A DNA stretch of 64,000 nucleotides from NCBI RefSeq assembly GCF_900112025.1, contig NZ_FOKL01000001.1:1231084-1295083 (forward strand), read 5' to 3'. Under the pieces are notes generated by a model that made no database searches, was not told where the DNA came from, and was given only the letters and a program-made list of their open reading frames with translations. This document shows, in pieces, positions 1 through 64,000 of this stretch. Position numbers and translations under genes: made by a program. The stretch comes from Janthinobacterium sp. 344 (GTDB lineage: Bacteria; Pseudomonadota; Gammaproteobacteria; Burkholderiales; Burkholderiaceae_D). Position 1 is the first letter of the stretch. Each line of letters starts with the position of its first letter.

Positions 1-388
1 CGGCGCGCACGGCGATCGCCGACGACAGGCTGTTGGCATACAGGTGGGCAAAGGTGACGAGCGCATACAGCACCAGGAACGCTTCCGTAAACAGGCGCAG
101 GCCGAACTGCTGGCGGAACTTCACCAGCAGCAGATTCATCGACACGATGGTCATCACGTAGGCGGCCGGCAGCCACTGCATCTGGTAGGCATACGCCCCC
201 AGCGCGCCTTGCAGGTTCAGGATATTGGCCGTCACCAGGCCATTGCCCAGCCCCCCCGTCAATGCGACGATCAGGCCGACGATAAAATACGCGACGCGCT
301 TGGGCGTCGAGTGTTCGGGCATCGATGGCGACCCGGGCAAGGTCGGGCGTTCGCCCGGCCCCCAGGTGCGTGGTGTGTACTTGTCCAT
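1..388 (-). CDS. MFS transporter, N-terminal part (runs off the left edge)
   Basis: An open frame of 129 codons starts at an ATG ending at 388 and continues beyond the window edge. After a polar N-terminus (MDKYTPRTWGPGERPTLPGS) it shows a membrane segment (AYFIVGLIVALTGGLGNGLV), a soluble turn (QMQWLPAAY) and a second segment (VMTIVSMNLLLVKFRQQFG) followed by LRLFTE. This is the layout of the first helices of major facilitator drug/H+ antiporters of the DHA2 kind. It lies downstream of katE on the same strand, with 216 bp between. The substrate cannot be judged from this fragment. Family call moderately sure, subfamily uncertain. Confidence 0.7.
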   Translation of the reverse strand, partial: MDKYTPRTWGPGERPTLPGSPSMPEHSTPKRVAYFIVGLIVALTGGLGNGLVTANILNLQGALGAYAYQMQWLPAAYVMTIVSMNLLLVKFRQQFGLRLFTEAFLVLYALVTFAHLYANSLSSAIAVRA

Positions 389-604
389 GCGGCAATCGCG
401 ATCAGGTGGCTGAAGCTGTTCTTTGCTGCTTTACCGCTGTTTTACTGTTGTTAAGCAAACAGTTGCAAATGAACAGTTCTCATGCGCAGCATATCACCGC
501 AGGACGTTTTCATAGTTTACATTGTTGGAACTGGCGCGGCGGCAGGGCCGGCGTGAAACAGGCTGGAGTGGCGCCGGACGCACCAGCCCCAGCCCGGGTG
601 GACA

Positions 605-3016
605 TCACACGCGCGGCGGGTCCGTTTCGCGCGCAAACGCCCGGTGCGCGGCCAGCGCCTTTTTAAAGGCCGCCACGGCTTTCACCACCTCGCTCGACGG
701 CACGATGAAGATGGCGGGATCAGGTTTACCATCTGGCAAGGTCGCCGGTATGCCGGCCTTGTCCAGCAAGCCCTTGCCCGCGCCGATGGCCAGCATCGGC
801 TTGCAGTGGCGGTATTGCAACCGCAGGAAATCGAGCGCATTGGCGTCGCCGCCCAGCTGCTGCACGGCGCCCTGCCCGTCCGGGATCACGACGGCGTCGA
901 ACAGCACGGACGGCCCCGTTTCCAGGGACATTTCCACGGCCAGCGGCGCGCCGCCGCTCGTGTCGACCTTGCCCAGGTGGCTGCCCACCAGGCGCGGCAC
1001 GGCGCCGTCCGCCAGCAGCGAGGCGTAAATGCTGCGCACCTGCGCGCCGTCGCTGCCCGGCCCCACCAGGATGGCCACGCGCAAGGTGTGGATGCCGGTC
1101 TTGCCGGGCCGGAAAAACAGCGACAGTTCCGGCGACGGCGGATAGCTGGGCACGGGCAGCGGCAAGACGGGTGGCATCGCCGGCGGCAAGGCCAGGCCCA
1201 GGCCATCGGCCAGGCGCTGCGCCAGGGTTTCATCGACATTGCGCAGCATGGCCACGATACGCTTGCGGATAGCCACCGTCTGCACCTTGCTCAGTTCAAA
1301 GCGGAAGGCATGCACGATATGGTCTTGCTCGACCGGTGTCTGGCTGATCCAGAACAGCCGCGCCTGGGCATAATGCTCGGCGAATTTCTCGGGCTTGCCG
1401 CGCACCTTGTCGCCCTCGGTCTGCGCGGGGAAACTGTTAAACCCTTTTGCCCCCGCCTGGTGCGGATCGCCGCCCGCCAGCGAATTGGGTTCGTACGCCA
1501 CCCGGCCCCGGTTGATGGCCTGGCGATGGATGCCGTCGCGCTGGTTGTTGTGCAGCGGCGCCAGCGGCGAGTTGATGGGAATCTCGTGGAAATTGGCGCC
1601 GCCCAGGCGCGTGATCTGCGTGTCCACATACGAGTGGATACGGCCCTGCAGCAGCGGGTCATTGGAAAAATCGATGCCGGGAACGATGTGCGCCGTGCAG
1701 AAGGCCACCTGCTCCGTCTCGGCGAAGAAATTGTCCGGGTTGCGGTTCAAGACCATTTTGCCGACGGGGATCAGCGGTACCAGTTCCTCGGGAATCAGCT
1801 TGGTGGGATCGAGCACGTCGAAGGGGAAGGCTTCGGCCTGTTCTTCCGTGAAGATCTGGAAGGCCAGCTCGTATTCGGGATATTCGCCGCACTCGATGGC
1901 TTCCCACAGGTCGCGGCGGTGGAAATCGGAATCGGCGCCGCTGATCTTGACGGCTTCGTCCCACACCAGCGAGTGCGTGCCGGCCAGCGGCGACCAGTGG
2001 AATTTACAGAAAACCGACTGCCCCTTGGCGTTCACGAGGCGGAAGGTATGCACGCCGAAGCCCTGCATCATGCGATAGCTGCGCGGGATGGCGCGGTCGG
2101 ACATGACCCACATCAGCATGTGCGTGATTTCCGGCGACAGCGAGGCGAAATCCCAGAAGGTGTCGTGCGCGCTGGCCGCCTGCGGGATGCCGTTGTTCGG
2201 CTCGGGCTTGACGGCGTGGATCAGGTCGGGAAACTTCATCGCGTCCTGAATAAAGAAGACGGGGATGTTATTGCCCACCAGGTCCCAGTTGCCTTCGTCC
2301 GTGTAAAACTTCACGGCAAAGCCGCGCACGTCGCGCGCCGTGTCGGTCGAGCCGCGCTCGCCGGCCACCGTGGAAAAGCGCACGAAGACGGGCGTGCGCT
2401 TGCCCGCCTTGGCGAACAGCGCCGCGCGCGTATGCTTGCTTTGCTCCTTGTAGCATTCAAAGTAACCGTGGGCGGCCGAACCGCGCGCATGCACGACGCG
2501 CTCGGGAATGCGCTCATGGTCGAAGTGCGTGAGCTTTTCACGCAGAATAAAGTCTTCCATCAGGGTGGGGCCGCGCAAGCCCGCCTTCAGCGAATTCTGG
2601 TTATCGCCCACGGGCACGCCCTGGTTCGTCGTCAGCACGCAGCCGCTGTCGTCCGCGCGCGCGCGGTCCAGCGACGCATTCGCGGCGTTTTCGCCCAGGG
2701 CCGGCGCGCCCTCGCCCACTTTCGGCGACGGCGTCGTCTCACCCGTGGTGCTGGCCGTGGCCAGCGCTTCATCCGAGGCCACGTGCACGCCTTCGGCCGG
2801 TGCGCGCGCCGCCTCGCCATACTGGCCAGCCACGTTCGGATTGTCTTGCATGGCAGCCGACAGCGCCTGGCCGGCGGCGGCTTTCTTCAACAGCGCTTGC
2901 GCAACGTCGCTATTGCTGCCCAAACTTTGCGGCGAATCGGTCTCGGATGGACCGGACATGCTGCTCAAAACGGAACCCGCACCGTCCGTGGACGGCGTTT
3001 TCTTGTTGGTAGCCAT
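605..3016 (-). CDS. katE: Large-subunit catalase HPII
   Basis: Heme catalase converting hydrogen peroxide to water and oxygen, cytoplasmic. The 803 residues are slightly longer than E. coli HPII (753) because of a low-complexity N-terminal extension of about 130 residues. Visible motifs: distal His in [11 protein letters not shown], distal Asn in VGNNIPVFF, proximal heme-Tyr motif [10 protein letters not shown] followed by [13 protein letters not shown], and a C-terminal flavodoxin/class I amidotransferase-like domain ([16 protein letters not shown] onward) diagnostic of large-subunit catalases. The start at MATNKK is chosen over an upstream in-frame start because AGGAG sits 5 bases before it and the upstream region encodes a separate small peptide. 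It belongs with the stress-type genes to its right. Confidence 0.96.
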
Positions 3017-3066
3017 TACATCTCCTGTGAGTTCTTGCCCGGGAAGTAACGCTACAACTCCCTCAT

Positions 3067-3141
3067 TCAGCGCACGAACAGGGCAATCAAAATAATGATG
3101 GGAATAGGTACACCGATCAACCACAATAAAATGGAGCGCAT
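3067..3141 (-). CDS. 24-residue hydrophobic membrane peptide
   Basis: A short open frame MRSILLWLIGVPIPIIILIA followed by LFVR and a TGA stop. It has a near-perfect Shine-Dalgarno (AAGGAGG) about 7 bases before the ATG, much stronger than expected by chance. The product is one membrane-spanning helix with a Pro-containing kink and basic ends. It lies between katE (51 bp downstream) and the DUF883 gene, all on the minus strand, so it may be co-transcribed in a stress-related group. I recall similar tiny peptides in related betaproteobacteria but know no assigned function. Confidence 0.6.
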   Translation of the reverse strand: MRSILLWLIGVPIPIIILIALFVR

Positions 3142-3264
3142 TTTTCCACCCTCCTTACTGCTTGCTACTGTTACTACCTTGTGCGCGTGGGCGCTGTTCC
3201 GGTCCGCCGTAATGGCAGAGCGGGCCAGCGCCCACGCGCTATCCTTGGCAGGAGCGCGCCAGAC

Positions 3265-3618
3265 TTATTTGCGCGAGCCCAGCAATTTCGACAGGCCATA
3301 CCCGGCCGCCGCCGCGATCAGCAGCGACACGGCCGGGCGTTCGCGCACATAGTCGCGGCCCGTTTCGCCGGCGCGCTGGCAGGCGGCGCCCAGCTGCTTG
3401 CCGCGCGCCATCAGGCGTTCGGAGGCCTTACTCACGGTATCGCTGACCTGGTCGATGCGGTCGCCCACCTGGTCCACGCTGTCGTGGGCGCGCGTGGCGA
3501 CCTTGTCGGCCAGAGGCTGCGCCTGGTTAGCCACCTTGTCGATGGCGCTATGCAAATCCTTGCGGGTATCCTGGGCGGTGCCGTTCAGGTCGGAGCTGGC
3601 TTTTTCAATCGCGTTCAT
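3265..3618 (-). CDS. DUF883 (ElaB/YqjD-like) membrane-anchored protein
   Basis: 117 residues. The N-terminal 90 are amphipathic, Lys/Asp/Gln/Val-rich helix (repeated DKVA, DSVDQVGDRIDQVSD), predicted to form long helices. The C-terminus RERPAVSLLIAAAAGYGLSK is the conserved ERP-xx-hydrophobic-GxxxG membrane anchor of the DUF883 family. ElaB and YqjD in E. coli are inner-membrane, ribosome-associated, stationary-phase stress proteins; a similar role is inferred here. The start at 3618 has AAGGAAA 8 bases upstream; the longer frame upstream lacks support. Same strand as katE and the 24-residue peptide. Confidence 0.88.
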   Translation of the reverse strand: MNAIEKASSDLNGTAQDTRKDLHSAIDKVANQAQPLADKVATRAHDSVDQVGDRIDQVSDTVSKASERLMARGKQLGAACQRAGETGRDYVRERPAVSLLIAAAAGYGLSKLLGSRK

Positions 3619-3902
3619 GATGGTTTCCTTGTAGTGGTGAATAAATTCCAACCATGTTCGATGCCATGACCGAATCATGATTTTCCTCGCTTCCGGGAAA
3701 AAGAAGCGACTAAACGCTGCCGGGCTGAGCCATATCAAACACTGGATCAGCAGCGCGCTGTTGCCACCACCTTAACCGCCGCGGACCTGCTCCACCGTGC
3801 GCTGCCACACCTTGTGGTGCAGACTTAAATTCCTGGCAGAAATAACATCCGGCCGCGACAGGGCGTCGCCGGGGCGCTGACGCCGGGTGATGCCTGGTCC
3901 TG

Positions 3903-3998
3903 ATGCATGGTCCTTATCCGAAGCGCAGGACGGCCCATACAAATGCATGGATTTTTTGTGAATTTTTACGCATAATGCATGCAATAAAATCCATGCAT
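3903..3998. promoter_or_regulatory. ATGCAT repeat/inverted-repeat operator region upstream of the MocR-type regulator
   Basis: Four ATGCAT hexamers begin at 3903, 3943, 3975 and 3993. Two of them are the outer ends of a perfect 13-bp inverted repeat, atgcatggatttt (3943-3955) and aaaatccatgcat (3986-3998), with a 30-bp spacer. A third copy, atgcatgg (3903-3910), is a direct repeat of the left arm. The array ends 9 bp before the favoured start codon of the regulator at 4008. MocR/GabR/PdxR proteins are known to bind paired direct or inverted repeats at their own promoters, so this is probably the autoregulatory operator. Regulation by the adjacent gene product is inferred. Confidence 0.6.
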
Positions 3999-4007
3999 AA
4001 AGAAAAA

Positions 4008-5408
4008 ATGCCCCCATCTAAATCCATACAAGAGGAAAGCCAGGCCAGTGCGTGGGTCACGCCGTTCGTGCAGCATGGCGGTCCGCGCTACCTGCAGATC
4101 GCCGACATGCTCGAGCGCGCGCTGTCCGACGGCAGCCTGCGCCCCGGCGACCGCCTGCCGCCGCAACGCCGCCTCGCCGCGCTGCTCCAGGTCGACCTGA
4201 CGACGGTGACACGCGCCTATGACGAAGCCAAGCGCCGCAACCTGCTGCAAGGGCAAGGGGCGCGCGGCACCTACGCGGCCGCGCCGAAAGTGGAATTGAC
4301 GCAGATGCTGGACCTGAGCATGAACATCCCGCCGCCGCCGGTGGGGGTGGATTTCGACGACCTGCTGAAACAGGGACTGGCGCAGGTGCTGCTGCGCACG
4401 GACAGCGATTTGTTGATGAGCTATCACCTGGGCGGCGGCGGCAAGGCCGACCGCGCAGCCGGCGCCGCCTGGCTGGCACCCATGTTCGGCCACGTCGACG
4501 CGGAGCACGTGGTGGCCTGCCCCGGCGCGCAGGCGGCACTGGCGGCGCTGATACTGACGCTCAGCCGTCCAGGCGACAGCATTCTGACGGAAGCGGCCGT
4601 GTACCCGGGCTTGCGCTCTGCGGCGGAGCAGCTGAACCGAAAGGCCATCGCCGTGGAATCGGACGCCGACGGCATGCTGCCCGAGGCGCTGGAAAAAGCC
4701 TGCCGCAAGCATCACGCGCGCCTGGTGTACTTGAATCCCACCCTGCAAAACCCCACCGCGCACACCATGCCGGCCGCGCGCCGCCTGGCCATCACGCAAA
4801 TGGCGCAGCGCTGCGGCATGCACATCATCGAGGACGACCCGTACTGGCTGCTGGCCTCCGACGCGCCGCCGCCGCTGGCCCATTACGCCCCTGGCCACGT
4901 GGCGCATATCGCCACCCTGTCGAAATGCCTGGCGCCCGGCCTGCGCATGGCCTACGCCGTGATCGCCGACGCGCAGCTGCGCGAACGCTTCCTGCAGGCC
5001 CTGCGCTCGTTTTCCCTGATGGCCACGCCCGTGACCACGGCGCTGACGACGCAATGGATACACGACGGCTCCGCGCACGCACTGCTGGCCGGCATACGCA
5101 GCGAAGCCGATGCGCGCCAGGACGTCATCCGCACCATCCTCACCGGCACGAGCCACCCGCGCAGCGACGGCATCCACGTCTGGTTCTCGCTGCCCAGCTA
5201 CTGGACCTCGCGCGAACTGGCCGCCACCGCCCGCGCCCAGGGCGTGGCCGTCACGGCCTCCGACGCCTTCTACGACAGCCGCCCGCCGAACGCCATCCGC
5301 ATCTCGCTGGGCAGCATCCGCGACCGCGCGCGCCTGGCCGGCGCATTGAAGAAGCTGTCGCTGCTGCTGGCGCACAAGCCGGACGCGCACCAGGCGTTCG
5401 TGGTCTGA
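4008..5408 (+). CDS. MocR-type transcriptional regulator (GntR HTH + class I aminotransferase domain)
   Basis: 466 residues. Residues about 25-95 form a GntR winged helix (PRYLQIADMLERALSDGSLRPGDRLPPQRRL split over the HTH). The remainder is a type I aminotransferase fold with EDDPYW and the PLP-lysine segment LSKCLAPGLRMAY. MocR proteins usually use the PLP domain to sense an effector rather than to catalyse. Three in-frame ATGs exist (3975, 3993, 4008). The last is preferred because the first two fall inside the ATGCAT operator repeats and would put the repeats in the coding region. No pdxST, gabTD or other classic target lies beside it, so the target is unknown; the gene faces away from the DUF883 gene. 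Confidence 0.88.
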   Translation: MPPSKSIQEESQASAWVTPFVQHGGPRYLQIADMLERALSDGSLRPGDRLPPQRRLAALLQVDLTTVTRAYDEAKRRNLLQGQGARGTYAAAPKVELTQMLDLSMNIPPPPVGVDFDDLLKQGLAQVLLRTDSDLLMSYHLGGGGKADRAAGAAWLAPMFGHVDAEHVVACPGAQAALAALILTLSRPGDSILTEAAVYPGLRSAAEQLNRKAIAVESDADGMLPEALEKACRKHHARLVYLNPTLQNPTAHTMPAARRLAITQMAQRCGMHIIEDDPYWLLASDAPPPLAHYAPGHVAHIATLSKCLAPGLRMAYAVIADAQLRERFLQALRSFSLMATPVTTALTTQWIHDGSAHALLAGIRSEADARQDVIRTILTGTSHPRSDGIHVWFSLPSYWTSRELAATARAQGVAVTASDAFYDSRPPNAIRISLGSIRDRARLAGALKKLSLLLAHKPDAHQAFVV

Positions 5409-5470
5409 ACAAGTGATGATCCGCCGGCGCAGGCTGGCGGTGACAAGGCCACAGCAAAGCCGCAGGCGAA

Positions 5471-5504
5471 AAAAAACCCACCGTTTGAGCGGTGGGTTTT
5501 TTTC
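5471..5504. terminator. Bidirectional intrinsic terminator between MocR gene and tRNA-Thr
   Basis: Hairpin cccaccg (5477-5483) / cggtggg (5490-5496) with a 6-base loop, flanked by an A tract on the left and a T tract on the right. It can end transcription of the MocR gene on the plus strand and of tRNA-Thr on the minus strand. Confidence 0.9.
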
Positions 5505-5517
5505 TGCTGCGAATACT

Positions 5518-5593
5518 TGGTGCCGTTGGCCGGAATCGAACTGGCGACCTTCACATTACGAATGTGCTGCTCTACCAACTGAGCTACAACGGC
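5518..5593 (-). tRNA. tRNA-Thr(CGT)
   Basis: The minus strand reads a complete cloverleaf of 76 nt with encoded CCA. Acceptor arms are GCCGTTG and CAACGGC, D stem GCTC/GAGC, anticodon stem GCACA/TGTGA (four pairs plus one mismatch) with loop TTCGTAA, and a T arm with the TTCGATT loop. The anticodon is CGT, reading ACG threonine codons. It ends into the bidirectional terminator at 5471-5504. Confidence 0.95.
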
Positions 5594-5708
5594 GAAGACC
5601 CACATTCTACAAACAATGCACAAAATTTGCTAGTGTCAACGCGAACTTTTTTCATTTTTTTTAGCGGCCCGGCTGCGGGCCGCTGAAAATCGAGGAAAAG
5701 TGCGCTGT

Positions 5709-6710
5709 TTACTCCGCGTGGTAGGCCGTCACGCGGGCCACTTCGTCTTTCGAGCCGAGGAAGACCGGGACGCGCTGGTGCAGCTTGTGCGGGGCGATAT
5801 CCATGATGCGCTGCTGGCCATCGGTGGCGGCGCCGCCGGCCTGTTCGACGATGAAGGCCATCGGGTTCGCTTCGTACATCAGGCGCAGCTTGCCAGGCAT
5901 CGACGTGTCGCGCAGGTCGGCCGGGTACATGAAGATGCCGCCGCGGTTCAGGATGCGGTGCACGTCGGCCACCATCGAGGCGATCCAGCGCATATTGAAG
6001 TTGGTGCCGCGCGGGCCCGTGTCGCCGGCCAGCAGTTCGTCGACATAGCGCTTCACGGGCGGATGCCAGTGGCGCGCGTTCGACATGTTGATGGCGAATT
6101 CCTTGGTGGTCGGCGGAATCTGCATATTGCTTTGCGTGAGCACCCACGAACCCATCTCGCGGTCCAGGGTGAAGCAGTTCACGCCATTGCCGAAGGTCAG
6201 CACCAGCATGGTTTGCGGGCCGTACACGGCGTAGCCGGCCGCCACCTGCTTGCTGCCCGCCTGCATGAAATCCTGCTCGGTCGGCTCGCCCATGCCTTCC
6301 GGCGCCTTCAGCACGGAGAAGATGGTGCCGATCGAGACGTTGACGTCGATGTTCGACGAGCCGTCCAATGGGTCGAACAGCAGCATGTATTCGCCCTTCG
6401 GATAGCGGTTCGGGATCGGATGGATCGATTCCATTTCTTCCGACGCCATGGCCGCCAGGTGGCCGCCCCATTCATTCGCTTCGAGCAGGATCTCGTTGGA
6501 GATGATGTCGAGTTTTTTCTGCACTTCGCCCTGCACGTTTTCCGTGTCGGCCGTGCCCAGTACCTCGCCCAGCGCGCCCTTGCTGACGGCGTGGCTGATG
6601 GTTTTACAGGCGCGCGCGACGACTTCGATCAGCAGGCGCAGTTCGGCCGGAATGCTGTTGTTCGAGCGCTGCTCTTCAACCAGGTATTGCGTAAGACTGA
6701 TGCGTTTCAT
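5709..6710 (-). CDS. fbp: Fructose-1,6-bisphosphatase class I
   Basis: Hydrolyses fructose-1,6-bisphosphate to fructose-6-phosphate in gluconeogenesis. 333 residues, normal for the class I family. The metal/substrate motif [20 protein letters not shown] is intact, and the N-terminus [14 protein letters not shown] is typical of proteobacterial Fbp. AAGGGAA precedes the ATG by 6 bases. Convergent with nothing; a ggggcc...gcctgacccc palindrome separates it from pepN upstream, which lies on the same strand. Confidence 0.97.
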
Positions 6711-6754
6711 GAATTCCCTTTTGTTTTGGTGTTTATTTTTTCTAGCAAAAAGCT

Positions 6755-6781
6755 GGGGCCAGACCCGGCGGGCCTGACCCC
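6755..6781. repeat. Copy 1 of the ggggtcagaccc-type dispersed palindrome
   Basis: ggggccagaccc and gggcctgacccc flank gcg. This is an imperfect version of the palindrome found perfect at 12964-12990. It lies 5 bp beyond the pepN stop codon, between pepN and fbp. Confidence 0.7.
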
Positions 6782-6785
6782 GGAA

Positions 6786-9440
6786 TTAATTGGCCAGCGC
6801 CTTGGAAATGACTTCCATCACGTCATTCGACAGGCTGGCCTGGCCGGCGACCTGTTCCAGCGCCGTGCGCATGTGGTTTTGCAGCGCCGGCACGTAACGG
6901 CGCCAGCGGTCCATCGAACGGGCCAGGCGCGCCGCCACTTGCGGGTTCAGGGCGTCGAGGGCGATCACCTGCTCTGCCCAGAAGGCGTAGCCGCTGCCGT
7001 CTTGCGCATGGAACTGCGATGGATTGCCATTCGTGAAATTGAAGATCAGGCTGCGTGCGCGGTTCGGATTCTTCAGGGTGAAGGCCGGATGCGTCATCAG
7101 CTGGCGCACGGCTTGCACGTCCGTCGATGGCGCGGCGGCCTGCATGGCGAACCACTTGTCGACCACCAGCGCTTCGTTCTCGAAGTCGGCATAGAAGCTG
7201 GCCAGCGCCGCCTGCGCATGCTCGGCGGAACCGGAATGGATCAGGGCGCCCAGCGCGGCGGCACGGTCCGTCATGTTGCCGGCATTGTCGAACTGCTGCT
7301 GCGCCAGCGCCAGTTCCTGCGCGCCTGGCGCGATCAGCAAATAGGACAGGGCCAGGTTTTTCAGCGCGCGCTTGCCGGCCGACAGGGCGTCCGGGCTGTA
7401 CTCCCCCGGCGTCTGGTTGGCGTGGTACTGCGCCAGCAATTCCGGCTTCAGGGCCGCCGCGATGGTGCGGCGCATGAACTGGCGCGCCGCGTGGATCGCC
7501 TGCGGATCGACTTGCGCCATGCGCTCGGCGATGATGGTTTCCGACGGCAGGATCAGCGCCAGCTCGCGGAAGGCCGCGTCCAGGCTGTCGTCGACCAGCA
7601 AGGCGCGCTGCGCGGCGATGAAAGTATCGTCCAGCGCCAGCGTCTCGCCGGCGGCGACCGCGCCCGTGAGTTGCAGCAGGCGCTCCATCGCCAGGCGCTG
7701 GCCCGCTTCCCAGCGGTTGACCGGGTCGCTGTCATGGCGGAACAGGTGCAGCAATTCGGCATCCGTGTAGTCGTATTCCAGCACCACCGGCGCGGAGAAA
7801 TCGCGCAGCAGCGACGGCACCGGCGCTTCTGCCACCTTATTGAAGCGGAAGGTTTGCGCCGCCTCGGTCAATTCCAGCACCACGCTGGTGGCGCCATTGG
7901 CGGCCACGCCATCGACGTGCAGCGGCAGGTCGCGGCCATCGGCGCCCAGCAAGCCGACGGTGACGGGAATGTGGAACGGCAGCTTGTCCGGCTGGCCCGG
8001 CGTGGGCGGACAGCTTTGCGACAGGGTCAGCTCGAAGGTCTGGCTGGCAGCATCGTAGCGCGTGGCAGCCGTGACGACGGGCGTGCCGGCCTGGCTGTAC
8101 CAGCGTTCGAACTGGCTAAAGTCGCGGCCATTCGCGTCGGCCATGGCGGCGCGGAAGTCGTCGCACTGCACGGCCTGGCCATCGTGGCGCTCAAAATACA
8201 GATCCATGCCCTTGCGGAAGCCGTCGCGGCCCACCAGGGTCTGGTACATGCGCACCACTTCGGCGCCCTTTTCGTAGATCGTGACCGTATAAAAGTTATT
8301 GATCTCGACGAAGGAATCGGGACGCACGGGATGCGCCATCGGACCCGCGTCTTCCGGGAACTGCGCCTGGCGCAGGGTGCGCACCTGGTCGATGCGCGTG
8401 ACGGCGCGGCCCGTGTCCGTGCCGATCATGTCGGCCGAAAATTCCTGGTCGCGGAAGACCGTCAAGCCTTCCTTCAGGGACAGCTGGAACCAGTCGCGGC
8501 AGGTCACGCGGTTGCCCGTCCAGTTATGGAAATATTCGTGGCCGACCACCGCTTCGATGCCCGCGTAATCGACGTCCGTCGCCACGCGCGGGTTGGCCAG
8601 CACGTATTTGGTGTTGAAGATGTTCAGGCCCTTGTTTTCCATGGCGCCCATGTTGAAGTCGCCCACGGCGACGATCATGAAGCGGTCCAGGTCCAGCTCC
8701 AGGCCGAAGCGTTCCTCGTCCCAGCGGATCGAGTTTTTCAGCGACTGCATGGCGTAGTCGGTCTTGTCCAGGTTGCCGTCTTCCACCCACACCTGCAGCA
8801 GCACTTCGCGGCCGGACTGGAGCGTGTAGCGCTCTTCCTGGCACACCAGGCGCGCCGCGACCAGGGCGAACAGGTAGGACGGCTTCTTGAACGGGTCTTC
8901 CCACTTGGCGTAATGGCGGCCATCGCCCAGGTCGCCCTCCTCGATCAGGTTGCCGTTCGACAGCAGCACGGGATACTTGTCCTTGTCGGCGCGCAACATG
9001 ACCGTGTATTTGGCCATCACGTCCGGACGGTCCGGGAAGTAGGTGATGCGGCGGAAGCCTTCCGCCTCGCACTGCGTGAAGAAATTATGGTTCGACACGT
9101 ACAGGCCGGACAGCGAGGTATTGTCTTGCGGCGCCAGCACGGTTTCAATATCGAGCGTCACCTCGTCGGGCGCCTTGGGAATGGTCAGCATGCCGGCCGT
9201 CAGCCGGTATTGCGACGGCTTCAGCACCTTGCCATTCAGGCGCACCATCACCAGCGCGATGTGCTCGCCGTGCAATTCGATGCTGCGGCTGGCGCTGACC
9301 GGGTTGTGGCGCATGCGGATCCGGCTCGCCACCACTGTGCGGGCGGGGTCGAGATCGAAACCAAGTTCGACGCTGTCGACCAGGAAGCTGGGCGGCGTGT
9401 AATCTTTGCGGTAAATCGTCTGAGGGCTGTCTGTGCGCAT
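6786..9440 (-). CDS. pepN: Aminopeptidase N (M1 zinc metallopeptidase)
   Basis: Cytoplasmic broad-specificity aminopeptidase completing protein turnover. 884 residues, as expected for the gammaproteobacterial-type PepN. Visible motifs: substrate-recognition GAMEN (MGAMENKGLNIFN), zinc ligands HEYFHNW with the third ligand Glu in LKEGLTVFRDQEFS. The long C-terminal helical domain is complete. It is followed on the same strand by fbp after about 75 bp containing a dispersed palindrome. The start MRTDSPQTIYRKDY fits family N-termini. Confidence 0.97.
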   Translation of the reverse strand: MRTDSPQTIYRKDYTPPSFLVDSVELGFDLDPARTVVASRIRMRHNPVSASRSIELHGEHIALVMVRLNGKVLKPSQYRLTAGMLTIPKAPDEVTLDIETVLAPQDNTSLSGLYVSNHNFFTQCEAEGFRRITYFPDRPDVMAKYTVMLRADKDKYPVLLSNGNLIEEGDLGDGRHYAKWEDPFKKPSYLFALVAARLVCQEERYTLQSGREVLLQVWVEDGNLDKTDYAMQSLKNSIRWDEERFGLELDLDRFMIVAVGDFNMGAMENKGLNIFNTKYVLANPRVATDVDYAGIEAVVGHEYFHNWTGNRVTCRDWFQLSLKEGLTVFRDQEFSADMIGTDTGRAVTRIDQVRTLRQAQFPEDAGPMAHPVRPDSFVEINNFYTVTIYEKGAEVVRMYQTLVGRDGFRKGMDLYFERHDGQAVQCDDFRAAMADANGRDFSQFERWYSQAGTPVVTAATRYDAASQTFELTLSQSCPPTPGQPDKLPFHIPVTVGLLGADGRDLPLHVDGVAANGATSVVLELTEAAQTFRFNKVAEAPVPSLLRDFSAPVVLEYDYTDAELLHLFRHDSDPVNRWEAGQRLAMERLLQLTGAVAAGETLALDDTFIAAQRALLVDDSLDAAFRELALILPSETIIAERMAQVDPQAIHAARQFMRRTIAAALKPELLAQYHANQTPGEYSPDALSAGKRALKNLALSYLLIAPGAQELALAQQQFDNAGNMTDRAAALGALIHSGSAEHAQAALASFYADFENEALVVDKWFAMQAAAPSTDVQAVRQLMTHPAFTLKNPNRARSLIFNFTNGNPSQFHAQDGSGYAFWAEQVIALDALNPQVAARLARSMDRWRRYVPALQNHMRTALEQVAGQASLSNDVMEVISKALAN

Positions 9441-9604
9441 AGGGATTTGGGTGGGAGCGGAGGCAAAAACCTATTTTACCAACACCGTGGCCGGATAGGA
9501 CCGATTCAGCGCCCAATCGCGCCGATTCCCGTCACGATTGTGGGATTCTCTTACCCGCCGACATGCTCGGTAACATTCTGTAATAATGCATGGAAACAAA
9601 TAGA

Positions 9605-9618
9605 ACTATTCTTATAAT
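9605..9618 (+). promoter_or_regulatory. Possible promoter -10 element of the DUF4136 lipoprotein gene
   Basis: A perfect TATAAT lies at 9613-9618 in an AT-rich stretch, 60 bp before the lipoprotein start. No convincing -35 hexamer at the right distance was found (tggaaa at 9591 with 16-bp spacing is the best). Confidence 0.4.
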
Positions 9619-9678
9619 ACTAGGCGATGAATTGCGTCTACCAACAATGAATTGCAGCTAATCCAAGGAGATCATGCA

Positions 9679-10308
9679 ATGAAACGATATCTCACCATCT
9701 TGATGGCCGCATTGACCGTGTTGCTCACCGGATGCGCCACCACCATACGCAGCGAAGTGACGGCATTCCATGAATGGCCGGCGCAATTGCACGACAAATC
9801 GTATGTGTTTGAAGCGCCGTCAGCGGAATATGACACGCTGGAATACCGCAACTATCAAAACCTGGTGCGCGCCGAACTGGCAAAGCATGGCTTCGGCGAA
9901 GCTTCCGGTCCTGCGGCAGCCAATTTGCGCGTGTCGATGGCTTTTTCGACGGTCGACTACCCTGAGCGCGTGATCCAGGCCACCGACCCGTTCTGGTATG
10001 GCCCCGGCTACTGGCCTGGCCGCTACGGCTACCGCTATGGCGCCTGGCCAGGCTACGGCCGCTTTGGCTATAACCCTTACTGGTATGGCCCGATGGAAGT
10101 GGAAGAAACCGTGCGGCATAAATATGAACGCGAATTGCGCGTGACGATCAATGACCGCACTGGCAAGAAACTGTACGACGTGACCGTGCAATCGACCAGC
10201 GGCAAGCGCGCCACGTCGCAAGTGATGCCCGCCATGGTGGCGAGCGCCTTTGCCGACTTCCCCGGCCAGAGCGGCGTGCCTCGTAAAGTGGAAGTAAAAA
10301 TAGAGTAA
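9679..10308 (+). CDS. DUF4136-type lipoprotein
   Basis: 209 residues starting MKRYLTILMAALTVLLTGCA, a lipoprotein signal peptide with lipobox LTGC. The mature part matches the DUF4136 pattern: an early YxFxxP-type segment (YVFEAPSAEYD), an L-x-x-F segment near DLRVSMAFSTVDY-like NLRVSMAFSTV, an aromatic Gly/Tyr/Trp/Pro-rich loop around residues 110-145, and a final region where a conserved domain binds the envelope. AAGGAG lies 8 bases before the chosen ATG; an upstream in-frame start at 9652 lacks this. Probably outer-membrane anchored. Function of the family unknown. Confidence 0.88.
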   Translation: MKRYLTILMAALTVLLTGCATTIRSEVTAFHEWPAQLHDKSYVFEAPSAEYDTLEYRNYQNLVRAELAKHGFGEASGPAAANLRVSMAFSTVDYPERVIQATDPFWYGPGYWPGRYGYRYGAWPGYGRFGYNPYWYGPMEVEETVRHKYERELRVTINDRTGKKLYDVTVQSTSGKRATSQVMPAMVASAFADFPGQSGVPRKVEVKIE

Positions 10309-10322
10309 ACACGCGGCAATGC

Positions 10323-10363
10323 AAAAAACCGGCTGGTGCAGCAATGCGCCAGCCGGTTTTTTT
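10323..10363. terminator. Intrinsic terminator after the DUF4136 gene
   Basis: Stem ccggctgg/ccagccgg with A tract upstream and a run of seven T downstream. Because of the flanking A tract it may also serve the minus-strand quinone oxidoreductase group. Confidence 0.9.
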
Positions 10364-10380
10364 ATGTCTGCGTTCTATGC

Positions 10381-10500
10381 CTATGAGTAATATGCCTCGG
10401 CGGCAAAGGTGAGCGCGCCGATCAGCGCCACGGCCAATAACAGCACGATCAGCAGGCGGCCGAATTTCGGCGCGCCGTCCTTATCACCCTCGCCGCTCAT
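10381..10500 (-). CDS. 39-residue single-span membrane peptide coupled to the quinone oxidoreductase gene
   Basis: The minus strand encodes MSGEGDKDGAPKFGRLLIVL then LLAVALIGALTFAAEAYYS and a TAG stop. A charged N-terminus is followed by one hydrophobic helix. Its ATG (10498-10500) overlaps the TGA of the oxidoreductase (10497-10499) in an ATGA junction, the usual arrangement for translational coupling. Codon use resembles the neighbours. It ends just before the bidirectional terminator. Function unknown. Confidence 0.65.
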   Translation of the reverse strand: MSGEGDKDGAPKFGRLLIVLLLAVALIGALTFAAEAYYS

Positions 10501-11486
10501 GGCACGATGATGGTCGAACCAGTGGTCTTGCGCGCTTCCAGGTCCGTGTGTGCCTGGGCGATATTGGCCAGGCTGTAGCGCTGGTTGATCTCGATCTGCA
10601 CTTCGCCACTGCTGACGACGCCGAACAGCGAGCTTGCCATCTCTTCCAGGTTCGCGCGGTTCGACGCATAGCTGAACAGGGCCGGACGCGTGAGGAACAG
10701 CGAGCCGCGCGACGCCAGTTCGCTCAGGGTGAACGGCGGCACGGGGCCGGACGCATTGCCGAAGCTGACCATCATGCCCAGCGGCGCCAGGCAGTCGAGC
10801 GAGCCGATGAAGGTATCCTTGCCGATGGAATCGTAGACCACGGAGACGCCCTTGCCGCCCGTGATCTCGCGCACGCGTTCGACGAAATTTTCCGTGTTGT
10901 AGTTGATGACGTGGGTGGCGCCATGCGCCTTGGCCAGCGCCGCCTTTTCATCGGAACCGGCCGTGCCGATCAGGTTCACGCCCAGCACCTTGGCCCACTG
11001 GCAGGCGATCAGGCCCACGCCGCCCGCGGCCGCGTGGAACAGCACCGTGTCGCCCGCCTTCAGGGCCACCGTGCGGTGGAACAGGTATTGCACCGTCAAG
11101 CCTTGCAGCATCATGGCGGCGGCCGTGTCGAAACCGATGCGCTCGGGCAGCACCAGCAGCAGGGCCGCCGGCAGGTTGCGCTGCTGCGCATAGGCGCCAT
11201 TGATGCGCGCCGCATACGCCACGCGGTCGCCCACCTTCACCTCGGTGACGCCCTCGCCTACCGCCTCGACGATGCCCGCGCCCTCGACGCCGAGGCCGTT
11301 CGGCAGCGGCTGCGGGTACAAGCCCGTGCGGAAATACACATCGATGAAATTGAGGCCGATGGCCTCATGCTTCACGCGCGCCTCGCCGGGACCGGGCGGC
11401 GGCAGTTCCACGTCCACATACTCCATCACTTCCGGGCCGCCCACGCGCTGTACGCGGATGGCCTTGGTGGTAATCGTTGCGCTCAC
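10497..11486 (-). CDS. NADPH:quinone oxidoreductase (zeta-crystallin-like MDR family)
   Basis: 329 residues of the zinc-free medium-chain dehydrogenase family, most like E. coli QorA. An N-terminal GroES-like domain carries VKHEAIGLNFIDVYFRTGLY and EGAGIVEAVG. The Rossmann part has the dinucleotide motif AAAGGVGLIACQWAKVLG. No structural zinc Cys cluster. Likely reduces quinones with NADPH in the cytoplasm. Followed by a coupled 39-residue membrane peptide; preceded by mgsA 33 bp away on the same strand, so the three may form one transcript. Confidence 0.92.
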   Translation of the reverse strand: MSATITTKAIRVQRVGGPEVMEYVDVELPPPGPGEARVKHEAIGLNFIDVYFRTGLYPQPLPNGLGVEGAGIVEAVGEGVTEVKVGDRVAYAARINGAYAQQRNLPAALLLVLPERIGFDTAAAMMLQGLTVQYLFHRTVALKAGDTVLFHAAAGGVGLIACQWAKVLGVNLIGTAGSDEKAALAKAHGATHVINYNTENFVERVREITGGKGVSVVYDSIGKDTFIGSLDCLAPLGMMVSFGNASGPVPPFTLSELASRGSLFLTRPALFSYASNRANLEEMASSLFGVVSSGEVQIEINQRYSLANIAQAHTDLEARKTTGSTIIVP

Positions 11487-11519
11487 AATAGGCTCCTAGA
11501 AGAAGAATCGGGAAAAACG

Positions 11520-11909
11520 TCAGGCGGCCGCGCTGGCCCGCGCCTGCAGCTGCGACAGCACCAGGTGCGCCGACGACAGATTCGTTGCGCACGCCACGTT
11601 GTGCACGTCGCAGGCGCGCACCAGGGCATTGATGTCCGGCTCGTGCGGCTGCGGCGTCATCGGGTCGCGCAGGAAGATCACGCAATCGATCAAGCCTTCC
11701 ACCAGCAGCGAGCCGATCTGCAAATCGCCGCCGAACGGGCCGGAATGCTTGCGCTCGACCGCCAGGCCCAGCTCGTTGATCAGGCGGCCGCCCGTGGTGC
11801 CCGTGGCCGACAGTTCACAGCCCTTTAAAAAATCCAGATATTCGCCCGCCAGGGTAATCATGTCATCTTTTTTCTTGTCGTGGGCGATCAGGGCGATGCG
11901 TGTTTTCAT
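11520..11909 (-). CDS. mgsA: Methylglyoxal synthase
   Basis: Converts dihydroxyacetone phosphate to methylglyoxal and phosphate, a bypass of lower glycolysis under phosphate limitation. 129 residues. Recognised by [13 protein letters not shown], the phosphate loop ATGTTGGRL, and [13 protein letters not shown] containing the catalytic Asp, followed by [18 protein letters not shown]. Lies in line with the downstream oxidoreductase, which could act on reactive carbonyl stress, though that link is speculative. Confidence 0.96.
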
Positions 11910-11938
11910 GGTGAGGGCGTTTTCAGTGGGTGGAGGAA

Positions 11939-12859
11939 TTATTTCTTTTTCGACAGCAAGTAAATCCCGGCCAGCACCAGGCTGGTGCCGGCCAGTTGCC
12001 AGTTGGTGATCGGTTCATCGAGGATCATGGCGCCCAGGAACAGGGTCGACACGGGGCCGATCATGCCCGCCTGCGAGGCGACGGGCGCGCCGATGCGCTC
12101 GACGGCGATCATGGTCATGAAGACGGGCATCACCGTGCAAAAGATGCCGTTCAACAGGGACAGGCCATACACGGGCATGGGCTGGATCAGCAGGTCGACG
12201 GGGCGCAGGATGAAAAATTGCAGGATGCAGGCAGCGCTGGCCACGCACATCGCGTAGGAAACGAGGCGCATCGAGCCGATGCGCTTCACCAGCTCGCCCG
12301 AACCGAGCAGGTACACGGCATACGCGCAGGCCGAACCCAGCACCAGGGTGGAACCGAGCGCCACATTGCTGGCGCCACCCTGCAAGTCGTGCACGAAGAC
12401 CAGCACGATGCCGCAGTACGAGGTAAACAGGGCCAGCCACTGCAAGCGGCTGATGCGCTGCTTGAAATACACGGTGGTAATGAGCAGCACGAAAGTGGGC
12501 GTGAGGAACAGGATCAGCCGCTCGAGGCCCACGGAAATGTATTGCAGGCCAAGAAAGTCCAGATAGCTGGACAGGTAGTAGCCGACGAGTCCCAGCCCGA
12601 CCAGGCGCAGGCGGTCGCGGTTCGACAGCGGCGGCTCCGTGCGCATCTGCCACCAGGCGATGACGGCGAACACGGGCAGCGAAAAGATCATCCGGAAGGC
12701 GATCAGGGTCACGGCATCGATCTGGTAGCGGTACAGCAGCTTGGCGACGATGGCCTTGGTGGAAAACAGCACCGCCCCGCCCACGGCGATGGCCAGGCCA
12801 CCGAGGTAGACGGAACGGGGAATCGAGGGAGGACTTGCTTGCGGGGAACTGGAGCTCAT
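11939..12859 (-). CDS. EamA/DMT-superfamily transporter
   Basis: 306 residues with about ten hydrophobic helices in two EamA repeats ([20 protein letters not shown] near the start; [19 protein letters not shown] in the second half). The drug/metabolite transporter superfamily exports amino acids, nucleosides or other small metabolites across the inner membrane; the substrate cannot be read from sequence. The start MSSSSPQ at 12859 is preferred to an upstream in-frame ATG because the upstream 17 codons run into the repeat region. Upstream lie the tandem 63-bp units with dispersed palindromes. Confidence 0.88.
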
Positions 12860-12873
12860 GCCCAGATTGTAAT

Positions 12874-12990
12874 GGCAAAAGCCAAAGCAAGCTGATAACC
12901 CCAACGGCAAATACCGGGGTCGGACCCTGAGGGTCAGGCAAAAGCCAAAGTCGGCTGAGTACCGGGGTCAGACCCGACGGGTCTGACCCC
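12874..12990. repeat. Two diverged 63-bp tandem units carrying copies 2 and 3 of the dispersed palindrome
   Basis: ggcaaaagccaaag occurs at 12874-12887 and again at 12937-12950, a 63-bp period. Each is followed by a palindrome: a degenerate one at 12916-12939 and a perfect one at 12964-12990 (ggggtcagaccc, gac, gggtctgacccc; 12-bp arms). The element fills the gap between the phoD stop and the EamA gene. Confidence 0.8.
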
Positions 12991-12995
12991 AGCCG

Positions 12996-15479
12996 TTACG
13001 CCACCACCACCGCCGCCGCACCCGCCGTCACCGTCGCCGTCGTCACGCGCGCAATCACGTTCGACGGCGCCGCCGTGCCGACCAGCTTGTTCACCTGCTT
13101 GAACTGCGCCACCAACTTGCCCGGGGTCAAAGTGACCACCGTGTAGCCCTGCGCATCCGTGTTCAGGTGCTTGATCCACGGGTTGTTGCCCAGGCCGGAC
13201 AATTGCTGCGCCAGGCCCAGCAGGGTCACGCTGAAGTCAGTGCTCGCTTTCAAGCCAGCCTGCACGGCCGACACGGTCGCCTCGAGCTGCGCTTCCGGCA
13301 CGCCCTTGGCGGCCAGCGCGCCGCGCAGCTGCACGCGCAACTGCTCCAGCAGGCTGTCGACGGTCGGCGCGGCCTTGCCCATGGTGTAGTCGAGCAGGTT
13401 GACGTCGAGGTTGACCGTGCCCAGGCCCGTGACCGGAATCGCCAGCGGATAACTGACCAGGGTGCCGATGTCGCCCATCGTGCCGGCCGCCGACTTCAAA
13501 TAGCTGAAGAAGGAATCGGAACTGACGCCGGCCGACACCAGGTCCACCATCACGGGCGTGCCGCCGCCGGCCGCGTCGAAATCGTCGCTGACCGTGCCGG
13601 CGAAGAACGAGTGGATATCGCCCGTGATCGCCACCACGTTGCCGATGGCATTGCTTTTCAGTTGCGCCATCAGGTTCTTGCGCTCGCTGTTGTAGCCATC
13701 CCACTGGTCGCAGTTGAGCAGGAAGCGCGTGAAGAACGGCGCCAGCGCCGCCTGCTGGCCCGATGCGGCCACAAAACTCGAGGCGGCGCCCTTGGCTTGC
13801 ACGTCGGGCTTGATCCAGCCGAAGGCGATCACCTGCGCGGCGGCGGCCGGCGAGCCGCTGTTGTAGGCCGCCACCGTGATGCCGGCCTGGGCCGCGCTCA
13901 AGCCGGCGCCCACGGCGGCCGCGCCCTGCGCGCCGGCGTTCGCCGCCGCGCCGGCAATCGCCATGGCCGCCGCTTGCGCGACGGACTGCGATGCACCGGC
14001 CGTGGCGGCGGCCACGATGGCGGACGCCAGCGGCACGCTGCCGCCGACCAGCGGCAAGGTGCTGGCGATGGCCTGGCCCACGGTCGACATGGCGCTCAGG
14101 GCCAGCAGGGTGGCGATGGCGTCCGTGCCATTCAGGCCCATGCGCAGCAGCGACACTTCATTGCCCCACAGCTTCCAGGTGGCCGTGGCCGCCTTCATCT
14201 TGCCCTTCCACCAGTCGCGCTGCGTGCTGCCCAGCATGCCGACGGCCGCCAGCGGGTCGGCGCCGGCCTTGGTGGCGGCCGCCATCTTTTGCCCTTCCAC
14301 GCTGTCGAACAGCGCCTGCGGCACCAGGTAGCGGCTGCCGATGCTGCCCAGCGGCTTGCCCGTGGCCGGGTTGATCGTCGATTCGGCGATCGCATGGTCG
14401 GCGCGGTACAGGCGCTCGTCCGTCATCACCAGCTGCATCAGTTTGCCGAACTGGAAATCGCGGTAGATCTGGATATTCTGGAACGTTGTCGCGGCGCTAT
14501 CGAAGGTGACGTCGGCCGGCATGTATTCGAACCACGCCTGGTTGGCGCTGCGGCGGCGGGCCGGCTGGTGCAGATCGCTGCCATCAGGCGCCACGATGCC
14601 TTCATAGGTGGAGGCATCCTGCCACGCATCGTCCGTGAATTCATGGTCATCCCAGATGGCGATGAAGGCGAAGCGCTCATGCACGGCCTGCAGGCGCGTA
14701 TCGGTGCGGTATTTCTTGTACAGGTAACGGTAGTCGGCCACCGTGGTGGCATATTTGGCGCCCGCATTGCCGCTTTTATACGTCCCGTCCGGCAATTTCA
14801 GCTGGTCGTGGCGGCCTTCCACGGCGCCGCTCTGGAAGGCTTCGCCCACCGTTTCATAGATGTAGTCTCCCAGGTGGACGATGAAGTCCAGCGCTTCGTT
14901 GGCGGCGATGTGCGACAGCGCGCCCCAGTGGTTGATGCTCCAGTCCTGGCACGTCAGGTAGGCGAACTGCAGCTGCGCCACGTCGCTGGTCGCGGCGGGC
15001 GCCGTCTTGAAGCGGCCCACGTTCGAGCGCACGTCGCCGGCGATGAACTGGTAGAAATACACCTGGCCCGGCTGCAAGCCCGTCACCTTGTGGCGCAGGG
15101 TATTGTCGAAATCGGCCTTCAGGGGCAGCTTGGCGTCGACGATGGGCGTGCCGGCCAGGGCCGTGTTGCCGCCCAGCGCGGCCGTGTTGTCGGCGGCGCT
15201 GACGATCAGGCGCACGGCGACGTCGGCCTTGCCGGCCACGGCGGGCGCGACGGCGTCGAAGCTGGCGGGCACGACGCGCGTCCACAGCATGGCGCTGTCG
15301 GCGCGCGGGTCGCCCGACGCCACGCTTTGCGGGAATTTCCAGTCGCTGCCCGTGGCCAGCGGCACGCCGGGATCGCTGTGATCGGTGCTGCCGCAGGCGG
15401 CAAGGCCGACAGTCGCCACGGAGACGGTAATAAAGCCGCCCAATTTCAGGAATTGCCGTCTATCCATTTGACTTGCCAT
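12996..15479 (-). CDS. phoD: PhoD-family alkaline phosphatase/phosphodiesterase with Tat signal and large inserts
   Basis: 827 residues, against roughly 520-580 for typical PhoD. The N-terminus DRRQFLKLGGFITVSVATVG is a twin-arginine signal, ending in LAAC, which could also be a lipobox. PhoD metal motifs are present: TCQDW (about 176-180), HLGDYIYE (202-209), WDDHE (276-280) and GDIHS (620-624). Extra length comes from an Ala/Gly-rich stretch about 450-585 and another insert about 665-770. Expected to be exported folded to the periplasm or cell surface to release phosphate from organic esters. The annotated start gives the longer signal; MDRRQ four codons later is possible. Confidence 0.9.
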   Translation of the reverse strand: MASQMDRRQFLKLGGFITVSVATVGLAACGSTDHSDPGVPLATGSDWKFPQSVASGDPRADSAMLWTRVVPASFDAVAPAVAGKADVAVRLIVSAADNTAALGGNTALAGTPIVDAKLPLKADFDNTLRHKVTGLQPGQVYFYQFIAGDVRSNVGRFKTAPAATSDVAQLQFAYLTCQDWSINHWGALSHIAANEALDFIVHLGDYIYETVGEAFQSGAVEGRHDQLKLPDGTYKSGNAGAKYATTVADYRYLYKKYRTDTRLQAVHERFAFIAIWDDHEFTDDAWQDASTYEGIVAPDGSDLHQPARRRSANQAWFEYMPADVTFDSAATTFQNIQIYRDFQFGKLMQLVMTDERLYRADHAIAESTINPATGKPLGSIGSRYLVPQALFDSVEGQKMAAATKAGADPLAAVGMLGSTQRDWWKGKMKAATATWKLWGNEVSLLRMGLNGTDAIATLLALSAMSTVGQAIASTLPLVGGSVPLASAIVAAATAGASQSVAQAAAMAIAGAAANAGAQGAAAVGAGLSAAQAGITVAAYNSGSPAAAAQVIAFGWIKPDVQAKGAASSFVAASGQQAALAPFFTRFLLNCDQWDGYNSERKNLMAQLKSNAIGNVVAITGDIHSFFAGTVSDDFDAAGGGTPVMVDLVSAGVSSDSFFSYLKSAAGTMGDIGTLVSYPLAIPVTGLGTVNLDVNLLDYTMGKAAPTVDSLLEQLRVQLRGALAAKGVPEAQLEATVSAVQAGLKASTDFSVTLLGLAQQLSGLGNNPWIKHLNTDAQGYTVVTLTPGKLVAQFKQVNKLVGTAAPSNVIARVTTATVTAGAAAVVVA

Positions 15480-15604
15480 GATGTCGCGCCCTTAATCTTG
15501 ATTATTCGAGTGGTGGGATGATGCATAACATGAAAGCGCATCACTTTAACAACAAAATGTGTCGGCTTGATGACGGGGCCAGGCCGCTTTGCGGGGGGGC
15601 GATA

Positions 15605-15613
15605 TGCTAAAAT
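15605..15613 (+). promoter_or_regulatory. Possible extended -10 promoter of yebC
   Basis: TGCTAAAAT at 15605-15613 fits an extended -10 (TGnTAAAAT), 40 bp before the yebC start. No good -35 was found, which extended -10 promoters can lack. Confidence 0.4.
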
Positions 15614-15652
15614 GTCGGCCACAATTGAACACCCGTCTAAGGAAGATTCGAC

Positions 15653-16378
15653 ATGGCAGGACATAGCAAATGGGCCAATATCAAGCATAAAAAGGCTGCC
15701 ACCGATGCCAAGCGCGGCAAAATCTGGACGCGCCTGATCAAGGAAATCACGGTCGCGGCCCGCATGGGCGGCGCCGATATCGCGGCCAATCCGCGCCTGC
15801 GCCTGGCAGTCGACAAGGCTGCCGACGCGAACATGCCAAAAGACAACGTCCAGCGCGCGATCAACCGTGGCAGCGGCGGCGTCGATGGCGCCAACTATGA
15901 AGAAGTGCGCTACGAAGGCTACGGCGTGGGCGGCGCGGCCGTCATCGTCGAATGCATGACGGACAACCGCGTGCGCACGGTGGCCGAGGTGCGCAACGCC
16001 TTCAACAAGAATGGCGGCAACATGGGCAACGAAGGCTCCGTCGCCTTCATGTTCCAGCACTGCGGCCAGCTGCTGTTCGCGCCGGGCACCGACGAAGACA
16101 AGCTGATGGAAGCGGCCCTGGAAGCGGGCGCCGAAGACGTCATCGCCGACGAGGAAGGCGGCTTCGAAGTGCTGACCCCCGTGCACGATTTCGCCGCCGT
16201 CAAGGAAGCGCTGGAAGCGGCCGGCTTCAAGGCCGAAGTGGCCGAAGTCATCATGAAGCCGGCGACGGAAACCGTGTACACGGGCGACGACGCCATCAAG
16301 ATGCAAAAGCTGATCGATGCGCTGGAGCTGCTCGATGATGTGCAGGAAGTCTTCACCAACGCATTAATAGAGAATTAA
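15653..16378 (+). CDS. yebC: YebC/PmpR-family protein
   Basis: 241 residues beginning [20 protein letters not shown], the family signature. The rest follows the three-domain YebC fold, including [14 protein letters not shown] and the acidic patch ending [11 protein letters not shown]. Family members act as transcriptional regulators and, as shown more recently for some, as factors that relieve ribosome stalling at proline-rich sequence. AAGGAAG precedes the ATG. Followed by purD 73 bp on, same strand. Confidence 0.96.
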
Positions 16379-16451
16379 TCTAGAGAATTAATCACTCTGC
16401 ACACAAGGGCGGCACCGCCGCCCTGCAACCCACACTGAACGAACGGTCCCT

Positions 16452-17720
16452 ATGAAAATTCTGGTAGTCGGCTCTGGCGGCCGCGAACACGCCCTGGCCT
16501 GGAAACTGGCCCAGTCCGAACGCATACAGATGGTATATGTCGCGCCGGGCAACGGCGGCACCGCGCGCGATGCGCGCCTGGTCAATCTCGATATCAGCGA
16601 CCCGCAATTGCTGGCCGACTTCGTTCAGCAGGAACACATCGGCCTGACCGTCGTCGGTCCGGAAGTGCCGCTGGCCGCCGGCATCGTCAACCTGTTCCGC
16701 TCGCGCGGCCTGAAAATCTTCGGTCCGACGAAGGAAGCGGCGCAGCTGGAATCGTCGAAGGACTTCGCCAAGGCCTTCATGCAGCGCCACGGCATCCCGA
16801 CGGCCGCCTACCAGACGTTCTCCGACGTCGCTCCGGCGCACGCCTACGTCGACGCCATGGGCGCGCCCATCGTCATCAAGGCCGACGGCCTGGCCGCCGG
16901 CAAGGGCGTGGTTGTGGCATTGACCCTGGAAGAAGCGCACCAGGCGGTCGACAACATGCTGTCGGATAACCAGTTCGGCGACGCCGGCGCGCGCATCGTC
17001 ATCGAGGAATTCCTCGCCGGCGAAGAGGCCAGCTTCATCGTCATGTGCGACGGCAAGAACATCCTGCCGCTGGCCACCAGCCAGGACCACAAGCGCCTAA
17101 AGGACCACGACCAGGGTCCGAACACGGGCGGCATGGGCGCGTATTCGCCCGCCCCGATCGTCACGCCGGCCATGCATGCGCGCGTCATGCGCGAGATCAT
17201 CGTGCCGACCATCCAGGGCATGGCCAAGGACGGCATCACGTTCACGGGCTTCCTGTACGCGGGCCTGATGATCGACGACAAGGGCACGCCGAAGACGCTG
17301 GAATTCAACTGCCGCATGGGCGACCCGGAGACGCAGCCCATCATGGCGCGCCTGAAGACCGACCTGGTCACCGTCATGGAACACGCCGTCAACGGCACGC
17401 TCGACGCCGTGGAACTGGAATGGGACCGCCGCACGGCCGTCGGCGTCGTCATGGCCGCCGCCGGCTACCCGGACGATCCCGTCAAGGGCACGCCGATCGG
17501 CGACATCCCGGCCGAAACGCCAGACTCCGTCACCTTCCATGCGGGCACCCGCATCGAAGGCGAGCGCCTGGTCACGAATGGCGGGCGCGTGCTGTGCGTG
17601 GTGGGCCTGGGCGACAGCATCAAGATGGCGCAGAAGCAGGCGTATGAAACGGTGGAAAAAATCCACTTCGACGGCGCGCAGTACCGCCGCGACATCGGCT
17701 GGCGCGGCCTGAAGCACTGA
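16452..17720 (+). CDS. purD: Phosphoribosylamine-glycine ligase
   Basis: ATP-dependent ligation of glycine to phosphoribosylamine, second step of de novo purine synthesis. 422 residues, normal length. N-terminal MKILVVGSGGREHALAWKLA, the GARS ATP-grasp region with DHKRLKDHDQGPNTGGMGAY, and the metal/ATP segment LEFNCRMGDPETQ are all present. Ends with the C-terminal GARS domain and is followed by a clear terminator. Confidence 0.97.
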   Translation: MKILVVGSGGREHALAWKLAQSERIQMVYVAPGNGGTARDARLVNLDISDPQLLADFVQQEHIGLTVVGPEVPLAAGIVNLFRSRGLKIFGPTKEAAQLESSKDFAKAFMQRHGIPTAAYQTFSDVAPAHAYVDAMGAPIVIKADGLAAGKGVVVALTLEEAHQAVDNMLSDNQFGDAGARIVIEEFLAGEEASFIVMCDGKNILPLATSQDHKRLKDHDQGPNTGGMGAYSPAPIVTPAMHARVMREIIVPTIQGMAKDGITFTGFLYAGLMIDDKGTPKTLEFNCRMGDPETQPIMARLKTDLVTVMEHAVNGTLDAVELEWDRRTAVGVVMAAAGYPDDPVKGTPIGDIPAETPDSVTFHAGTRIEGERLVTNGGRVLCVVGLGDSIKMAQKQAYETVEKIHFDGAQYRRDIGWRGLKH

Positions 17721-17741
17721 TCCGCCCCTTGCGGCACACGG

Positions 17742-17785
17742 CAGGGCCGGCGCGGAACTTCTCCGCCCCGGCCCTGTTGTTTTTT
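17742..17785 (+). terminator. Intrinsic terminator after purD
   Basis: Arms cagggccgg (17742-17750) and ccggccctg (17768-17776) with further inner pairing, followed by ttgtttttt. Confidence 0.88.
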
Positions 17786-17844
17786 GTGCGTCTGAAAAAT
17801 GGGCATTGCGCTACCATGCTGCCTTCCTGACAAAGTTGCCGCCC

Positions 17845-18639
17845 ATGACAGCCCACGCCCATCCCGCCCTTGCCGAACTGCGCCAGCTTGGCCTGATCAC
17901 TGCCACGGAGCTCGGCGAGGCCATGGACGAACTGGCCATCCTCGCCCTGGACGAGGAAGACGATGTCGACATGCCGCGGCTGGACGCCGATGCGGGCCTC
18001 GCCGACGCGCTGGCCTGGCTGCTGCGCACGGACCTGCTGCCGCAGGACGCGTTCCTGCCAAGGGTGCGCGACCTGGCGCGCCAGCATGACGGCGCGGCCT
18101 TGCTCGAACGCCAGCGGCTGGCCGCCGACGCGCTGCGGCACGTCAACCGCCTGGCCGTCGACACCCTCTACGAGGAAGACCTGATCAACCAGTGGCAGCG
18201 CGATGCCGCCCACGCCAGCCTGCCCGCCGACCGCCTGCTCGCCTCGCCGATTGCCGCCGTGCGCGAGATGCTCGCGCAGGGCAGCTTGACGCCGCCACAG
18301 TTCGAGGCCCTGCGCACGCGCCAGCACGGTTCGGAACTGGCGCGCATCATCATCGACGGCGCCGCGCGCCAGCTACGCCGCGAGCGGCCCGCCCATGCGC
18401 GGCCGGGAACCTGGCTGCTGGCCGCGCTGCTGCTGCTGGCGCTGGGCCTTGCCGGCAGGGCTATCCTCAGCAGGCAGGCCATGGCGCCGCGTGCGGCTGG
18501 CATCGAAGGCCCCGCCATCGAACGTGGCGACCTGCAGCCGCGCGCCGCGCACGCCGTGGAGAGTGCGCGCGTGCCCGGCGCCGGTGCGGACCTGTCGATC
18601 ACGGTGGTGCAGGACGGCGCCACGCCATCGGCGCGCTGA
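17845..18639 (+). CDS. Hypothetical protein with one C-terminal membrane helix
   Basis: 264 residues; I do not recognise the family. The first 180 residues are acidic to neutral, Ala/Leu-rich and predicted helical, with repeated short segments (LDEEDDVDMPRLDADAG). A single hydrophobic helix follows (WLLAALLLLALGLAGRAIL), then a 60-residue tail. The topology suggests a cytoplasmic domain tethered to the inner membrane. A TTG start at 17806 would add 13 residues; no clear ribosome site supports either. It stands alone between purD and hemF. Confidence 0.7.
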   Translation: MTAHAHPALAELRQLGLITATELGEAMDELAILALDEEDDVDMPRLDADAGLADALAWLLRTDLLPQDAFLPRVRDLARQHDGAALLERQRLAADALRHVNRLAVDTLYEEDLINQWQRDAAHASLPADRLLASPIAAVREMLAQGSLTPPQFEALRTRQHGSELARIIIDGAARQLRRERPAHARPGTWLLAALLLLALGLAGRAILSRQAMAPRAAGIEGPAIERGDLQPRAAHAVESARVPGAGADLSITVVQDGATPSAR

Positions 18640-18755
18640 ATCAACATACCGGCGCGCAGTAAAAGCCCACGGCACAAGCGCCGGCCTATCACAAAAACGC
18701 GTAACAGGGTACAATCCGTCCTTACTTTTTTATTTCGGCCTCGTCGGCCCACGCG

Positions 18756-19670
18756 ATGTCGTCAACTCCCTCTCCTTCGGCCGTCAAGGCCTATTTGCTC
18801 GATTTGCAAAACCGTATCGTGCAGGCCCTCGAAGCGCAGGACGGCAAGCCCTTCCTGACCGATGCGTGGCAGCGTCCCGAAGGCGGCGGCGGCATTTCGC
18901 GGCTGATCGAGGAAGGCAATGTGTTCGAGCGGGGCGGCGTGAATTTTTCGCACGTCACCGGCGCCGCATTGCCGCCATCGGCAGCGGCCGCGCGCCCTGA
19001 ACTGGGCGGCAAGGCGTGGGAAGCGATGGGCGTGTCGCTGGTGCTGCATCCACGCAATCCGTATGCGCCGACGGTGCACATGAACGTGCGTTTCTTCAGC
19101 ACCGTGAATGCCGATGGCGAACCCGTATGGTGGTTTGGCGGCGGCATGGACCTGACGCCGTATTACGGCGACGCGGGCGACGTGAAGCACTTCCACCAGG
19201 TGTGCCATGATGCGCTGGCGCCATTTGGCGCGGAACTGCATCCGAAGTTCAAGCAGTGGTGCGACGATTATTTCTACCTGAAGCACCGGCGCGAAGCGCG
19301 CGGCGCCGGCGGTATCTTCTTCGACGATTTCAATGCCCTGGGCTTTGACGACAGTTTCGCCATGCTGCGCAGCGCCGGCGACGCCTTTATCGACGCGTAT
19401 GTGCCGATCGTGGCGCGCCGCAAGGATACGCCCTACGGCGAACGCGAACGCGATTTCCAGTGCTACCGGCGCGGACGCTACGTGGAGTTCAACCTGGTGT
19501 TCGACCGCGGCACCCTGTTCGGCCTGCAGTCGGGCGGGCGCACCGAGGCGATCCTGATGTCGATGCCGCCCGTGGTCAAGTGGCGCTACGACTGGCATCC
19601 GGAAGCAGGCAGTCCCGAAGCGGCGTTGTATACTGACTTCCTCGTGCACCGCGACTGGCTGCAGGCGTGA
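18756..19670 (+). CDS. hemF: Oxygen-dependent coproporphyrinogen III oxidase
   Basis: Oxidative decarboxylation of coproporphyrinogen III to protoporphyrinogen IX in heme synthesis under air. 304 residues. Signature stretches: [58 protein letters not shown] and [14 protein letters not shown]. The stop codon overlaps the putative GTG start of nadD, so it heads a six-gene run to rng. Confidence 0.97.
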
Positions 19671-20362
19671 ACGAAGGCGGCACGGCGGGCAGCATGGCAA
19701 AAACCGCGGCATGCGTGACGCTGCTGGGCGGCAGCTACGATCCGGTGCACATGGGCCATGTCGCCCTGGGCACGCATTTTTCCAGCCTGCTGCACGCCGA
19801 TGAATTGCGCGTGATTCCGGCGGGCGCGCCCTGGCAAAAGGGTACGCTGGGCGCCAGTGGCGCGCAGCGCGCCGAGATGGCCGGCCTGGCCTTTGCGGGC
19901 CTGCCGCTGCCCGTGGTGATCGACCGCCAGGAAATCGAGCGCAGCGAACAGGGGCAGGCCAGCTACACCATCGATACCTTGCGCCAGGTACGCGCGGAAC
20001 TGGGGCCGCGCGCTTCCATCGTTTTCCTGATGGGCGCCGACCAGCTGCAGCGGCTCGCCACCTGGCGCGAATGGCAGCAATTATTTGAATACGCGCATAT
20101 CTGCGTCGCAGCCCGCCCCGGCTTCGCGCTGAATGACACCGTAGTGCCGCAAGTGGTCGCCGACGAATTTTCGCGCCGCCTGGGGACACTGGACAGCATC
20201 CGCAACACGCCGCACGGTCTGACTTATCTGGCACAGGACTTCGCGGTGGATATCTCCGCCACCGAAATACGTGCGGCATTACAACGGGGGAATCGGGCAA
20301 ACTCGCTTGTTTCCCCGCTAGTGCTAGACTATATTGAACAACATAATTTATACAAAAGCTAA
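19667..20362 (+). CDS. nadD: Nicotinate-nucleotide adenylyltransferase
   Basis: Joins nicotinate mononucleotide and ATP to form deamido-NAD in NAD synthesis. The nucleotidyltransferase motif [11 protein letters not shown] and the C-terminal (D)[10 protein letters not shown] motif are intact. A GTG start at 19667 overlaps the hemF stop as GTGA, giving 231 residues; an ATG at 19694 (MAKTAAC) would give 222 and fits family N-termini slightly better. Both keep the gene coupled to hemF. Next gene rsfS starts immediately after its stop, the usual nadD-rsfS pairing. Confidence 0.94.
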
Positions 20363-21052
20363 ATGGACATCAAAAAACTGCAAACCCTCGTCGTTGACGC
20401 CCTTGAAGACGTCAAAGGCCAAGACATCACTGTCTTCGAAACGAGCCACCTGACCAGCCTGTTCGACCGCATCGCGATCGTCTCCGGCACCTCGAACCGT
20501 CAAACCAAGGCGCTGGCCGCCTCGGTGCGCAACAAGGTCAAGGATGCCGGCGGCGACATCATCGGCATGGAAGGCGAGGACACCGGTGAATGGGTGCTGG
20601 TCGATCTGGGCGACATGATCGTTCACATCATGCAAGCACCGATCCGCGCCTACTACCGCCTGGAAGAAATCTGGGGCGACACCCCGGTCAAGCTGGGTGC
20701 CGCCAAGCGCGCGCCGAAAAAAGCCGCCGGCGACGAGCCGAAAAAGGTCAGCGGCCATCTGGCGGCAAGCAAGGCCAATGTGGAAGCGACGCCCGTGATC
20801 GAGAAAAAGGCGCCTGCGAAGAAAGCTGCGGCCACCACCGCCGCCAAGAAAGCCCCGGCCAAGAAAGCCACCGCTTCCAAAGCCGTCGGCAAGACCGTGA
20901 AAGTCGCGCCAACCAAGACCGAGGCGGCTGCCGTCAAGGCCTTGAAAGCGCTGCCGGAGAAAAAAGTGCGCGCCCCACGCGCGGCCAAGCCGGCAGCCGA
21001 TGCTGCACCGGCAAAAACCGTGATCAAGCGTATCAAAAAAGTCGAAGCGTAA
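20363..21052 (+). CDS. rsfS: Ribosomal silencing factor RsfS with a long basic tail
   Basis: The first ~115 residues are a complete Iojap/RsfS domain (VVDALEDVKGQDITVFETSH, DRIAIVSGTSNRQTKALA, EWVLVDLGDMIVHIMQ, YYRLEEIWGD). RsfS binds ribosomal protein uL14 and blocks subunit joining in starvation. Unusually, another ~115 residues follow, rich in Lys/Ala/Pro with AKKA, APAKKA and EKKAPAKKA repeats like histone-H1-type tails. Typical family length is 105-130. It starts at the nadD stop and ends 6 bp before rlmH. Confidence 0.95.
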   Translation: MDIKKLQTLVVDALEDVKGQDITVFETSHLTSLFDRIAIVSGTSNRQTKALAASVRNKVKDAGGDIIGMEGEDTGEWVLVDLGDMIVHIMQAPIRAYYRLEEIWGDTPVKLGAAKRAPKKAAGDEPKKVSGHLAASKANVEATPVIEKKAPAKKAAATTAAKKAPAKKATASKAVGKTVKVAPTKTEAAAVKALKALPEKKVRAPRAAKPAADAAPAKTVIKRIKKVEA

Positions 21053-21058
21053 TCCTCG

Positions 21059-21529
21059 ATGCAGCTCATCATCGCTGCGGTCGGCCATAAAATGCCGGCC
21101 TGGATAGAGACGGGCTTCGCGGAATACGCGAAGCGCATGCCGCCGGAACTGCGCATCGTGCTGAAGGAAATCAAGCCGGTGGAGCGTTCCGGCAGCAAGA
21201 CCGCCGCCACGGCGATGGCGCTGGAACGCGAACGCATCGAAGCCGTCCTGCCCAAGGGCGTGCGCATCATCGCCCTCGACGAACGCGGCAAGGACCTGAC
21301 CAGTGTCGGCCTGTCGCAGCAGTTGATGGCGTGGCAGCAGGATGGCCGCGACACGGCTTTCCTGATCGGCGGCGCCGACGGTCTCGATCCGCAACTCAAG
21401 GCACGTGCCGAAGGCATGCTGCGCATTTCCAGCATGACCCTGCCGCACGGCGCGGTGCGCGTGATCCTCGCCGAGCAGCTGTACCGCGCCTGGTCGATCA
21501 CGCAAAACCACCCCTATCACCGCGTCTGA
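21059..21529 (+). CDS. rlmH: 23S rRNA (pseudouridine1915-N3)-methyltransferase
   Basis: SPOUT-family methyltransferase acting on helix 69 of 23S rRNA in the assembled ribosome. 156 residues with [31 protein letters not shown], the SAM-knot [11 protein letters not shown] and the C-terminal [14 protein letters not shown]. The standard partner of rsfS in this operon order. Confidence 0.97.
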
Positions 21530-21537
21530 ACTCCCCC

Positions 21538-22158
21538 ATGAAAACGGCTGATCACAAGATCTACCTCGCCTCCAAAAGTCCGCGCCGGCGCGAACTGCTG
21601 CGCCAGATCGGCATCGATTTCGAATTGCTGCTGCTGCGCAGCGACGGCCCGCGCGGCGCCGACGTCACCGAGGAAGTCCTGCCTGGCGAGTCGGCGCTCG
21701 ATTACGTCGCGCGCGTGGCGAATGAAAAGGCCGCCTTCGCCTGGGACCTGGTGCGCCGCCGCCACCTGACCCCGCGCCCCGTGCTGGCGGCCGATACCAC
21801 CGTCAGCATCGACGGCGTGATCCTCGGCAAGCCAGCCGACCGGGCCGAGGCCGTGGCCATGCTGCAGCAGCTGTCGGGCCGCACGCACCAGGTGCTGACC
21901 TCGATCGCCGTGCACTACAAGGACTTCGCCGAACAGCGCACGCAGATTTCGCAGGTGCGCTTCGGCGTGCTGTCGCCCGCCTCGATCGCCGCGTATTGCG
22001 CCACGCCGGAACCGTACGACAAGGCCGGCGCCTACGGCATCCAGGGCAGCGCCGCGCTGTTCGTCGAGCACATCGAAGGCAGCCATTCCGGCATCATGGG
22101 CCTGCCCCTGTACGAAACCGCACAGTTGCTGCGGCAAGCAGGTTTGCCCCTGCCCTGA
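21538..22158 (+). CDS. maf: Maf-like nucleotide pyrophosphatase
   Basis: 206 residues with the Maf signature IYLASKSPRRRELLRQIG, the catalytic region VLAADTTVSIDG and GSAALFVEHIEGSHSGIMGL. Hydrolyses non-canonical or excess nucleoside triphosphates (dTTP/UTP type). The ATG at 21538 lies 8 bp past the rlmH stop; longer in-frame extension would overlap rlmH and is not credited. Confidence 0.95.
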   Translation: MKTADHKIYLASKSPRRRELLRQIGIDFELLLLRSDGPRGADVTEEVLPGESALDYVARVANEKAAFAWDLVRRRHLTPRPVLAADTTVSIDGVILGKPADRAEAVAMLQQLSGRTHQVLTSIAVHYKDFAEQRTQISQVRFGVLSPASIAAYCATPEPYDKAGAYGIQGSAALFVEHIEGSHSGIMGLPLYETAQLLRQAGLPLP

Positions 22159-22201
22159 TCCCGGGTATGATGTCATTCGTTGCCTCCACTCCCGCGCCTC
22201 C

Positions 22202-23665
22202 ATGAACGAAGACATCCTGATCAATATCACGCCGCAAGAAACCCGCGTCGCCCTCATCCTGCAGGGCGCCGTGCAGGAATTGCACATCGAGCGCACGCTC
22301 ACGCGCGGCCTGGCCGGCAATGTGTATTCCGGCAAAGTGGTGCGGGTATTGCCGGGCATGCAGTCGGCCTTCATCGACATCGGCCTGGAACGGGCCGCCT
22401 TCCTGCACGTGGCCGACATCTGGGAAGCGCGCGGCCACGACGGCCAGAACGCCACGCCGGCGCCCATCGAGAAAATCCTGTTTGACGGCCAGGTGCTGAC
22501 GGTGCAGGTCATCAAGGACCCGATCGGCACCAAGGGCGCGCGCCTGTCGACGCAGATTTCCATCGCCGGGCGCATGCTGGTGTACCTGCCGCAGGACAAG
22601 CACATCGGCATCTCGCAGAAAATCGAAAAGGAAGCGGAACGCGAACTGCTGCGCACGCGGCTGCAAAGCCTGCTGCCGCCCGACGAAAAAGGCGGCTACA
22701 TCGTGCGCACCATGGCCGAGGACGCGTCCGACGCCGACCTGAAGGCGGACGTCGACTACCTGAGAAAAACCTGGAGCACCATCACGCACGGCGCGCGCAC
22801 GCGTCCCGCCACCAGCCTGCTGCACCAGGACTTGAGCCTGGCGCAGCGCGTGCTGCGCGACTTCGTCGGCGATGAAACGGCCACCATCCAGGTCGATTCG
22901 CGCGAAAACTACGTGAAATTGCGCGAGTTCGCGGAAATCTACACGCCCAGCGAACTGACGCGCCTGCAGCACTACACGGGCGAGCGCCCCCTGTTCGACC
23001 TGTATGGCGTGGAAGAGGAAATCTTGCGCGCCCTGGGCCGCCGGGTCGACCTGAAATCGGGCGGCTACCTGATCGTCGACCAGACGGAAGCGATGACCAC
23101 CATCGACGTCAACACGGGCGGCTTTGTCGGCGGGCGCAATTTCGCCGACACGATTTTCAAGACCAACCTGGAGGCGGCGCACGCCATCGCGCGCCAGCTG
23201 CGCCTGCGTAACCTGGGCGGCATCATCATCCTCGACTTCATCGACATGGACAACGCCGAGCACCGCAACGCCGTGCTGGCCGAACTGAAACGCACCCTGT
23301 CGCGCGACCGCACCAAGGTTTCGGTGAGCAACTTCTCGCCGCTGGGCCTGGTGGAAATGACGCGCAAGCGCACGCGCGAATCGCTGGCGCACATCCTGTG
23401 CGAACCGTGCCCCGCCTGCGCCGGCAAGGGCCAAGTCAAGACCTCGCGCACCATCTGCTATGAAATCCTGCGCGAACTGCTGCGCGAAGCCAAGCAGTTC
23501 AACCCGCGCGAATTCCGCATCCTCGCCTCGCAGGAAGTGGTCGACCTGTTCCTGGAGGAGGAATCGCAGCACCTGGCCATGCTCGGTGACTTCATCGGCA
23601 AGAAAATCTCGCTGCAGGTGGAAAATGCCTACCACCAGGAGCAGTACGACGTGATTCTGATGTAG
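22202..23665 (+). CDS. rng: Ribonuclease G
   Basis: Endoribonuclease processing the 5' end of 16S rRNA and some mRNAs. 487 residues. S1 domain about 35-125 (GNVYSGKVVRVLPGMQSAFI), the DNase-I-like catalytic Asp motifs TIDVNTGGFVGG and ILDFIDMD, and the zinc-link cysteines in CEPCPACAGKG. Lacks the long RNase E C-terminal scaffold, hence RNase G. Last gene of the hemF run. Confidence 0.96.
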   Translation: MNEDILINITPQETRVALILQGAVQELHIERTLTRGLAGNVYSGKVVRVLPGMQSAFIDIGLERAAFLHVADIWEARGHDGQNATPAPIEKILFDGQVLTVQVIKDPIGTKGARLSTQISIAGRMLVYLPQDKHIGISQKIEKEAERELLRTRLQSLLPPDEKGGYIVRTMAEDASDADLKADVDYLRKTWSTITHGARTRPATSLLHQDLSLAQRVLRDFVGDETATIQVDSRENYVKLREFAEIYTPSELTRLQHYTGERPLFDLYGVEEEILRALGRRVDLKSGGYLIVDQTEAMTTIDVNTGGFVGGRNFADTIFKTNLEAAHAIARQLRLRNLGGIIILDFIDMDNAEHRNAVLAELKRTLSRDRTKVSVSNFSPLGLVEMTRKRTRESLAHILCEPCPACAGKGQVKTSRTICYEILRELLREAKQFNPREFRILASQEVVDLFLEEESQHLAMLGDFIGKKISLQVENAYHQEQYDVILM

Positions 23666-23667
23666 CC

Positions 23668-24450
23668 ATGGCCGGCGACTCCGCCTTCTGGCGCGACCCG
23701 GCGCTCCCCCACATGGAGAGCCGGCGCGCCTGCCACAGCCGCGCCTGCTACAAAGCGCACAGCCATCCCACGTTTTCCATCGGCGCCGTCGACGCTGGCG
23801 GCAGCCTCTTCACGGGCAGCCATGGCCGCCAGAGCGCCCTCGGCCCAGGCAGCCTGGTGCTGGTGCCGGCCGGTTGCGTCCATGCCTGCAATCCCCTGCC
23901 CGATCAAGCCTGGAGCTACCAGATGCTGCATCTCGATGCGCAGTGGCTGCACGGCGCGGTGCCGCAGCTGTGCACGGACAGCGCCACGGTGTTGCACGAT
24001 CCCGCCCTGTACGCCCGTTTCTGCGCCATGAACGCGCTGCTGTTTTCCTGCGCCTGCGTGGCGGACAAGCAGGCTGCGCTGCTGGCCTGGCTGCATGCCT
24101 GCGCCAGCGCCGGCGGAGGGCGCGCCCTGCCCTCGACGGCCGCGCGGCTACCCGCGCAATTGCTGCCGGCCGTCGAGGCCCTGGCGGCGCAGCCGCTGGC
24201 CAGCCTGGCACACCTGGCGCAGCTGGCGGGCATGAGCCGCTACCAGCTGATCCGCGCCTTCCGCGCCGCCACCGGCATGACGCCGCATGCGTATCAGCTG
24301 AACCTGGGCGTCAACCGCGCCCGCGACGGCTTGCAGGCGGGCGGCGCCCTGGCCGATATCGCCTGCGAGCTGGGCTTTGCCGACCAGAGCCATCTGCAGC
24401 GCGTCTTCAAGGCGCATGCGGCCATCACGCCGGGCCGCTACCGCAGCTGA
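23668..24450 (+). CDS. AraC-family transcriptional regulator
   Basis: 260 residues. An N-terminal AraC-type cupin sensor begins with MESRRACHSRACYKAHSHPT (His-rich) and includes LGPGSLVLVPAGCVHACNP. A C-terminal double HTH contains LAQLAGMSRYQLIRAFRAAT and IACELGFADQSHLQRVFKAH. It begins 3 bp after rng, and a LysE exporter gene follows 86 bp later on the same strand, so the exporter is the likely target. Confidence 0.92.
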   Translation: MAGDSAFWRDPALPHMESRRACHSRACYKAHSHPTFSIGAVDAGGSLFTGSHGRQSALGPGSLVLVPAGCVHACNPLPDQAWSYQMLHLDAQWLHGAVPQLCTDSATVLHDPALYARFCAMNALLFSCACVADKQAALLAWLHACASAGGGRALPSTAARLPAQLLPAVEALAAQPLASLAHLAQLAGMSRYQLIRAFRAATGMTPHAYQLNLGVNRARDGLQAGGALADIACELGFADQSHLQRVFKAHAAITPGRYRS

Positions 24451-24535
24451 TCCCCCGCCGCCTGCAATTTTCTTCAATACACGCGGCAAGCCCTGCCCGC
24501 ATACTCGCGCATCGCCATTGCCGGAGCCGCGCTTC

Positions 24536-25156
24536 ATGCAGGATTTTGCCCTTATCGCCGCCGCCCATTTCCTCGCGCTGCTGTCGCCGGGCCCCGACTT
24601 TTTCCTCGTTGCCCGCAGCGCCCTGGCGCAAGGCTGGCGCGGCGCGGTGGGCGCCTGCCTCGGCATCACCCTGGCCAATGGCGTGTTCATCGTGGCCGCG
24701 TTTGGCGGCGTGGCCGTGCTGCATCCGGGCAGTACGCTCTTCCTCGCCGTGCAGCTGGCCGGCTGCGCCTATCTGCTGTACCTGGGCTGGCTGTTCCTGC
24801 GCCATGCGGGCAAGAGCCTTCTGGACGCGCTGCCGGCCACAGGCAAGGCGCATTGGCGCGCCGGCATGGGCATGGGATTTCTCTCGGCGATATTAAATCC
24901 GAAGAATGCGCTGTTCTATGTCAGCCTGGCGTCCGTGGTCGCCAGCCGGCAGACCAGCAGCGGCTGGACACTGGCGTATGGCGCGTGGATGGTGTGTGCG
25001 GTGCTGGCGTGGGATATGGCGGTGGCGCTGGCGATTGGCAACGCGGCGCTGCGGCAGCGCTTTGCGCGCGCCCTGCCGGCGCTGGAACGGCTGTCCGGCG
25101 CCATGCTGATCCTGCTGGCGGCGCTGCTGCTGTTACATGTGGCCGGCAGCGCCTGA
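24536..25156 (+). CDS. LysE/RhtB-family amino-acid exporter
   Basis: 206 residues with six hydrophobic helices. The N-terminus FALIAAAHFLALLSPGPDFF carries the family SPGPDFF motif, followed by GLGITLANGVF-like CLGITLANGVF and later GFLSAILNPKNALFYVS. Exports an amino acid or homoserine-type compound across the inner membrane. The upstream AraC protein probably senses the substrate. An upstream in-frame start would overlap the AraC gene; the ATG at 24536 is preferred. Confidence 0.93.
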   Translation: MQDFALIAAAHFLALLSPGPDFFLVARSALAQGWRGAVGACLGITLANGVFIVAAFGGVAVLHPGSTLFLAVQLAGCAYLLYLGWLFLRHAGKSLLDALPATGKAHWRAGMGMGFLSAILNPKNALFYVSLASVVASRQTSSGWTLAYGAWMVCAVLAWDMAVALAIGNAALRQRFARALPALERLSGAMLILLAALLLLHVAGSA

Positions 25157-25167
25157 GGAATGACGGA

Positions 25168-25707
25168 TCAGGCTGGCAACGGGTCCAGGTAGAACACGGC
25201 ATACACTTTCAACGGCGACGTCTCGGTCGCTTTTTCCGAACGCACGACGGAGCAGTCGTCAGCGGCCAGGCTGCGCCAGTTCTGGATGCCGGCCTTGGCG
25301 AACATGGCGTGCGCGGGCGCGTTGGCGGCCAGGTCCAGCACCAGGCAGGCGTTGCGCGGGCCGGCGCCGTAGTTGACGGCGCGGATCTCGATGCCGAAGG
25401 TCGTCATCCACGGTTCCCACAGTCCTTTTTCCTTGCCGGCCGCCATGCGGTCCAGCATCTCGCCGAACGTCAGGCCTTTTTTGACGGTATCACGCAAGGC
25501 TTGCAGCGACGGTGCCAGACGCGGATCGGGCTGCTTGTTGCCGGCGCGGATCTCGGCGATCGCTTTCAATTCCTTGATGATGGCCGCGTCGCGTTCCGTG
25601 TAGTCGCGCATGCGCGCATAAAACTCGGCGTCGAGGAAGGGATTGACGGTCAGCTTGGCAACGCCCTCTTCGCGGCGTTTCGGGGAGGGCGTGTTGGTTT
25701 TGGTCAT
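25168..25707 (-). CDS. Conserved hypothetical protein
   Basis: 179 residues, family not recognised. The start region has a basic, disordered N-terminus (MTKTNTPSPKRREEGVAK), then a helical part (FLDAEFYARMRDYTERDAAI) and a C-terminal mixed region with hydrophobic strands (ACLVLDLAANAPAHAMF, VYAVFYLDPLPA). No signal peptide or membrane helix. Codon use is like the neighbours. The start is uncertain: longer in-frame versions exist but run into the next gene's 3' end. Confidence 0.7.
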   Translation of the reverse strand: MTKTNTPSPKRREEGVAKLTVNPFLDAEFYARMRDYTERDAAIIKELKAIAEIRAGNKQPDPRLAPSLQALRDTVKKGLTFGEMLDRMAAGKEKGLWEPWMTTFGIEIRAVNYGAGPRNACLVLDLAANAPAHAMFAKAGIQNWRSLAADDCSVVRSEKATETSPLKVYAVFYLDPLPA

Positions 25708-25784
25708 GGCGATAGAGGGCAAGAGAAACGTTGAGGGGCGCCAGTTTAACACCATGCGCCCCTTGCGGCGACGTGGCGGGCGCT

Positions 25785-26258
25785 TTAATGTTGCGCCTGG
25801 CGGGTGCCAGGTGGCGCCGCCTTGGCGCCCGCCGCGCCAGGTGGCTGGAAGAAACGCCGTGGCCCGAACAGGAAGACGGCGCCCGCGTACAGGCCAGCCA
25901 GGGGGAAGCGCACCTCCTTGAGCAACTGGTGAAAAATGGCGATCGAGCGCGCGCGGGTGACGGGAATCTCGGCGCGCCACTGGCACAGCACGTCATGCAC
26001 GAGGCTGGCATGATAGGTGGCCGGCAAGCCCAGGTGCTGCGCGCCATCGGGCGTGCCCACGTAAAACAGGCCCAGCACGCTGATACAGGGCGAACAGCCA
26101 TCCCAGGCATAGCCGGCGCGGATGCGGATCGCCGACTCGCGGATGGTGACCCATTCGTTTTCAAACTCGATGCCGTCGAGCAAGGGCGAACAATAACCAT
26201 AGTCGCTGCCCAGCGCATAGCGCCAGGCGTTGCCGGGCATGCCGAAGTTTTTCGGCAT
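25785..26258 (-). CDS. DUF1353-like protein
   Basis: 157 residues. The pattern VTIRESAIRIRAGYAWDGCS, then FYVGTPDG, then YHASLVHDVLCQW resembles DUF1353, whose conserved GxxxDGxS and HDxLC-type residues suggest a small metal-binding hydrolase fold. Family members occur in phages and in bacterial genomes; no other phage gene is nearby. It has one hydrophobic stretch near the C-terminus (LAGLYAGAVFLFG). Function unknown. Confidence 0.6.
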   Translation of the reverse strand: MPKNFGMPGNAWRYALGSDYGYCSPLLDGIEFENEWVTIRESAIRIRAGYAWDGCSPCISVLGLFYVGTPDGAQHLGLPATYHASLVHDVLCQWRAEIPVTRARSIAIFHQLLKEVRFPLAGLYAGAVFLFGPRRFFQPPGAAGAKAAPPGTRQAQH

Positions 26259-26366
26259 CAGCGGCCTCCCTGCCGTGCTGGCGTTGCTCGTGTCCGCATG
26301 GTGTCATCTTGATGTTTATCAATATCAAGATTTAAACATACTCAGGCGAAAGAAGGGCAAGAAGTG

Positions 26367-27392
26367 TCAGGCGCGCGGCGGCGCCGTCGATTCGCGCTCC
26401 ACCAGTTCCGGGCGCAGGCGCACGTCCAGCACGGCGGCGTCGGGCGCCTCGATGGCTTGCAGAATCAGGCGCGCCGCTTCCGTGCCGATGCCATGGTGGC
26501 GGATGCGGATGGTGCTCAGGGGCGGGCGCATCATGTCCATGTAGGGCATGTCGTTATGTCCCACGACAGAAATATCTTCAGGGCAACTCAACCCCAGTTC
26601 GCGGATGGCGTCGTAGCAGCCGATGGCCATCAGGTCGCTGCCGGCCACCACGGCCGTCGTCTGCGGCGACTGGCGCAGCAGTTCCAGCAGGGCCGCCTTG
26701 CCGCACTCGCGTGAATAGCCGCTGCTTTCAAAGACGAAGGCGTGGGATGGGTCCAGCTCGCTGGCCTGGATGGCGGCAAGGAAACCCATGCGCCGCATGT
26801 GGCCGGTGGACAGGTTTTCCGGGCCGGCGATATGCGCGATATGCCGGTGCCCCTGCAACAGCAGGTGTTCCACGGCCAGGCGCATGCCCACCATGTCGTC
26901 GCTGACGACGCAGGAAGCGCCGCCCGTGTCGTCGCTGCGGTTGACCATGACCAGCGGCACGTTCTGGTCGATGCACATCTGGATGATGGGATCGTGGCGG
27001 CGCGCCGTGGCCAGGATCAGGCCATCCACCTGCTGCCCCAGCAAGCGGTTGATGACAAACAGCTGCTCTTCCTCGTCGGCCCCCACGTTGGTGACGATGG
27101 CCAGGTAGCCATGCTTGCGCAAGCCTTCCTCGATGCCCAGCAGAATGGGCGGGAAGACGGCGTTGGTGATGTCCGGCAAGACCACGCCGATGATGCGCGA
27201 CTTGCGCGTGACGAGGGTGGAGGCGGCGCGATTCGGACGATAACCGAGCCGGTTCGCCTCGACCAGCACGCGCGCGGCCACCTCGGCGCTGACCATTTGC
27301 CGCGTTTGCGGGTTCATCACGCGCGACACGGTGGAAAAATGCACGCCGCTGGCCCGCGCAACGTCGCTTAAGGTGGGGTTCTTGTTTGTCAT
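26367..27392 (-). CDS. LacI/GalR-family transcriptional regulator
   Basis: 341 residues. N-terminal HTH and hinge: NPTLSDVARASGVHFSTVSR, ending with PNRAASTLVTRKS. The effector domain is a periplasmic-binding-protein fold (IIGVVLPDITNAVFPPILLG ... DISVVGHNDMPYMDMMRPPL). It is divergent from a malic enzyme gene. GGAAG lies 4 bases before the chosen ATG; a TTG six codons upstream is rejected. Its promoter reads TTGACG, 17 bp, GATAAA on the minus strand. Two matching operators between the genes imply control of itself and of the malic enzyme. Confidence 0.93.
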   Translation of the reverse strand: MTNKNPTLSDVARASGVHFSTVSRVMNPQTRQMVSAEVAARVLVEANRLGYRPNRAASTLVTRKSRIIGVVLPDITNAVFPPILLGIEEGLRKHGYLAIVTNVGADEEEQLFVINRLLGQQVDGLILATARRHDPIIQMCIDQNVPLVMVNRSDDTGGASCVVSDDMVGMRLAVEHLLLQGHRHIAHIAGPENLSTGHMRRMGFLAAIQASELDPSHAFVFESSGYSRECGKAALLELLRQSPQTTAVVAGSDLMAIGCYDAIRELGLSCPEDISVVGHNDMPYMDMMRPPLSTIRIRHHGIGTEAARLILQAIEAPDAAVLDVRLRPELVERESTAPPRA

Positions 27393-27419
27393 GGGCTTCC
27401 CGGATCGCAATGCGCCGAT

Positions 27420-27448
27420 TTTATCGCAGAAAGCCCCGGAATCGTCAA
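27420..27448 (-). promoter_or_regulatory. Promoter of the LacI-type regulator gene
   Basis: On the minus strand: -35 TTGACG (27443-27448), 17-bp spacer, -10 GATAAA (27420-27425), 28 bp before the start codon. Operator 1 lies 7 bp upstream of the -35. Confidence 0.65.
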
Positions 27449-27455
27449 AAACCGA

Positions 27456-27467
27456 GCAAACGCTTGC
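27456..27467. promoter_or_regulatory. LacI/GalR-type operator 1
   Basis: GCAAACGCTTGC, matching the central-CG half-symmetric operators of LacI/GalR regulators, within tgcaagcgtttgct on the opposite strand. Located just upstream of the lacI-type promoter. Identical to operator 2. Confidence 0.75.
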
Positions 27468-27523
27468 ATTGATCTGACGCCCTTCTTCAAAGCGGTTTTG
27501 ATCGACTTCCCATCAAACGAGCC

Positions 27524-27552
27524 TTGACAGCGTGCAAACGCTTGCATACCAT
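27524..27552 (+). promoter_or_regulatory. Promoter of the malic enzyme gene
   Basis: -35 TTGACA (27524-27529, perfect), 17-bp spacer, -10 TACCAT (27547-27552). Operator 2 fills most of the spacer, so a bound repressor would exclude RNA polymerase. Confidence 0.7.
27534..27545. promoter_or_regulatory. LacI/GalR-type operator 2
   Basis: GCAAACGCTTGC again, inside tgcaaacgcttgca (27533-27546), between the -35 and -10 of the malic enzyme promoter. Centre-to-centre distance from operator 1 is 78 bp. Confidence 0.78.
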
Positions 27553-27599
27553 GGCTCGGATTGACCACTCGGGCCTGTCTGGCCCCTCCCAGAATTCCT

Positions 27600-28856
27600 A
27601 TGTCTACTGCCCAAAGCAAGCACGCCGAACACACCGGCGAAGCCTTCAACCTGAAGGAAGCCGCCCTCGCCTATCACGCGCAGCCCCGCGCAGGCAAGAT
27701 TTCCGTCACCCCCACCAAACCGCTGGGCGACGCTCGCGCCCTGACCCTGGCGTACTCGCCCGGTGTCGCCTTTGCCTGCGAAGCCATCGTGGAAGATCCG
27801 CGTTCGGCCGGCACCTACACCTCGCGCAGCAACCTGGTGGCCGTGATCACCAACGGCACCGCCGTGCTGGGCCTGGGCGATATCGGCCCCCTGGCCAGCA
27901 AGCCCGTAATGGAAGGCAAGGCTTGCCTGTTCAAGCAGTTCGCCGACGTCGACGTGTTCGACATCGAACTGGCCGAGAACGACCCCGACCTGTTCATCGA
28001 CACCGTGGTGCGCATGGAGCCGACCTTCGGCGGCATCAACCTGGAAGACATCAAGGCGCCCGACTGCTTCTACATCGAGCAGCAATTGCGCAAGCGTATG
28101 AACATTCCCGTCTTCCACGACGACCAGCATGGCACGGCCATCATCGTCGCGGCCGGCATCCTGAACGGCCTGGAACTGGTGGGCAAGGAGATCGGCAACG
28201 TCAAGGTGGCCGTCTCGGGCGCCGGTGCGGCCTCGATCGCCTGCCTGGACCTGCTCGTTTCGCTGGGCCTGAACAAGTCGCTGCTGAAAGTGTGCGACAG
28301 CCAGGGCGTGATCTATCCGGGCCGCGACGCCAGCATGGAAGAGAACAAGGCACGCTACGCGAATGACACGAGCGACCGCGACCTGGCCGACGCCATGGTC
28401 GGCGCCGATATCTTCATCGGCGTGTCGAAAGGCGGCGTGGTGAGCGCGCAGATGGTCGAATCGATGGCCGCCAAGCCATTGATCTTCGCGCTGGCCAATC
28501 CGCACCCGGAAATCGCCCCGGAAAAAGTGCATGCCGTGCGCGACGACGCCATCGTTGCCACGGGCCGCTCGGACTACCCGAACCAGATCAACAACGTGTT
28601 GTGCTTCCCGTACATCTTCCGCGGCGCGCTGGACGTGGGCGCCACCACCATCAATGAAGAAATGAAGCTGGCCTGCGTGCGCGCCATCGCCGCGCTGGCC
28701 AAGGAACCATTGCCGGGCCACGAGTCCAGCGCCCTGACGCCGCTGCAGCTGATCCCGTCGCCATTCGACGAGCGCCTGCGCAGCTGGGTCGCGCCCGCCG
28801 TCTCGCAGGCGGCCATCGATACGGGCGTGGCGACACGCGTGCCCAGCGGCACCTGA
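27600..28856 (+). CDS. Malic enzyme, short form (malate dehydrogenase, oxaloacetate-decarboxylating)
   Basis: Converts malate to pyruvate and CO2 with NAD(P)+. 418 residues covering the malic N domain ([34 protein letters not shown]) and the NAD-binding domain ([17 protein letters not shown]), without the phosphotransacetylase-like C-terminal extension of Mae[15 protein letters not shown], containing metal ligands, is intact. A TTG start 13 codons upstream is possible but ATG is preferred. Strong promoter with an embedded LacI-type operator, so probably regulated by the divergent regulator in response to a carbon-source signal. Confidence 0.95.
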
Positions 28857-28913
28857 TGCCGGCACCAGGCTTGATCTTCATGCAATAAAACGGCAATAGT
28901 TACCATTGCTTAC

Positions 28914-28948
28914 AAAAAAACCATGGCTAAAAACCATGGTTTTTTTTC
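28914..28948. terminator. Terminator after the malic enzyme gene
   Basis: Stem aaccatgg/ccatggtt between an A tract (28914-28920) and a run of T (28940-28948). Confidence 0.85.
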
Positions 28949-29091
28949 GTTTAGCCCTTGGAAATGTCAAGTTGTATGAGAACAGCAACTAATTGGCGGC
29001 GTATTTCAGAACGACCTTCGATTACAATGGCGCCTGCTTTATGTTGCCACAGTTGCCACGATGATGGTGGCGCGCACGACCCAAGGATCCC

Positions 29092-30303
29092 ATGCTCGGC
29101 TTGACCTCTGTTTGCGTTTTTCTTTTCTTCGCCCTGGCATTGGCTGTCACCAGTGGCTATTCGCTGGGTGCCCTGATACTACTGCTGAGCAGCATGCTGC
29201 TGCTGTGGAAGCGCCCCCGCCTGAATTTGCAGCGCCGCGACTATCTGCTGATCGGCACCCTGCTGGGATATTTCCTCATCTATACGTGCAACATGCTGTA
29301 CCACGGCGACCAGGCGCGCGAGCTCGACATGCCTTCGCGTACCCTGCTGGCCATACCCGTCCTGCTGGTGCTGCTGGCCTATCCGCCGCGCCCGGCCGCC
29401 TGGTGGGCCGGCCTGCCCATCGGCGCCATCGCCGGCACGGCGCTGGCCGTATGGCAACTGTGCGCACTGCACATGGACCGTCCGCAGGCGGCCACCAGCA
29501 ATGCCATTCACTACGGTAACGTCAGCATCTTGCTGGGCATGCTGTCCCTGTGCGGGCTGGGCTGGGCACGCCAGCAGCGCCATCGCGGCGCCTGGACCGT
29601 GCTGCTGATCGCCGGCGGCGTGGCCGGCGTGGCCGGCTCCATCATCAGCGGCAGCCGCGGCGGCTGGCTGGTGCTGCCCGTCTGCGTTTTCCTCTACGCC
29701 TTCCACTACACCCAGGGCCGTGGCAAACACTATATTGCCATCGTGCTGGCGGGCTTTGTGGCGCTCTCCGCCCTGGCCTTTGCCTTGCCCGAGTCGCCCG
29801 TGCGCGAACGCGTCGCCGTCGCTGTCGACGATCTGCAGAAATTCAAGCAAAACGATAACGTCACCACGTCGATCGGCCAGCGCATTGAAATGTGGCGCAC
29901 CGCATTGGAATTGTCCACCGAGCATATCTGGCTGGGACTGGGTAGCGACGGCTATATGGCGGCCAAGCAAACGCTGGCGAACGAAGGCGAGATGGACAAG
30001 ATGATCCTCCATCATACGAATGCCCACAACGATTACATCGATGCCCTGGTCAAGCGCGGCCTCATCGGCCTGGCCGCCTTGCTGGCGCTGTTCTTCCTGC
30101 CGCTGACCCTGTTTGCGAAAGCCCTGCGCCGTGGCAATGCCGCAAGCCGGCCGTTTGCCCTCGCCGGCGTGGTGCTCTGCATCTGCTATCCGATTTTCGG
30201 ACTGACCACCAGTTCCCTGACCTTGAATATCGGTATCTTCATGCTGGTCTTCCCCATGGTCATGCTGTGGGCGCAGCTGCGCCGGCAAGAGCGCAGCAGC
30301 TGA
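29092..30303 (+). CDS. O-antigen ligase/polymerase-family membrane protein
   Basis: 403 residues with about ten to twelve membrane helices and one long periplasmic loop. The Wzy_C region includes SIISGSRGGWLVLPVCVF and, near residues 270-310, GLGSDGYMAAKQ followed by HHTNAHNDYIDALVKRGLIG. The H-N-x-Y/D segment is typical of WaaL-type O-antigen ligases. Transfers polysaccharide from undecaprenyl-diphosphate to lipid A-core in the periplasm. AAGGATCCC precedes the ATG. The neighbouring GT9 gene also fits lipopolysaccharide core work. It may act on the polymer made by the locus at the right end of the window. Confidence 0.85.
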   Translation: MLGLTSVCVFLFFALALAVTSGYSLGALILLLSSMLLLWKRPRLNLQRRDYLLIGTLLGYFLIYTCNMLYHGDQARELDMPSRTLLAIPVLLVLLAYPPRPAAWWAGLPIGAIAGTALAVWQLCALHMDRPQAATSNAIHYGNVSILLGMLSLCGLGWARQQRHRGAWTVLLIAGGVAGVAGSIISGSRGGWLVLPVCVFLYAFHYTQGRGKHYIAIVLAGFVALSALAFALPESPVRERVAVAVDDLQKFKQNDNVTTSIGQRIEMWRTALELSTEHIWLGLGSDGYMAAKQTLANEGEMDKMILHHTNAHNDYIDALVKRGLIGLAALLALFFLPLTLFAKALRRGNAASRPFALAGVVLCICYPIFGLTTSSLTLNIGIFMLVFPMVMLWAQLRRQERSS

Positions 30304-30519
30304 CATGCCTGTGCAAGCAACGCATCGTCAATTGTCATTGTTTATCAACATTTGAGCGGCTACGCTGTATCATGGTATTGTCACACGGGAAAATACTAAA
30401 AGGCGGCAATGATTGACAACGATTCGATGCACGTGGCGTGCATGCCGGTTGTAGCGCCTGGCATTTTCCCGCCCAGTGGCGCACCGCCATCGAATGAATA
30501 CCTGAACCCGTACTGATAC

Positions 30520-31620
30520 ATGACGCCTTTGATTCCTCCCGAACTGCTGCAAAAATCGGACAAAATTCTCTTTATCGCCCATCTGGCGCTGGGAGATTTT
30601 ACTTATCTGCAAAACGGTTTTCGCGCCTTTGCGGCGGCCTACCCACATGTGCAGATCCACCTGTGGGTCGATGAAGTGCGGCGCACTTCCGACGCCAGCC
30701 AGTGGGAAGGATTGCGGACCTACTCGCTGTACGACTGGGTCGAGCAGTCGGGCCTGTTCGCCAAGATCTACCGCAAGACCTATAGCCCGGCGCTCTACGA
30801 AGAGTCACTGCGTGAAGCGAAGGCGGAACGCTATCCTATCGTCGTGTCGCTGGCGCACGTGCGCCCGCAGCAGTACGCGGACCTGGCACGCGAGATCAGC
30901 CCGAACGGACTGGTGATCGGCACGCGCAAGCCGTTCAGCCCGTTGCGCCCCTGGCACTATCTGGCGTATCGCAAGATCGATGCCGTGCTGGTCTCGTATG
31001 CGGGCCAGGATGCGGGCGAACACCATATCAGCAGCGTATACGCGGACTGGTTCCACCAGTTGACGGGCCTCGACATTCCCATCGCCGAGCGCTATCCCTT
31101 CGTGCACATTCCGGAACAGGCGCTGCAGCAGGCTCAGGAGCAACTGGCCACCTGGGGTTTTGCCCCGCGCCAGGGCCCGCTTATCCTGCTGAATCCGTTT
31201 GCCAAGTCGCACAAGCGCAGCTGGCCGCTGGAACGCATTGCCGAACTGATCGCCCGCATGCAGAAGATGCCCAAATGGGCCAACGCCTGTTTCCTGATCA
31301 ATGCCATGCCGCAGGAGCTGGTCAAGGTCGATGCCGTGGTGCAAGCGCACAAGTTGCCGCGCACGCAGGCCTTCAGCGCCGTCGACAACTTTTTCCAGCT
31401 GCCCGCCATGCTGGCGCAATGTGATCTGATCATTTCAGTGGAAACATCGATCATGCATCTGGCGAATGCCGTGCATGTGCCCGTGGTCGCGCTGATGCGC
31501 AAGAAAAGCCCGGAATGGGCGCCGTTCGACAGCGAGAACAGCACCGTCATCACGGTGGCGCGGCGCAGCGACTGGGTCAAGGCAATTTCAGTCGAGCAGG
31601 TATTGAAGGCGATCGCCTAG
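30520..31620 (+). CDS. Glycosyltransferase family 9 (heptosyltransferase-like)
   Basis: 366 residues with the two-domain GT-B organisation of heptosyltransferases. Recognisable stretches: ILFIAHLALGDFTYLQNGFR at the N-terminus, the C-domain entry GPLILLNPFAKSHKRSWPLE, and DLIISVETSIMHLANAVHVP containing the conserved S/D-x-G/T-x-x-M/H-L-A motif that binds the nucleotide-sugar. Likely transfers a heptose or other sugar to the lipid A-core. The DNA upstream (30304-30519) holds no gene. Exact acceptor unknown. Confidence 0.85.
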   Translation: MTPLIPPELLQKSDKILFIAHLALGDFTYLQNGFRAFAAAYPHVQIHLWVDEVRRTSDASQWEGLRTYSLYDWVEQSGLFAKIYRKTYSPALYEESLREAKAERYPIVVSLAHVRPQQYADLAREISPNGLVIGTRKPFSPLRPWHYLAYRKIDAVLVSYAGQDAGEHHISSVYADWFHQLTGLDIPIAERYPFVHIPEQALQQAQEQLATWGFAPRQGPLILLNPFAKSHKRSWPLERIAELIARMQKMPKWANACFLINAMPQELVKVDAVVQAHKLPRTQAFSAVDNFFQLPAMLAQCDLIISVETSIMHLANAVHVPVVALMRKKSPEWAPFDSENSTVITVARRSDWVKAISVEQVLKAIA

Positions 31621-31645
31621 CCGGGCCTGACCTGACCTGCAAGGC

Positions 31646-32257
31646 TCAGTCGGCATTCAGCATGCTGATGCGTACCAGGTCGGCCACGTTATCGACTCCC
31701 AGCTTGTCCATCAGGCGGGCCTTGTGCACTTCCACGGTGCGCACGGAAATGCCCAGCGCGGGGGCGATATCGCGGTTATGCTGCCCCGTCACCACCAGTT
31801 GCATCACTTCCCGTTCGCGTGGCGTCAAGGCGCGCAGCAAGGCCTGGCCTTGCGCCTGGCGCAGCAGCTGGCCACGCGCATGCGCCTCGCGCGAGAACGC
31901 CTCATCGATAGCTGCCAGCAATTTGTCATGATCGAATGGTTTTTCCAGGAAATCGCTGGCTTGCGCCTTGAACGCCTGGCGCGCCAGTGCCACGTCGCCA
32001 TGGCCCGTGATGATGATGACTGGCAGCAAACAACCGAGCTCCAGCAGGCGCGCCTGCAGGCTCAAGCCATCCATGCCCGACATGCGGATATCGATCAGCA
32101 AACAGCCGGCCCACTCGCGGCGCCAGCCTTGCAGAAAATCCTCGCCGCAGGCAAACAAGGCCGTACGGTAGCCGCGCACGCCCAGCAGCAGACCCAGCGC
32201 ATCGCGCACGGCCGGGTCGTCATCGACGATAAACACGGTCAGGTTACTTGTCACCAT
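31646..32257 (-). CDS. FixJ/NarL-type response regulator
   Basis: 203 residues. Receiver domain with acidic VDDDP (11-15), phospho-acceptor Asp56 in LLIDIRMSGMDG, Thr in IIITGHG and Lys in FLEKPFD. A C-terminal LuxR-type HTH reads LTPREREVMQLVVTGQHNRD onward to RTVEVHKARLMDKL. Its start overlaps the upstream MASE1 kinase stop by 14 bp, so the two form a two-component pair. Receiver and HTH sequence match the FixJ/TtrR/TodT subgroup. Signal unknown. Confidence 0.94.
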   Translation of the reverse strand: MVTSNLTVFIVDDDPAVRDALGLLLGVRGYRTALFACGEDFLQGWRREWAGCLLIDIRMSGMDGLSLQARLLELGCLLPVIIITGHGDVALARQAFKAQASDFLEKPFDHDKLLAAIDEAFSREAHARGQLLRQAQGQALLRALTPREREVMQLVVTGQHNRDIAPALGISVRTVEVHKARLMDKLGVDNVADLVRISMLNAD

Positions 32258-33866
32258 ACTCTCCTGTTGCAGCCGCGCTGGCGCGCGCCAGGGGCAGGAC
32301 AAAACGAAAAATGCCATGCTTGCCCACTTCGGCCCACAGCTGGCCGCCATGCGCCTCGACAATGGCCCGGCTGAGGACCAGGCCCAGCCCCAGGCCACTG
32401 GCCTTGGACGAGACGAAAGGCTCGAACAGGCGTGCCGCCAGGCTATTGGAAATACCCGGCCCGCTGTCTTCCACGGACAGGCGCAGCCGCCCGCCGTCGA
32501 GCGGCTCCGCCGAGACCGTGATGCGGCGCTGGCCACGCGGCTGGCCCAGCACGGCATCCTGCGCATTGGCCAGTAAATTACGCAATACCAGCTCGATTTG
32601 CAAGCGGTCGGCGTTGACGGCCAGCGGCGACGGCGGTGCCAGCACCAGTTCGATGCCATGTTCATGGAACAGCGGCGTAAACTGGCGCGCCATGCCGGCG
32701 ATCAGGGCGCTCGCCTCCACCGCTTCGAGCTGCATCGCCCCGGTACGGAAGAAATCGCGCAAGCGGCGCACCACTTCCGCGGCGCGTCCCGACTCGACGA
32801 TCATGTGGCCGACGGCACTTTGCAGCAAGGCACCATTCTCGCCCCGCTCCAGCAAGTATTCGCAGGCCTTGCCATAGGTCGACAGGGCCGTCAGCGGCTG
32901 GTTCAGCTCGTGCGCCAGCGCAGCGGCCATCTCGCCCGCCGCCGCCAGGCGCATCGTATGCTTGAGCTCATCGGCCACCTGGCGCATTTCATCGACGACG
33001 ATGCCGATAAAAAAGCCCACCAGCGCCAGCACGGCGTCGAGCAGCTGCAATTCATAAAACTGGATATTCACCGCATGCGACCACTTCACCAGGGTGATGA
33101 TGCACAGTTGCAGCACGAACACGGCCAGCACGGCCCCATGCAAGCCCTGGCGCGATGCGGCCCAGATGACGGGTAGAAACAGGAAGTAGAAATGCTTGTA
33201 CTCGGAGCGGATGATGGAACCGAAGACGCTCCACAGCACGAAACTGGCCAGTGCCAGGTAGGCCAGGGTTTCCCAGCGCCAGACGGCCGCGCGCAGGCGC
33301 TCGCGCCCGCGTTCGCTGACCAGTACCCAGATGAGCGGCATCGAGACGACGATACCCACCGTGTCGCCGATGCCGAAACGCAGCACTGCCGTCGCCCACT
33401 CGCCGGCCGGGATGCGTCCCGTCAGCGACAGCAGCGAAATGTAGCCGAGCGCGTTGACCATCGTGCCGAACAGCACGATGGCCACCCAGCTGCTCAGGCG
33501 GCGGCGGTTGTCGAAGATGTCGCTGCTGCTGAAACCGCGGCGCAAGGCCACGCCGATGCCGCCATAGCCCAGCACCAGCCAGGCCGAACACAGCAAGGTC
33601 AGCGGCAGCCCCGCCGGCATGCCGCGCACCAGCACTTCGCCGGCCAGCAGGGCGATAAACCAGGGCAGGATGGCCTTGCGCCCATGGATCAGCCAAAATA
33701 CCAGGCCCAGCGACGGATCGGGATTCCAGGGCGTGATGTTCAGTCCATACATCGGATCGATATACGTGGCCCAGTCGAACAGCAGATACAGGCCGACGAA
33801 GGCGGGATACTGCAGGTAGGAGGACAGGGTTGGGCGCATGGACGGTGTGTTCTGACTGTTCCGCAT
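32244..33866 (-). CDS. MASE1-type sensor histidine kinase
   Basis: 540 residues. The N-terminal 290 contain about eight helices resembling the MASE1 integral membrane sensor. Then H box ALAHELNQPLTALSTYGKAC, N box LRNLLANAQDAV, G1 VEDSGPGIS and G2 GLGLGLVLS of a FixL/TodS-class kinase core. Its stop overlaps the regulator start. It is a cytoplasmic-membrane sensor of unknown stimulus. Confidence 0.92.
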   Translation of the reverse strand: MRNSQNTPSMRPTLSSYLQYPAFVGLYLLFDWATYIDPMYGLNITPWNPDPSLGLVFWLIHGRKAILPWFIALLAGEVLVRGMPAGLPLTLLCSAWLVLGYGGIGVALRRGFSSSDIFDNRRRLSSWVAIVLFGTMVNALGYISLLSLTGRIPAGEWATAVLRFGIGDTVGIVVSMPLIWVLVSERGRERLRAAVWRWETLAYLALASFVLWSVFGSIIRSEYKHFYFLFLPVIWAASRQGLHGAVLAVFVLQLCIITLVKWSHAVNIQFYELQLLDAVLALVGFFIGIVVDEMRQVADELKHTMRLAAAGEMAAALAHELNQPLTALSTYGKACEYLLERGENGALLQSAVGHMIVESGRAAEVVRRLRDFFRTGAMQLEAVEASALIAGMARQFTPLFHEHGIELVLAPPSPLAVNADRLQIELVLRNLLANAQDAVLGQPRGQRRITVSAEPLDGGRLRLSVEDSGPGISNSLAARLFEPFVSSKASGLGLGLVLSRAIVEAHGGQLWAEVGKHGIFRFVLPLARASAAATGEYGDK

Positions 33867-33957
33867 TATGCATCGCAGGCGCGCGCCGCGCCATGGGGTC
33901 CGGCGTTATAGGCGCACCCGAGCCTTTTCATGCCACACCCATGCGCCGCCAGCGCGG

Positions 33958-35346
33958 CTAGTTCCCGCCTGCCAGCGGCAGCCGCACTTCCACCAGCAAG
34001 CCGATGCCGCCATGTCCCCGATGCAGCTGAATCGAACCGCCATGCTGGCGCACCACCGAGGCAACGATGGACAAGCCCAGGCCGCTGCCTGGCTGTCCCT
34101 GCTGGGGGGCGCGGAAGAAGCGGTCGAAAACGCGCTCATACAGGGCCGGCGCGATGCCCGGTCCCTGGTCCGCCACGTGCAGTACAGCCTGGTTGCGCTC
34201 CGCGTGCAGCGACACCGTGACGCTGCTGCCGCGCGGACTGTACTTGATGGCGTTCTCCACCAGGTTGTCGATCAGCGATACCAGGCTCTCGCGCTGGCCC
34301 GGCACGCGCAGCGACACGCTGGCCAGGAGCTCCAGTTCGATACCACCGGCCTGCGCCAGGCCGGACAGGGCCGCCAGCCGGTCCTGCAACAAGGAGTCCA
34401 ACACCTGCGGCTGGCGCTCGCCCCCTTCGGCCTGCACTTCGTTGCGCGTCAGCTGCAGCAGCTGCCCCACCAGGCGCGCGGCGCGATTGGCGCTGTTCAA
34501 AATGCCGTCCAGCAGCTCCTGCTGACGCGGATCATGCGTCTGGCCTTGCAGGGCTTCGACATTCACGCGCATGGCCGCCAGCGGCGTACGCAGCTCATGC
34601 GTGGCATCGGCAATGAAACTGCGTTCGCGCGCGGCGCTGGTATCGACCCGCTGCAGCAGCGCATTGATATTGTCGACCAGCGCCGCCAGTTCGCCGTGCG
34701 GCGGCTTGAACGTCAGCGGGCGCAAATCCTGCGGCCCCCGCGACGCCACTTCCTGCGCCACCTTGCGCCATGGCCGCATGGCCAGACGGATCGACAGCCA
34801 GGCCGGCAACAGCAGGAAGGGCAAACTGATCAGTAGCGGCAGCAAGTAGTAGCCTCGTGAATTGATGGTGATGAAGAACTGCCAGGCGCCGCCCGCTTCG
34901 AGCACCGTCACGCGCGTGGCGCCCTCGGCCAGGCTGCGGCTGCGCCAGGGTTGCCCCTTGACGTACACCACCTCCATCTGTTCCGGACCGGCGCTGCGGA
35001 TGCCGCTGGGCGCATTCGGCGACTTGTACACCAGCTGGCCCGCGCGCCAGACCAGGATGCGCGGCGCCAGTTCCGGCACCTGCCCCATTTCAAATTCCTC
35101 GCGCAGGGCTTCATCGATGGCCCGCAGGCTCTGCGCCTGGCGCGCGGGCTGGTCGGCCAGGTTATCCGTCACGCTGATAATGGCGTGCAAGACCCCGCGG
35201 GTCACATTGCTCGCTTCGCCCGTGCCCTCGAACAGCACATACGCCACCGCCAGGCTCCACAGCACGCTGAGCATCAGCATTTGCGCGATCATCAGGCGGC
35301 GTACCAGGGTGGGACGGCGCAGCATGGTCCAGAAACGCCCCATCAT
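33958..35346 (-). CDS. QseC-like sensor histidine kinase
   Basis: 462 residues. A first helix (LMIAQMLMLSVLWSLAVAYV), a periplasmic domain to about residue 165, a second helix (YYLLPLLISLPFLLLPAWLS), a HAMP-like linker, H box FIADATHELRTPLAAMRVNV, N box LIDNLVENAIKYS, and G boxes VADQGPGIAP and GSGLGLSIV. Its ATG overlaps the regulator's TGA as ATGA. Family members sense hormones or cationic stress; the signal here is unknown. Confidence 0.94.
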   Translation of the reverse strand: MMGRFWTMLRRPTLVRRLMIAQMLMLSVLWSLAVAYVLFEGTGEASNVTRGVLHAIISVTDNLADQPARQAQSLRAIDEALREEFEMGQVPELAPRILVWRAGQLVYKSPNAPSGIRSAGPEQMEVVYVKGQPWRSRSLAEGATRVTVLEAGGAWQFFITINSRGYYLLPLLISLPFLLLPAWLSIRLAMRPWRKVAQEVASRGPQDLRPLTFKPPHGELAALVDNINALLQRVDTSAARERSFIADATHELRTPLAAMRVNVEALQGQTHDPRQQELLDGILNSANRAARLVGQLLQLTRNEVQAEGGERQPQVLDSLLQDRLAALSGLAQAGGIELELLASVSLRVPGQRESLVSLIDNLVENAIKYSPRGSSVTVSLHAERNQAVLHVADQGPGIAPALYERVFDRFFRAPQQGQPGSGLGLSIVASVVRQHGGSIQLHRGHGGIGLLVEVRLPLAGGN

Positions 35347-36029
35347 GCGCCAGGGCCCGGCTGGGCAGGCGACTCGCCCTGCTGGTCGATGACATAGCCG
35401 ACGCCGCGCACGGTGCGGATATAGCCTTCGCCTATCTTGCGGCGCAAGTTACCCATATGCACATCCAAGGTATTGCTGGCATTCGCCAGGCCGCCGGGCA
35501 GGATATGCTCTTCCAGCACGCGGCGCGTGATGACCCGGTTGGCGCGCATCAGCAAGGTTTTCAGCAAGGCATATTCACTGGCCGTCAGCTCCACGGGACG
35601 GCCGTGGACGCTGACCCGCCGCGTGGGCACTTGCAGCAGCAGGCCGCGCAGCTCGATGGTGTCGCCATCGAAGCCATAACTGCGGCGCGCCAGCGCGCGC
35701 ACGCGCGACAGCAGTTCGGCCAGCACGAATGGTTTCACCAGGTAATCATCGGCGCCGCCGTCCAGGCCCCGCAGGCGCTGTTCCAGCGTGTCGCGGGCGC
35801 TGAGGATCAGTACGGGCAGGCGCGCCGCGCGCAAGCGGGCCAGCAGGTCGAGGCCGTCGCCATCGGGCAAGCCCAGGTCCAGCAGCACCAGTTCGCAACT
35901 GTCGTGGTCGATACTGCGCGCCGCATCTTCCAGGCTGCGCACCCAGACCACTTGCATGCCCTGGTCGCGCAAGGCGATCCGCACGCCATTGCCCAGGTCC
36001 ATATCGTCTTCTATCAGCAGTATTTTCAT
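35343..36029 (-). CDS. OmpR/QseB-type response regulator
   Basis: 228 residues. Receiver with EDD (7-9), Asp51 in LLDLGLPDGDG and Lys in DDYLVKPF; C-terminal winged helix ending NTLDVHMGNLRRKIGEGYIR. Divergent from the MipA/OmpV gene; four TTCAT-type boxes at 11-bp pitch lie between. The MKILLIEDD start is used; two nearby in-frame ATGs upstream could add three or four residues. Confidence 0.94.
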   Translation of the reverse strand: MKILLIEDDMDLGNGVRIALRDQGMQVVWVRSLEDAARSIDHDSCELVLLDLGLPDGDGLDLLARLRAARLPVLILSARDTLEQRLRGLDGGADDYLVKPFVLAELLSRVRALARRSYGFDGDTIELRGLLLQVPTRRVSVHGRPVELTASEYALLKTLLMRANRVITRRVLEEHILPGGLANASNTLDVHMGNLRRKIGEGYIRTVRGVGYVIDQQGESPAQPGPGA

Positions 36030-36077
36030 GAGCATCATTAAACCATCACAAGCTGAAGAATGGGTAAAGACGCCACC

Positions 36078-36115
36078 TTCATGCAATCTTCATACAAGGC
36101 TCATTTTTCCTTCAT
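36078..36115. promoter_or_regulatory. Four TTCAT/CTCAT boxes at exact 11-bp spacing
   Basis: TTCAT at 36078, TTCAT at 36089, CTCAT at 36100, TTCAT at 36111. An 11-bp direct repeat is the usual binding pattern of OmpR/PhoB-family dimers. Located between the divergent QseB-like regulator (starts 36029) and mipA-like gene (starts 36187), so likely the operator for one or both. Binding by this regulator is inferred. Confidence 0.65.
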
Positions 36116-36186
36116 GGCACAGGCCGATACTGTGCGCAGTCAATCGAGCCACTCCGGACTCGGTTCTCCACCTGACGGAAAACGCC

Positions 36187-37008
36187 ATGCACACACCGAC
36201 CACCCTGCTGACCTCGTTGGCCCTCGCCAGCGGCCTGATCCTCAACCCGCTGGCCGCCGCGGCCGCCGAGCCCGCACCGGAAAATGTCTTCACCATCGGC
36301 GGCGGCGTCGCCGCCATTTCCAGCTATTCCGGTTCCGACAAACTCTCCGCCTCGCCGCTGATCATTCTCGACTACGCCATGGCCAATGGCCTGTTCATCA
36401 GCACCTCGCGCGGCATCGGTTACGGCGGCCAGGCTGGCCCCTTCAGCTACAGCGCCGCGTTCGGCTATCGCGGCAACCGCGAAGACCACAAGCGCAAAGG
36501 CATCAACGGCTGGGGCGGCAGCGATTTCCTGAAGGGCATGGGCGAAGTCAAGGGCAACGCCAGCGCACTGCTGAGCGCGGGCTATTCGCCACTGCCGGGC
36601 CTGTCGCTGAGCATCACCAGCGACATTCCCCTGACCAACCGCGAAAATGGCGCGAACGTGCATTTTGGTGCCAGCGGCCAGATCTACGGCCGGGCCGATG
36701 CCAAGGGCGCGCAGCAAGACAGCGTGACCATCGGCGGACAGCTGGGCTGGGGCGAGCGCAAGTACGTGCAGACCATGTATGGCGTGACGGCGACACAGGC
36801 GGCCAATACGTCGTTCAAACAATACACGCCCAAGGGCGGTTTCTATGAAGCACAAGCCACCGTCAACTGGGAACACCGCATCGATACCCGCTGGGGCGTC
36901 AACACCCTGGTCGGTGTCGAACACCGCCTGGGCGATGCGGCCAAGAGCCCCATCGTGCGACGCAAGACGGCGCCGATCGCCGCGCTCTACGTCACCTACC
37001 GTTACTAA
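36187..37008 (+). CDS. MipA/OmpV-family outer-membrane protein
   Basis: 273 residues. Signal peptide MHTPTTLLTSLALASGLILN then PLAAAAAEP. The mature protein shows alternating beta-strand pattern with Gly/aromatic ends (FTIGGGVAAISSYSGSDK, YSAAFGYRGNRED, AALYVTYRY with C-terminal aromatic residue). This is the MipA/OmpV barrel family, scaffolds or pores often controlled by QseB/PmrA-like systems. The 11-bp-pitch boxes upstream fit that control. SD gacggaaa 5 bases before the ATG. Confidence 0.9.
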   Translation: MHTPTTLLTSLALASGLILNPLAAAAAEPAPENVFTIGGGVAAISSYSGSDKLSASPLIILDYAMANGLFISTSRGIGYGGQAGPFSYSAAFGYRGNREDHKRKGINGWGGSDFLKGMGEVKGNASALLSAGYSPLPGLSLSITSDIPLTNRENGANVHFGASGQIYGRADAKGAQQDSVTIGGQLGWGERKYVQTMYGVTATQAANTSFKQYTPKGGFYEAQATVNWEHRIDTRWGVNTLVGVEHRLGDAAKSPIVRRKTAPIAALYVTYRY

Positions 37009-37111
37009 AAAACAGCCGGCATAAGGGAAACCCGTACGCTGTTTCGCCAATTTACACGGGCAATGGGCGCCGATAAGATGACGCGGTTTCCTTCCTGTAG
37101 CCAGCTCATCC

Positions 37112-37651
37112 ATGCACGCATCGCGCCTTGCCCCGCAACGTCTCCGCGCCCCGGAAAGCGCTGCGGGGGCGTGCGGCATGCCAGGCAAGGATACCTTGCT
37201 GCTGCTCTTGCCCGTCAAGCGCGCCAGCGACATCATCTACGGCGCGCGCTACGCCAGGCGCTTGCAGGAATGGGGCATCAAGGTCAACGTCAGCCTGCTG
37301 CACGTGACACCTGCCCCGCCGCGCCAGGCCAAGGACTTGCCGCGGCATGGCGCCGGCGAGCACCATGCGCTGGACCTTGCCACGCAGCAGATGATGCACG
37401 AGGCGGAACTCTACCTGAGCCGTTCCCATATCGCCTTCCATACCCACATTTTCGCCGGCGAACTGCTGTTTACGATCCTCGATACGGCCGAATTGCTGGG
37501 TTGCCACGAAATTGTCTTGCCAGCCCCCCGGCACAGCGCCTGGCCGCGCCATTTTTCGGGCGGACTGGCCGGCAAGCTGGCGCGTGGCAGCCGCGGCACC
37601 ACCATCCTGCTGGCGAACGACGAGGGCGTCAGCAGCCCGGTACCCGCCTGA
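37112..37651 (+). CDS. Universal-stress-protein-like protein
   Basis: 179 residues. After a ~24-residue N-terminal tail the sequence TLLLLLPVKRASDIIYGARYA, VNVSLLHVTPAPPRQ and TAELLGCHEIVLPAPRHSAW follows the beta-alpha order of the Usp fold. The usual ATP-binding G-x2-G-x9-G(S/T) signature is only loosely present (SGGLAGKLARGSRGTTILL, split here). Function unknown. It precedes the DUF535 gene by 31 bp, suggesting co-transcription. An internal ATG at about 37178 is another possible start. Confidence 0.6.
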   Translation: MHASRLAPQRLRAPESAAGACGMPGKDTLLLLLPVKRASDIIYGARYARRLQEWGIKVNVSLLHVTPAPPRQAKDLPRHGAGEHHALDLATQQMMHEAELYLSRSHIAFHTHIFAGELLFTILDTAELLGCHEIVLPAPRHSAWPRHFSGGLAGKLARGSRGTTILLANDEGVSSPVPA

Positions 37652-37682
37652 GCCGACACGGCTTCGGCGTTCTCTCTTAATC

Positions 37683-38696
37683 ATGGACATGCGCACGATG
37701 ATGCCAACTATTACCCTGTCTGACGGCCTGATGGCGATGCCGAGCGGCATACGCCGCTGGCGCGAAGTCTTCAAACTGCATTTTCGCGCCCGTATGCAAC
37801 AGCGGCAAACCCGCCGCTGGCTGCAACTGCTGAACTCCCATCCGGTGTTTCATGGGCTGGTCCACGCCTATCCGCACATGATCCACAAGGTCTACCGCCC
37901 TTACCTGAGCCATACGCTGAATTGCCACCAGCGCGTGGAATTGCTGGTCGAGCATTACCACTTCATCCTGCAGCAAGGCTGGGGCAAGCTGATGACTGAA
38001 GCGGCTCACGGCCCCGTGCGTCTGGCGACGGTGCCGGGCAAATCCGGCGCGCCCTATCACCTGCAACTGTGTTCGCTGCACCCCATGGACCGCGAAGGCG
38101 AAATGGTGCTGCAACTGATGCATGACGAGCACGTGCTGTATTCGATCGCCTTCTCCTTCTTCGGCTGCCCCCAGCGCGCGACCCTGGGCATGCGCATCGG
38201 CTGCGTGCAAGGCCCGAAGGGGCAGGAAAGCATGCACCGCGTGCGCGAGGCAACGCGCGACTTGCACGGCCTGCGTCCCAAGACCCTGATGGTGCGCCTG
38301 GTGCGTCAACTGGGGTATGAACATGGCTGCCGCAAGATAATTCTTGTCGGCAATATCAACCGCGCCGTGCACCATTCCGCCAAGAAAGGCCGTTTATTTG
38401 CCGACTACAATGCGCTATGGCATGAACTTGGCGCCCTGACGCGCCAGGATGGCGATTTTGAGCTGCCGTGTGAAAACTTGCCCGCGCCCGTCATGGAAGA
38501 CATCCCCTCGAAAAAACGCTCGGAAGCGCGCAAGCGCCATGAACTGACCTTGCAGATGATCGCCAGCCTGCGTAGCGGCCTCGACGCCCATCGCAGCCCC
38601 GCGCAGAGCATCGCGGCAGGCGCCTTGGCGGCGGCCGGCGCGGTACGGCCATCGAGCAGCCTCGAAGACGACGACTACGCTTCCGCCATCGCCTGA
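37683..38696 (+). CDS. DUF535 (VirK/YbjX-family) protein
   Basis: 337 residues. The central part matches the DUF535 pattern: HPVFHGLVHAYPHMIHKVYR, RVELLVEHYHFI, LYSIAFSFFG, IGCVQGPKG and a later GRLFADYNALW. VirK of Shigella and YbjX of E. coli belong here; they affect surface-protein localisation or antimicrobial-peptide resistance, by unknown mechanism. No signal peptide. The start with MDMRTM is preferred to upstream in-frame codons that overlap the previous gene. Confidence 0.85.
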   Translation: MDMRTMMPTITLSDGLMAMPSGIRRWREVFKLHFRARMQQRQTRRWLQLLNSHPVFHGLVHAYPHMIHKVYRPYLSHTLNCHQRVELLVEHYHFILQQGWGKLMTEAAHGPVRLATVPGKSGAPYHLQLCSLHPMDREGEMVLQLMHDEHVLYSIAFSFFGCPQRATLGMRIGCVQGPKGQESMHRVREATRDLHGLRPKTLMVRLVRQLGYEHGCRKIILVGNINRAVHHSAKKGRLFADYNALWHELGALTRQDGDFELPCENLPAPVMEDIPSKKRSEARKRHELTLQMIASLRSGLDAHRSPAQSIAAGALAAAGAVRPSSSLEDDDYASAIA

Positions 38697-38878
38697 ACAT
38701 CGCTGGCCAAGTGCACGACGCCCCGCCCCCGCGTCATTGCCAGCCACCACCTCCGCAGCACACTATTGCCCCTGCGGCACACGCCTGAAACCCGTTGCGC
38801 GCACAATCCTGTTACGCTAGCGCTATCGGAAGGCACTTCCAGTGCACCGGTTCCCCCAACGCTTACTAGGAGGCATTC

Positions 38879-39109
38879 ATGCGCGTAGACATCTACCGCC
38901 GGGCCGAGCACGACGGCATTTTTTCCTATCTCGCCGTGCCGGAAGGAAAGATCATTCCTGAAGAAGTCACGAATACCGACTGGCAGCTGGAAGCACGCGC
39001 CAGCGAAGTGGCCGACGATGCGCAGGCCTTGCCTGACTACCATATCGAGCAGCCGCACCAGCAGATCGCCGCCAAGGGTTACGCGATCACGGGCCTGAAG
39101 GATATGTAA
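38879..39109 (+). CDS. Small conserved protein (resembles DUF6139)
   Basis: 76 residues: MRVDIYRRAEHDGIFSYLAV, then PEGKIIPEEVTNTDWQ and IAAKGYAITGLKDM. Strong SD aggagg before the ATG. It resembles a small Oxalobacteraceae family I recall as DUF6139; function unknown. It ends at a hairpin shared with dnaE on the other strand. Confidence 0.75.
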   Translation: MRVDIYRRAEHDGIFSYLAVPEGKIIPEEVTNTDWQLEARASEVADDAQALPDYHIEQPHQQIAAKGYAITGLKDM

Positions 39110-39112
39110 ACC

Positions 39113-39151
39113 AAAAAAGCCAAACCTGGATCTCTCCGGTTTGGCTTTGTT
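39113..39151. terminator. Bidirectional terminator between the 76-residue gene and dnaE
   Basis: Arms gccaaacc (39119-39126) and ggtttggc (39138-39145), with six A on the left and tttgtt on the right. Serves both convergent genes. Confidence 0.88.
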
Positions 39152-39172
39152 ATCGGCGGCGCGACTTGCCGG

Positions 39173-42100
39173 TCAGTATTCGACCGCCACCTCTTGCGCG
39201 CCCAGCATCTGCTCGAGCGCCGTCTGCAACTCATCCGATGGCGCCACCTTCCACTCCTCGCCAAACTGCAGCACGCAGCTGACGCCTTGCGGGCTGACCC
39301 GTGCGGCGATCGGCAAGCCCGTCTCGGCGCGGTGCGGCAGGATTACGTCGCGGATGCGCTTGGCGTCCAGGGTGGCCGGCAAGGTCAGGCCCAGCTGGCG
39401 GCCATACTGCACCCGCGCGGCGATGATGTCGAAGGCGCTCTCGGCCGTGATGCGCAAGCCGCCCGAAAAGCGGTCTTCCGACACCTTGCCCACCACGGCG
39501 AGAAATTCGTCTTCCTTGAAGATCTTCTTGTTGGCGTCGAACAGTTCGCCATACACCGTCACTTCCACCGTGCCGCTCTTGTCGTCCAGCGTGACGATGA
39601 GGATCTTGCCCCGCTGCGTCATCTGCGTGCGCAAGCCCGTGATGACGCCCGCCATCATGCGCGGTTCGCGCGACGGCGACAGTTCCGACAGTTTCGTGCG
39701 GGCAAAGCGGCGCGCCTCGGGCGCATATGAATCGAACAAATGGCCGGACAGATAAAAGCCCAGCGCGATCTTTTCTTCCGTCAATCGCTGTTTATCCGTC
39801 CACACGGGCACCTTGACGTACTCGGGCGGCGCCACCATGTCGCTGTCGTCGCCGCCGAACAGGCTCACCTGGTTGGCCGCCTTGGCCGCCTGGTCGGCGC
39901 ATTCCATGGCGAACGCCACGGAGGCCAGCAGGATGGCGCGGTCGACCTTCAGGCAATCGAAGGCGCCGCTGCGGATCAGGGACTCGATGGTGCGGCGGTT
40001 GATCTGCTTCTTGTCCACCCGCTTGCAGAAGTCGAACAGGCTGGTGAAGGGCCCGCCCGCCTCGCGCGCGGCGATGATGGCTTCGATGGCGTTCTGGCCG
40101 GACCCCTTCACGGCACCGAGGCCATAGCGGATCTGCGTGACTTTCTTGCCGCTCACGGACGGTGGCGCGCCGCTCGGCGTGAAGCGGTAGTCCGATTCGT
40201 TGATATCCGGCGGCAACAAGGTCAGCTTGCAGATTTCCAGCGAATCTTCCACCAGGATCTTGATCTTGTCCGTGTCGTCCATGGCCAGCGACAAGTTGGC
40301 GGCCATGAAGGCGGCCGTGTGGTGCGCCTTCAGATACGCCGTGTGGTACGACAGCAGGGCGTAGGCGGCGGCGTGCGATTTGTTGAAACCGTAGCCGGCG
40401 AACTTTTCCATCAAGTCGAAGATCTCGTCAGCCTTTTCCGCCGTCAAGCCATCTTTCGCCGCACCGGCGCGGAAGATCTCGCGGTGCTCGGCCATCTCCT
40501 CGGCCTTCTTCTTGCCCATGGCGCGGCGCAGCATGTCGGCGCCGCCCAGCGAGTAGCCGCCGACAATCTGCGCCATCTGCATCACCTGCTCCTGATACAC
40601 CATGATGCCGTAGGTTTCGGACAGAATCGATTCCGTGCGCGGATCGGGATAGTCGAAACGCTCGCCGTGCTTGCGCTTGCAGAAGTCGGGAATCAGGTCC
40701 ATCGGGCCCGGACGGTACAGCGCCACGAGCGCGATAATGTCTTCGAAACGGTCGGGACGCGCATCCTTCAGCATGCCCTGCATGCCGCGCGACTCCAGCT
40801 GGAACACGGCCACGGTCTTGGCCTTGGTCAGCAGGTCGTACGATGGCTTGTCGTTCAGCGGCAAGGTCGCCAGGTCGAAGTTCGCCTGCGCCGGATCGAG
40901 CTGCTTGATGTAGCGCACGGCGCGGTCGAGAATCGTCAGCGTGGTCAAGCCCAAAAAGTCGAACTTCACCAGGCCGACGGCTTCCACGTCGTCCTTGTCG
41001 TACTGCGACACGACGCCCGAGTCGCCTCCCTGCGTGTACAGCGGGCAGAAATCCGTCAGCTTGCCCGGGGCGATCAAGACGCCCCCCGCGTGCATGCCGA
41101 TATTGCGCGTGATGCCTTCGACCTGCTGCGCCAGGTCCAGCAGCTGCTTGACCTCTTCCTCGTTTTCCAGGCGCTCCTTGAGCAGCGGTTCCTCTTCGAT
41201 GGCGTCGGCGATCGACACGGGTTTGCCGGGCTTGAACGGAATCAGCTTCGAGATGCCGTCGCAGAAGTTATAGCCGAAGTCCATCACGCGGCCCACGTCG
41301 CGGATGGCGCCCTTGGCCGCCATGGTACCGAAGGTGGCGATCTGCGAGACGGCCTCCTTGCCGTACAAATCCTTGACGTGCTGGATGACGCGGTCGCGCC
41401 CTTCCTGGCAAAAGTCGATATCGAAGTCGGGCATCGAGACGCGTTCGGGATTCAAAAAGCGCTCGAACAGCAGGTTGTACTGCAATGGATCGAGGTCGGT
41501 AATGAGCAGCGAATACGCCACCAGCGAACCGGCACCGGAGCCGCGGCCCGGGCCGACGGGCACGCCATTTTCCTTGGCCCACTGGATAAACTCGGCCACG
41601 ATGAGGAAGTAGCCGGGGAATTTCATGTTGCAAATCGTGTCTGTCTCGAATTTCAGGCGCGACTCGTAGCGCGGGCGCTCCTTTTCACGGCGCTCGGCAT
41701 CGGGATACAGCTGTAGTAAGCGTTTTTCCAGGCCCGCCTGCGATTCGGCGACGAGGAACTGGTCGATCGTCATGCCGTCCGGCGTGGGGAAGTTCGGCAG
41801 CTGCGGCTTGCCCAGGGTCAAGGTCAAATTGCAGCGCTTGGCGATTTCCACGGAATTGGCCAGCGCGGCCGGCAGGTCGGCGAACAGGTCGGCCATGTCG
41901 GCCTGCGACAGGAAGCGCTGGCTGTCATTGAAGCGCTTCACGCGCTTGGCATTGGCCAGCATTTCGCCCTCGGCGATACAGGTGCGGGCTTCGTGGGCAA
42001 TGAATTCCTCAGGAGAAATAAATTGCACGGGATGCGTGGCCACCACGGGCAAGCCCAGCTTGGCCGCCAGCGCCACCGCGTGGCGCACCTGCGCTTCCTG

Positions 42101-42727
42101 GTTGGCCTGGCCGCCGCGCTGGATCTCGACATAGAAATGGCCGGGGAAAATCTCGGCCCAGCGCTGCGCGTTGCGCTCGGCCAGGGCCAGGTTGCCATTC
42201 TCGATGGCGATGCCGACATCGCCGAAGTGCGCGCCGGACAGCGCGATCAAGCCATTCGCCGCGCTTTCACCCGGGTACAGGTCATAGGTATTCGTCGCCA
42301 GCGCCTGCAGCCACTCGATGCGCAGCTCGGCGCGGCCCTTGTACTGGTTGGTCAGCCAGGCCGTCGACAGCAGTTCGCACAGCTGCAGGTAGCCCATGCG
42401 GTTCTTCGCCAGCAACAGCAAACGCGACGGTTTTTCGCGGTTGTCGTCATTCGTGATCCACACGTCGACGCCGACGATGGGCTTGATGCCCTTGCCGCGC
42501 GCTTCCTTGTAGAACTTGACCATGCCGAACAGGTTCGACAGGTCGGTGACGGCCAGCGCCACCTGTTTGTCCTTCGCCGCCGCCTTGACCACGTCGTCGA
42601 TGCGCACCAGCCCATCGACGATCGAATACTCCGAGTGCACGCGCAAGTGGACAAATCCAGGGCCTGGCGGGGCTTGCCGTTGATCTTGCTGCGAACCTGC
42701 CGGAGCGCCGGCCTCTTGCATTACCAT
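39173..42727 (-). CDS. dnaE: DNA polymerase III alpha subunit
   Basis: Catalytic subunit of the replicative polymerase. About 1184 residues, close to E. coli DnaE (1160). An N-terminal PHP domain begins [20 protein letters not shown]. The active-site Asp cluster is in [32 protein letters not shown] is typical. The C-terminal OB ([18 protein letters not shown]) and tau-binding regions follow. Three closely spaced in-frame ATGs (42733, 42727, 42721) are possible; 42727 best fits AGGA 5 bases upstream. Convergent with the 76-residue gene. Confidence 0.96.
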
Positions 42728-42934
42728 TTCCATCCTGTGTACCGTTTCCTGCAAAATTCAATGGGGTCTATTCTACCGCGTCGCGGCCCCGGACCGGCGA
42801 CGCGGCCCCCGGTTGCAGGCAAGAAATTCCTGCCGCGCACGACCGGCGGGGATGGCACCAGGAGCGCCACCGGGTATCCCGCCCGGCCCGCCGGGCTTAT
42901 AATATCGGCTGTTCAGTCTACGCCGATCGCCATC

Positions 42935-43837
42935 ATGCAAGCCATCACCCCAGCAACACCGTCCGTTTCCGCCGCCGCCAGCCCGCTGGCCGCCACGCCC
43001 GCCGCCACGTTTGTCAATATTGCAGCGTATAAATTCATTACGCTGGACGATACGGAAGCCATGCGCCCGCTGTATCAGGAGCAATGCCTGGCGCTGGGCC
43101 TGAAGGGCACGATCCTGCTGACGCCGGAAGGCATCAACATGTTCCTGTCGGGCACGCGCGCGCATATCGACAGCTTCCTCGCCTGGGTACGCAGCGACGA
43201 ACGTCTGGCCGATCTGGAGTGGAAAGAAAGCTTGTCGAATGAGCAATCGCACAAGCGCATGCTGGTCAAGCTGAAAAAAGAAATCATCACCATGCGCATG
43301 CCGCTGATCAAGCCGGAACTGGGCCGCGCCCCGTCCGTCGATGCGCACACGCTCAAGCGCTGGTTAGATGCCGGCGTCGACGACGCGGGCAAGCCCGTGG
43401 TCATGATGGAAACGCGCAACGCCTTTGAAGTGGACGTGGGCACGTTCAATAACACGCTCGATTACCGTATCGACAAGTTTACGGAATTTCCCGCCGTGGC
43501 CGCCGCCCACAAGGACGAGCTGGAAGGCAAGACCGTCGTCACTTTCTGCACGGGCGGCATCCGCTGCGAAAAGGCCGCCATCCACATGAAGGAAATCGGC
43601 TACGACAGCGTGTACCAGCTCGACGGCGGCATCCTGAAGTATTTCGAGGAAGTGGGCGGCGAGCACTACACGGGCGACTGCTTCGTCTTCGACTACCGCA
43701 CGGCCCTGAACCCGAAACTGGAACCGACGGAAACCGTGCAATGCTTCGTCTGCCGCGCCGTCGTCACGCCGCGCCAGCAGCTGGCGCCGGAATACGTGTA
43801 TGAGGTGTCTTGTCCGCATTGCTACAACAAGAAGTAA
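42935..43837 (+). CDS. trhO: tRNA uridine(34) hydroxylase (rhodanese family)
   Basis: Produces 5-hydroxyuridine at tRNA wobble position 34. 300 residues. N-terminal acylphosphatase-like domain ([20 protein letters not shown]), rhodanese domain with [17 protein letters not shown] and the active-site Cys in [14 protein letters not shown], and a C-terminal Cys pair set CFVCRAVV...CPHC probably binding metal. An Ala/Pro-rich 22-residue N-terminal stretch precedes the conserved part. Last gene of the GC-rich conserved block; the polysaccharide locus begins beyond it. Confidence 0.95.
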
Positions 43838-44184
43838 TTCTCGCTGTGTCCTCCACGTTGGTCATGCGCATCTGACGTCATGCGCATGACAACGCTGAGA
43901 GAGCCACGCCACTGCGCATAATGGGCAGATACGCAAAGTTGCCGCGCCAGGATAATGTAACACCTCTGCCTCCCTCGCCTGGATCGTAACGCGACTCCGA
44001 CAAGCACAAGTAAAACAAGCTGCGGATGCTCGTGCAAGTCACAAAATACCATCCCTCGGCTGCCATCAGCGCACCATTCCACCTTGAACTTATCCCATCC
44101 TGCAAACAGTGAGGCCATGGCGTTTTTCCTCACCGCATCGCTCAATCCGTGGCCAATTTATCAATCAAGATCAGTTAAAGAACA
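43838..44184. other. Intergenic stretch at the GC-shift boundary, with an 11-bp inverted repeat
   Basis: No gene credited in these 347 bp. A perfect inverted repeat gtcatgcgcat (43861-43871) / atgcgcatgac (43880-43890), loop ctgacgtc, lies 24 bp past trhO. It has no T tract, so it is not a classic terminator. Two competing minus-strand frames (to 44145 and to 44105) cover the middle; neither has a recognisable family or a good ribosome site. Confidence 0.5.
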
Positions 44185-45201
44185 TCACGTCACATAACGA
44201 CAAAACTTCACTTTTCTACAAACAAAAATGATGGCAAGAGAAGCAATAAACACCAACCCGGACACCACTAACGGTGCTATCCAAGGATTACCAAATTTCA
44301 CAGATATACCAAGGGCAGCGGAAAACCGGTCAATCATCAACACATGAAGACAATAAATTCCCAACGAACAATCAGATATTGCAGAGAGAATTTTTGATGG
44401 CGCCTCTTTCTTTAATGCCATCAACATGGAAAACAAGCCATATGCCGCGGCGAGCACAAATGGAGAAAGATAACCAAAAAGCAACTCAGTTGGTTTCCCA
44501 GTCTTAATTGACATGACATAAGTAAAACACATCGTCAAAAAAGATGAAATAAAAAATATTAAAAATCCAACTTTAAAGTTATTTTTCTCAGAATTACCCA
44601 CGTAAGCACCGAGAAGAAAATATCCAATATATCCCGAAAAATATACCAAGGAATAAGTAGAATTCAATTTATCGGATAAAATTTCACCTCCACCGAAAAT
44701 TGAATTATATACCTCGGCGAATTGTGGATAAATGGAAGCCACAAGCACCCAAATTGCAATTATTGCCACTTGTTCACTTTTTGTACTATTTAAAAAAAAC
44801 TTCCTCAATACCGGAACTGTCGCATACAAGCCAATCAATACGTAGAAGTACCAAAGATGATACATAACTGGACCTTGAGCAATTTTTATAATCCAGTTAC
44901 CCACATCTACTCCGTTGTAAGCCAACCAAGCCAAATAGAAGCATGACCAAAATATGAGAGGAGGTAGTATTCTAACGCAACGCTTCTTGAAAAATACGCT
45001 TAACGCCTCGTCCTTTTTCAACAGTGCTTCTCCGCTAATCATTAAAAAGAGAGGAACACATGCCCGACTAAAAGAATCAAAGAAGTTAGCTGCCCACCAC
45101 TTATCTCCAAATGAAGAAAAATTCTGTGATGAAACATGAAGAAGAACTACCATAAAGCAGGCAATTACTCTCACCCATGAGTTTCGCCTATCCATTTTCA
45201 T
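44185..45201 (-). CDS. Acyltransferase family 3 membrane protein (AT-rich)
   Basis: 338 residues with about ten helices. The N-terminus RRNSWVRVIACFMVVLLHVS has the catalytic-type His of acyltransferase-3/OafA-WecH proteins, followed by the R-x10-P/F region (KKRCVRILPPLIFWSCFYLA). Likely O-acetylates a surface sugar on the periplasmic or cytoplasmic face using acetyl-CoA. The DNA is far more AT-rich than the housekeeping genes, evidence for separate acquisition. Isolated by 471 bp of AT-rich non-coding DNA upstream. Confidence 0.88.
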   Translation of the reverse strand: MKMDRRNSWVRVIACFMVVLLHVSSQNFSSFGDKWWAANFFDSFSRACVPLFLMISGEALLKKDEALSVFFKKRCVRILPPLIFWSCFYLAWLAYNGVDVGNWIIKIAQGPVMYHLWYFYVLIGLYATVPVLRKFFLNSTKSEQVAIIAIWVLVASIYPQFAEVYNSIFGGGEILSDKLNSTYSLVYFSGYIGYFLLGAYVGNSEKNNFKVGFLIFFISSFLTMCFTYVMSIKTGKPTELLFGYLSPFVLAAAYGLFSMLMALKKEAPSKILSAISDCSLGIYCLHVLMIDRFSAALGISVKFGNPWIAPLVVSGLVFIASLAIIFVCRKVKFCRYVT

Positions 45202-45672
45202 ATTAGTTCTTTCAGAAATCGCTGATCAATTCGCTGCTATAGTGAAGAGTTGCTGTCCGGACAGCTGTATGACGAGCCAAACAAAAAAATGCCAGCCGAT
45301 TGTAGGAAATTATTTATCCTTCATAAAAAAAAGCACACCATTCATTTATCATTACACACCCATAACAAACAAAAAATGGGAGAATATCAACACGAAAAAT
45401 ATTAGTACCCCCCATTGCCAAAGCAGCAGATATTAAAAATCAACAACAATGGCAAAATCAATGTGCGCTTTTTATCGAACATTAACTTTCAATTCACCGG
45501 GTTGATTTAGCAATAATATTAAAAGTTGACTATTCTAAATTAATTTAAAAATAAATAATGACTTTACATATAAAAATTTCCCAACTAAGAACATATCCTG
45601 CCATTTAATCATGAATATGCTTCGCAATTTAGATATGCAGGCGCAAAAACACTTGCACGCCATCTCTTCTTT
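45202..45672. other. AT-rich intergenic stretch, no gene seen
   Basis: 471 bp, strongly A/T-rich. No open frame with a ribosome site or protein-like composition. It must hold the promoter of the acyltransferase gene (minus strand), with many possible -10 sequences, none decisive. Confidence 0.6.
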
Positions 45673-46074
45673 CTATTTGAAGCTCCACCGTTTGTGGCCA
45701 ACATAGCTGGTAAATACAGGAACCAATACGCCAATTGCATGAGCAAATTCTTTCGAATATGCTGATATTTTCATTGCAGGAAATACGTAAAACAACAAGA
45801 ACAGACTGATACCCCAAGTCTGCAGTATTGCCACTGCATTGACAAGAATGAAAAATAACATGGAACGATGCACGGCCTGTTGGCTTTCCTTGAAAACAAA
45901 AAGACGCGCCAACACATAAGCTGTAATCATGCCAGTGATGTAGGAAAGAATCACTGCGGTAGAGAATGACATCCACTGATTATAAATAATTCTGGAACCA
46001 AAATTAACTACCGCTGCCATACCACCCGTTACCAGGAATAAAATAAACTGGCGCGATGCAAACACCTTCATCAT
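45673..46074 (-). CDS. GtrA-family membrane protein
   Basis: 133 residues, four helices. [20 protein letters not shown] at the start and [10 protein letters not shown] at the end are the GtrA family hallmarks. Family members help flip or hand over polyprenyl-phosphate sugars; Rv3789 of Mycobacterium tuberculosis, next to dprE1, is in this family and linked to the arabinose donor. The usual GtrB glycosyltransferase is absent beside it. Its ATG overlaps the stop of the FAD oxidoreductase (ATGA). Confidence 0.9.
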
Positions 46075-47357
46075 ACGCAGGCATCCTTGGCCATCTGACG
46101 CCCAAAGCCGATACTCTCAGAAATGCCGCGATCTTCTGGATAATAATAGGAGGTATCGGCAACCCACAGCCCCTGTACCGGCAAGGAAACAGGCGGAAGA
46201 CGCTCAAGATAGCCGGGCTCACAAATTGGCTGCGCATAACGATAACGGCTAGCACGCATATCGATAAAATCTTCATCACACAGCGCGGGATTTATCTTCT
46301 TGAAGTAGCTCCGTACCTTATCAAGAAAAGCCTGATCGGGTTCGGCATATTTGGGATGCTCGCCAGGCATGTAAAATGGTACGTACACGATATGTTGATC
46401 CAGTGGCCGCAGGTTGGAATATTCCACCAGACCGGGAATATCCATCTCTGGGTCATTGGTGTTGAGCCAAAAATTGTCCGTCAATTTCTGGCGCAGTTTT
46501 ACAATCACGCATACTACAGCGATGTTATTCAGCGCGCGGAACTTCCCCAATACTTCAGCCGGTAAATCAGGCATGATACGCGGCACAAATGGCAGCGGAA
46601 TCGTGCTGATAACCTTGTCAAACTTCTCAAACTGCCCGCCGACTTCGACACCGCAGACGATATTCTTCTCAATTACTACTTTACTTACCGGAGAACTCAA
46701 TCGGATAATACCGCCATGCTTCTCAATATCGCTATGCATCGCTTGCAACAAGGTATCCGAACCACCATCGAGATAACCCAGTTTTTCCTTGAACAGGCTA
46801 TAGCGAGATCGGCCAATACGGCGAATACGGCTCCAGATCCACGCCGCAGACAGATTCTCTGTGAAATCATAAAACTTGTAATCAAACAAGCGGCGCCACA
46901 ATACTTCGTATGCCTCCTTGCCTACCCAGCGCTTGATCCAGGTGACCGCATCAACGTGGTCTAGCGGCTTCCAGTCATCACGCTTGGTCGAGATGAACGC
47001 ATGCAAACCATAGCGGAATTTGGCGGCCAGTCCCAGACCTTTAAATTTCAGCAGTGCCACTGGATTTCCCCAGTCCTGTAATTGGTTCTGATACCAATAA
47101 CCCATTTTGGTTGGCACCCAGTGCATCTTGTCGGCCAGATGCAACTCGTCCAACACGGTCAAGAAAGCATGGTCTGAAATAGCATGAAAGTGATAGTATC
47201 GTTCGATCGACAAGCCTGAAAAATCAAAGGCAGCGGTCATGCCACCCACCCGGTCATCAGCCTCAAAGACGACGGGTATATGACCATCGCGGGCCAGTTG
47301 ATACGCTACCGCCAACCCCATGGGACCTGCTCCCAGTACTGCAATTCGTTGACCCAT
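46071..47357 (-). CDS. FAD-dependent oxidoreductase (amine-oxidase/UDP-galactopyranose-mutase-like fold)
   Basis: 428 residues. N-terminal dinucleotide motif [20 protein letters not shown], then [14 protein letters not shown], and a C-terminal FAD contact [20 protein letters not shown]. The layout resembles protoporphyrinogen-oxidase/UDP-galactopyranose-mutase-type flavoproteins, common in polysaccharide loci as annotated 'NAD(P)-binding protein'. It is not canonical Glf by length. Sits 3 bp after the epimerase gene and overlaps gtrA, so the three form one operon. The reaction is unknown; a sugar or lipid-sugar oxidation or rearrangement is inferred from context. Confidence 0.82.
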
Positions 47358-47360
47358 TAT

Positions 47361-48308
47361 TTAGAACTCCAGAATGACTTTGTTATAACGAGGGTCGTTG
47401 AATGTCTCATCGATCGCATTTGCAAACGTCGTATACGGCACGCCGAATTTTCCAGGCCAGTCGATCACTTCGAATTCATCTTTTGCACTCAATGCCTTCA
47501 GTTGCTGCGTGGTAAACGGTGGATTCTTGTCAAACATGGACCACGTGGCGATCAGAGCATAAAACAGGCCGTACGGAATTTTGACGATAGCTGTCTTTGC
47601 ATCAGTTGCACGTTTGATGATGCGAATGATATCGATGTAGTCGATCTTTTCATGACCTGAAATATTGTAAATGCCATCAGTCACGCGATTTTCGATACAA
47701 CTGATAATGATGCTCGAGAAATCTCCGACATACAGCGGCTGACGCATGTAGCGGCCGTGCCCGGGAATGGGAAATACTGGTACCTTTTTCATGAAGCGGG
47801 ACAGCCAGCCGAGATGCTTGCGGTCAAACCAGCCAAACATCAAGGTCGGACGCAAAATAGGACAGGCAATGCCACTGGCGAGCACCAACTGCTCTTGCTC
47901 AATTTTACTGCGCGTGTAGAAATCATCAGCCACCGATTCCACCACCGACGAACTGATATGTACCAAATACGGTTGCTTTTTGGCAGACTTGATTAATTCC
48001 AGTATCAAGCCGCTTGCATCAATATTATTACGTTGGAAATCCTGATAATCAATGCCGCCGATCTGGGCCTGCAACATGACGACCACGTCGGCATCCTGGA
48101 AATGCTGCTGCCATTCACCCGGCTCCGCAAGATCCGCGTAGACACACTCGACGTCCGGCTGCACCTGTTGCAGGATAGCCAGGTTGGTACGATGCTTGTC
48201 GAGTACGACGATATTCGTATAGCCCTTATCCTTGAGACGTGCCACCAGATTTTGCCCCACCAGTCCGGCGCCCCCTGGTAAAACAATTTTTTGATTCTTT
48301 AAAGTCAT
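47361..48308 (-). CDS. NAD-dependent epimerase/dehydratase (extended SDR)
   Basis: 315 residues. Rossmann motif IVLPGGAGLVGQNLVARLKD, then VYADLAEPGEWQQHF and VVVMLQAQIGGIDYQDFQRN. The SDR catalytic Tyr appears replaced or shifted: SSVVESVADDFYTRSKIEQE contains Y-x3-K (YTRSK). It probably modifies a nucleotide-sugar or lipid-linked sugar. First gene of the epimerase-FAD-GtrA operon; the adjoining upstream 900 bp look decayed. Confidence 0.85.
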   Translation of the reverse strand: MTLKNQKIVLPGGAGLVGQNLVARLKDKGYTNIVVLDKHRTNLAILQQVQPDVECVYADLAEPGEWQQHFQDADVVVMLQAQIGGIDYQDFQRNNIDASGLILELIKSAKKQPYLVHISSSVVESVADDFYTRSKIEQEQLVLASGIACPILRPTLMFGWFDRKHLGWLSRFMKKVPVFPIPGHGRYMRQPLYVGDFSSIIISCIENRVTDGIYNISGHEKIDYIDIIRIIKRATDAKTAIVKIPYGLFYALIATWSMFDKNPPFTTQQLKALSAKDEFEVIDWPGKFGVPYTTFANAIDETFNDPRYNKVILEF

Positions 48309-49213
48309 AATTTATCCACAAAAGGCTGTTGCATTACTATTCGAACTGCACTGCGTGCATGTCTTGCACCAACATGCACGGCGCAACAGGATTGTCATCG
48401 CGCCATGTAGGCAGCGAACAATCCATAAAATTGGTATCCAGCCTGATATGGAATAACAGAGTGTGAAAGCATCTTGCCATTTCAATCAGAACCAGATCAA
48501 ACCACGGTTAGATATATAGCGCGCTGGATAGGGAGGCATGATGTATGCCAACCCAACACTATATGCATTACCGGAATTAGGGTAACGATCACAAAAGCAA
48601 TCGCGGCCAAGCTCTCAGTACTGCCTGCCTGGGCTATCAGTCTTTTCGCAATCGACGGCAAAATACGCCCCGACCTATCCCCTGATCTTCACAGTATGCA
48701 ACTGCAGAAAAATGCGAGGAATATCATGAAAAAGAAATACCCATTCAACTGGCGCAACTGCAGTAGATGTGCACTTTCGTCCACGGCATGAATCAGCAGC
48801 TTGGCGCCGAGCATAACCAAAAAAGTTATAGTGAAAGGCGCCAAATATCGTTGCAACATGCGGTCAGACCTTGGCCCAGTCCATATTCAAGTCGTTTCTT
48901 TCGACCTTTCCCATATGGACACCCGACGGTAGTTGCTCATCCATATTACTGATCAGCCCAGGCGGCGCTGTCCACGGAGTGAAACCGAGGAACGCCAACA
49001 GCAGGCGATGACTAGCACAGACATGGAATAGATCCGACTACGAGAATCAGCCTGTTGTCTGCGCTTTGTTACCTTGCCTGCTGATACGGAACTCGATACG
49101 CTCAAATTTATACTTCCCTTGCTTGAAATTGCCATTTTGGCACTTTCAAGCACTTACCCAAGTATCACCTGAGCAGTTACCGCCAAGTTAAAAAACCTTG
49201 ATTGTAGATTATT
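48309..49213. other. Stretch of about 900 bp without an intact gene; decayed coding traces
   Basis: No full-length gene. On the minus strand, hydrophobic protein-like pieces appear in different frames: a piece ending MDEQLPSGVHMGKVERNDLN at about 48870-49030, the 56-codon frame at 48689-48859, and a piece reading AIAFVIVTLIPVMHIVLGWH near 48550-48620. The frame changes and stops between them suggest a broken membrane-protein gene, possibly removed when the locus was rearranged. The promoter of the epimerase operon should lie near 48309-48400. Confidence 0.45.
48689..48859 (-). pseudogene. 56-codon hydrophobic frame, probable gene remnant
   Basis: MLQRYLAPFTITFLVMLGAK continues to a second hydrophobic segment YFFFMIFLAFFCSCIL and a TGA stop. 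AAGG lies about 10 bases upstream. It could be a small two-helix membrane protein or a fragment of a larger lost one; neighbouring frames with protein-like content favour a remnant. Confidence 0.35.
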
Positions 49214-51826
49214 CTACTTTCTTAATGCAATCGCAGACCACTCCCCCCAAGCACTTCCTTGATCCGAGAATTTAACCATTACTCCATCTTCGGGAATATG
49301 CTCCCCAGAAAATCTTAGCCTCGACCATTGCAAGGACACCGGCAAGACCTGCTGCACTGGAACCACGCCGGCAATTTCCACCACCTGATGACCACCGGTG
49401 GGACCGGACCGATAAAAGAGCGTGTCGCCGCGCTTTACGCGCAGAGAAATACTGCCAATATCGGCATCGCCATGAATCACGCTTCCAAATATCTGCATGC
49501 CACTCAAAGTAGTTTTTTCAAAGTCACTTCCCGTCCATGCATTGTCCGACAACACGTCCTGAGCGCGGATACTAGTTTTGGCCAGGGATGGCTCCATGGT
49601 AGTGAGCTCCAATTGCGATGCCGGCGCATTGATCGCAATGGCAGACCACTCTCCCCAATTGCTTCCCTTGTCCGATAACGTGATGACAAATTCACCCTGC
49701 GGGAAAAAATCATCTGAAAGATCGATCAATGACCATTCATGTGCCACGGGTAGCATCACCACCGGCAATTTACTCTCAAGCACCTGGAGTGTTTGCGCTC
49801 CCTGCGTGGGACCGGAACGATAAAAGATACGATCGCCATGTTTGACGCGCAACGAGATCGTCCCCGTATCTACGTCCCCCCGGATAAAACTGCCCAGTAC
49901 GACCATGCCGGGAATGCTGGTACGTTCAAAATCGGACGCTGTCCATGCATTTCCTGGCAGGACCTGCGAACTGTCGATTGTCGCATGGCCTGGTTCCGGC
50001 CGCATGGGCTGCGGATGAAACACGACAGGTGGCACTTGCAATTGCAAGCTACACTCGGCGTCCTTGTTGCGCACGCTTAGTGTTTGGCCATTTTGCGATG
50101 CCAGAACATATCCCTTGAAGCCGACTGGCTTTACGCCCTCTGGAACGTCGCCGAGCGCGGCAAGCGGGACACCGGGCAAGCCACTCAGGGCCGCGCCTGC
50201 TACTCGCTTGTCGCCATCCAGAAAATAGAGAGCGCCGCCTTCATGTGCAACCATAGGGCCCGCCAGCCAGCCTTGAATACGTAAATATCGCGGATCCTCC
50301 GGCAGCCGCTCTGCAATATTAATCGCGCCCTGACACGCCAGTGGCGCAATTGCAGGCATGCTGCCCCCCACTTTCTCGCGCAATCCCAGCAATGGCTCTG
50401 CACCAAACACGGACAACTTCATTGCCTTCGCCTGCGTAGCTAGTTGGATGCCTTGCTCAGCATTATAAAAAACAAAGCCGATTTGCTGTGTATCCTTGAT
50501 ACCGAGCTCCATTGCCAAAGCCGACACATCGCGTTCAAAATACATTCTGGTATCTGGACGGAATACCGCCATTTCCCTTACTACAATCAGCGCCGAGAGT
50601 ATATACAATGGAATCAACAAGCGCTTCTCTTTACCCCTCAGTCCGTCCAATAGCGGCCGATAATACAGAATAATGAAGGCCGCCCAGGCCATCAAAGCTG
50701 GTGTGGTATAGCGGCTGGTCAACGCCTGCTCAGTACCTAAAAACAGGCGCCCGCCAGCCGTTCCAAATGCCGTACCACCGATGTAGGCAATGAACAGCAA
50801 CATAGCTAGCTCAAAGGTATGCTCGCGCGGCCGTGCAACGGCAACATACAGTCGCCGTAGGCAAGCAATTATCAGAACCAGCGCCATGAACGCCGCGAGC
50901 AATTTGCCAGCAGATCCCTTGCCAAAAATATAATAAAATGGACTACCCAGATAGAATAGAACGTATTCCAAAAATCCGAGCGGATCGCCTTTCAGGGCAG
51001 ACATCAATACACCATGTTTACCTACTGCGTGGTAGTTATGGAAATACAAATAAATACCACCTGCTGCCAAAACTACCAACGTGATGATTCTTCGGATTCC
51101 TTGACGGGCCAAGATGGCGTAGACCGCCATGAAGGGCAGTGCCAGCACACCGTTCGCCATTGTGCCAAGAGACGCAATGCCGAAACAGCAGCCAATCACA
51201 AAATGACGGCTCGATTGCGGCGTTGGTTGCGCCGCTTTCGCAAGCCAGTAAAGGCCACACAGTGGGAGCAATTGAGCCATAATAAACTGGCTCTGGAAGC
51301 CCCAGATCATGTTGTCAAATTGGATCCATTGAAATATCCAGGCTACCAGGAACAGACCCAATACCTGTTCTTCTTTTCCAGTTAGCTCTGTGCCCGCACA
51401 TTTATGTACCAAGCGATAGAATAGTAACGCCGTAGCACCAATCAATGAATAATTGACACAAATCAGAAAGATACTGACACCGCCGAACCACGCATAGTCA
51501 GCCCAAAAGAAAATACGCGAAAGTAAAATACGATGCTCATTATGCTGGCTCCACCATATTCCTACATCACCGGACTGCGCCCGCATGAAAAATTCCAGGG
51601 TACCTGTCCACATATCCCAGAATGGAACAGGAGAATAGGACAAATAACCAGCAATTGCCGATGCACCAACAACAAACAGTGCCAGCGCCCTGAATATCAT
51701 CAAAAAACCATTATCACCTTTGAATATACCCTTATCCATCTTGCTACCATATTCTGATATCTTCGATAAAGGTGGTCGGCTTCCTGATTTACTATCCACA
51801 CGATCTACGTCAAATTCCATCGGCAT
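49214..51826 (-). CDS. Large polytopic membrane protein with two tandem C-terminal domains; candidate GT-C glycosyltransferase
   Basis: 870 residues, family not firmly recognised. An N-terminal tail of ~45 residues, then about ten to eleven membrane helices to about residue 425. The first periplasmic loop carries acidic/aromatic residues SPVPFWDMWTG and later SQHNEHRILLSRIF, as in GT-C transferases that use polyprenyl-phosphate sugars. The periplasmic C-terminal half ends in two homologous ~111-residue domains (about 622-732 and 758-870), both with NAWT-x-SDFE, SLRVK-x-GD, FYRSGPT and WGEWSAIA. It is the last gene after the D-arabinofuranose pathway genes, 4 bp from the DprE2-like stop, so a transferase using that donor is a reasonable guess. 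The ATG at 51826 is preferred; one at 51856 overlaps the previous gene. Confidence 0.7.
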   Translation of the reverse strand: MPMEFDVDRVDSKSGSRPPLSKISEYGSKMDKGIFKGDNGFLMIFRALALFVVGASAIAGYLSYSPVPFWDMWTGTLEFFMRAQSGDVGIWWSQHNEHRILLSRIFFWADYAWFGGVSIFLICVNYSLIGATALLFYRLVHKCAGTELTGKEEQVLGLFLVAWIFQWIQFDNMIWGFQSQFIMAQLLPLCGLYWLAKAAQPTPQSSRHFVIGCCFGIASLGTMANGVLALPFMAVYAILARQGIRRIITLVVLAAGGIYLYFHNYHAVGKHGVLMSALKGDPLGFLEYVLFYLGSPFYYIFGKGSAGKLLAAFMALVLIIACLRRLYVAVARPREHTFELAMLLFIAYIGGTAFGTAGGRLFLGTEQALTSRYTTPALMAWAAFIILYYRPLLDGLRGKEKRLLIPLYILSALIVVREMAVFRPDTRMYFERDVSALAMELGIKDTQQIGFVFYNAEQGIQLATQAKAMKLSVFGAEPLLGLREKVGGSMPAIAPLACQGAINIAERLPEDPRYLRIQGWLAGPMVAHEGGALYFLDGDKRVAGAALSGLPGVPLAALGDVPEGVKPVGFKGYVLASQNGQTLSVRNKDAECSLQLQVPPVVFHPQPMRPEPGHATIDSSQVLPGNAWTASDFERTSIPGMVVLGSFIRGDVDTGTISLRVKHGDRIFYRSGPTQGAQTLQVLESKLPVVMLPVAHEWSLIDLSDDFFPQGEFVITLSDKGSNWGEWSAIAINAPASQLELTTMEPSLAKTSIRAQDVLSDNAWTGSDFEKTTLSGMQIFGSVIHGDADIGSISLRVKRGDTLFYRSGPTGGHQVVEIAGVVPVQQVLPVSLQWSRLRFSGEHIPEDGVMVKFSDQGSAWGEWSAIALRK

Positions 51827-51830
51827 AACA

Positions 51831-52586
51831 CTAGATATCCATTTTATTAAAAACAAACTGAGGTAGATGACGGATAATCATCATGATTAAAGCCCATTTT
51901 CCAGGGGTATAAACAACAGGCTTACCCTGCCTCATGCCACTGACAATTTGCTGCGCCACCTGTTCGACGCTGGCCAGTTTGCCCCCATCCTGTTTTAAAT
52001 GCGCCGTCATCGGCGTATCTGTTGGCCCTGGCTTAATCAGTACAATTTTGACAGCACTACCTGCGAGCCGATGTTGCAAACCTTGAGCGTAGCGGGTCAC
52101 CAGTCCTTTTGCGGCGCCGTACACATAGTTGGACTTGCGACCACGATCGCCGGCAACCGAACCGATCAGCCCCAAAGTGCCACGATCGGCCTTCTCCATG
52201 TGCCGTACAAACGCCTCAGCAAACAGGACTGGGGAAACTCCATTAACCATGAGCGCCTCCTGATTGGCATCCAGATGCTGCTGACAGGCAACTTGGTCAG
52301 GCAATGAACCATGGGCGATGAGCACCACGTCGACAGGTGCCTCGGCACAAATCGCATCAACCTGGCGAGCAATCGCCAAAGGATCGGCGAAATCAGCTTG
52401 CAATGCGTGTACCTGCGCGCGCGGACTGCGAACACGTAAATCAGCGGCAACACGCTCGGTCTTTTCGAGGCTGCGTCCCAGCAGCGTCACATCGCACAGC
52501 GCCTCTTTTAGCCACAATCGGGCACAATGTTCTGCCATGGAGGACGTGGCACCAACAATAACAATTTTTTTTATTTGGTCAGACAT
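51831..52586 (-). CDS. Short-chain dehydrogenase, DprE2-like (decaprenylphosphoryl-2-keto-ribose reductase type)
   Basis: 251 residues. Rossmann segment KIVIVGATSSMAEHCARLWL, then NVSP-type VNGVSPVLFAEAFV, catalytic Ser region LIGSVAGDRG and YVYGAAKG with Tyr and Lys of the SDR triad. It lies directly after a DprE1-like gene (TAAATG junction) and after a UbiA-type phosphoribosyltransferase, the pathway order for polyprenyl-phosphoryl-D-arabinofuranose synthesis, where DprE2 reduces the keto intermediate with NADH. The specific role rests on this context. Confidence 0.85.
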   Translation of the reverse strand: MSDQIKKIVIVGATSSMAEHCARLWLKEALCDVTLLGRSLEKTERVAADLRVRSPRAQVHALQADFADPLAIARQVDAICAEAPVDVVLIAHGSLPDQVACQQHLDANQEALMVNGVSPVLFAEAFVRHMEKADRGTLGLIGSVAGDRGRKSNYVYGAAKGLVTRYAQGLQHRLAGSAVKIVLIKPGPTDTPMTAHLKQDGGKLASVEQVAQQIVSGMRQGKPVVYTPGKWALIMMIIRHLPQFVFNKMDI

Positions 52587-53885
52587 TTAGTTTCCCATGA
52601 GGCGTCGCGACATTGCCGAGCTAATGCCAGCGTCGCGGAAAGGTAAGAATTCATTGAGGCGTGGATAGCCGGCTTCGAACAGATCCCGTGGCATGCGCGC
52701 ATCCTTGGCCATGTAAAGTCGGCCACCAGCCTCACGGACAATCGCGTCGAGCCTTTCAAACAGCTTGAGCGTGCGCGCACCATGATTGGGAAAGTCCAGC
52801 GCCAGCGTCACGCCAGGCTGGGGAAAACTCAGCATGCCAACCGCCTGACGTTCGCCGAAGGTTTTCAGCACGGCGAGGAACGAACCGTCACCGGCATTGG
52901 CAATCGCCTTCAACATGGCAGAGATGGCATCCTGGCCAACGCTACGCGGTACAACACTCTGATACTGATAAAAGCCACGTGGTCCATACATGCGATTCCA
53001 CTCAAGCAGATTATCCAGGGGATAGTTGAAAGCCTCGTAATGGCTGAGTCCCCGGCCTGCGCGCCATTTATTCAAATGGAAGTAAGCGGTGTTGAAAATT
53101 GGTAACGACAGCTGGTTAACCAGTGAAATGGGCGGTACAAACGGCATTTTCCGTTCACGTGTACGCGGTGGCGGCCGCTCAATCAGCGAGCTCGGATTGC
53201 CACGCATAAAAATACCTCGCCCCCCGCCACCCGACATGCAATCAATCCAGGAAACCGTATGCTCCCACGCCGCTTCAGAAGAGTCTGCCAATTCGAAAAA
53301 CTGCTCGATATTCGCATAAGGCACGGTTTCCGTCGCCATCCAAGGCCCGGCGACACGACGCAACTGCAATTCAACCGTAACGATAATGCCGGTCAGGCCA
53401 AGACCGCCAACGGTGGCGGCAAACCATTCAGGATTCAGTGCCGCACTGCAAGAGAGTACCGTGCCATCGGTACGCGCCAATTGCAGTGTCAGTACGTGAT
53501 CGCCAAACGAGCCCGTTGCATGGTGGTTCTTTCCATGCACGTCATTGGCAATCGCACCGCCGACCGTCACCATTTGCGTACCGGGTGTGACGGGTAACAT
53601 CCACCCTCGCGGTACGCTCATGCGCTGAATATCACGCAACAGGACACCTGCTTCACAGACTAGCCGGCCGTTATGCTCATCGAAAGATACAAAATGATTC
53701 AGTCCGGTAGTCTGCCAAAGCAAGCCGCCTGGATTCAGGCAAACATCGCCATAACTTCGTCCCATGCCATGGGCAAGACCCGGCCGGGAAGCCGCGATCT
53801 GCCGCGGCACATCGCTTGGCGCCATGAGTGGTACGACCCGATGCGCTGAACGCTCGAGACGGCCCCATGAGGACACATCGATCAT
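52587..53885 (-). CDS. DprE1-like FAD oxidase (decaprenylphosphoryl-beta-D-ribose 2'-oxidase type)
   Basis: 432 residues of the VAO/FAD_binding_4 family. GRSYGD (42-47) and HGKNHHATGSFGDH (117-130) are FAD-contact stretches as I recall from DprE1. The C-terminal part reads LSFPQPGVTLALDFP then GGRLYMAKDAR. The position aligned with Mycobacterium Cys387 (in NICVDF) is Ala362 (TLALDF); Lys394 aligns with catalytic Lys418. Oxidises polyprenylphosphoryl-ribose at C2', the first half of the epimerisation to arabinose. Coupled to the HAD-UbiA gene by ATGA and to DprE2-like by abutting codons. Confidence 0.9.
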   Translation of the reverse strand: MIDVSSWGRLERSAHRVVPLMAPSDVPRQIAASRPGLAHGMGRSYGDVCLNPGGLLWQTTGLNHFVSFDEHNGRLVCEAGVLLRDIQRMSVPRGWMLPVTPGTQMVTVGGAIANDVHGKNHHATGSFGDHVLTLQLARTDGTVLSCSAALNPEWFAATVGGLGLTGIIVTVELQLRRVAGPWMATETVPYANIEQFFELADSSEAAWEHTVSWIDCMSGGGGRGIFMRGNPSSLIERPPPRTRERKMPFVPPISLVNQLSLPIFNTAYFHLNKWRAGRGLSHYEAFNYPLDNLLEWNRMYGPRGFYQYQSVVPRSVGQDAISAMLKAIANAGDGSFLAVLKTFGERQAVGMLSFPQPGVTLALDFPNHGARTLKLFERLDAIVREAGGRLYMAKDARMPRDLFEAGYPRLNEFLPFRDAGISSAMSRRLMGN

Positions 53886-55312
53886 GGTAAGCCCACCGTG
53901 CCGATTCCCATGATAATCGCAAAAATCAGGCCGGCAAGCAGACTCGCCTTATCCTTCAGCGCAAAAACGAGAGGATCATCGTGCATTTCACCGCGATGTG
54001 CCTTGATCCACACCCAACTCACCCAGAACAGCATAACTGGCACCGCGCCCCAAACCGCTTCTGGCAAACGGTATAACACAAGCACGGCATCGCTATTCAG
54101 GTACAGTGCCAGTACGACAGTGGCAGCATAACCAGAGGCGATACCCAATGTCTGTACCAGCGGCGCGTCAGAGGTAAAGTACCCACGTCCATGGACCTTC
54201 GTTTTGCCACTCAACATTTGTCCCTGCAGTTCAGCATAACGCTTCACGAATGCAAGCGACAGGAACAGGAATACCGAGAACGCCAGCAACCAGAAGGAGA
54301 GAACATGGCCAGCGGCGGCGGCACCCGCGATGATGCGCAAGGTGTACAGCACGGCGAGAGTCAGGCAATCTACCAATATCAATCTTTTCAGACCGAACGA
54401 GTACAGACAGGTCAGCACAAAGTAGACGAATAACCAGGTGAGAAATGCCTTGCCGACAAAACTGGCCAGGACGACGCTCGCTGACAATAGCAGCGGCGCT
54501 AGCAACACCCCCATCCAGACCGGCACACTACCTGCCGCGAACGGGCGCTTACATTTGCGAGGGTGCTCACGGTCGCTTTCAAGATCCAGCAAGTCATTGG
54601 CAATGTAGACGGTCGAAGCACATAAACTAAATGCAACGAAGGCGAACAGCAACGCTACCCAGGTATCGAGGTCGGAAATCTCGTGCGCGGCAAAAAGTGG
54701 AACAAACAGCAATAGGTTCTTCATCCATTGGTGCACACGCAATACCCGGCGCCATACCGAGAACCCTCGTTCAGCTGGTGGAAATTCACGCTCCACCTCA
54801 CACTGGGCGGCAGCTTTTCCGGCCAGCTGGGCTGAGGCGTTAACCACGACAGCGCGACGCGCGCGAGCCCATACGGCAAGATCCGCGCTGGAATTGCCAG
54901 CATAGTCGAATCCGGCACGGCCGAAGCGTAGCTCCAGCGCTGCGGCCTTATTTCGCCCAGCCAAATTATCACCACCATTGCTCGCCATTACCTCATCAAA
55001 AATACCGAGATGGTTTGCAATCGCCGTGGCAAAGGAGCGGTCTGACGCTGTACACAATATCAATCGACGGCCAGCGGCCTTTTGCTGCTTTAGCCAGTCC
55101 AGTAACGGTAAATTATAGGGAATGGCATTCACATCGAACTTGGCACGACGTGCCAGTTGCTGCTTCAATATGGCTTTTCCCTTATATAGCCAATACGGCA
55201 TATACAGCGAATCCAAGGGTTTATCCCGAAATGTCTGCAATGCAGATTCATGGAGCATGTCCGTTAAGATCAGGGTGCCATCAAGATCGACAACCAGAGG
55301 GGGTGACGTCAA
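53882..55312 (-). CDS. HAD phosphatase-UbiA fusion, polyprenyl-phosphate phosphoribosyltransferase type
   Basis: 476 residues. The N-terminal 170 are a HAD phosphatase (DLDGTL at 9-14; ILCTASDR; Lys/Asp region GRNKAAALE and YAGNSSADLAVW). The remainder is a UbiA prenyltransferase with eight to nine helices and the metal motif NDLLDLESD (239-247) followed by REHPRKCKRPFAAG, much like decaprenyl-phosphate phosphoribosyltransferase (UbiA, Rv3806c). The fusion would transfer 5-phosphoribose to polyprenyl-phosphate and then remove the 5-phosphate, two steps that mycobacteria do with separate proteins. First gene of its operon; overlaps dprE1-like. Confidence 0.88.
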   Translation of the reverse strand: MTSPPLVVDLDGTLILTDMLHESALQTFRDKPLDSLYMPYWLYKGKAILKQQLARRAKFDVNAIPYNLPLLDWLKQQKAAGRRLILCTASDRSFATAIANHLGIFDEVMASNGGDNLAGRNKAAALELRFGRAGFDYAGNSSADLAVWARARRAVVVNASAQLAGKAAAQCEVEREFPPAERGFSVWRRVLRVHQWMKNLLLFVPLFAAHEISDLDTWVALLFAFVAFSLCASTVYIANDLLDLESDREHPRKCKRPFAAGSVPVWMGVLLAPLLLSASVVLASFVGKAFLTWLFVYFVLTCLYSFGLKRLILVDCLTLAVLYTLRIIAGAAAAGHVLSFWLLAFSVFLFLSLAFVKRYAELQGQMLSGKTKVHGRGYFTSDAPLVQTLGIASGYAATVVLALYLNSDAVLVLYRLPEAVWGAVPVMLFWVSWVWIKAHRGEMHDDPLVFALKDKASLLAGLIFAIIMGIGTVGLP

Positions 55313-55472
55313 AATATACTCCCGGCGCTTGCCAGAACTAAACTGGGAGAAATTTCTCTTAAAGAGTTAAACATATATTTTCTAATTTTAACTTCAAACA
55401 TAAATAAAATTACTCAAAAAACCCTGCAGCCATGACGTATTCGAAAACAACTACGTCATACCGAAGCTTATG
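55313..55472 (-). promoter_or_regulatory. AT-rich gap containing the presumed promoter of the arabinose-pathway operon
   Basis: 160 bp between two co-directed genes that otherwise overlap or abut all along the locus. Strongly AT-rich around 55360-55410, with several TA-rich -10 candidates on the minus strand. No hairpin terminator was found, so readthrough from the upstream operon is also possible. Confidence 0.35.
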
Positions 55473-58400
55473 TTATTTGTTAATGTTGTGCATGGGGCTG
55501 CGGCTCAGTGACCGTTTGATACCGCGCCGAACCGCGTAGGGGATCATGGCGTTGATACGGCGCAGCGATGGATTCATGTACAGACGCCATAACACCCTCA
55601 GCAGCGCTTCACGCCAGCCATGCGACGATTCGACACCGCTGACAATTTTCTGTGGATCAATCTGGAAATCCCTTTTCTGGCCAGAGTGCGGCGTTTTCAT
55701 GGCGCGTGCCACTAATTGAGGATAATCCTGAATGTAGAAGTCCGCCTTGATCGTTCCCCCGTCATATACGGGTGCAACCATCGCACCGTTGGGTAATTCC
55801 TCAACGAAATGATAGATCTGCGATAGCAGCTGTGTCGTTGGCTGCAGGTGATCGAACAGCATGGTATTGGCACGGCCGGATAAACGCTCGCGGAAGGCGC
55901 CCAAATCAGGTGCAATAATCGGCAAGCCCGAATCCAGCGCATGGCTCAACGTGTAGCTATAGGTTTCAGGCCATTGTGCCGGGAAAAAAAGCACATCAAT
56001 CTGTTGCTGCGCGATCAGTTCCCGCAAGTCCGCCACAGCGTAAGGTCCAGTGGTTTCCAATACCTTCAACAACCGGTAGGAGTAGCCGATCAATTTGAAC
56101 GAGACCTGCGCGCCCTCGCCCTGCGCCAGCTCCGCCAGCTCTTCCAATACATCCGCGCCCTTTTCCCGCCCAACCGCTCCCAGGACACCAATAACATGAT
56201 GCGATTTCCGTTCGATATTGCGCGGCGCCCGATTAACATCGAGCGACGCTTCAATATGCGGTGCGACAACGGCATTATTTAACTGATAGACACTGGCAAA
56301 CAACTCCTTGGTCGGATTACAGGGGAAAATAAGGCAGTCCGCATTTTCAATCAATGGCCGAAAACGCTGCTGCCATTCATCAACACTGATACCTGGTGGC
56401 AATGGATAGAGGGGGTTATTCTGCATCGCGGAAAAATATCCCGGATAGCACCCATTTTCCTCGGTCAAGGTCGGGTTCGCATTAAGCCAGTAATAATCAT
56501 GGGCGGTGATCAGGGAGGGTACCTGTAGATCCGTCGGCAGGCCCAGCAATGTCGAATCGAGGTGATAAGTGTGGTGGAAGTGCACGGCACTCACGCCGAT
56601 TGCCTTGCACAGTTCAATCAGTGCCGGATACTCCATCGGCATCGCATACATCACCTTGTCACCGTGCGGCCCAGCCCGCAAGCTGACAACCACGCTGGAA
56701 CTTCCTTCCAGCGGCGCCAGAACAAGATGCGCCATGCTGTGCTCGAAGTACTGCGTCAGTTCCACGATATGTTGAGCTACCCCGCCGCCCGATGCATGCG
56801 ACACATGCAACACCTTGGGCAGTGCCAGCGAGGCCAGCAGCTGCACGTAACGCTGCACGCGCGCGGCACGCAACGGGTCCTGCTTGATGAACATCTGGAC
56901 ATCGGCGTGGTAATTCGGATGCAGCGCGTCGAGCACGCCCATGGCCCGATCGACCAGCGCTTGTTTATCCGTCGAAAAACTAACGCCGCCCTCATGGTAG
57001 GCGTACATATTTGGCGACAGGACGTTCAGCCAGCCCGCCTTCAGCGCACGCTGGCACAGGTCATTTTCTTCGCCATAGCCCCGGCCAAATTTTTCCGTAT
57101 CCAGATAGCCGATCTGATCCAGGCAGGCACGACGGATGTACATGCAAAAGCCAATCCCCGTGGGGGCAGCGACACAGGGCAGCTTCGATTGCCGAAAGAC
57201 GGCATCAATGGTGTTTACATCAAGATTGAACGGCTGCGGATTCTCTTCGAGAAAGTTCGGAAAGCTGCATATGGTTGCATTATTTGAAAATGGCGTTACC
57301 GTGGCAATGTCCGGGCGCGCATATGCCTCCTCGACAAGGCGAGCCAGCCAGTTATGCGGCACCATGACATCACTATTGAGCAGTACCACATCCTGCCCGG
57401 AAAAATGTGCAAGTCCGCGGTTGACTGTTCCGACGAAGCCAAGGTTGGCGGGATTTTGCAGCACCTCGAAACGGCCTGGCCATACTTCGACCAACGCCTC
57501 GAGCATGGCTTGCATACCTGCATCAGGACTACCGTCATTGATTGCCAACAGCATCGCGTTGTCAACCGCCAGAATAGCCGGCATCGCCGCTTCAATACAG
57601 CGCCGCGTCATTTCTATACCGCGATACACGGGCAGGATGACCGACACACTATGCGTTGGCGAGATAGGCTGCGGAATCACTAACGAGGTGTCAATCACCG
57701 GCGTTCCCGCTGCTGGTATACCGCCGGGCGCAGTCGCGACAGTGGCATTCTGCTTCGCCATCCTTTTGCGGAAAGGATCCATTGCAGCGGAGAAATCACC
57801 GCGAAGTACCCGACCAATCCAGCGGTATGGCTTGGTCATTTTCCATGAGCGTGATGCGATGATGTCAGATAGGGACATCTCACATTGCTCGAGGCGCGCG
57901 CGCAGGTGTTGCGCCTGCGCCTCGAGGTTAAGGACATGTTGCTGCTGACCCTCGATAGCCTGCTGCTGACCTTCAATAGCCTGCCGCTGGCCCTCGATAG
58001 CCTGCTGCTGCGCCACAATGGTCGCCTCGTGATGAACAATAGTTGCCTCGTGCTGCACAATTGTCGCATCACGTTCCTGGATCATCTGAGCATGTACCGC
58101 GATATCAGCTTCAAGTTCGCCACTCTTGGTGTCACGCTGAGCAAGCATCGATGCGTACTCGCTGATAGTCGCTTCTCGCTGGCCAATGGCCCAACGCAGA
58201 TGAATCACTTCATCCGCGCGCTCCGCAGCAAGTTCACTTGGTGTGTACATTGGCAACAGTTTGTCCATCTCCCAGTCCCTGAACAGCTTCGCGGGACGGC
58301 CTGTGATGGTCTGCTGAATACTCGACTCAAGAGCAATATAGCGCGCAAAATCAGCCTCGTCGAGCGTCAGGCCGACCGCCGACAATGCACCGTCGATAAA

Positions 58401-59921
58401 CTCTCTACGACTGATTCGCGCCTGCGGCGCAGGGCGCGCAAAACGGCTCACCGCCTTAATAAGCGCCAACAACGAACGGAATAACAAATGGCCAATCTCG
58501 ATCGGGAGTTCAAGTTGCCACTCTTTGTCGATCAATATCGGCTGGCCATCCGGGGCAATGACGATATTTTGAGGAATGACGTCAAAAAAACGTCCCGGCA
58601 CCTGCAAATGCGTTGTCAGCGAGGTGCCGGTAGCGAAGGCGCCGACCTGCACCAGTACGCCAAGATAATCCTGAAGATACTTGGCGACCTGCTGATATGA
58701 CCAGCCTTCCTGCGTAATGATGTCGATGAAGTCGAGCGTAAATACCTTGCCCAACGCGTATTCATCCTGGGCAGCCACAGCGAAGCGGACTTCGGACGAT
58801 GCAGGAGCATCGTCCTCAGTCTTGCCAAGGCGCCGATACAGTACTTGCACCGGTGCACCGCCCACGCGGACAAAACGGGTTTCCTTGCAATACGCAGGAA
58901 TCCGGTCGACACTATAATGAAATGCCAGCGTATCGCCAGCCACGCTGGCGCGCGGTGCAGGCGAGGCAGCGATGAGGAAGGAATTGCTGATATCCATCCC
59001 CAGGCCGTTGGCGATCATTTGCGGAAAGGCCAGCTCAAGCGAAAAATTACACTCCGATGGCAATTGGGGATCACGCAAGGCGCTCTGCCAGGCCAGGGCC
59101 GCAGCATCAAACTGCGGATCGGCGAAGCCGGATTCGGTCACGATAGACACAGGTAACTTGTAGTCGGGGAACGGGGCCAGAAACTCTGCCGTGGAAAAAC
59201 CAGCCTGCCTGAGCAAATCGGTCAGAACCTGACGACCAAATGTATGCGGCTGATCATCACGATAACGGCCTTCGATGCCAATCATCGGTCGTCCCAGATG
59301 GTCCTCCGGTGCGCCGGCAAAATACTTCAAGCCCAGCTGATTTTCTATCGCGATAATCAGTTGTCCGCCAGGTTTCAACAATGCGCGCACACGCGCCAGC
59401 ATGGTCAAGGTAGGGTGCTCGCCACCCGTGAACAAATTGGCATACTCTAGGACACCAATCAAGGTGATCACGTCGAACTGGTACTCGCATTTGAACTGAT
59501 CGAACTTTTCACTGAGTACGGTGACATTATCGAGTTCGCGAGTACGCGAACGGGCGATGGCCGCACGCCGCGGGCTTCCCTCCAGCGCCAGCACGCGCGC
59601 CCCGGACTCGCCAAGGTAACGCGTGATGGCCCCACATCCGGCGCCGATCTCGAGCACATCAGCGTCCTGTAGTGTGCTTTCGAAGGGACGCATCAGGTTG
59701 GCGCGGGTTCCGCTCAAGTGATATACAGATGGCCAATCGATGCAATGCTGACGCAATTGCGTCGACAACACGGAAACGTCAGTTACCTCTCGAATGGCAC
59801 GCGCGATGCGTTGCTCCACCTCGTCGCCATCGCTGTAGGCGATGCCTGCATAGTTCGGGTCGCGCCAGACCTGCTGCGCCGTATCCAATACATATCCTGC
59901 CCGTTCAACTAACGCCTTCAT
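55473..59921 (-). CDS. Giant multidomain O-chain protein: methyltransferase, kinase-like, coiled coil, GT2 and GT4 glycosyltransferases
   Basis: 1482 residues. (1) Class I methyltransferase about 60-250: VLEIGAGCGAITRYLGESG (89-107). (2) Kinase-like domain about 340-480: DVIPQN (447-452) matches the D-x4-N catalytic loop and ILIDKEW (462-468) the metal-binding DFG site. (3) Coiled coil about 560-695 with exact heptads (ATIVHHE, QAIEGQQ). (4) GT2 about 755-990: VSVILPVYRG, DGSPD, LLNSDV. (5) GT4-like about 1035-1400: HVSHASGGGVAQH, then PETYSYTLSHALDSGLPII with the E-x7-type motif. Domains 1-3 reproduce E. coli WbdD, the chain terminator and length ruler of ABC-exported O9a antigen; domains 4-5 resemble WbdA-type polymerising transferases, here in one chain. 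wzt immediately upstream overlaps it by ATGA. Confidence 0.85.
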   Translation of the reverse strand: MKALVERAGYVLDTAQQVWRDPNYAGIAYSDGDEVEQRIARAIREVTDVSVLSTQLRQHCIDWPSVYHLSGTRANLMRPFESTLQDADVLEIGAGCGAITRYLGESGARVLALEGSPRRAAIARSRTRELDNVTVLSEKFDQFKCEYQFDVITLIGVLEYANLFTGGEHPTLTMLARVRALLKPGGQLIIAIENQLGLKYFAGAPEDHLGRPMIGIEGRYRDDQPHTFGRQVLTDLLRQAGFSTAEFLAPFPDYKLPVSIVTESGFADPQFDAAALAWQSALRDPQLPSECNFSLELAFPQMIANGLGMDISNSFLIAASPAPRASVAGDTLAFHYSVDRIPAYCKETRFVRVGGAPVQVLYRRLGKTEDDAPASSEVRFAVAAQDEYALGKVFTLDFIDIITQEGWSYQQVAKYLQDYLGVLVQVGAFATGTSLTTHLQVPGRFFDVIPQNIVIAPDGQPILIDKEWQLELPIEIGHLLFRSLLALIKAVSRFARPAPQARISRREFIDGALSAVGLTLDEADFARYIALESSIQQTITGRPAKLFRDWEMDKLLPMYTPSELAAERADEVIHLRWAIGQREATISEYASMLAQRDTKSGELEADIAVHAQMIQERDATIVQHEATIVHHEATIVAQQQAIEGQRQAIEGQQQAIEGQQQHVLNLEAQAQHLRARLEQCEMSLSDIIASRSWKMTKPYRWIGRVLRGDFSAAMDPFRKRMAKQNATVATAPGGIPAAGTPVIDTSLVIPQPISPTHSVSVILPVYRGIEMTRRCIEAAMPAILAVDNAMLLAINDGSPDAGMQAMLEALVEVWPGRFEVLQNPANLGFVGTVNRGLAHFSGQDVVLLNSDVMVPHNWLARLVEEAYARPDIATVTPFSNNATICSFPNFLEENPQPFNLDVNTIDAVFRQSKLPCVAAPTGIGFCMYIRRACLDQIGYLDTEKFGRGYGEENDLCQRALKAGWLNVLSPNMYAYHEGGVSFSTDKQALVDRAMGVLDALHPNYHADVQMFIKQDPLRAARVQRYVQLLASLALPKVLHVSHASGGGVAQHIVELTQYFEHSMAHLVLAPLEGSSSVVVSLRAGPHGDKVMYAMPMEYPALIELCKAIGVSAVHFHHTYHLDSTLLGLPTDLQVPSLITAHDYYWLNANPTLTEENGCYPGYFSAMQNNPLYPLPPGISVDEWQQRFRPLIENADCLIFPCNPTKELFASVYQLNNAVVAPHIEASLDVNRAPRNIERKSHHVIGVLGAVGREKGADVLEELAELAQGEGAQVSFKLIGYSYRLLKVLETTGPYAVADLRELIAQQQIDVLFFPAQWPETYSYTLSHALDSGLPIIAPDLGAFRERLSGRANTMLFDHLQPTTQLLSQIYHFVEELPNGAMVAPVYDGGTIKADFYIQDYPQLVARAMKTPHSGQKRDFQIDPQKIVSGVESSHGWREALLRVLWRLYMNPSLRRINAMIPYAVRRGIKRSLSRSPMHNINK
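57939..58067 (-). repeat. 21-bp coding minisatellite encoding coiled-coil heptads
   Basis: About six 21-bp units within the 1482-residue gene. Three encode ATIV-x-x-x heptads, three encode QAIEGQ-x heptads (residues about 619-661). Units such as ctgctgaccctcgatagc and its near copies recur every 21 bp on the plus strand. Gain or loss of whole units would keep the frame and change coiled-coil length by seven residues. Confidence 0.8.
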
Positions 59922-61264
59922 GCAACAACCTCTTTTGCCATCATATTAAGTTCCAGATCGACCAAGCCAAACAGCACAGAATTTGGCCCTACTTGCAAAT
60001 GTATCGAATCATAGCGGCGGTCATGGGGCACGGCTTCCTCCCCCTCCTTGGACGCGATACCCAGCGAAATAAAATAATCGCCCGGCGCCAGCCGGCAAAT
60101 GAAAGCGGCATCGGCCTGTATCACCGATCCCGCGCGGCCCACCTCATGGAAGGAAGCGCACTCCAACGTCTCCGAGTTCACGCCGTAAATCGTGACGCCT
60201 TCCTTGGTTTTGATCGTGATACCCAGGATAGGACGATAAAAGCTGGTATGAAACTTCACCGATACTGACAAGCTGATACGCTGCCCCGTACTTACCACTG
60301 CGGGATAAGGCACGCCATCTGCCGCCACATAGAAATCCAGGATGGAGGCCGTGCCGTCACCCCAACGGTATTCGTGCGGGTTGTAGCCTGGACGCGATGC
60401 AAACACATCCTCAAGGTGACTTAGTCCGTGCTCGGTCGTATCGAGCAGCGTTGGCGCCTGGCGTGCAGCAGCGGCGCTGTCTTCCGGCAAGGCCTGCTTT
60501 TCTTTGCCAAAGAGCAAATCCAGATAACGATTGACCACTTGCTTGGGCGCGCCACTCTCCAGCTGCACTCCTTGGTTAAGCAAGATGGCGCTGGTGCAGT
60601 GCGTGACAATCTGTTCGCTGGAATGGGTCACCAGCAAAATGCTGGTACCGTTATCCTTCAACTGGCGCAAGCGCTCGAAGCACTTGGCCTGAAATTTCGC
60701 ATCACCGACCGACAATGCTTCATCGACAATCAAGATATCCGGATCGATCTGTGACTGCACCGCAAATGCCAGACGCACCGTCATGCCACTCGAATACGTC
60801 TTGATGGGCTGGTTCATGAAGTCGCCAATATCGGCAAACGCGGCAATGCGGTCGAAGCGCTCGTCGATCTCGCGCTCGGTCAAGCCCAGCACGGTGGCGT
60901 TCAGATAGACGTTCTCTCTACCGGTAAATTCCGGATTGAATCCTGAGCCCAGTTCAAGCATCGCCGCGATACGCCCGCGCGTCTCGATCTGGCCGCTGGT
61001 GGGCGACAAAGTACCGCAAATTATCTGCAGCAAGGTCGACTTACCCGATCCATTGCGCCCGATGATACCAACGGTCTCTCCTTTTTTTACCGTGAAATTA
61101 ATGTCACGTAAGGCCCAAAATTCACGAAAGTACTGTTTCGACACACCGCGGTCACGCTGCAGGCGTGGCAGGATAAATTGTTTCAGGCGGTCGCGCGGCG
61201 TATCATAAATTTCATAGCGCTTGCTCAGCTGGCTGACGCGGATCATCGTATCGTCAGAGGACAT
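59918..61264 (-). CDS. wzt: Polysaccharide ABC exporter ATPase with C-terminal carbohydrate-binding-type domain
   Basis: 448 residues. ABC domain: Walker A GRNGSGKST (69-77), signature TYSSGM (156-161), Walker B ILIVDE (177-182). After about residue 285 a ~160-residue extension with beta-strand character (GTASILDFYVAADGVPYPAV, SLSVSVKFHTSFYRPILGI, then ending VGPNSVLFGLVDLELNM). In E. coli O8/O9a, the Wzt C-terminal domain recognises the modified non-reducing end of the finished chain; the same is likely here. MSSDDT start is preceded by AAGGG; it overlaps wzm by 11 bp. Confidence 0.94.
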   Translation of the reverse strand: MSSDDTMIRVSQLSKRYEIYDTPRDRLKQFILPRLQRDRGVSKQYFREFWALRDINFTVKKGETVGIIGRNGSGKSTLLQIICGTLSPTSGQIETRGRIAAMLELGSGFNPEFTGRENVYLNATVLGLTEREIDERFDRIAAFADIGDFMNQPIKTYSSGMTVRLAFAVQSQIDPDILIVDEALSVGDAKFQAKCFERLRQLKDNGTSILLVTHSSEQIVTHCTSAILLNQGVQLESGAPKQVVNRYLDLLFGKEKQALPEDSAAAARQAPTLLDTTEHGLSHLEDVFASRPGYNPHEYRWGDGTASILDFYVAADGVPYPAVVSTGQRISLSVSVKFHTSFYRPILGITIKTKEGVTIYGVNSETLECASFHEVGRAGSVIQADAAFICRLAPGDYFISLGIASKEGEEAVPHDRRYDSIHLQVGPNSVLFGLVDLELNMMAKEVVA

Positions 61265-62108
61265 CGGCAAACCCTTTTCTCGTTTTTTGAAACCAGGCAA
61301 AACCTGCCCAAGCAATAACAACAGCTACCGCCATATACAAGCCCAAACCTGGCCAGCTTGGCATCTTTCCCCAAATCAATACGTCACGCGCCTGCTCGAT
61401 GATGAAAGTCAGAGGGTTGGCCATGATGTAACCGCGAAATGCTTCAGGTACGGCAGTCACCGGATAAAAAACGGGAGCAAGAAACATCATCAAGGTAGTA
61501 AGAATAATAATTGTCTGGCCGACATCGCGCAAAAATACCCCCAGCGATGCAAGTATCCAGGCCAGCCCGGTGGTCAACACCACAAGGGGCAGCAAAACCA
61601 CTGGCAAAAAAACGATCGTCCATGGTAAATAACCATTAAACAGGGCAAATGCAGCCAGTAGCACGCAAATACTGACAAGGCCGTGGAACAGGGTTGCCCC
61701 CATCGTAACAATCGGCATGATCTCGATGGGAAAAACCACCTTCTTGACATAATTCACATTCGACAAGATCAATCCAGGTGCGCGGTTCAGCACTTCACTG
61801 AACAGGTTCAGCACAATCATGCCCACAAACAGGAGCAAGGCAAACTGAGTCTTGCTTTCACTGCCGTTCATGCCGCCCCAGCGCGATTTGAAAATTTCAG
61901 AAAAAACAAAAGTATAGACAAGCAACAGCAATACGGGATTGAAAAATGACCAGGCCAGCCCCATTGCGGAGCCTTGATAGCGGCCGACGACATCGCGCTT
62001 CGTCAATTGCCAGATCAAACGCCGATTACGCCACAAGCTCGATACGAGGGCGGCAGGGGAAACAGGCTGTTCGGCATGGGGGTTGGTCACATTGGCGTTG
62101 ATGCTCAT
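61254..62108 (-). CDS. wzm: Polysaccharide ABC exporter permease
   Basis: 284 residues, six helices, ABC-2 type. Family features include LIWQLTKRDVVGRYQGSAMG near the start and FLRDVGQTIIILTTLMMFLA late. Exports the undecaprenyl-diphosphate-linked polymer across the inner membrane with Wzt. Start MSINAN at 62108 overlaps the rfbC stop as ATGA. Confidence 0.95.
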   Translation of the reverse strand: MSINANVTNPHAEQPVSPAALVSSLWRNRRLIWQLTKRDVVGRYQGSAMGLAWSFFNPVLLLLVYTFVFSEIFKSRWGGMNGSESKTQFALLLFVGMIVLNLFSEVLNRAPGLILSNVNYVKKVVFPIEIMPIVTMGATLFHGLVSICVLLAAFALFNGYLPWTIVFLPVVLLPLVVLTTGLAWILASLGVFLRDVGQTIIILTTLMMFLAPVFYPVTAVPEAFRGYIMANPLTFIIEQARDVLIWGKMPSWPGLGLYMAVAVVIAWAGFAWFQKTRKGFADVL

Positions 62109-62650
62109 GCAAAGCACTCCGCATCTCGCAGCAGCTTTCCTTGCTGGTCTTTGGCGGACAGGATGGGCGCACCATCGAGCGGCCAGACGATGCCCACCTG
62201 TGCATCATTCCACAGCAGACTGCGCTCAAACTCTGGCGCCCAGTAGTCGGTGGTTTTATATAAAAACTCAGCACTGTCGGACAATACCAGGAAACCATGT
62301 GCGAAACCTTCTGGTATCCAGAACATGCGCTTGTTCTCAGCAGACAATTCGACACCGACATGCTGGCCAAACGTCGGCGAACTGGCACGCATATCGACAG
62401 CGACATCAAAGACACGGCCTTGCACCACGCGCACCAGTTTGCCTTGCGGGCACTGAATCTGATAATGCAAACCGCGCAACACATTTTTGGCGGATCGACT
62501 ATGATTGTCCTGCACGAAATCCACGTCCAGTCCTGTCAATGCATTAAATTGACGTTGGTTGAAGCTTTCGTAGAAGAAACCGCGCTCGTCGCCGAACACT
62601 GTGGGCTCGATAATCAGCAGCCCATCGATGGCTGTATCAATGCGCTTCAT
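62105..62650 (-). CDS. rfbC: dTDP-4-dehydrorhamnose 3,5-epimerase
   Basis: 181 residues. [40 protein letters not shown] with catalytic His, [19 protein letters not shown] and [16 protein letters not shown] are all family stretches. Third step of dTDP-L-rhamnose synthesis. The MKRIDT start overlaps the rfbA stop (ATGA); a longer frame runs inside rfbA and is rejected. Confidence 0.97.
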
Positions 62651-63540
62651 GAGACTGGCCTTTCCTTCAGCAGACGCAACAAGTACTGACCGTAAGCATT
62701 TTTCAACAGCGGCTGTGCCAGGAGAGACAGTTGTTCCGCATTGATAAAGCCCTTGCGATACGCAATCTCTTCTGGACAAGCTACTTTTAGACCCTGGCGA
62801 TGTTCAATCGTCTGGATAAAGTTACTCGCTTCCAACAGGCTGTCGTGCGTGCCAGTATCGAGCCACGCAAAGCCGCGGCCCATCATAGTCACATTCAATT
62901 GCTCTTTTTCCAGATAAATCCGGTTTACGTCCGTAATTTCCAGCTCGCCCCGCGCCGATGGCTTCAGGCTTGCCGCAATATCGACTACTTGATTGTCATA
63001 GAAATACAAGCCCGTGACAGCATAATTACTTTTCGGCTGCGAAGGTTTTTCCTCCAGGCTGATGGCCTTGCCCGCCGCATCGAAATCCACGACGCCGTAA
63101 CGTTCAGGGTCTTGTACGTGATAGGCAAAAACCGTGGCCCCATCGCTGCGCTGGGAAGCTGCTTTTAATTGCACAGGTAAATCATGGCCGTAGAAGATGT
63201 TATCGCCTAATACCAAGGCACTCGGTGCCCCAGCCAGGAAATCTTTCGCAATAATAAACGCTTGCGCCAAACCATCCGGCGTCGGCTGGACCGCATATTG
63301 CAGGTTCAACCCCCAAGCACTGCCATCGCCAAGCAATTGCGCAAAACGCGGCGTGTCCTGTGGCGTAGAAATAATCAAAATGTCCCGTATCCCTGCCAGC
63401 ATCAGCGTTGTCAGAGGATAGTAAATCATCGGCTTGTCGTAGATAGGCAGCAACTGCTTGGATACCGCCGTAGTGACCGGATACAGGCGGGTACCGGAGC
63501 CACCGGCAAGGATAATACCTTTACGTTCAATCATGATCAT
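62647..63540 (-). CDS. rfbA: Glucose-1-phosphate thymidylyltransferase
   Basis: 297 residues. [48 protein letters not shown] and [19 protein letters not shown] are conserved. Makes dTDP-glucose, first step of dTDP-L-rhamnose. The ATG at 63540 overlaps the rfbD stop (ATGA); ATG at 63534 is the alternative, two codons later. Confidence 0.97.
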
Positions 63541-64000
63541 TTCTCAAAATTTTCCGTCAGCATGCGCAAAACACCCGTCTGCCAGGTGGGTAACGTCAAT
63601 GCGAACGTGAGTTGCAGTTTTTGGGTATCCAGTCGCGAATTCTTGGGGCGCGCGGCAGCGGTCGGAAAGGCTGCCGACGCGACTGGCTGAATGTCCTGCT
63701 GGGCGACCAGCACGGGCAAGCCGGCCTCGCGCGCCTGCGCAATGACGAAACTGGCATATCCATGCCATGATGTCTGGCCGGCTGCGGCCAAATGGTAGAT
63801 GCCGCTCAGTTGAGCGCCTCCCTGCCAGCGGGCGATCGCTTGCGCAGTAACGTCGGCGAGTAAATCGGCGCCGGTAGGAGCACCGATCTGATCATCAATG
63901 ACCGATAACGTGGTGCGCTCACAGGCGAGACGCAGCATGGTCTTTGCAAAATTACCACCCCGCCCGGCATAAACCCAGCTGGTCCGGAAAATCAGATACT
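63537..64000 (-). CDS. rfbD: dTDP-4-dehydrorhamnose reductase, C-terminal part (runs off the right edge)
   Basis: The visible 154 codons read from the edge [20 protein letters not shown], with the RTSWVY segment typical of RfbD, then [20 protein letters not shown] and [19 protein letters not shown]. Final step of dTDP-L-rhamnose. rfbB (dehydratase) would be expected just beyond the edge. Confidence 0.95.

Follow-up and report, generated by a model that had tools for sequence, protein, structure and literature searches.

A putative fusion of O-antigen polymerase, coiled-coil ruler and O7-type chain terminator in Janthinobacterium sp. 344

The Geobacillus protein WsaE is an example of a methyltransferase fused to two rhamnosyltransferases. 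In ORF6 of the Klebsiella pneumoniae O7 system, an experimentally demonstrated methyltransferase-kinase is joined via a coiled coil to two rhamnosyltransferases (PMC11231755). In vitro, the end rhamnose is phosphorylated and then methylated by this protein, and the D441A substitution leads to the loss of kinase activity in vitro and of lipid A-core-linked O antigen in vivo, the polymer of the mutant in vivo being read by the authors as unexported (PMC11231755). According to the same authors, the O7 kinase is quite different from WbdD in both sequence and structure, its closest fold being that of the aminoglycoside kinase AmiN (PMC11231755).

The stretch of DNA analysed here, hereafter the window, comprises 64,000 nucleotides of Janthinobacterium sp. 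344. The 1482-residue frame on which the original prediction was built is real, being an intact ORF on the minus strand with an ATG start (Table 1), and the domain order proposed for it (methyltransferase, kinase-like domain, coiled coil, GT2, GT4-type module) was borne out. The reported adjacency to wzm-wzt was also found: the ORF and the 3' end of wzt overlap, and upstream of wzt follow wzm, rmlC, rmlA and rmlD in the same orientation. The Wzt_C domain of the adjacent Wzt is well recognized (Pfam E 4.2e-31). Since full-length relatives of 1420, 1500 and 1524 aa (open frame) exist, the gene is conserved. The central claim of the original prediction, a fused polymerase, ruler and terminator next to a Wzm-Wzt exporter with Wzt_C, is supported by homology, while the kinship of its kinase with WbdD is not supported. 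The gene, its module order, the conservation of its catalytic motifs, the periodicity of its coil and its neighbourhood were directly observed, and it is considered likely that polymerase, ruler and terminator form one chain making an O polysaccharide with an O7-type terminator.

The G+C content of the polysaccharide locus (window 44001-64000) is 0.43-0.56 compared with 0.61-0.66 before it, and thus the locus looks acquired. The drop in G+C begins just past the DNA polymerase III alpha gene (39173-42754). The 1482-aa gene is adjoined by a pentofuranose cassette (window 45673-55312), which, after PMC11127046, predicts arabinofuranose side chains on the polymer. The presumed membrane GT-C protein of 880 aa showed no Pfam matches at E up to 0.01, and homologues of DprE1/E2 are also present in Duganella L024 (35%). 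The initiating GT and the adaptor GT must be encoded outside the locus; two PF00953 loci are located on other contigs, and a search for the adaptor GT with one query returned weak matches only.

Table 1. Features of the fused gene and its surroundings (positions in the window; aa, residues of the 1482-aa protein)
Feature	Position	Strand	Basis
Putative fused O-antigen terminator, coiled-coil ruler and polymerase, 1482 aa	55473..59921	-	ORF, Pfam, relatives
Methyltransferase domain, aa 1-265	59127..59921	-	Pfam, alignment
O7-type kinase-like domain, aa 325-560	58242..58949	-	alignment; matches no Pfam family
Putative catalytic loop DVIPQN, aa 447-452 (D447 = O7 D441)	58566..58583	-	position, motif
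DKEW motif, aa 465-468, at the presumed kinase DFG position	58518..58529	-	motif
Coiled-coil ruler, aa 563-688	57858..58235	-	periodicity, alignment
21-bp tandem repeat within coil, 3.4 copies, 86% matches	57940..58010	.	Tandem Repeats Finder
21-bp tandem repeat within coil, 2.5 copies, 81% matches	58015..58067	.	Tandem Repeats Finder
Post-coil motif SRSWKMTKPYRWIGRVLRG and amphipathic stretch, aa 690-720	57762..57854	-	presumed membrane-proximal ruler end
Polymerase module 1, GT2 (GT-A type), aa 758-1020	56862..57650	-	Pfam, alignment
Polymerase module 2, GT4/GT1_4 type (GT-B), aa 1030-1482	55476..56834	-	Pfam, alignment
wzt with C-terminal Wzt_C domain	59918..61321	-	Pfam
wzm, ABC-2 permease	61254..62117	-	Pfam
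rmlC (dTDP-L-rhamnose synthesis)	62105..62779	-	Pfam
rmlA	62647..63540	-	NTP_transferase match, context
rmlD, extends beyond window edge	63537..63998	-	domain annotation
UbiA-HAD polyprenyl-phosphoribose synthase	53882-55312		cassette member
DprE1-like oxidoreductase	52587-53885		cassette member
DprE2-like oxidoreductase	51831-52586		cassette member
880-aa protein, presumed membrane GT-C, repeated C-terminal stretches	49214-51856		judged by eye
GtrA-family protein	45673-46074		cassette member

The methyltransferase motif noticed earlier belongs to a Pfam methyltransferase domain (aa 90-188, E 5.5e-13). O7 ORF6 was compared through a proxy, the fusion protein of a Pseudomonas asturiensis plasmid (L026, 1457 aa), and through the published O7 residue numbers (PMC11231755). 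The SAM residues of the proxy occupy exactly the O7 ORF6 numbers 28, 66, 91, 93, 112 and 158, its catalytic Asp is residue 443 vs 441, and the GT2 motifs DHDD and NxD are 257 residues apart vs 255 in O7. The first 584 aa of the window protein share 49% identity with the N-terminus of the proxy, and residues Y29, Y67, G93, G95, E114 and Y160 of the former correspond to Y28, Y66, G91, G93, E112 and Y158 of O7 ORF6, their equivalents being invariant in all seven aligned N-termini. The identity of the N-terminus to six relatives ranges from 33 to 68%, with the SAM and kinase-motif residues invariant in the alignment. The proxy gene (8992-13365 of L026, plasmid pCC1524) closely matches the O7 ORF6 architecture: a methyltransferase-kinase is followed by an extra, beta-rich-looking stretch and two GT2 modules.

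The two motifs on which the assignment of the kinase had been based, DVIPQN and ILIDKEW, are both present, and the catalytic Asp D447 was placed by position and motif via the P. asturiensis proxy. In an alignment of 18 kinase-like proteins, the other members of which are 17-58% identical to the window protein, neither the D and N of the catalytic loop nor the E and W of D-x-E-W vary, and the D preceding this E is kept at 90% or more (L064, L067, L069, L071 and L072 were left out because of long inserts or strong divergence). A Pfam scan of the 18 members yielded five families, each in a single member and with a best E of 0.074, and none for the window protein; phmmer with the kinase region and a scan of viral contigs gave no result. 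Fold modelling, the check named with the original prediction, produced two low-confidence models of the region (mean pLDDT 52.7 and 50.1, from 4-sequence alignments). A Foldseek search with the second one gave no match at E up to 0.001; of the 107 obtained at E up to 10, the top one had E 0.65, and protein kinases were frequent, at non-significant E values, among the 50 listed. When the kinase profile was compared with the PDB, six matches were obtained at E up to 10, of which the best was a septin coil (E 0.008) and the third a weak one to choline kinase 4r77 (E 0.6), aligned at the catalytic segment; no kinase scored below E 0.6.

The assignment of this kinase to the WbdD type could not be maintained, as its similarity to E. 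coli O9 WbdD is not significant beyond the catalytic loop. Membership was rejected after BLASTP against E. coli HS WbdD, where the best match (E 0.075) lies outside the kinase; the catalytic loops themselves give a 19-residue match of 16.5 bits (E 3.9). In hhalign, the 18-member kinase profile aligned with WbdD at the catalytic loop with a probability of 2.2%. SAM motif I matched that of WbdD (E. coli HS, L115) over 26 columns with a probability of 53.5, and WbdD was absent from the six PDB matches mentioned above. Judged by its sequence, the kinase-like domain belongs to the type found in O7 ORF6. Among the relatives of this domain, the protein encoded at 7525-10596 of L067 (G080) is interrupted in its kinase-like domain by a long insertion of repeats ahead of the catalytic loop, as the alignment shows. 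In addition, two unannotated human-faecal records labelled Bacteriophage, MT839147.1 and MT836085.1, encode methyltransferase-kinase relatives (29% identity over 86% of the query and 38% over 52%, respectively).

Both glycosyltransferase domains of the original prediction were recovered by Pfam, GT2 at aa 760-937 (E 2.6e-16) and GT4 at aa 1046-1216 (E 5.4e-7), and a Glyco_trans_1_4 match at aa 1242-1358 remained below the Pfam cut-off. In seven GT2-GT4 sequences 160 positions are invariant, including N849-S850-D851 and E951-E952-N953-D954 of module 1 and the whole of PETYSYTLS (aa 1318-1326, with E1319) of module 2, and since motif residues are among them, both GT sites look active. No other GT2 or GT4 gene above the Pfam cut-off was found among the ORFs annotated at 44-64 kb, which is consistent with one polypeptide making the backbone; the use of dTDP-L-Rha is likely because the rml genes adjoin. 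The Pfam GT2 match of module 1 argues against applying the labels GT102 and GT103, given to the WbbB polymerase, to the modules of the window protein, both families being predicted to be GT-B (PMC8476585); the labels were rejected on this ground.

The GT2-GT4 pair also occurs on its own in L113 (36% identity) and as a separate ORF in Aeromonas L028 (39%), where a transposase ORF lies between the pair and an ORF judged by eye to be GT99-like. In L022, a GT2-like ORF is situated just downstream of the fusion copy. In L113, a gene located between wzt and the unfused polymerase (9400-10437, G049) encodes a sulfotransferase-domain protein (Pfam E 8.4e-9) with a coil-like end and the motif SWQITKPLR, which makes a sulfate-adding chain terminator possible; a sulfotransferase-domain ORF lies between Wzt and WbbB in A. 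salmonicida as well (PMC4483657).

The long coiled coil seen in the original prediction is supported by a 3.5-residue periodicity. The stretch aa 563-688 contains no proline, and with the core letters I/L/M/V/F/W the power at 3.5 residues exceeded that of all 2000 shuffles in each of the four fused proteins (see below); with A added to the core letters, the window coil was weaker (p 0.04) and the other three were at p 0.0005 or less. Where the window protein has SRSWKMTKPYRWIGRVLRG behind the coil, WbdD carries SRSWRMTKGYRYLG, SRSW being common to both. The best 18-residue hydrophobic moment in the following amphipathic stretch falls within the top 1-4% in each of five proteins, and in WbdD the best window is found some 20 residues further on. 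By analogy, the SRSW motif and the amphipathic stretch are presumed to form the membrane-proximal end of the ruler.

The ruler span was counted from the T/S-G that is conserved behind the kinase as far as the Trp in the post-coil motif. In the four fusions it amounts to 153 (window), 97 (L022), 167 (L024) and 181 residues (L060), all of which equal 6 modulo 7, whereas the Pro/Ala linkers behind the ruler (69, 60, 70 and 72 residues, in the same order) are not congruent modulo 7. The broader measurement started from 40 rows, 13 of which had no anchor; after L066 and L075 (matched site lacking the post-coil motif) and L101 (duplicate of L062) were dropped, 24 proteins were kept, L069 and L071 having been missed by the kinase motif used. 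Their 17 distinct spans fall into the modulo-7 classes 0, 2, 4, 0, 0, 2 and 9, a bias with a Monte Carlo p of 0.0001 in a test that ignores relatedness; of the remaining moduli tested (3 to 14), p fell below 0.05 for 4 (p 0.014) and for 14 (p 0.007) alone. Of the pairs that are at least 80% identical in the catalytic part and differ in span, 7/7 differ by a multiple of 7, followed by 11/14 at 70-80% identity, 5/11 at 60-70%, 37/127 at 50-60% and 54/103 below 50%, with 1 in 7 expected by chance and the pairs not being independent. When clusters were joined at 60%, five of nine steps between successive spans were multiples of 7 (binomial p 0.0045), the four remaining steps all belonging to one cluster.

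At the DNA level, nine Tandem Repeats Finder rows of period 21 or 42 bp were found in the coils, representing eight arrays in 7/24 genes (two in the window gene, the others in L061, L098, L100, L102, L104 and L109), and none outside them, the coils making up 7119 of 73002 bases. Such arrays are a feature of the window gene alone among the four fusions, and since L022, L024 and L060 lack them, slippage is not visible there now. The most natural reading of these sequences is that slippage between repeats, or recombination, may add heptads to the rulers and remove them as complete units, since the coil has to stay in register; the DNA repeats are permissive evidence rather than proof, as repetitive heptads alone can give rise to 21-bp repeats. 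The 60 matches listed for E. coli wbdD (out of 278 records) include 45 that extend over the complete query, each with a span of 2127 bp; the WbbB-like gene, covered to at least 80% in 16 plasmid records, has a span of 3567 bp in 15 of these and of 3568 bp in one. The heptad variation is therefore not general to all rulers.

Matches to the N-terminal profile were obtained in 5/392 genomes of the family and 10/300 of the order (both at E up to 1e-30), 14/369 of the class (E up to 1e-10), 2/74 of the genus of G595 (E up to 1e-60) and 19/125 of one other family (E up to 1e-100); the family, order and class figures count the own genome and come from samples of larger groups, and the samples partly overlap. 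With the whole protein as a query, 36 other genomes of the same genus gave several partial GT or methyltransferase matches and no full-length one. The terminator is fused to the GT2-GT4 pair in four loci, namely the window, L022, L024 (L059 being its contig again) and L060. Elsewhere it is fused to WbsX with RgpF (L061), to WbsX with GT2 (L063, L098), to RgpF with WsaF_C (L096), to GT4-type modules (L062, L097, L100 and, weakly, below the Pfam cut-off, L065) and to the O7-type double GT2 (L026, L064, L066), or the protein ends after the coil (e.g. L023, L025, L068-L070). This suggests that terminator and ruler of the O7 type form a cassette that has been combined with polymerases of at least five kinds. 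The record of L022 is labelled as a Nitrospira MAG, and its rmlA, rmlC, wzm, wzt and fusion genes are 60-76% identical to those of the window locus; either wrong binning of the contig or a recent transfer of the locus may account for this.

It is proposed tentatively, as possible rather than probable, that the ruler is the length-evolvable part of these proteins, changing in whole-heptad steps (some via in-register 21- or 42-bp repeats) so that O-antigen length could step without breaking the register, and that the terminator-ruler half has been shuffled as a cassette among unrelated polymerases. The natural relatives in L022, L024 and L060, 82-93% identical outside the coil and with rulers differing by 14 to 84 residues, make it possible to test directly whether the length of the coil by itself determines that of the polysaccharide.

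By analogy with the described systems, the two C-terminal GT modules would make the O polysaccharide, probably with L-rhamnose from dTDP-L-Rha, on a lipid carrier, while the membrane-proximal amphipathic motif would keep the polymerase at the membrane and the coiled coil, acting as a ruler, would keep the N-terminal kinase-methyltransferase at a fixed distance. The terminator would be placed at the far end of the coil, with SRSW and the amphipathic stretch at its near end and the polymerase behind. Addition of the methyl-phosphate cap would stop growth and leave a mark recognised by the C-terminal domain of Wzt, coupling termination to export.

Three other explanations should be weighed against this mechanism. 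The terminator might only methylate, as WbdD of O8 does, its second domain being a degenerate, non-catalytic fold; the lack of a Pfam kinase match, the low-confidence models and the E that replaces the D of D-x-E-W in Citrobacter (P0003) would fit such a view. Nevertheless, it seems very unlikely given that the catalytic-loop D and N and the E-W pair are invariant in 18 sequences, the others only 17-58% identical to the window protein, and that kinase activity has been shown for the homologous domain of O7 (PMC11231755). Alternatively, the coil could be a mere linker, with chain length depending on how fast polymerase and terminator work relative to each other, as might be expected from the longer chains produced in vivo by the weak kinase mutant WbdD D350A of E. 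coli O9a (PMC3482155). This is regarded as unlikely, because insertions and truncations in the WbdD coil alter chain length (reviewed in PMC5082667) and the coil lengths keep a modulo-7 register which a floppy linker does not need and the adjacent Pro/Ala linker does not have.

The product could also be a capsule or exopolysaccharide instead of LPS O antigen, which would leave the logic of polymerase, ruler and terminator unchanged. The same strategy serves different classes of polysaccharides exported by ABC transporters (PMC11231755); however, the locus is similar to O-antigen loci in its pentofuranose cassette and in the order rml-wzm-wzt (PMC11127046), even if such cassettes serve other glycans too, and a product other than O antigen appears unlikely.

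The geometry proposed here is that published for O7, for O12 and for WbdD with its recruited polymerase. Like O7 ORF6, the window protein is a single chain that comprises a methyltransferase, a kinase-like domain unlike that of WbdD, a coiled coil and GT modules at the C-terminus; the SAM and catalytic residues are the same by position, and the gene likewise lies among wzm, wzt and dTDP-rhamnose genes. O7, however, has an Ig-like CBM between kinase and coil, whereas in the window protein the coil follows the kinase directly at about aa 563; the O7 authors do not count the CBM among the shared features of their aligned orthologues (PMC11231755). Moreover, O7 employs two GT2 modules and needs a separate ribofuranosyltransferase, while the polymerase of the window protein is composed of GT2 and a GT4-type module. 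E. coli O9a WbdD likewise combines kinase and methyltransferase with a coiled coil and a post-coil SRSW motif (PMC3482155; sequence from E. coli HS, L115), but its kinase is dissimilar in sequence beyond the loop and the polymerase WbdA is a separate protein. In WbbB of K. pneumoniae O12 and Raoultella terrigena, polymerase, spacer and terminator also reside in one polypeptide, the terminator being a GT99 beta-Kdo transferase (PMC9587256, PMC11231755). The WbbB-like 1188-aa protein of E. coli, Klebsiella and Citrobacter plasmids (L027) is likewise encoded behind wzm-wzt and rml genes and has the same GT2-GT4 polymerase (40% identity), but its N-terminus is a GT99 beta-Kdo terminator (Pfam E 1.7e-52; 5fa0 E 4.5e-84); GT99 is present in P0004, and a Pfam search of the window protein up to E 1 returned no match to this family. 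In the literature surveyed, reports of a heptad-quantised ruler length or of a fusion of such a terminator with GT2-GT4 were not found, although figure S9 of the O7 paper, an ortholog figure outside the survey, may show such a fusion. Since O7 ORF6 and O12 WbbB have been published, the concept of the fusion is not new; what appears to be new is an O7-type terminator without a CBM joined to a GT2-GT4 polymerase that has a GT99 terminator as its partner on E. coli plasmids.
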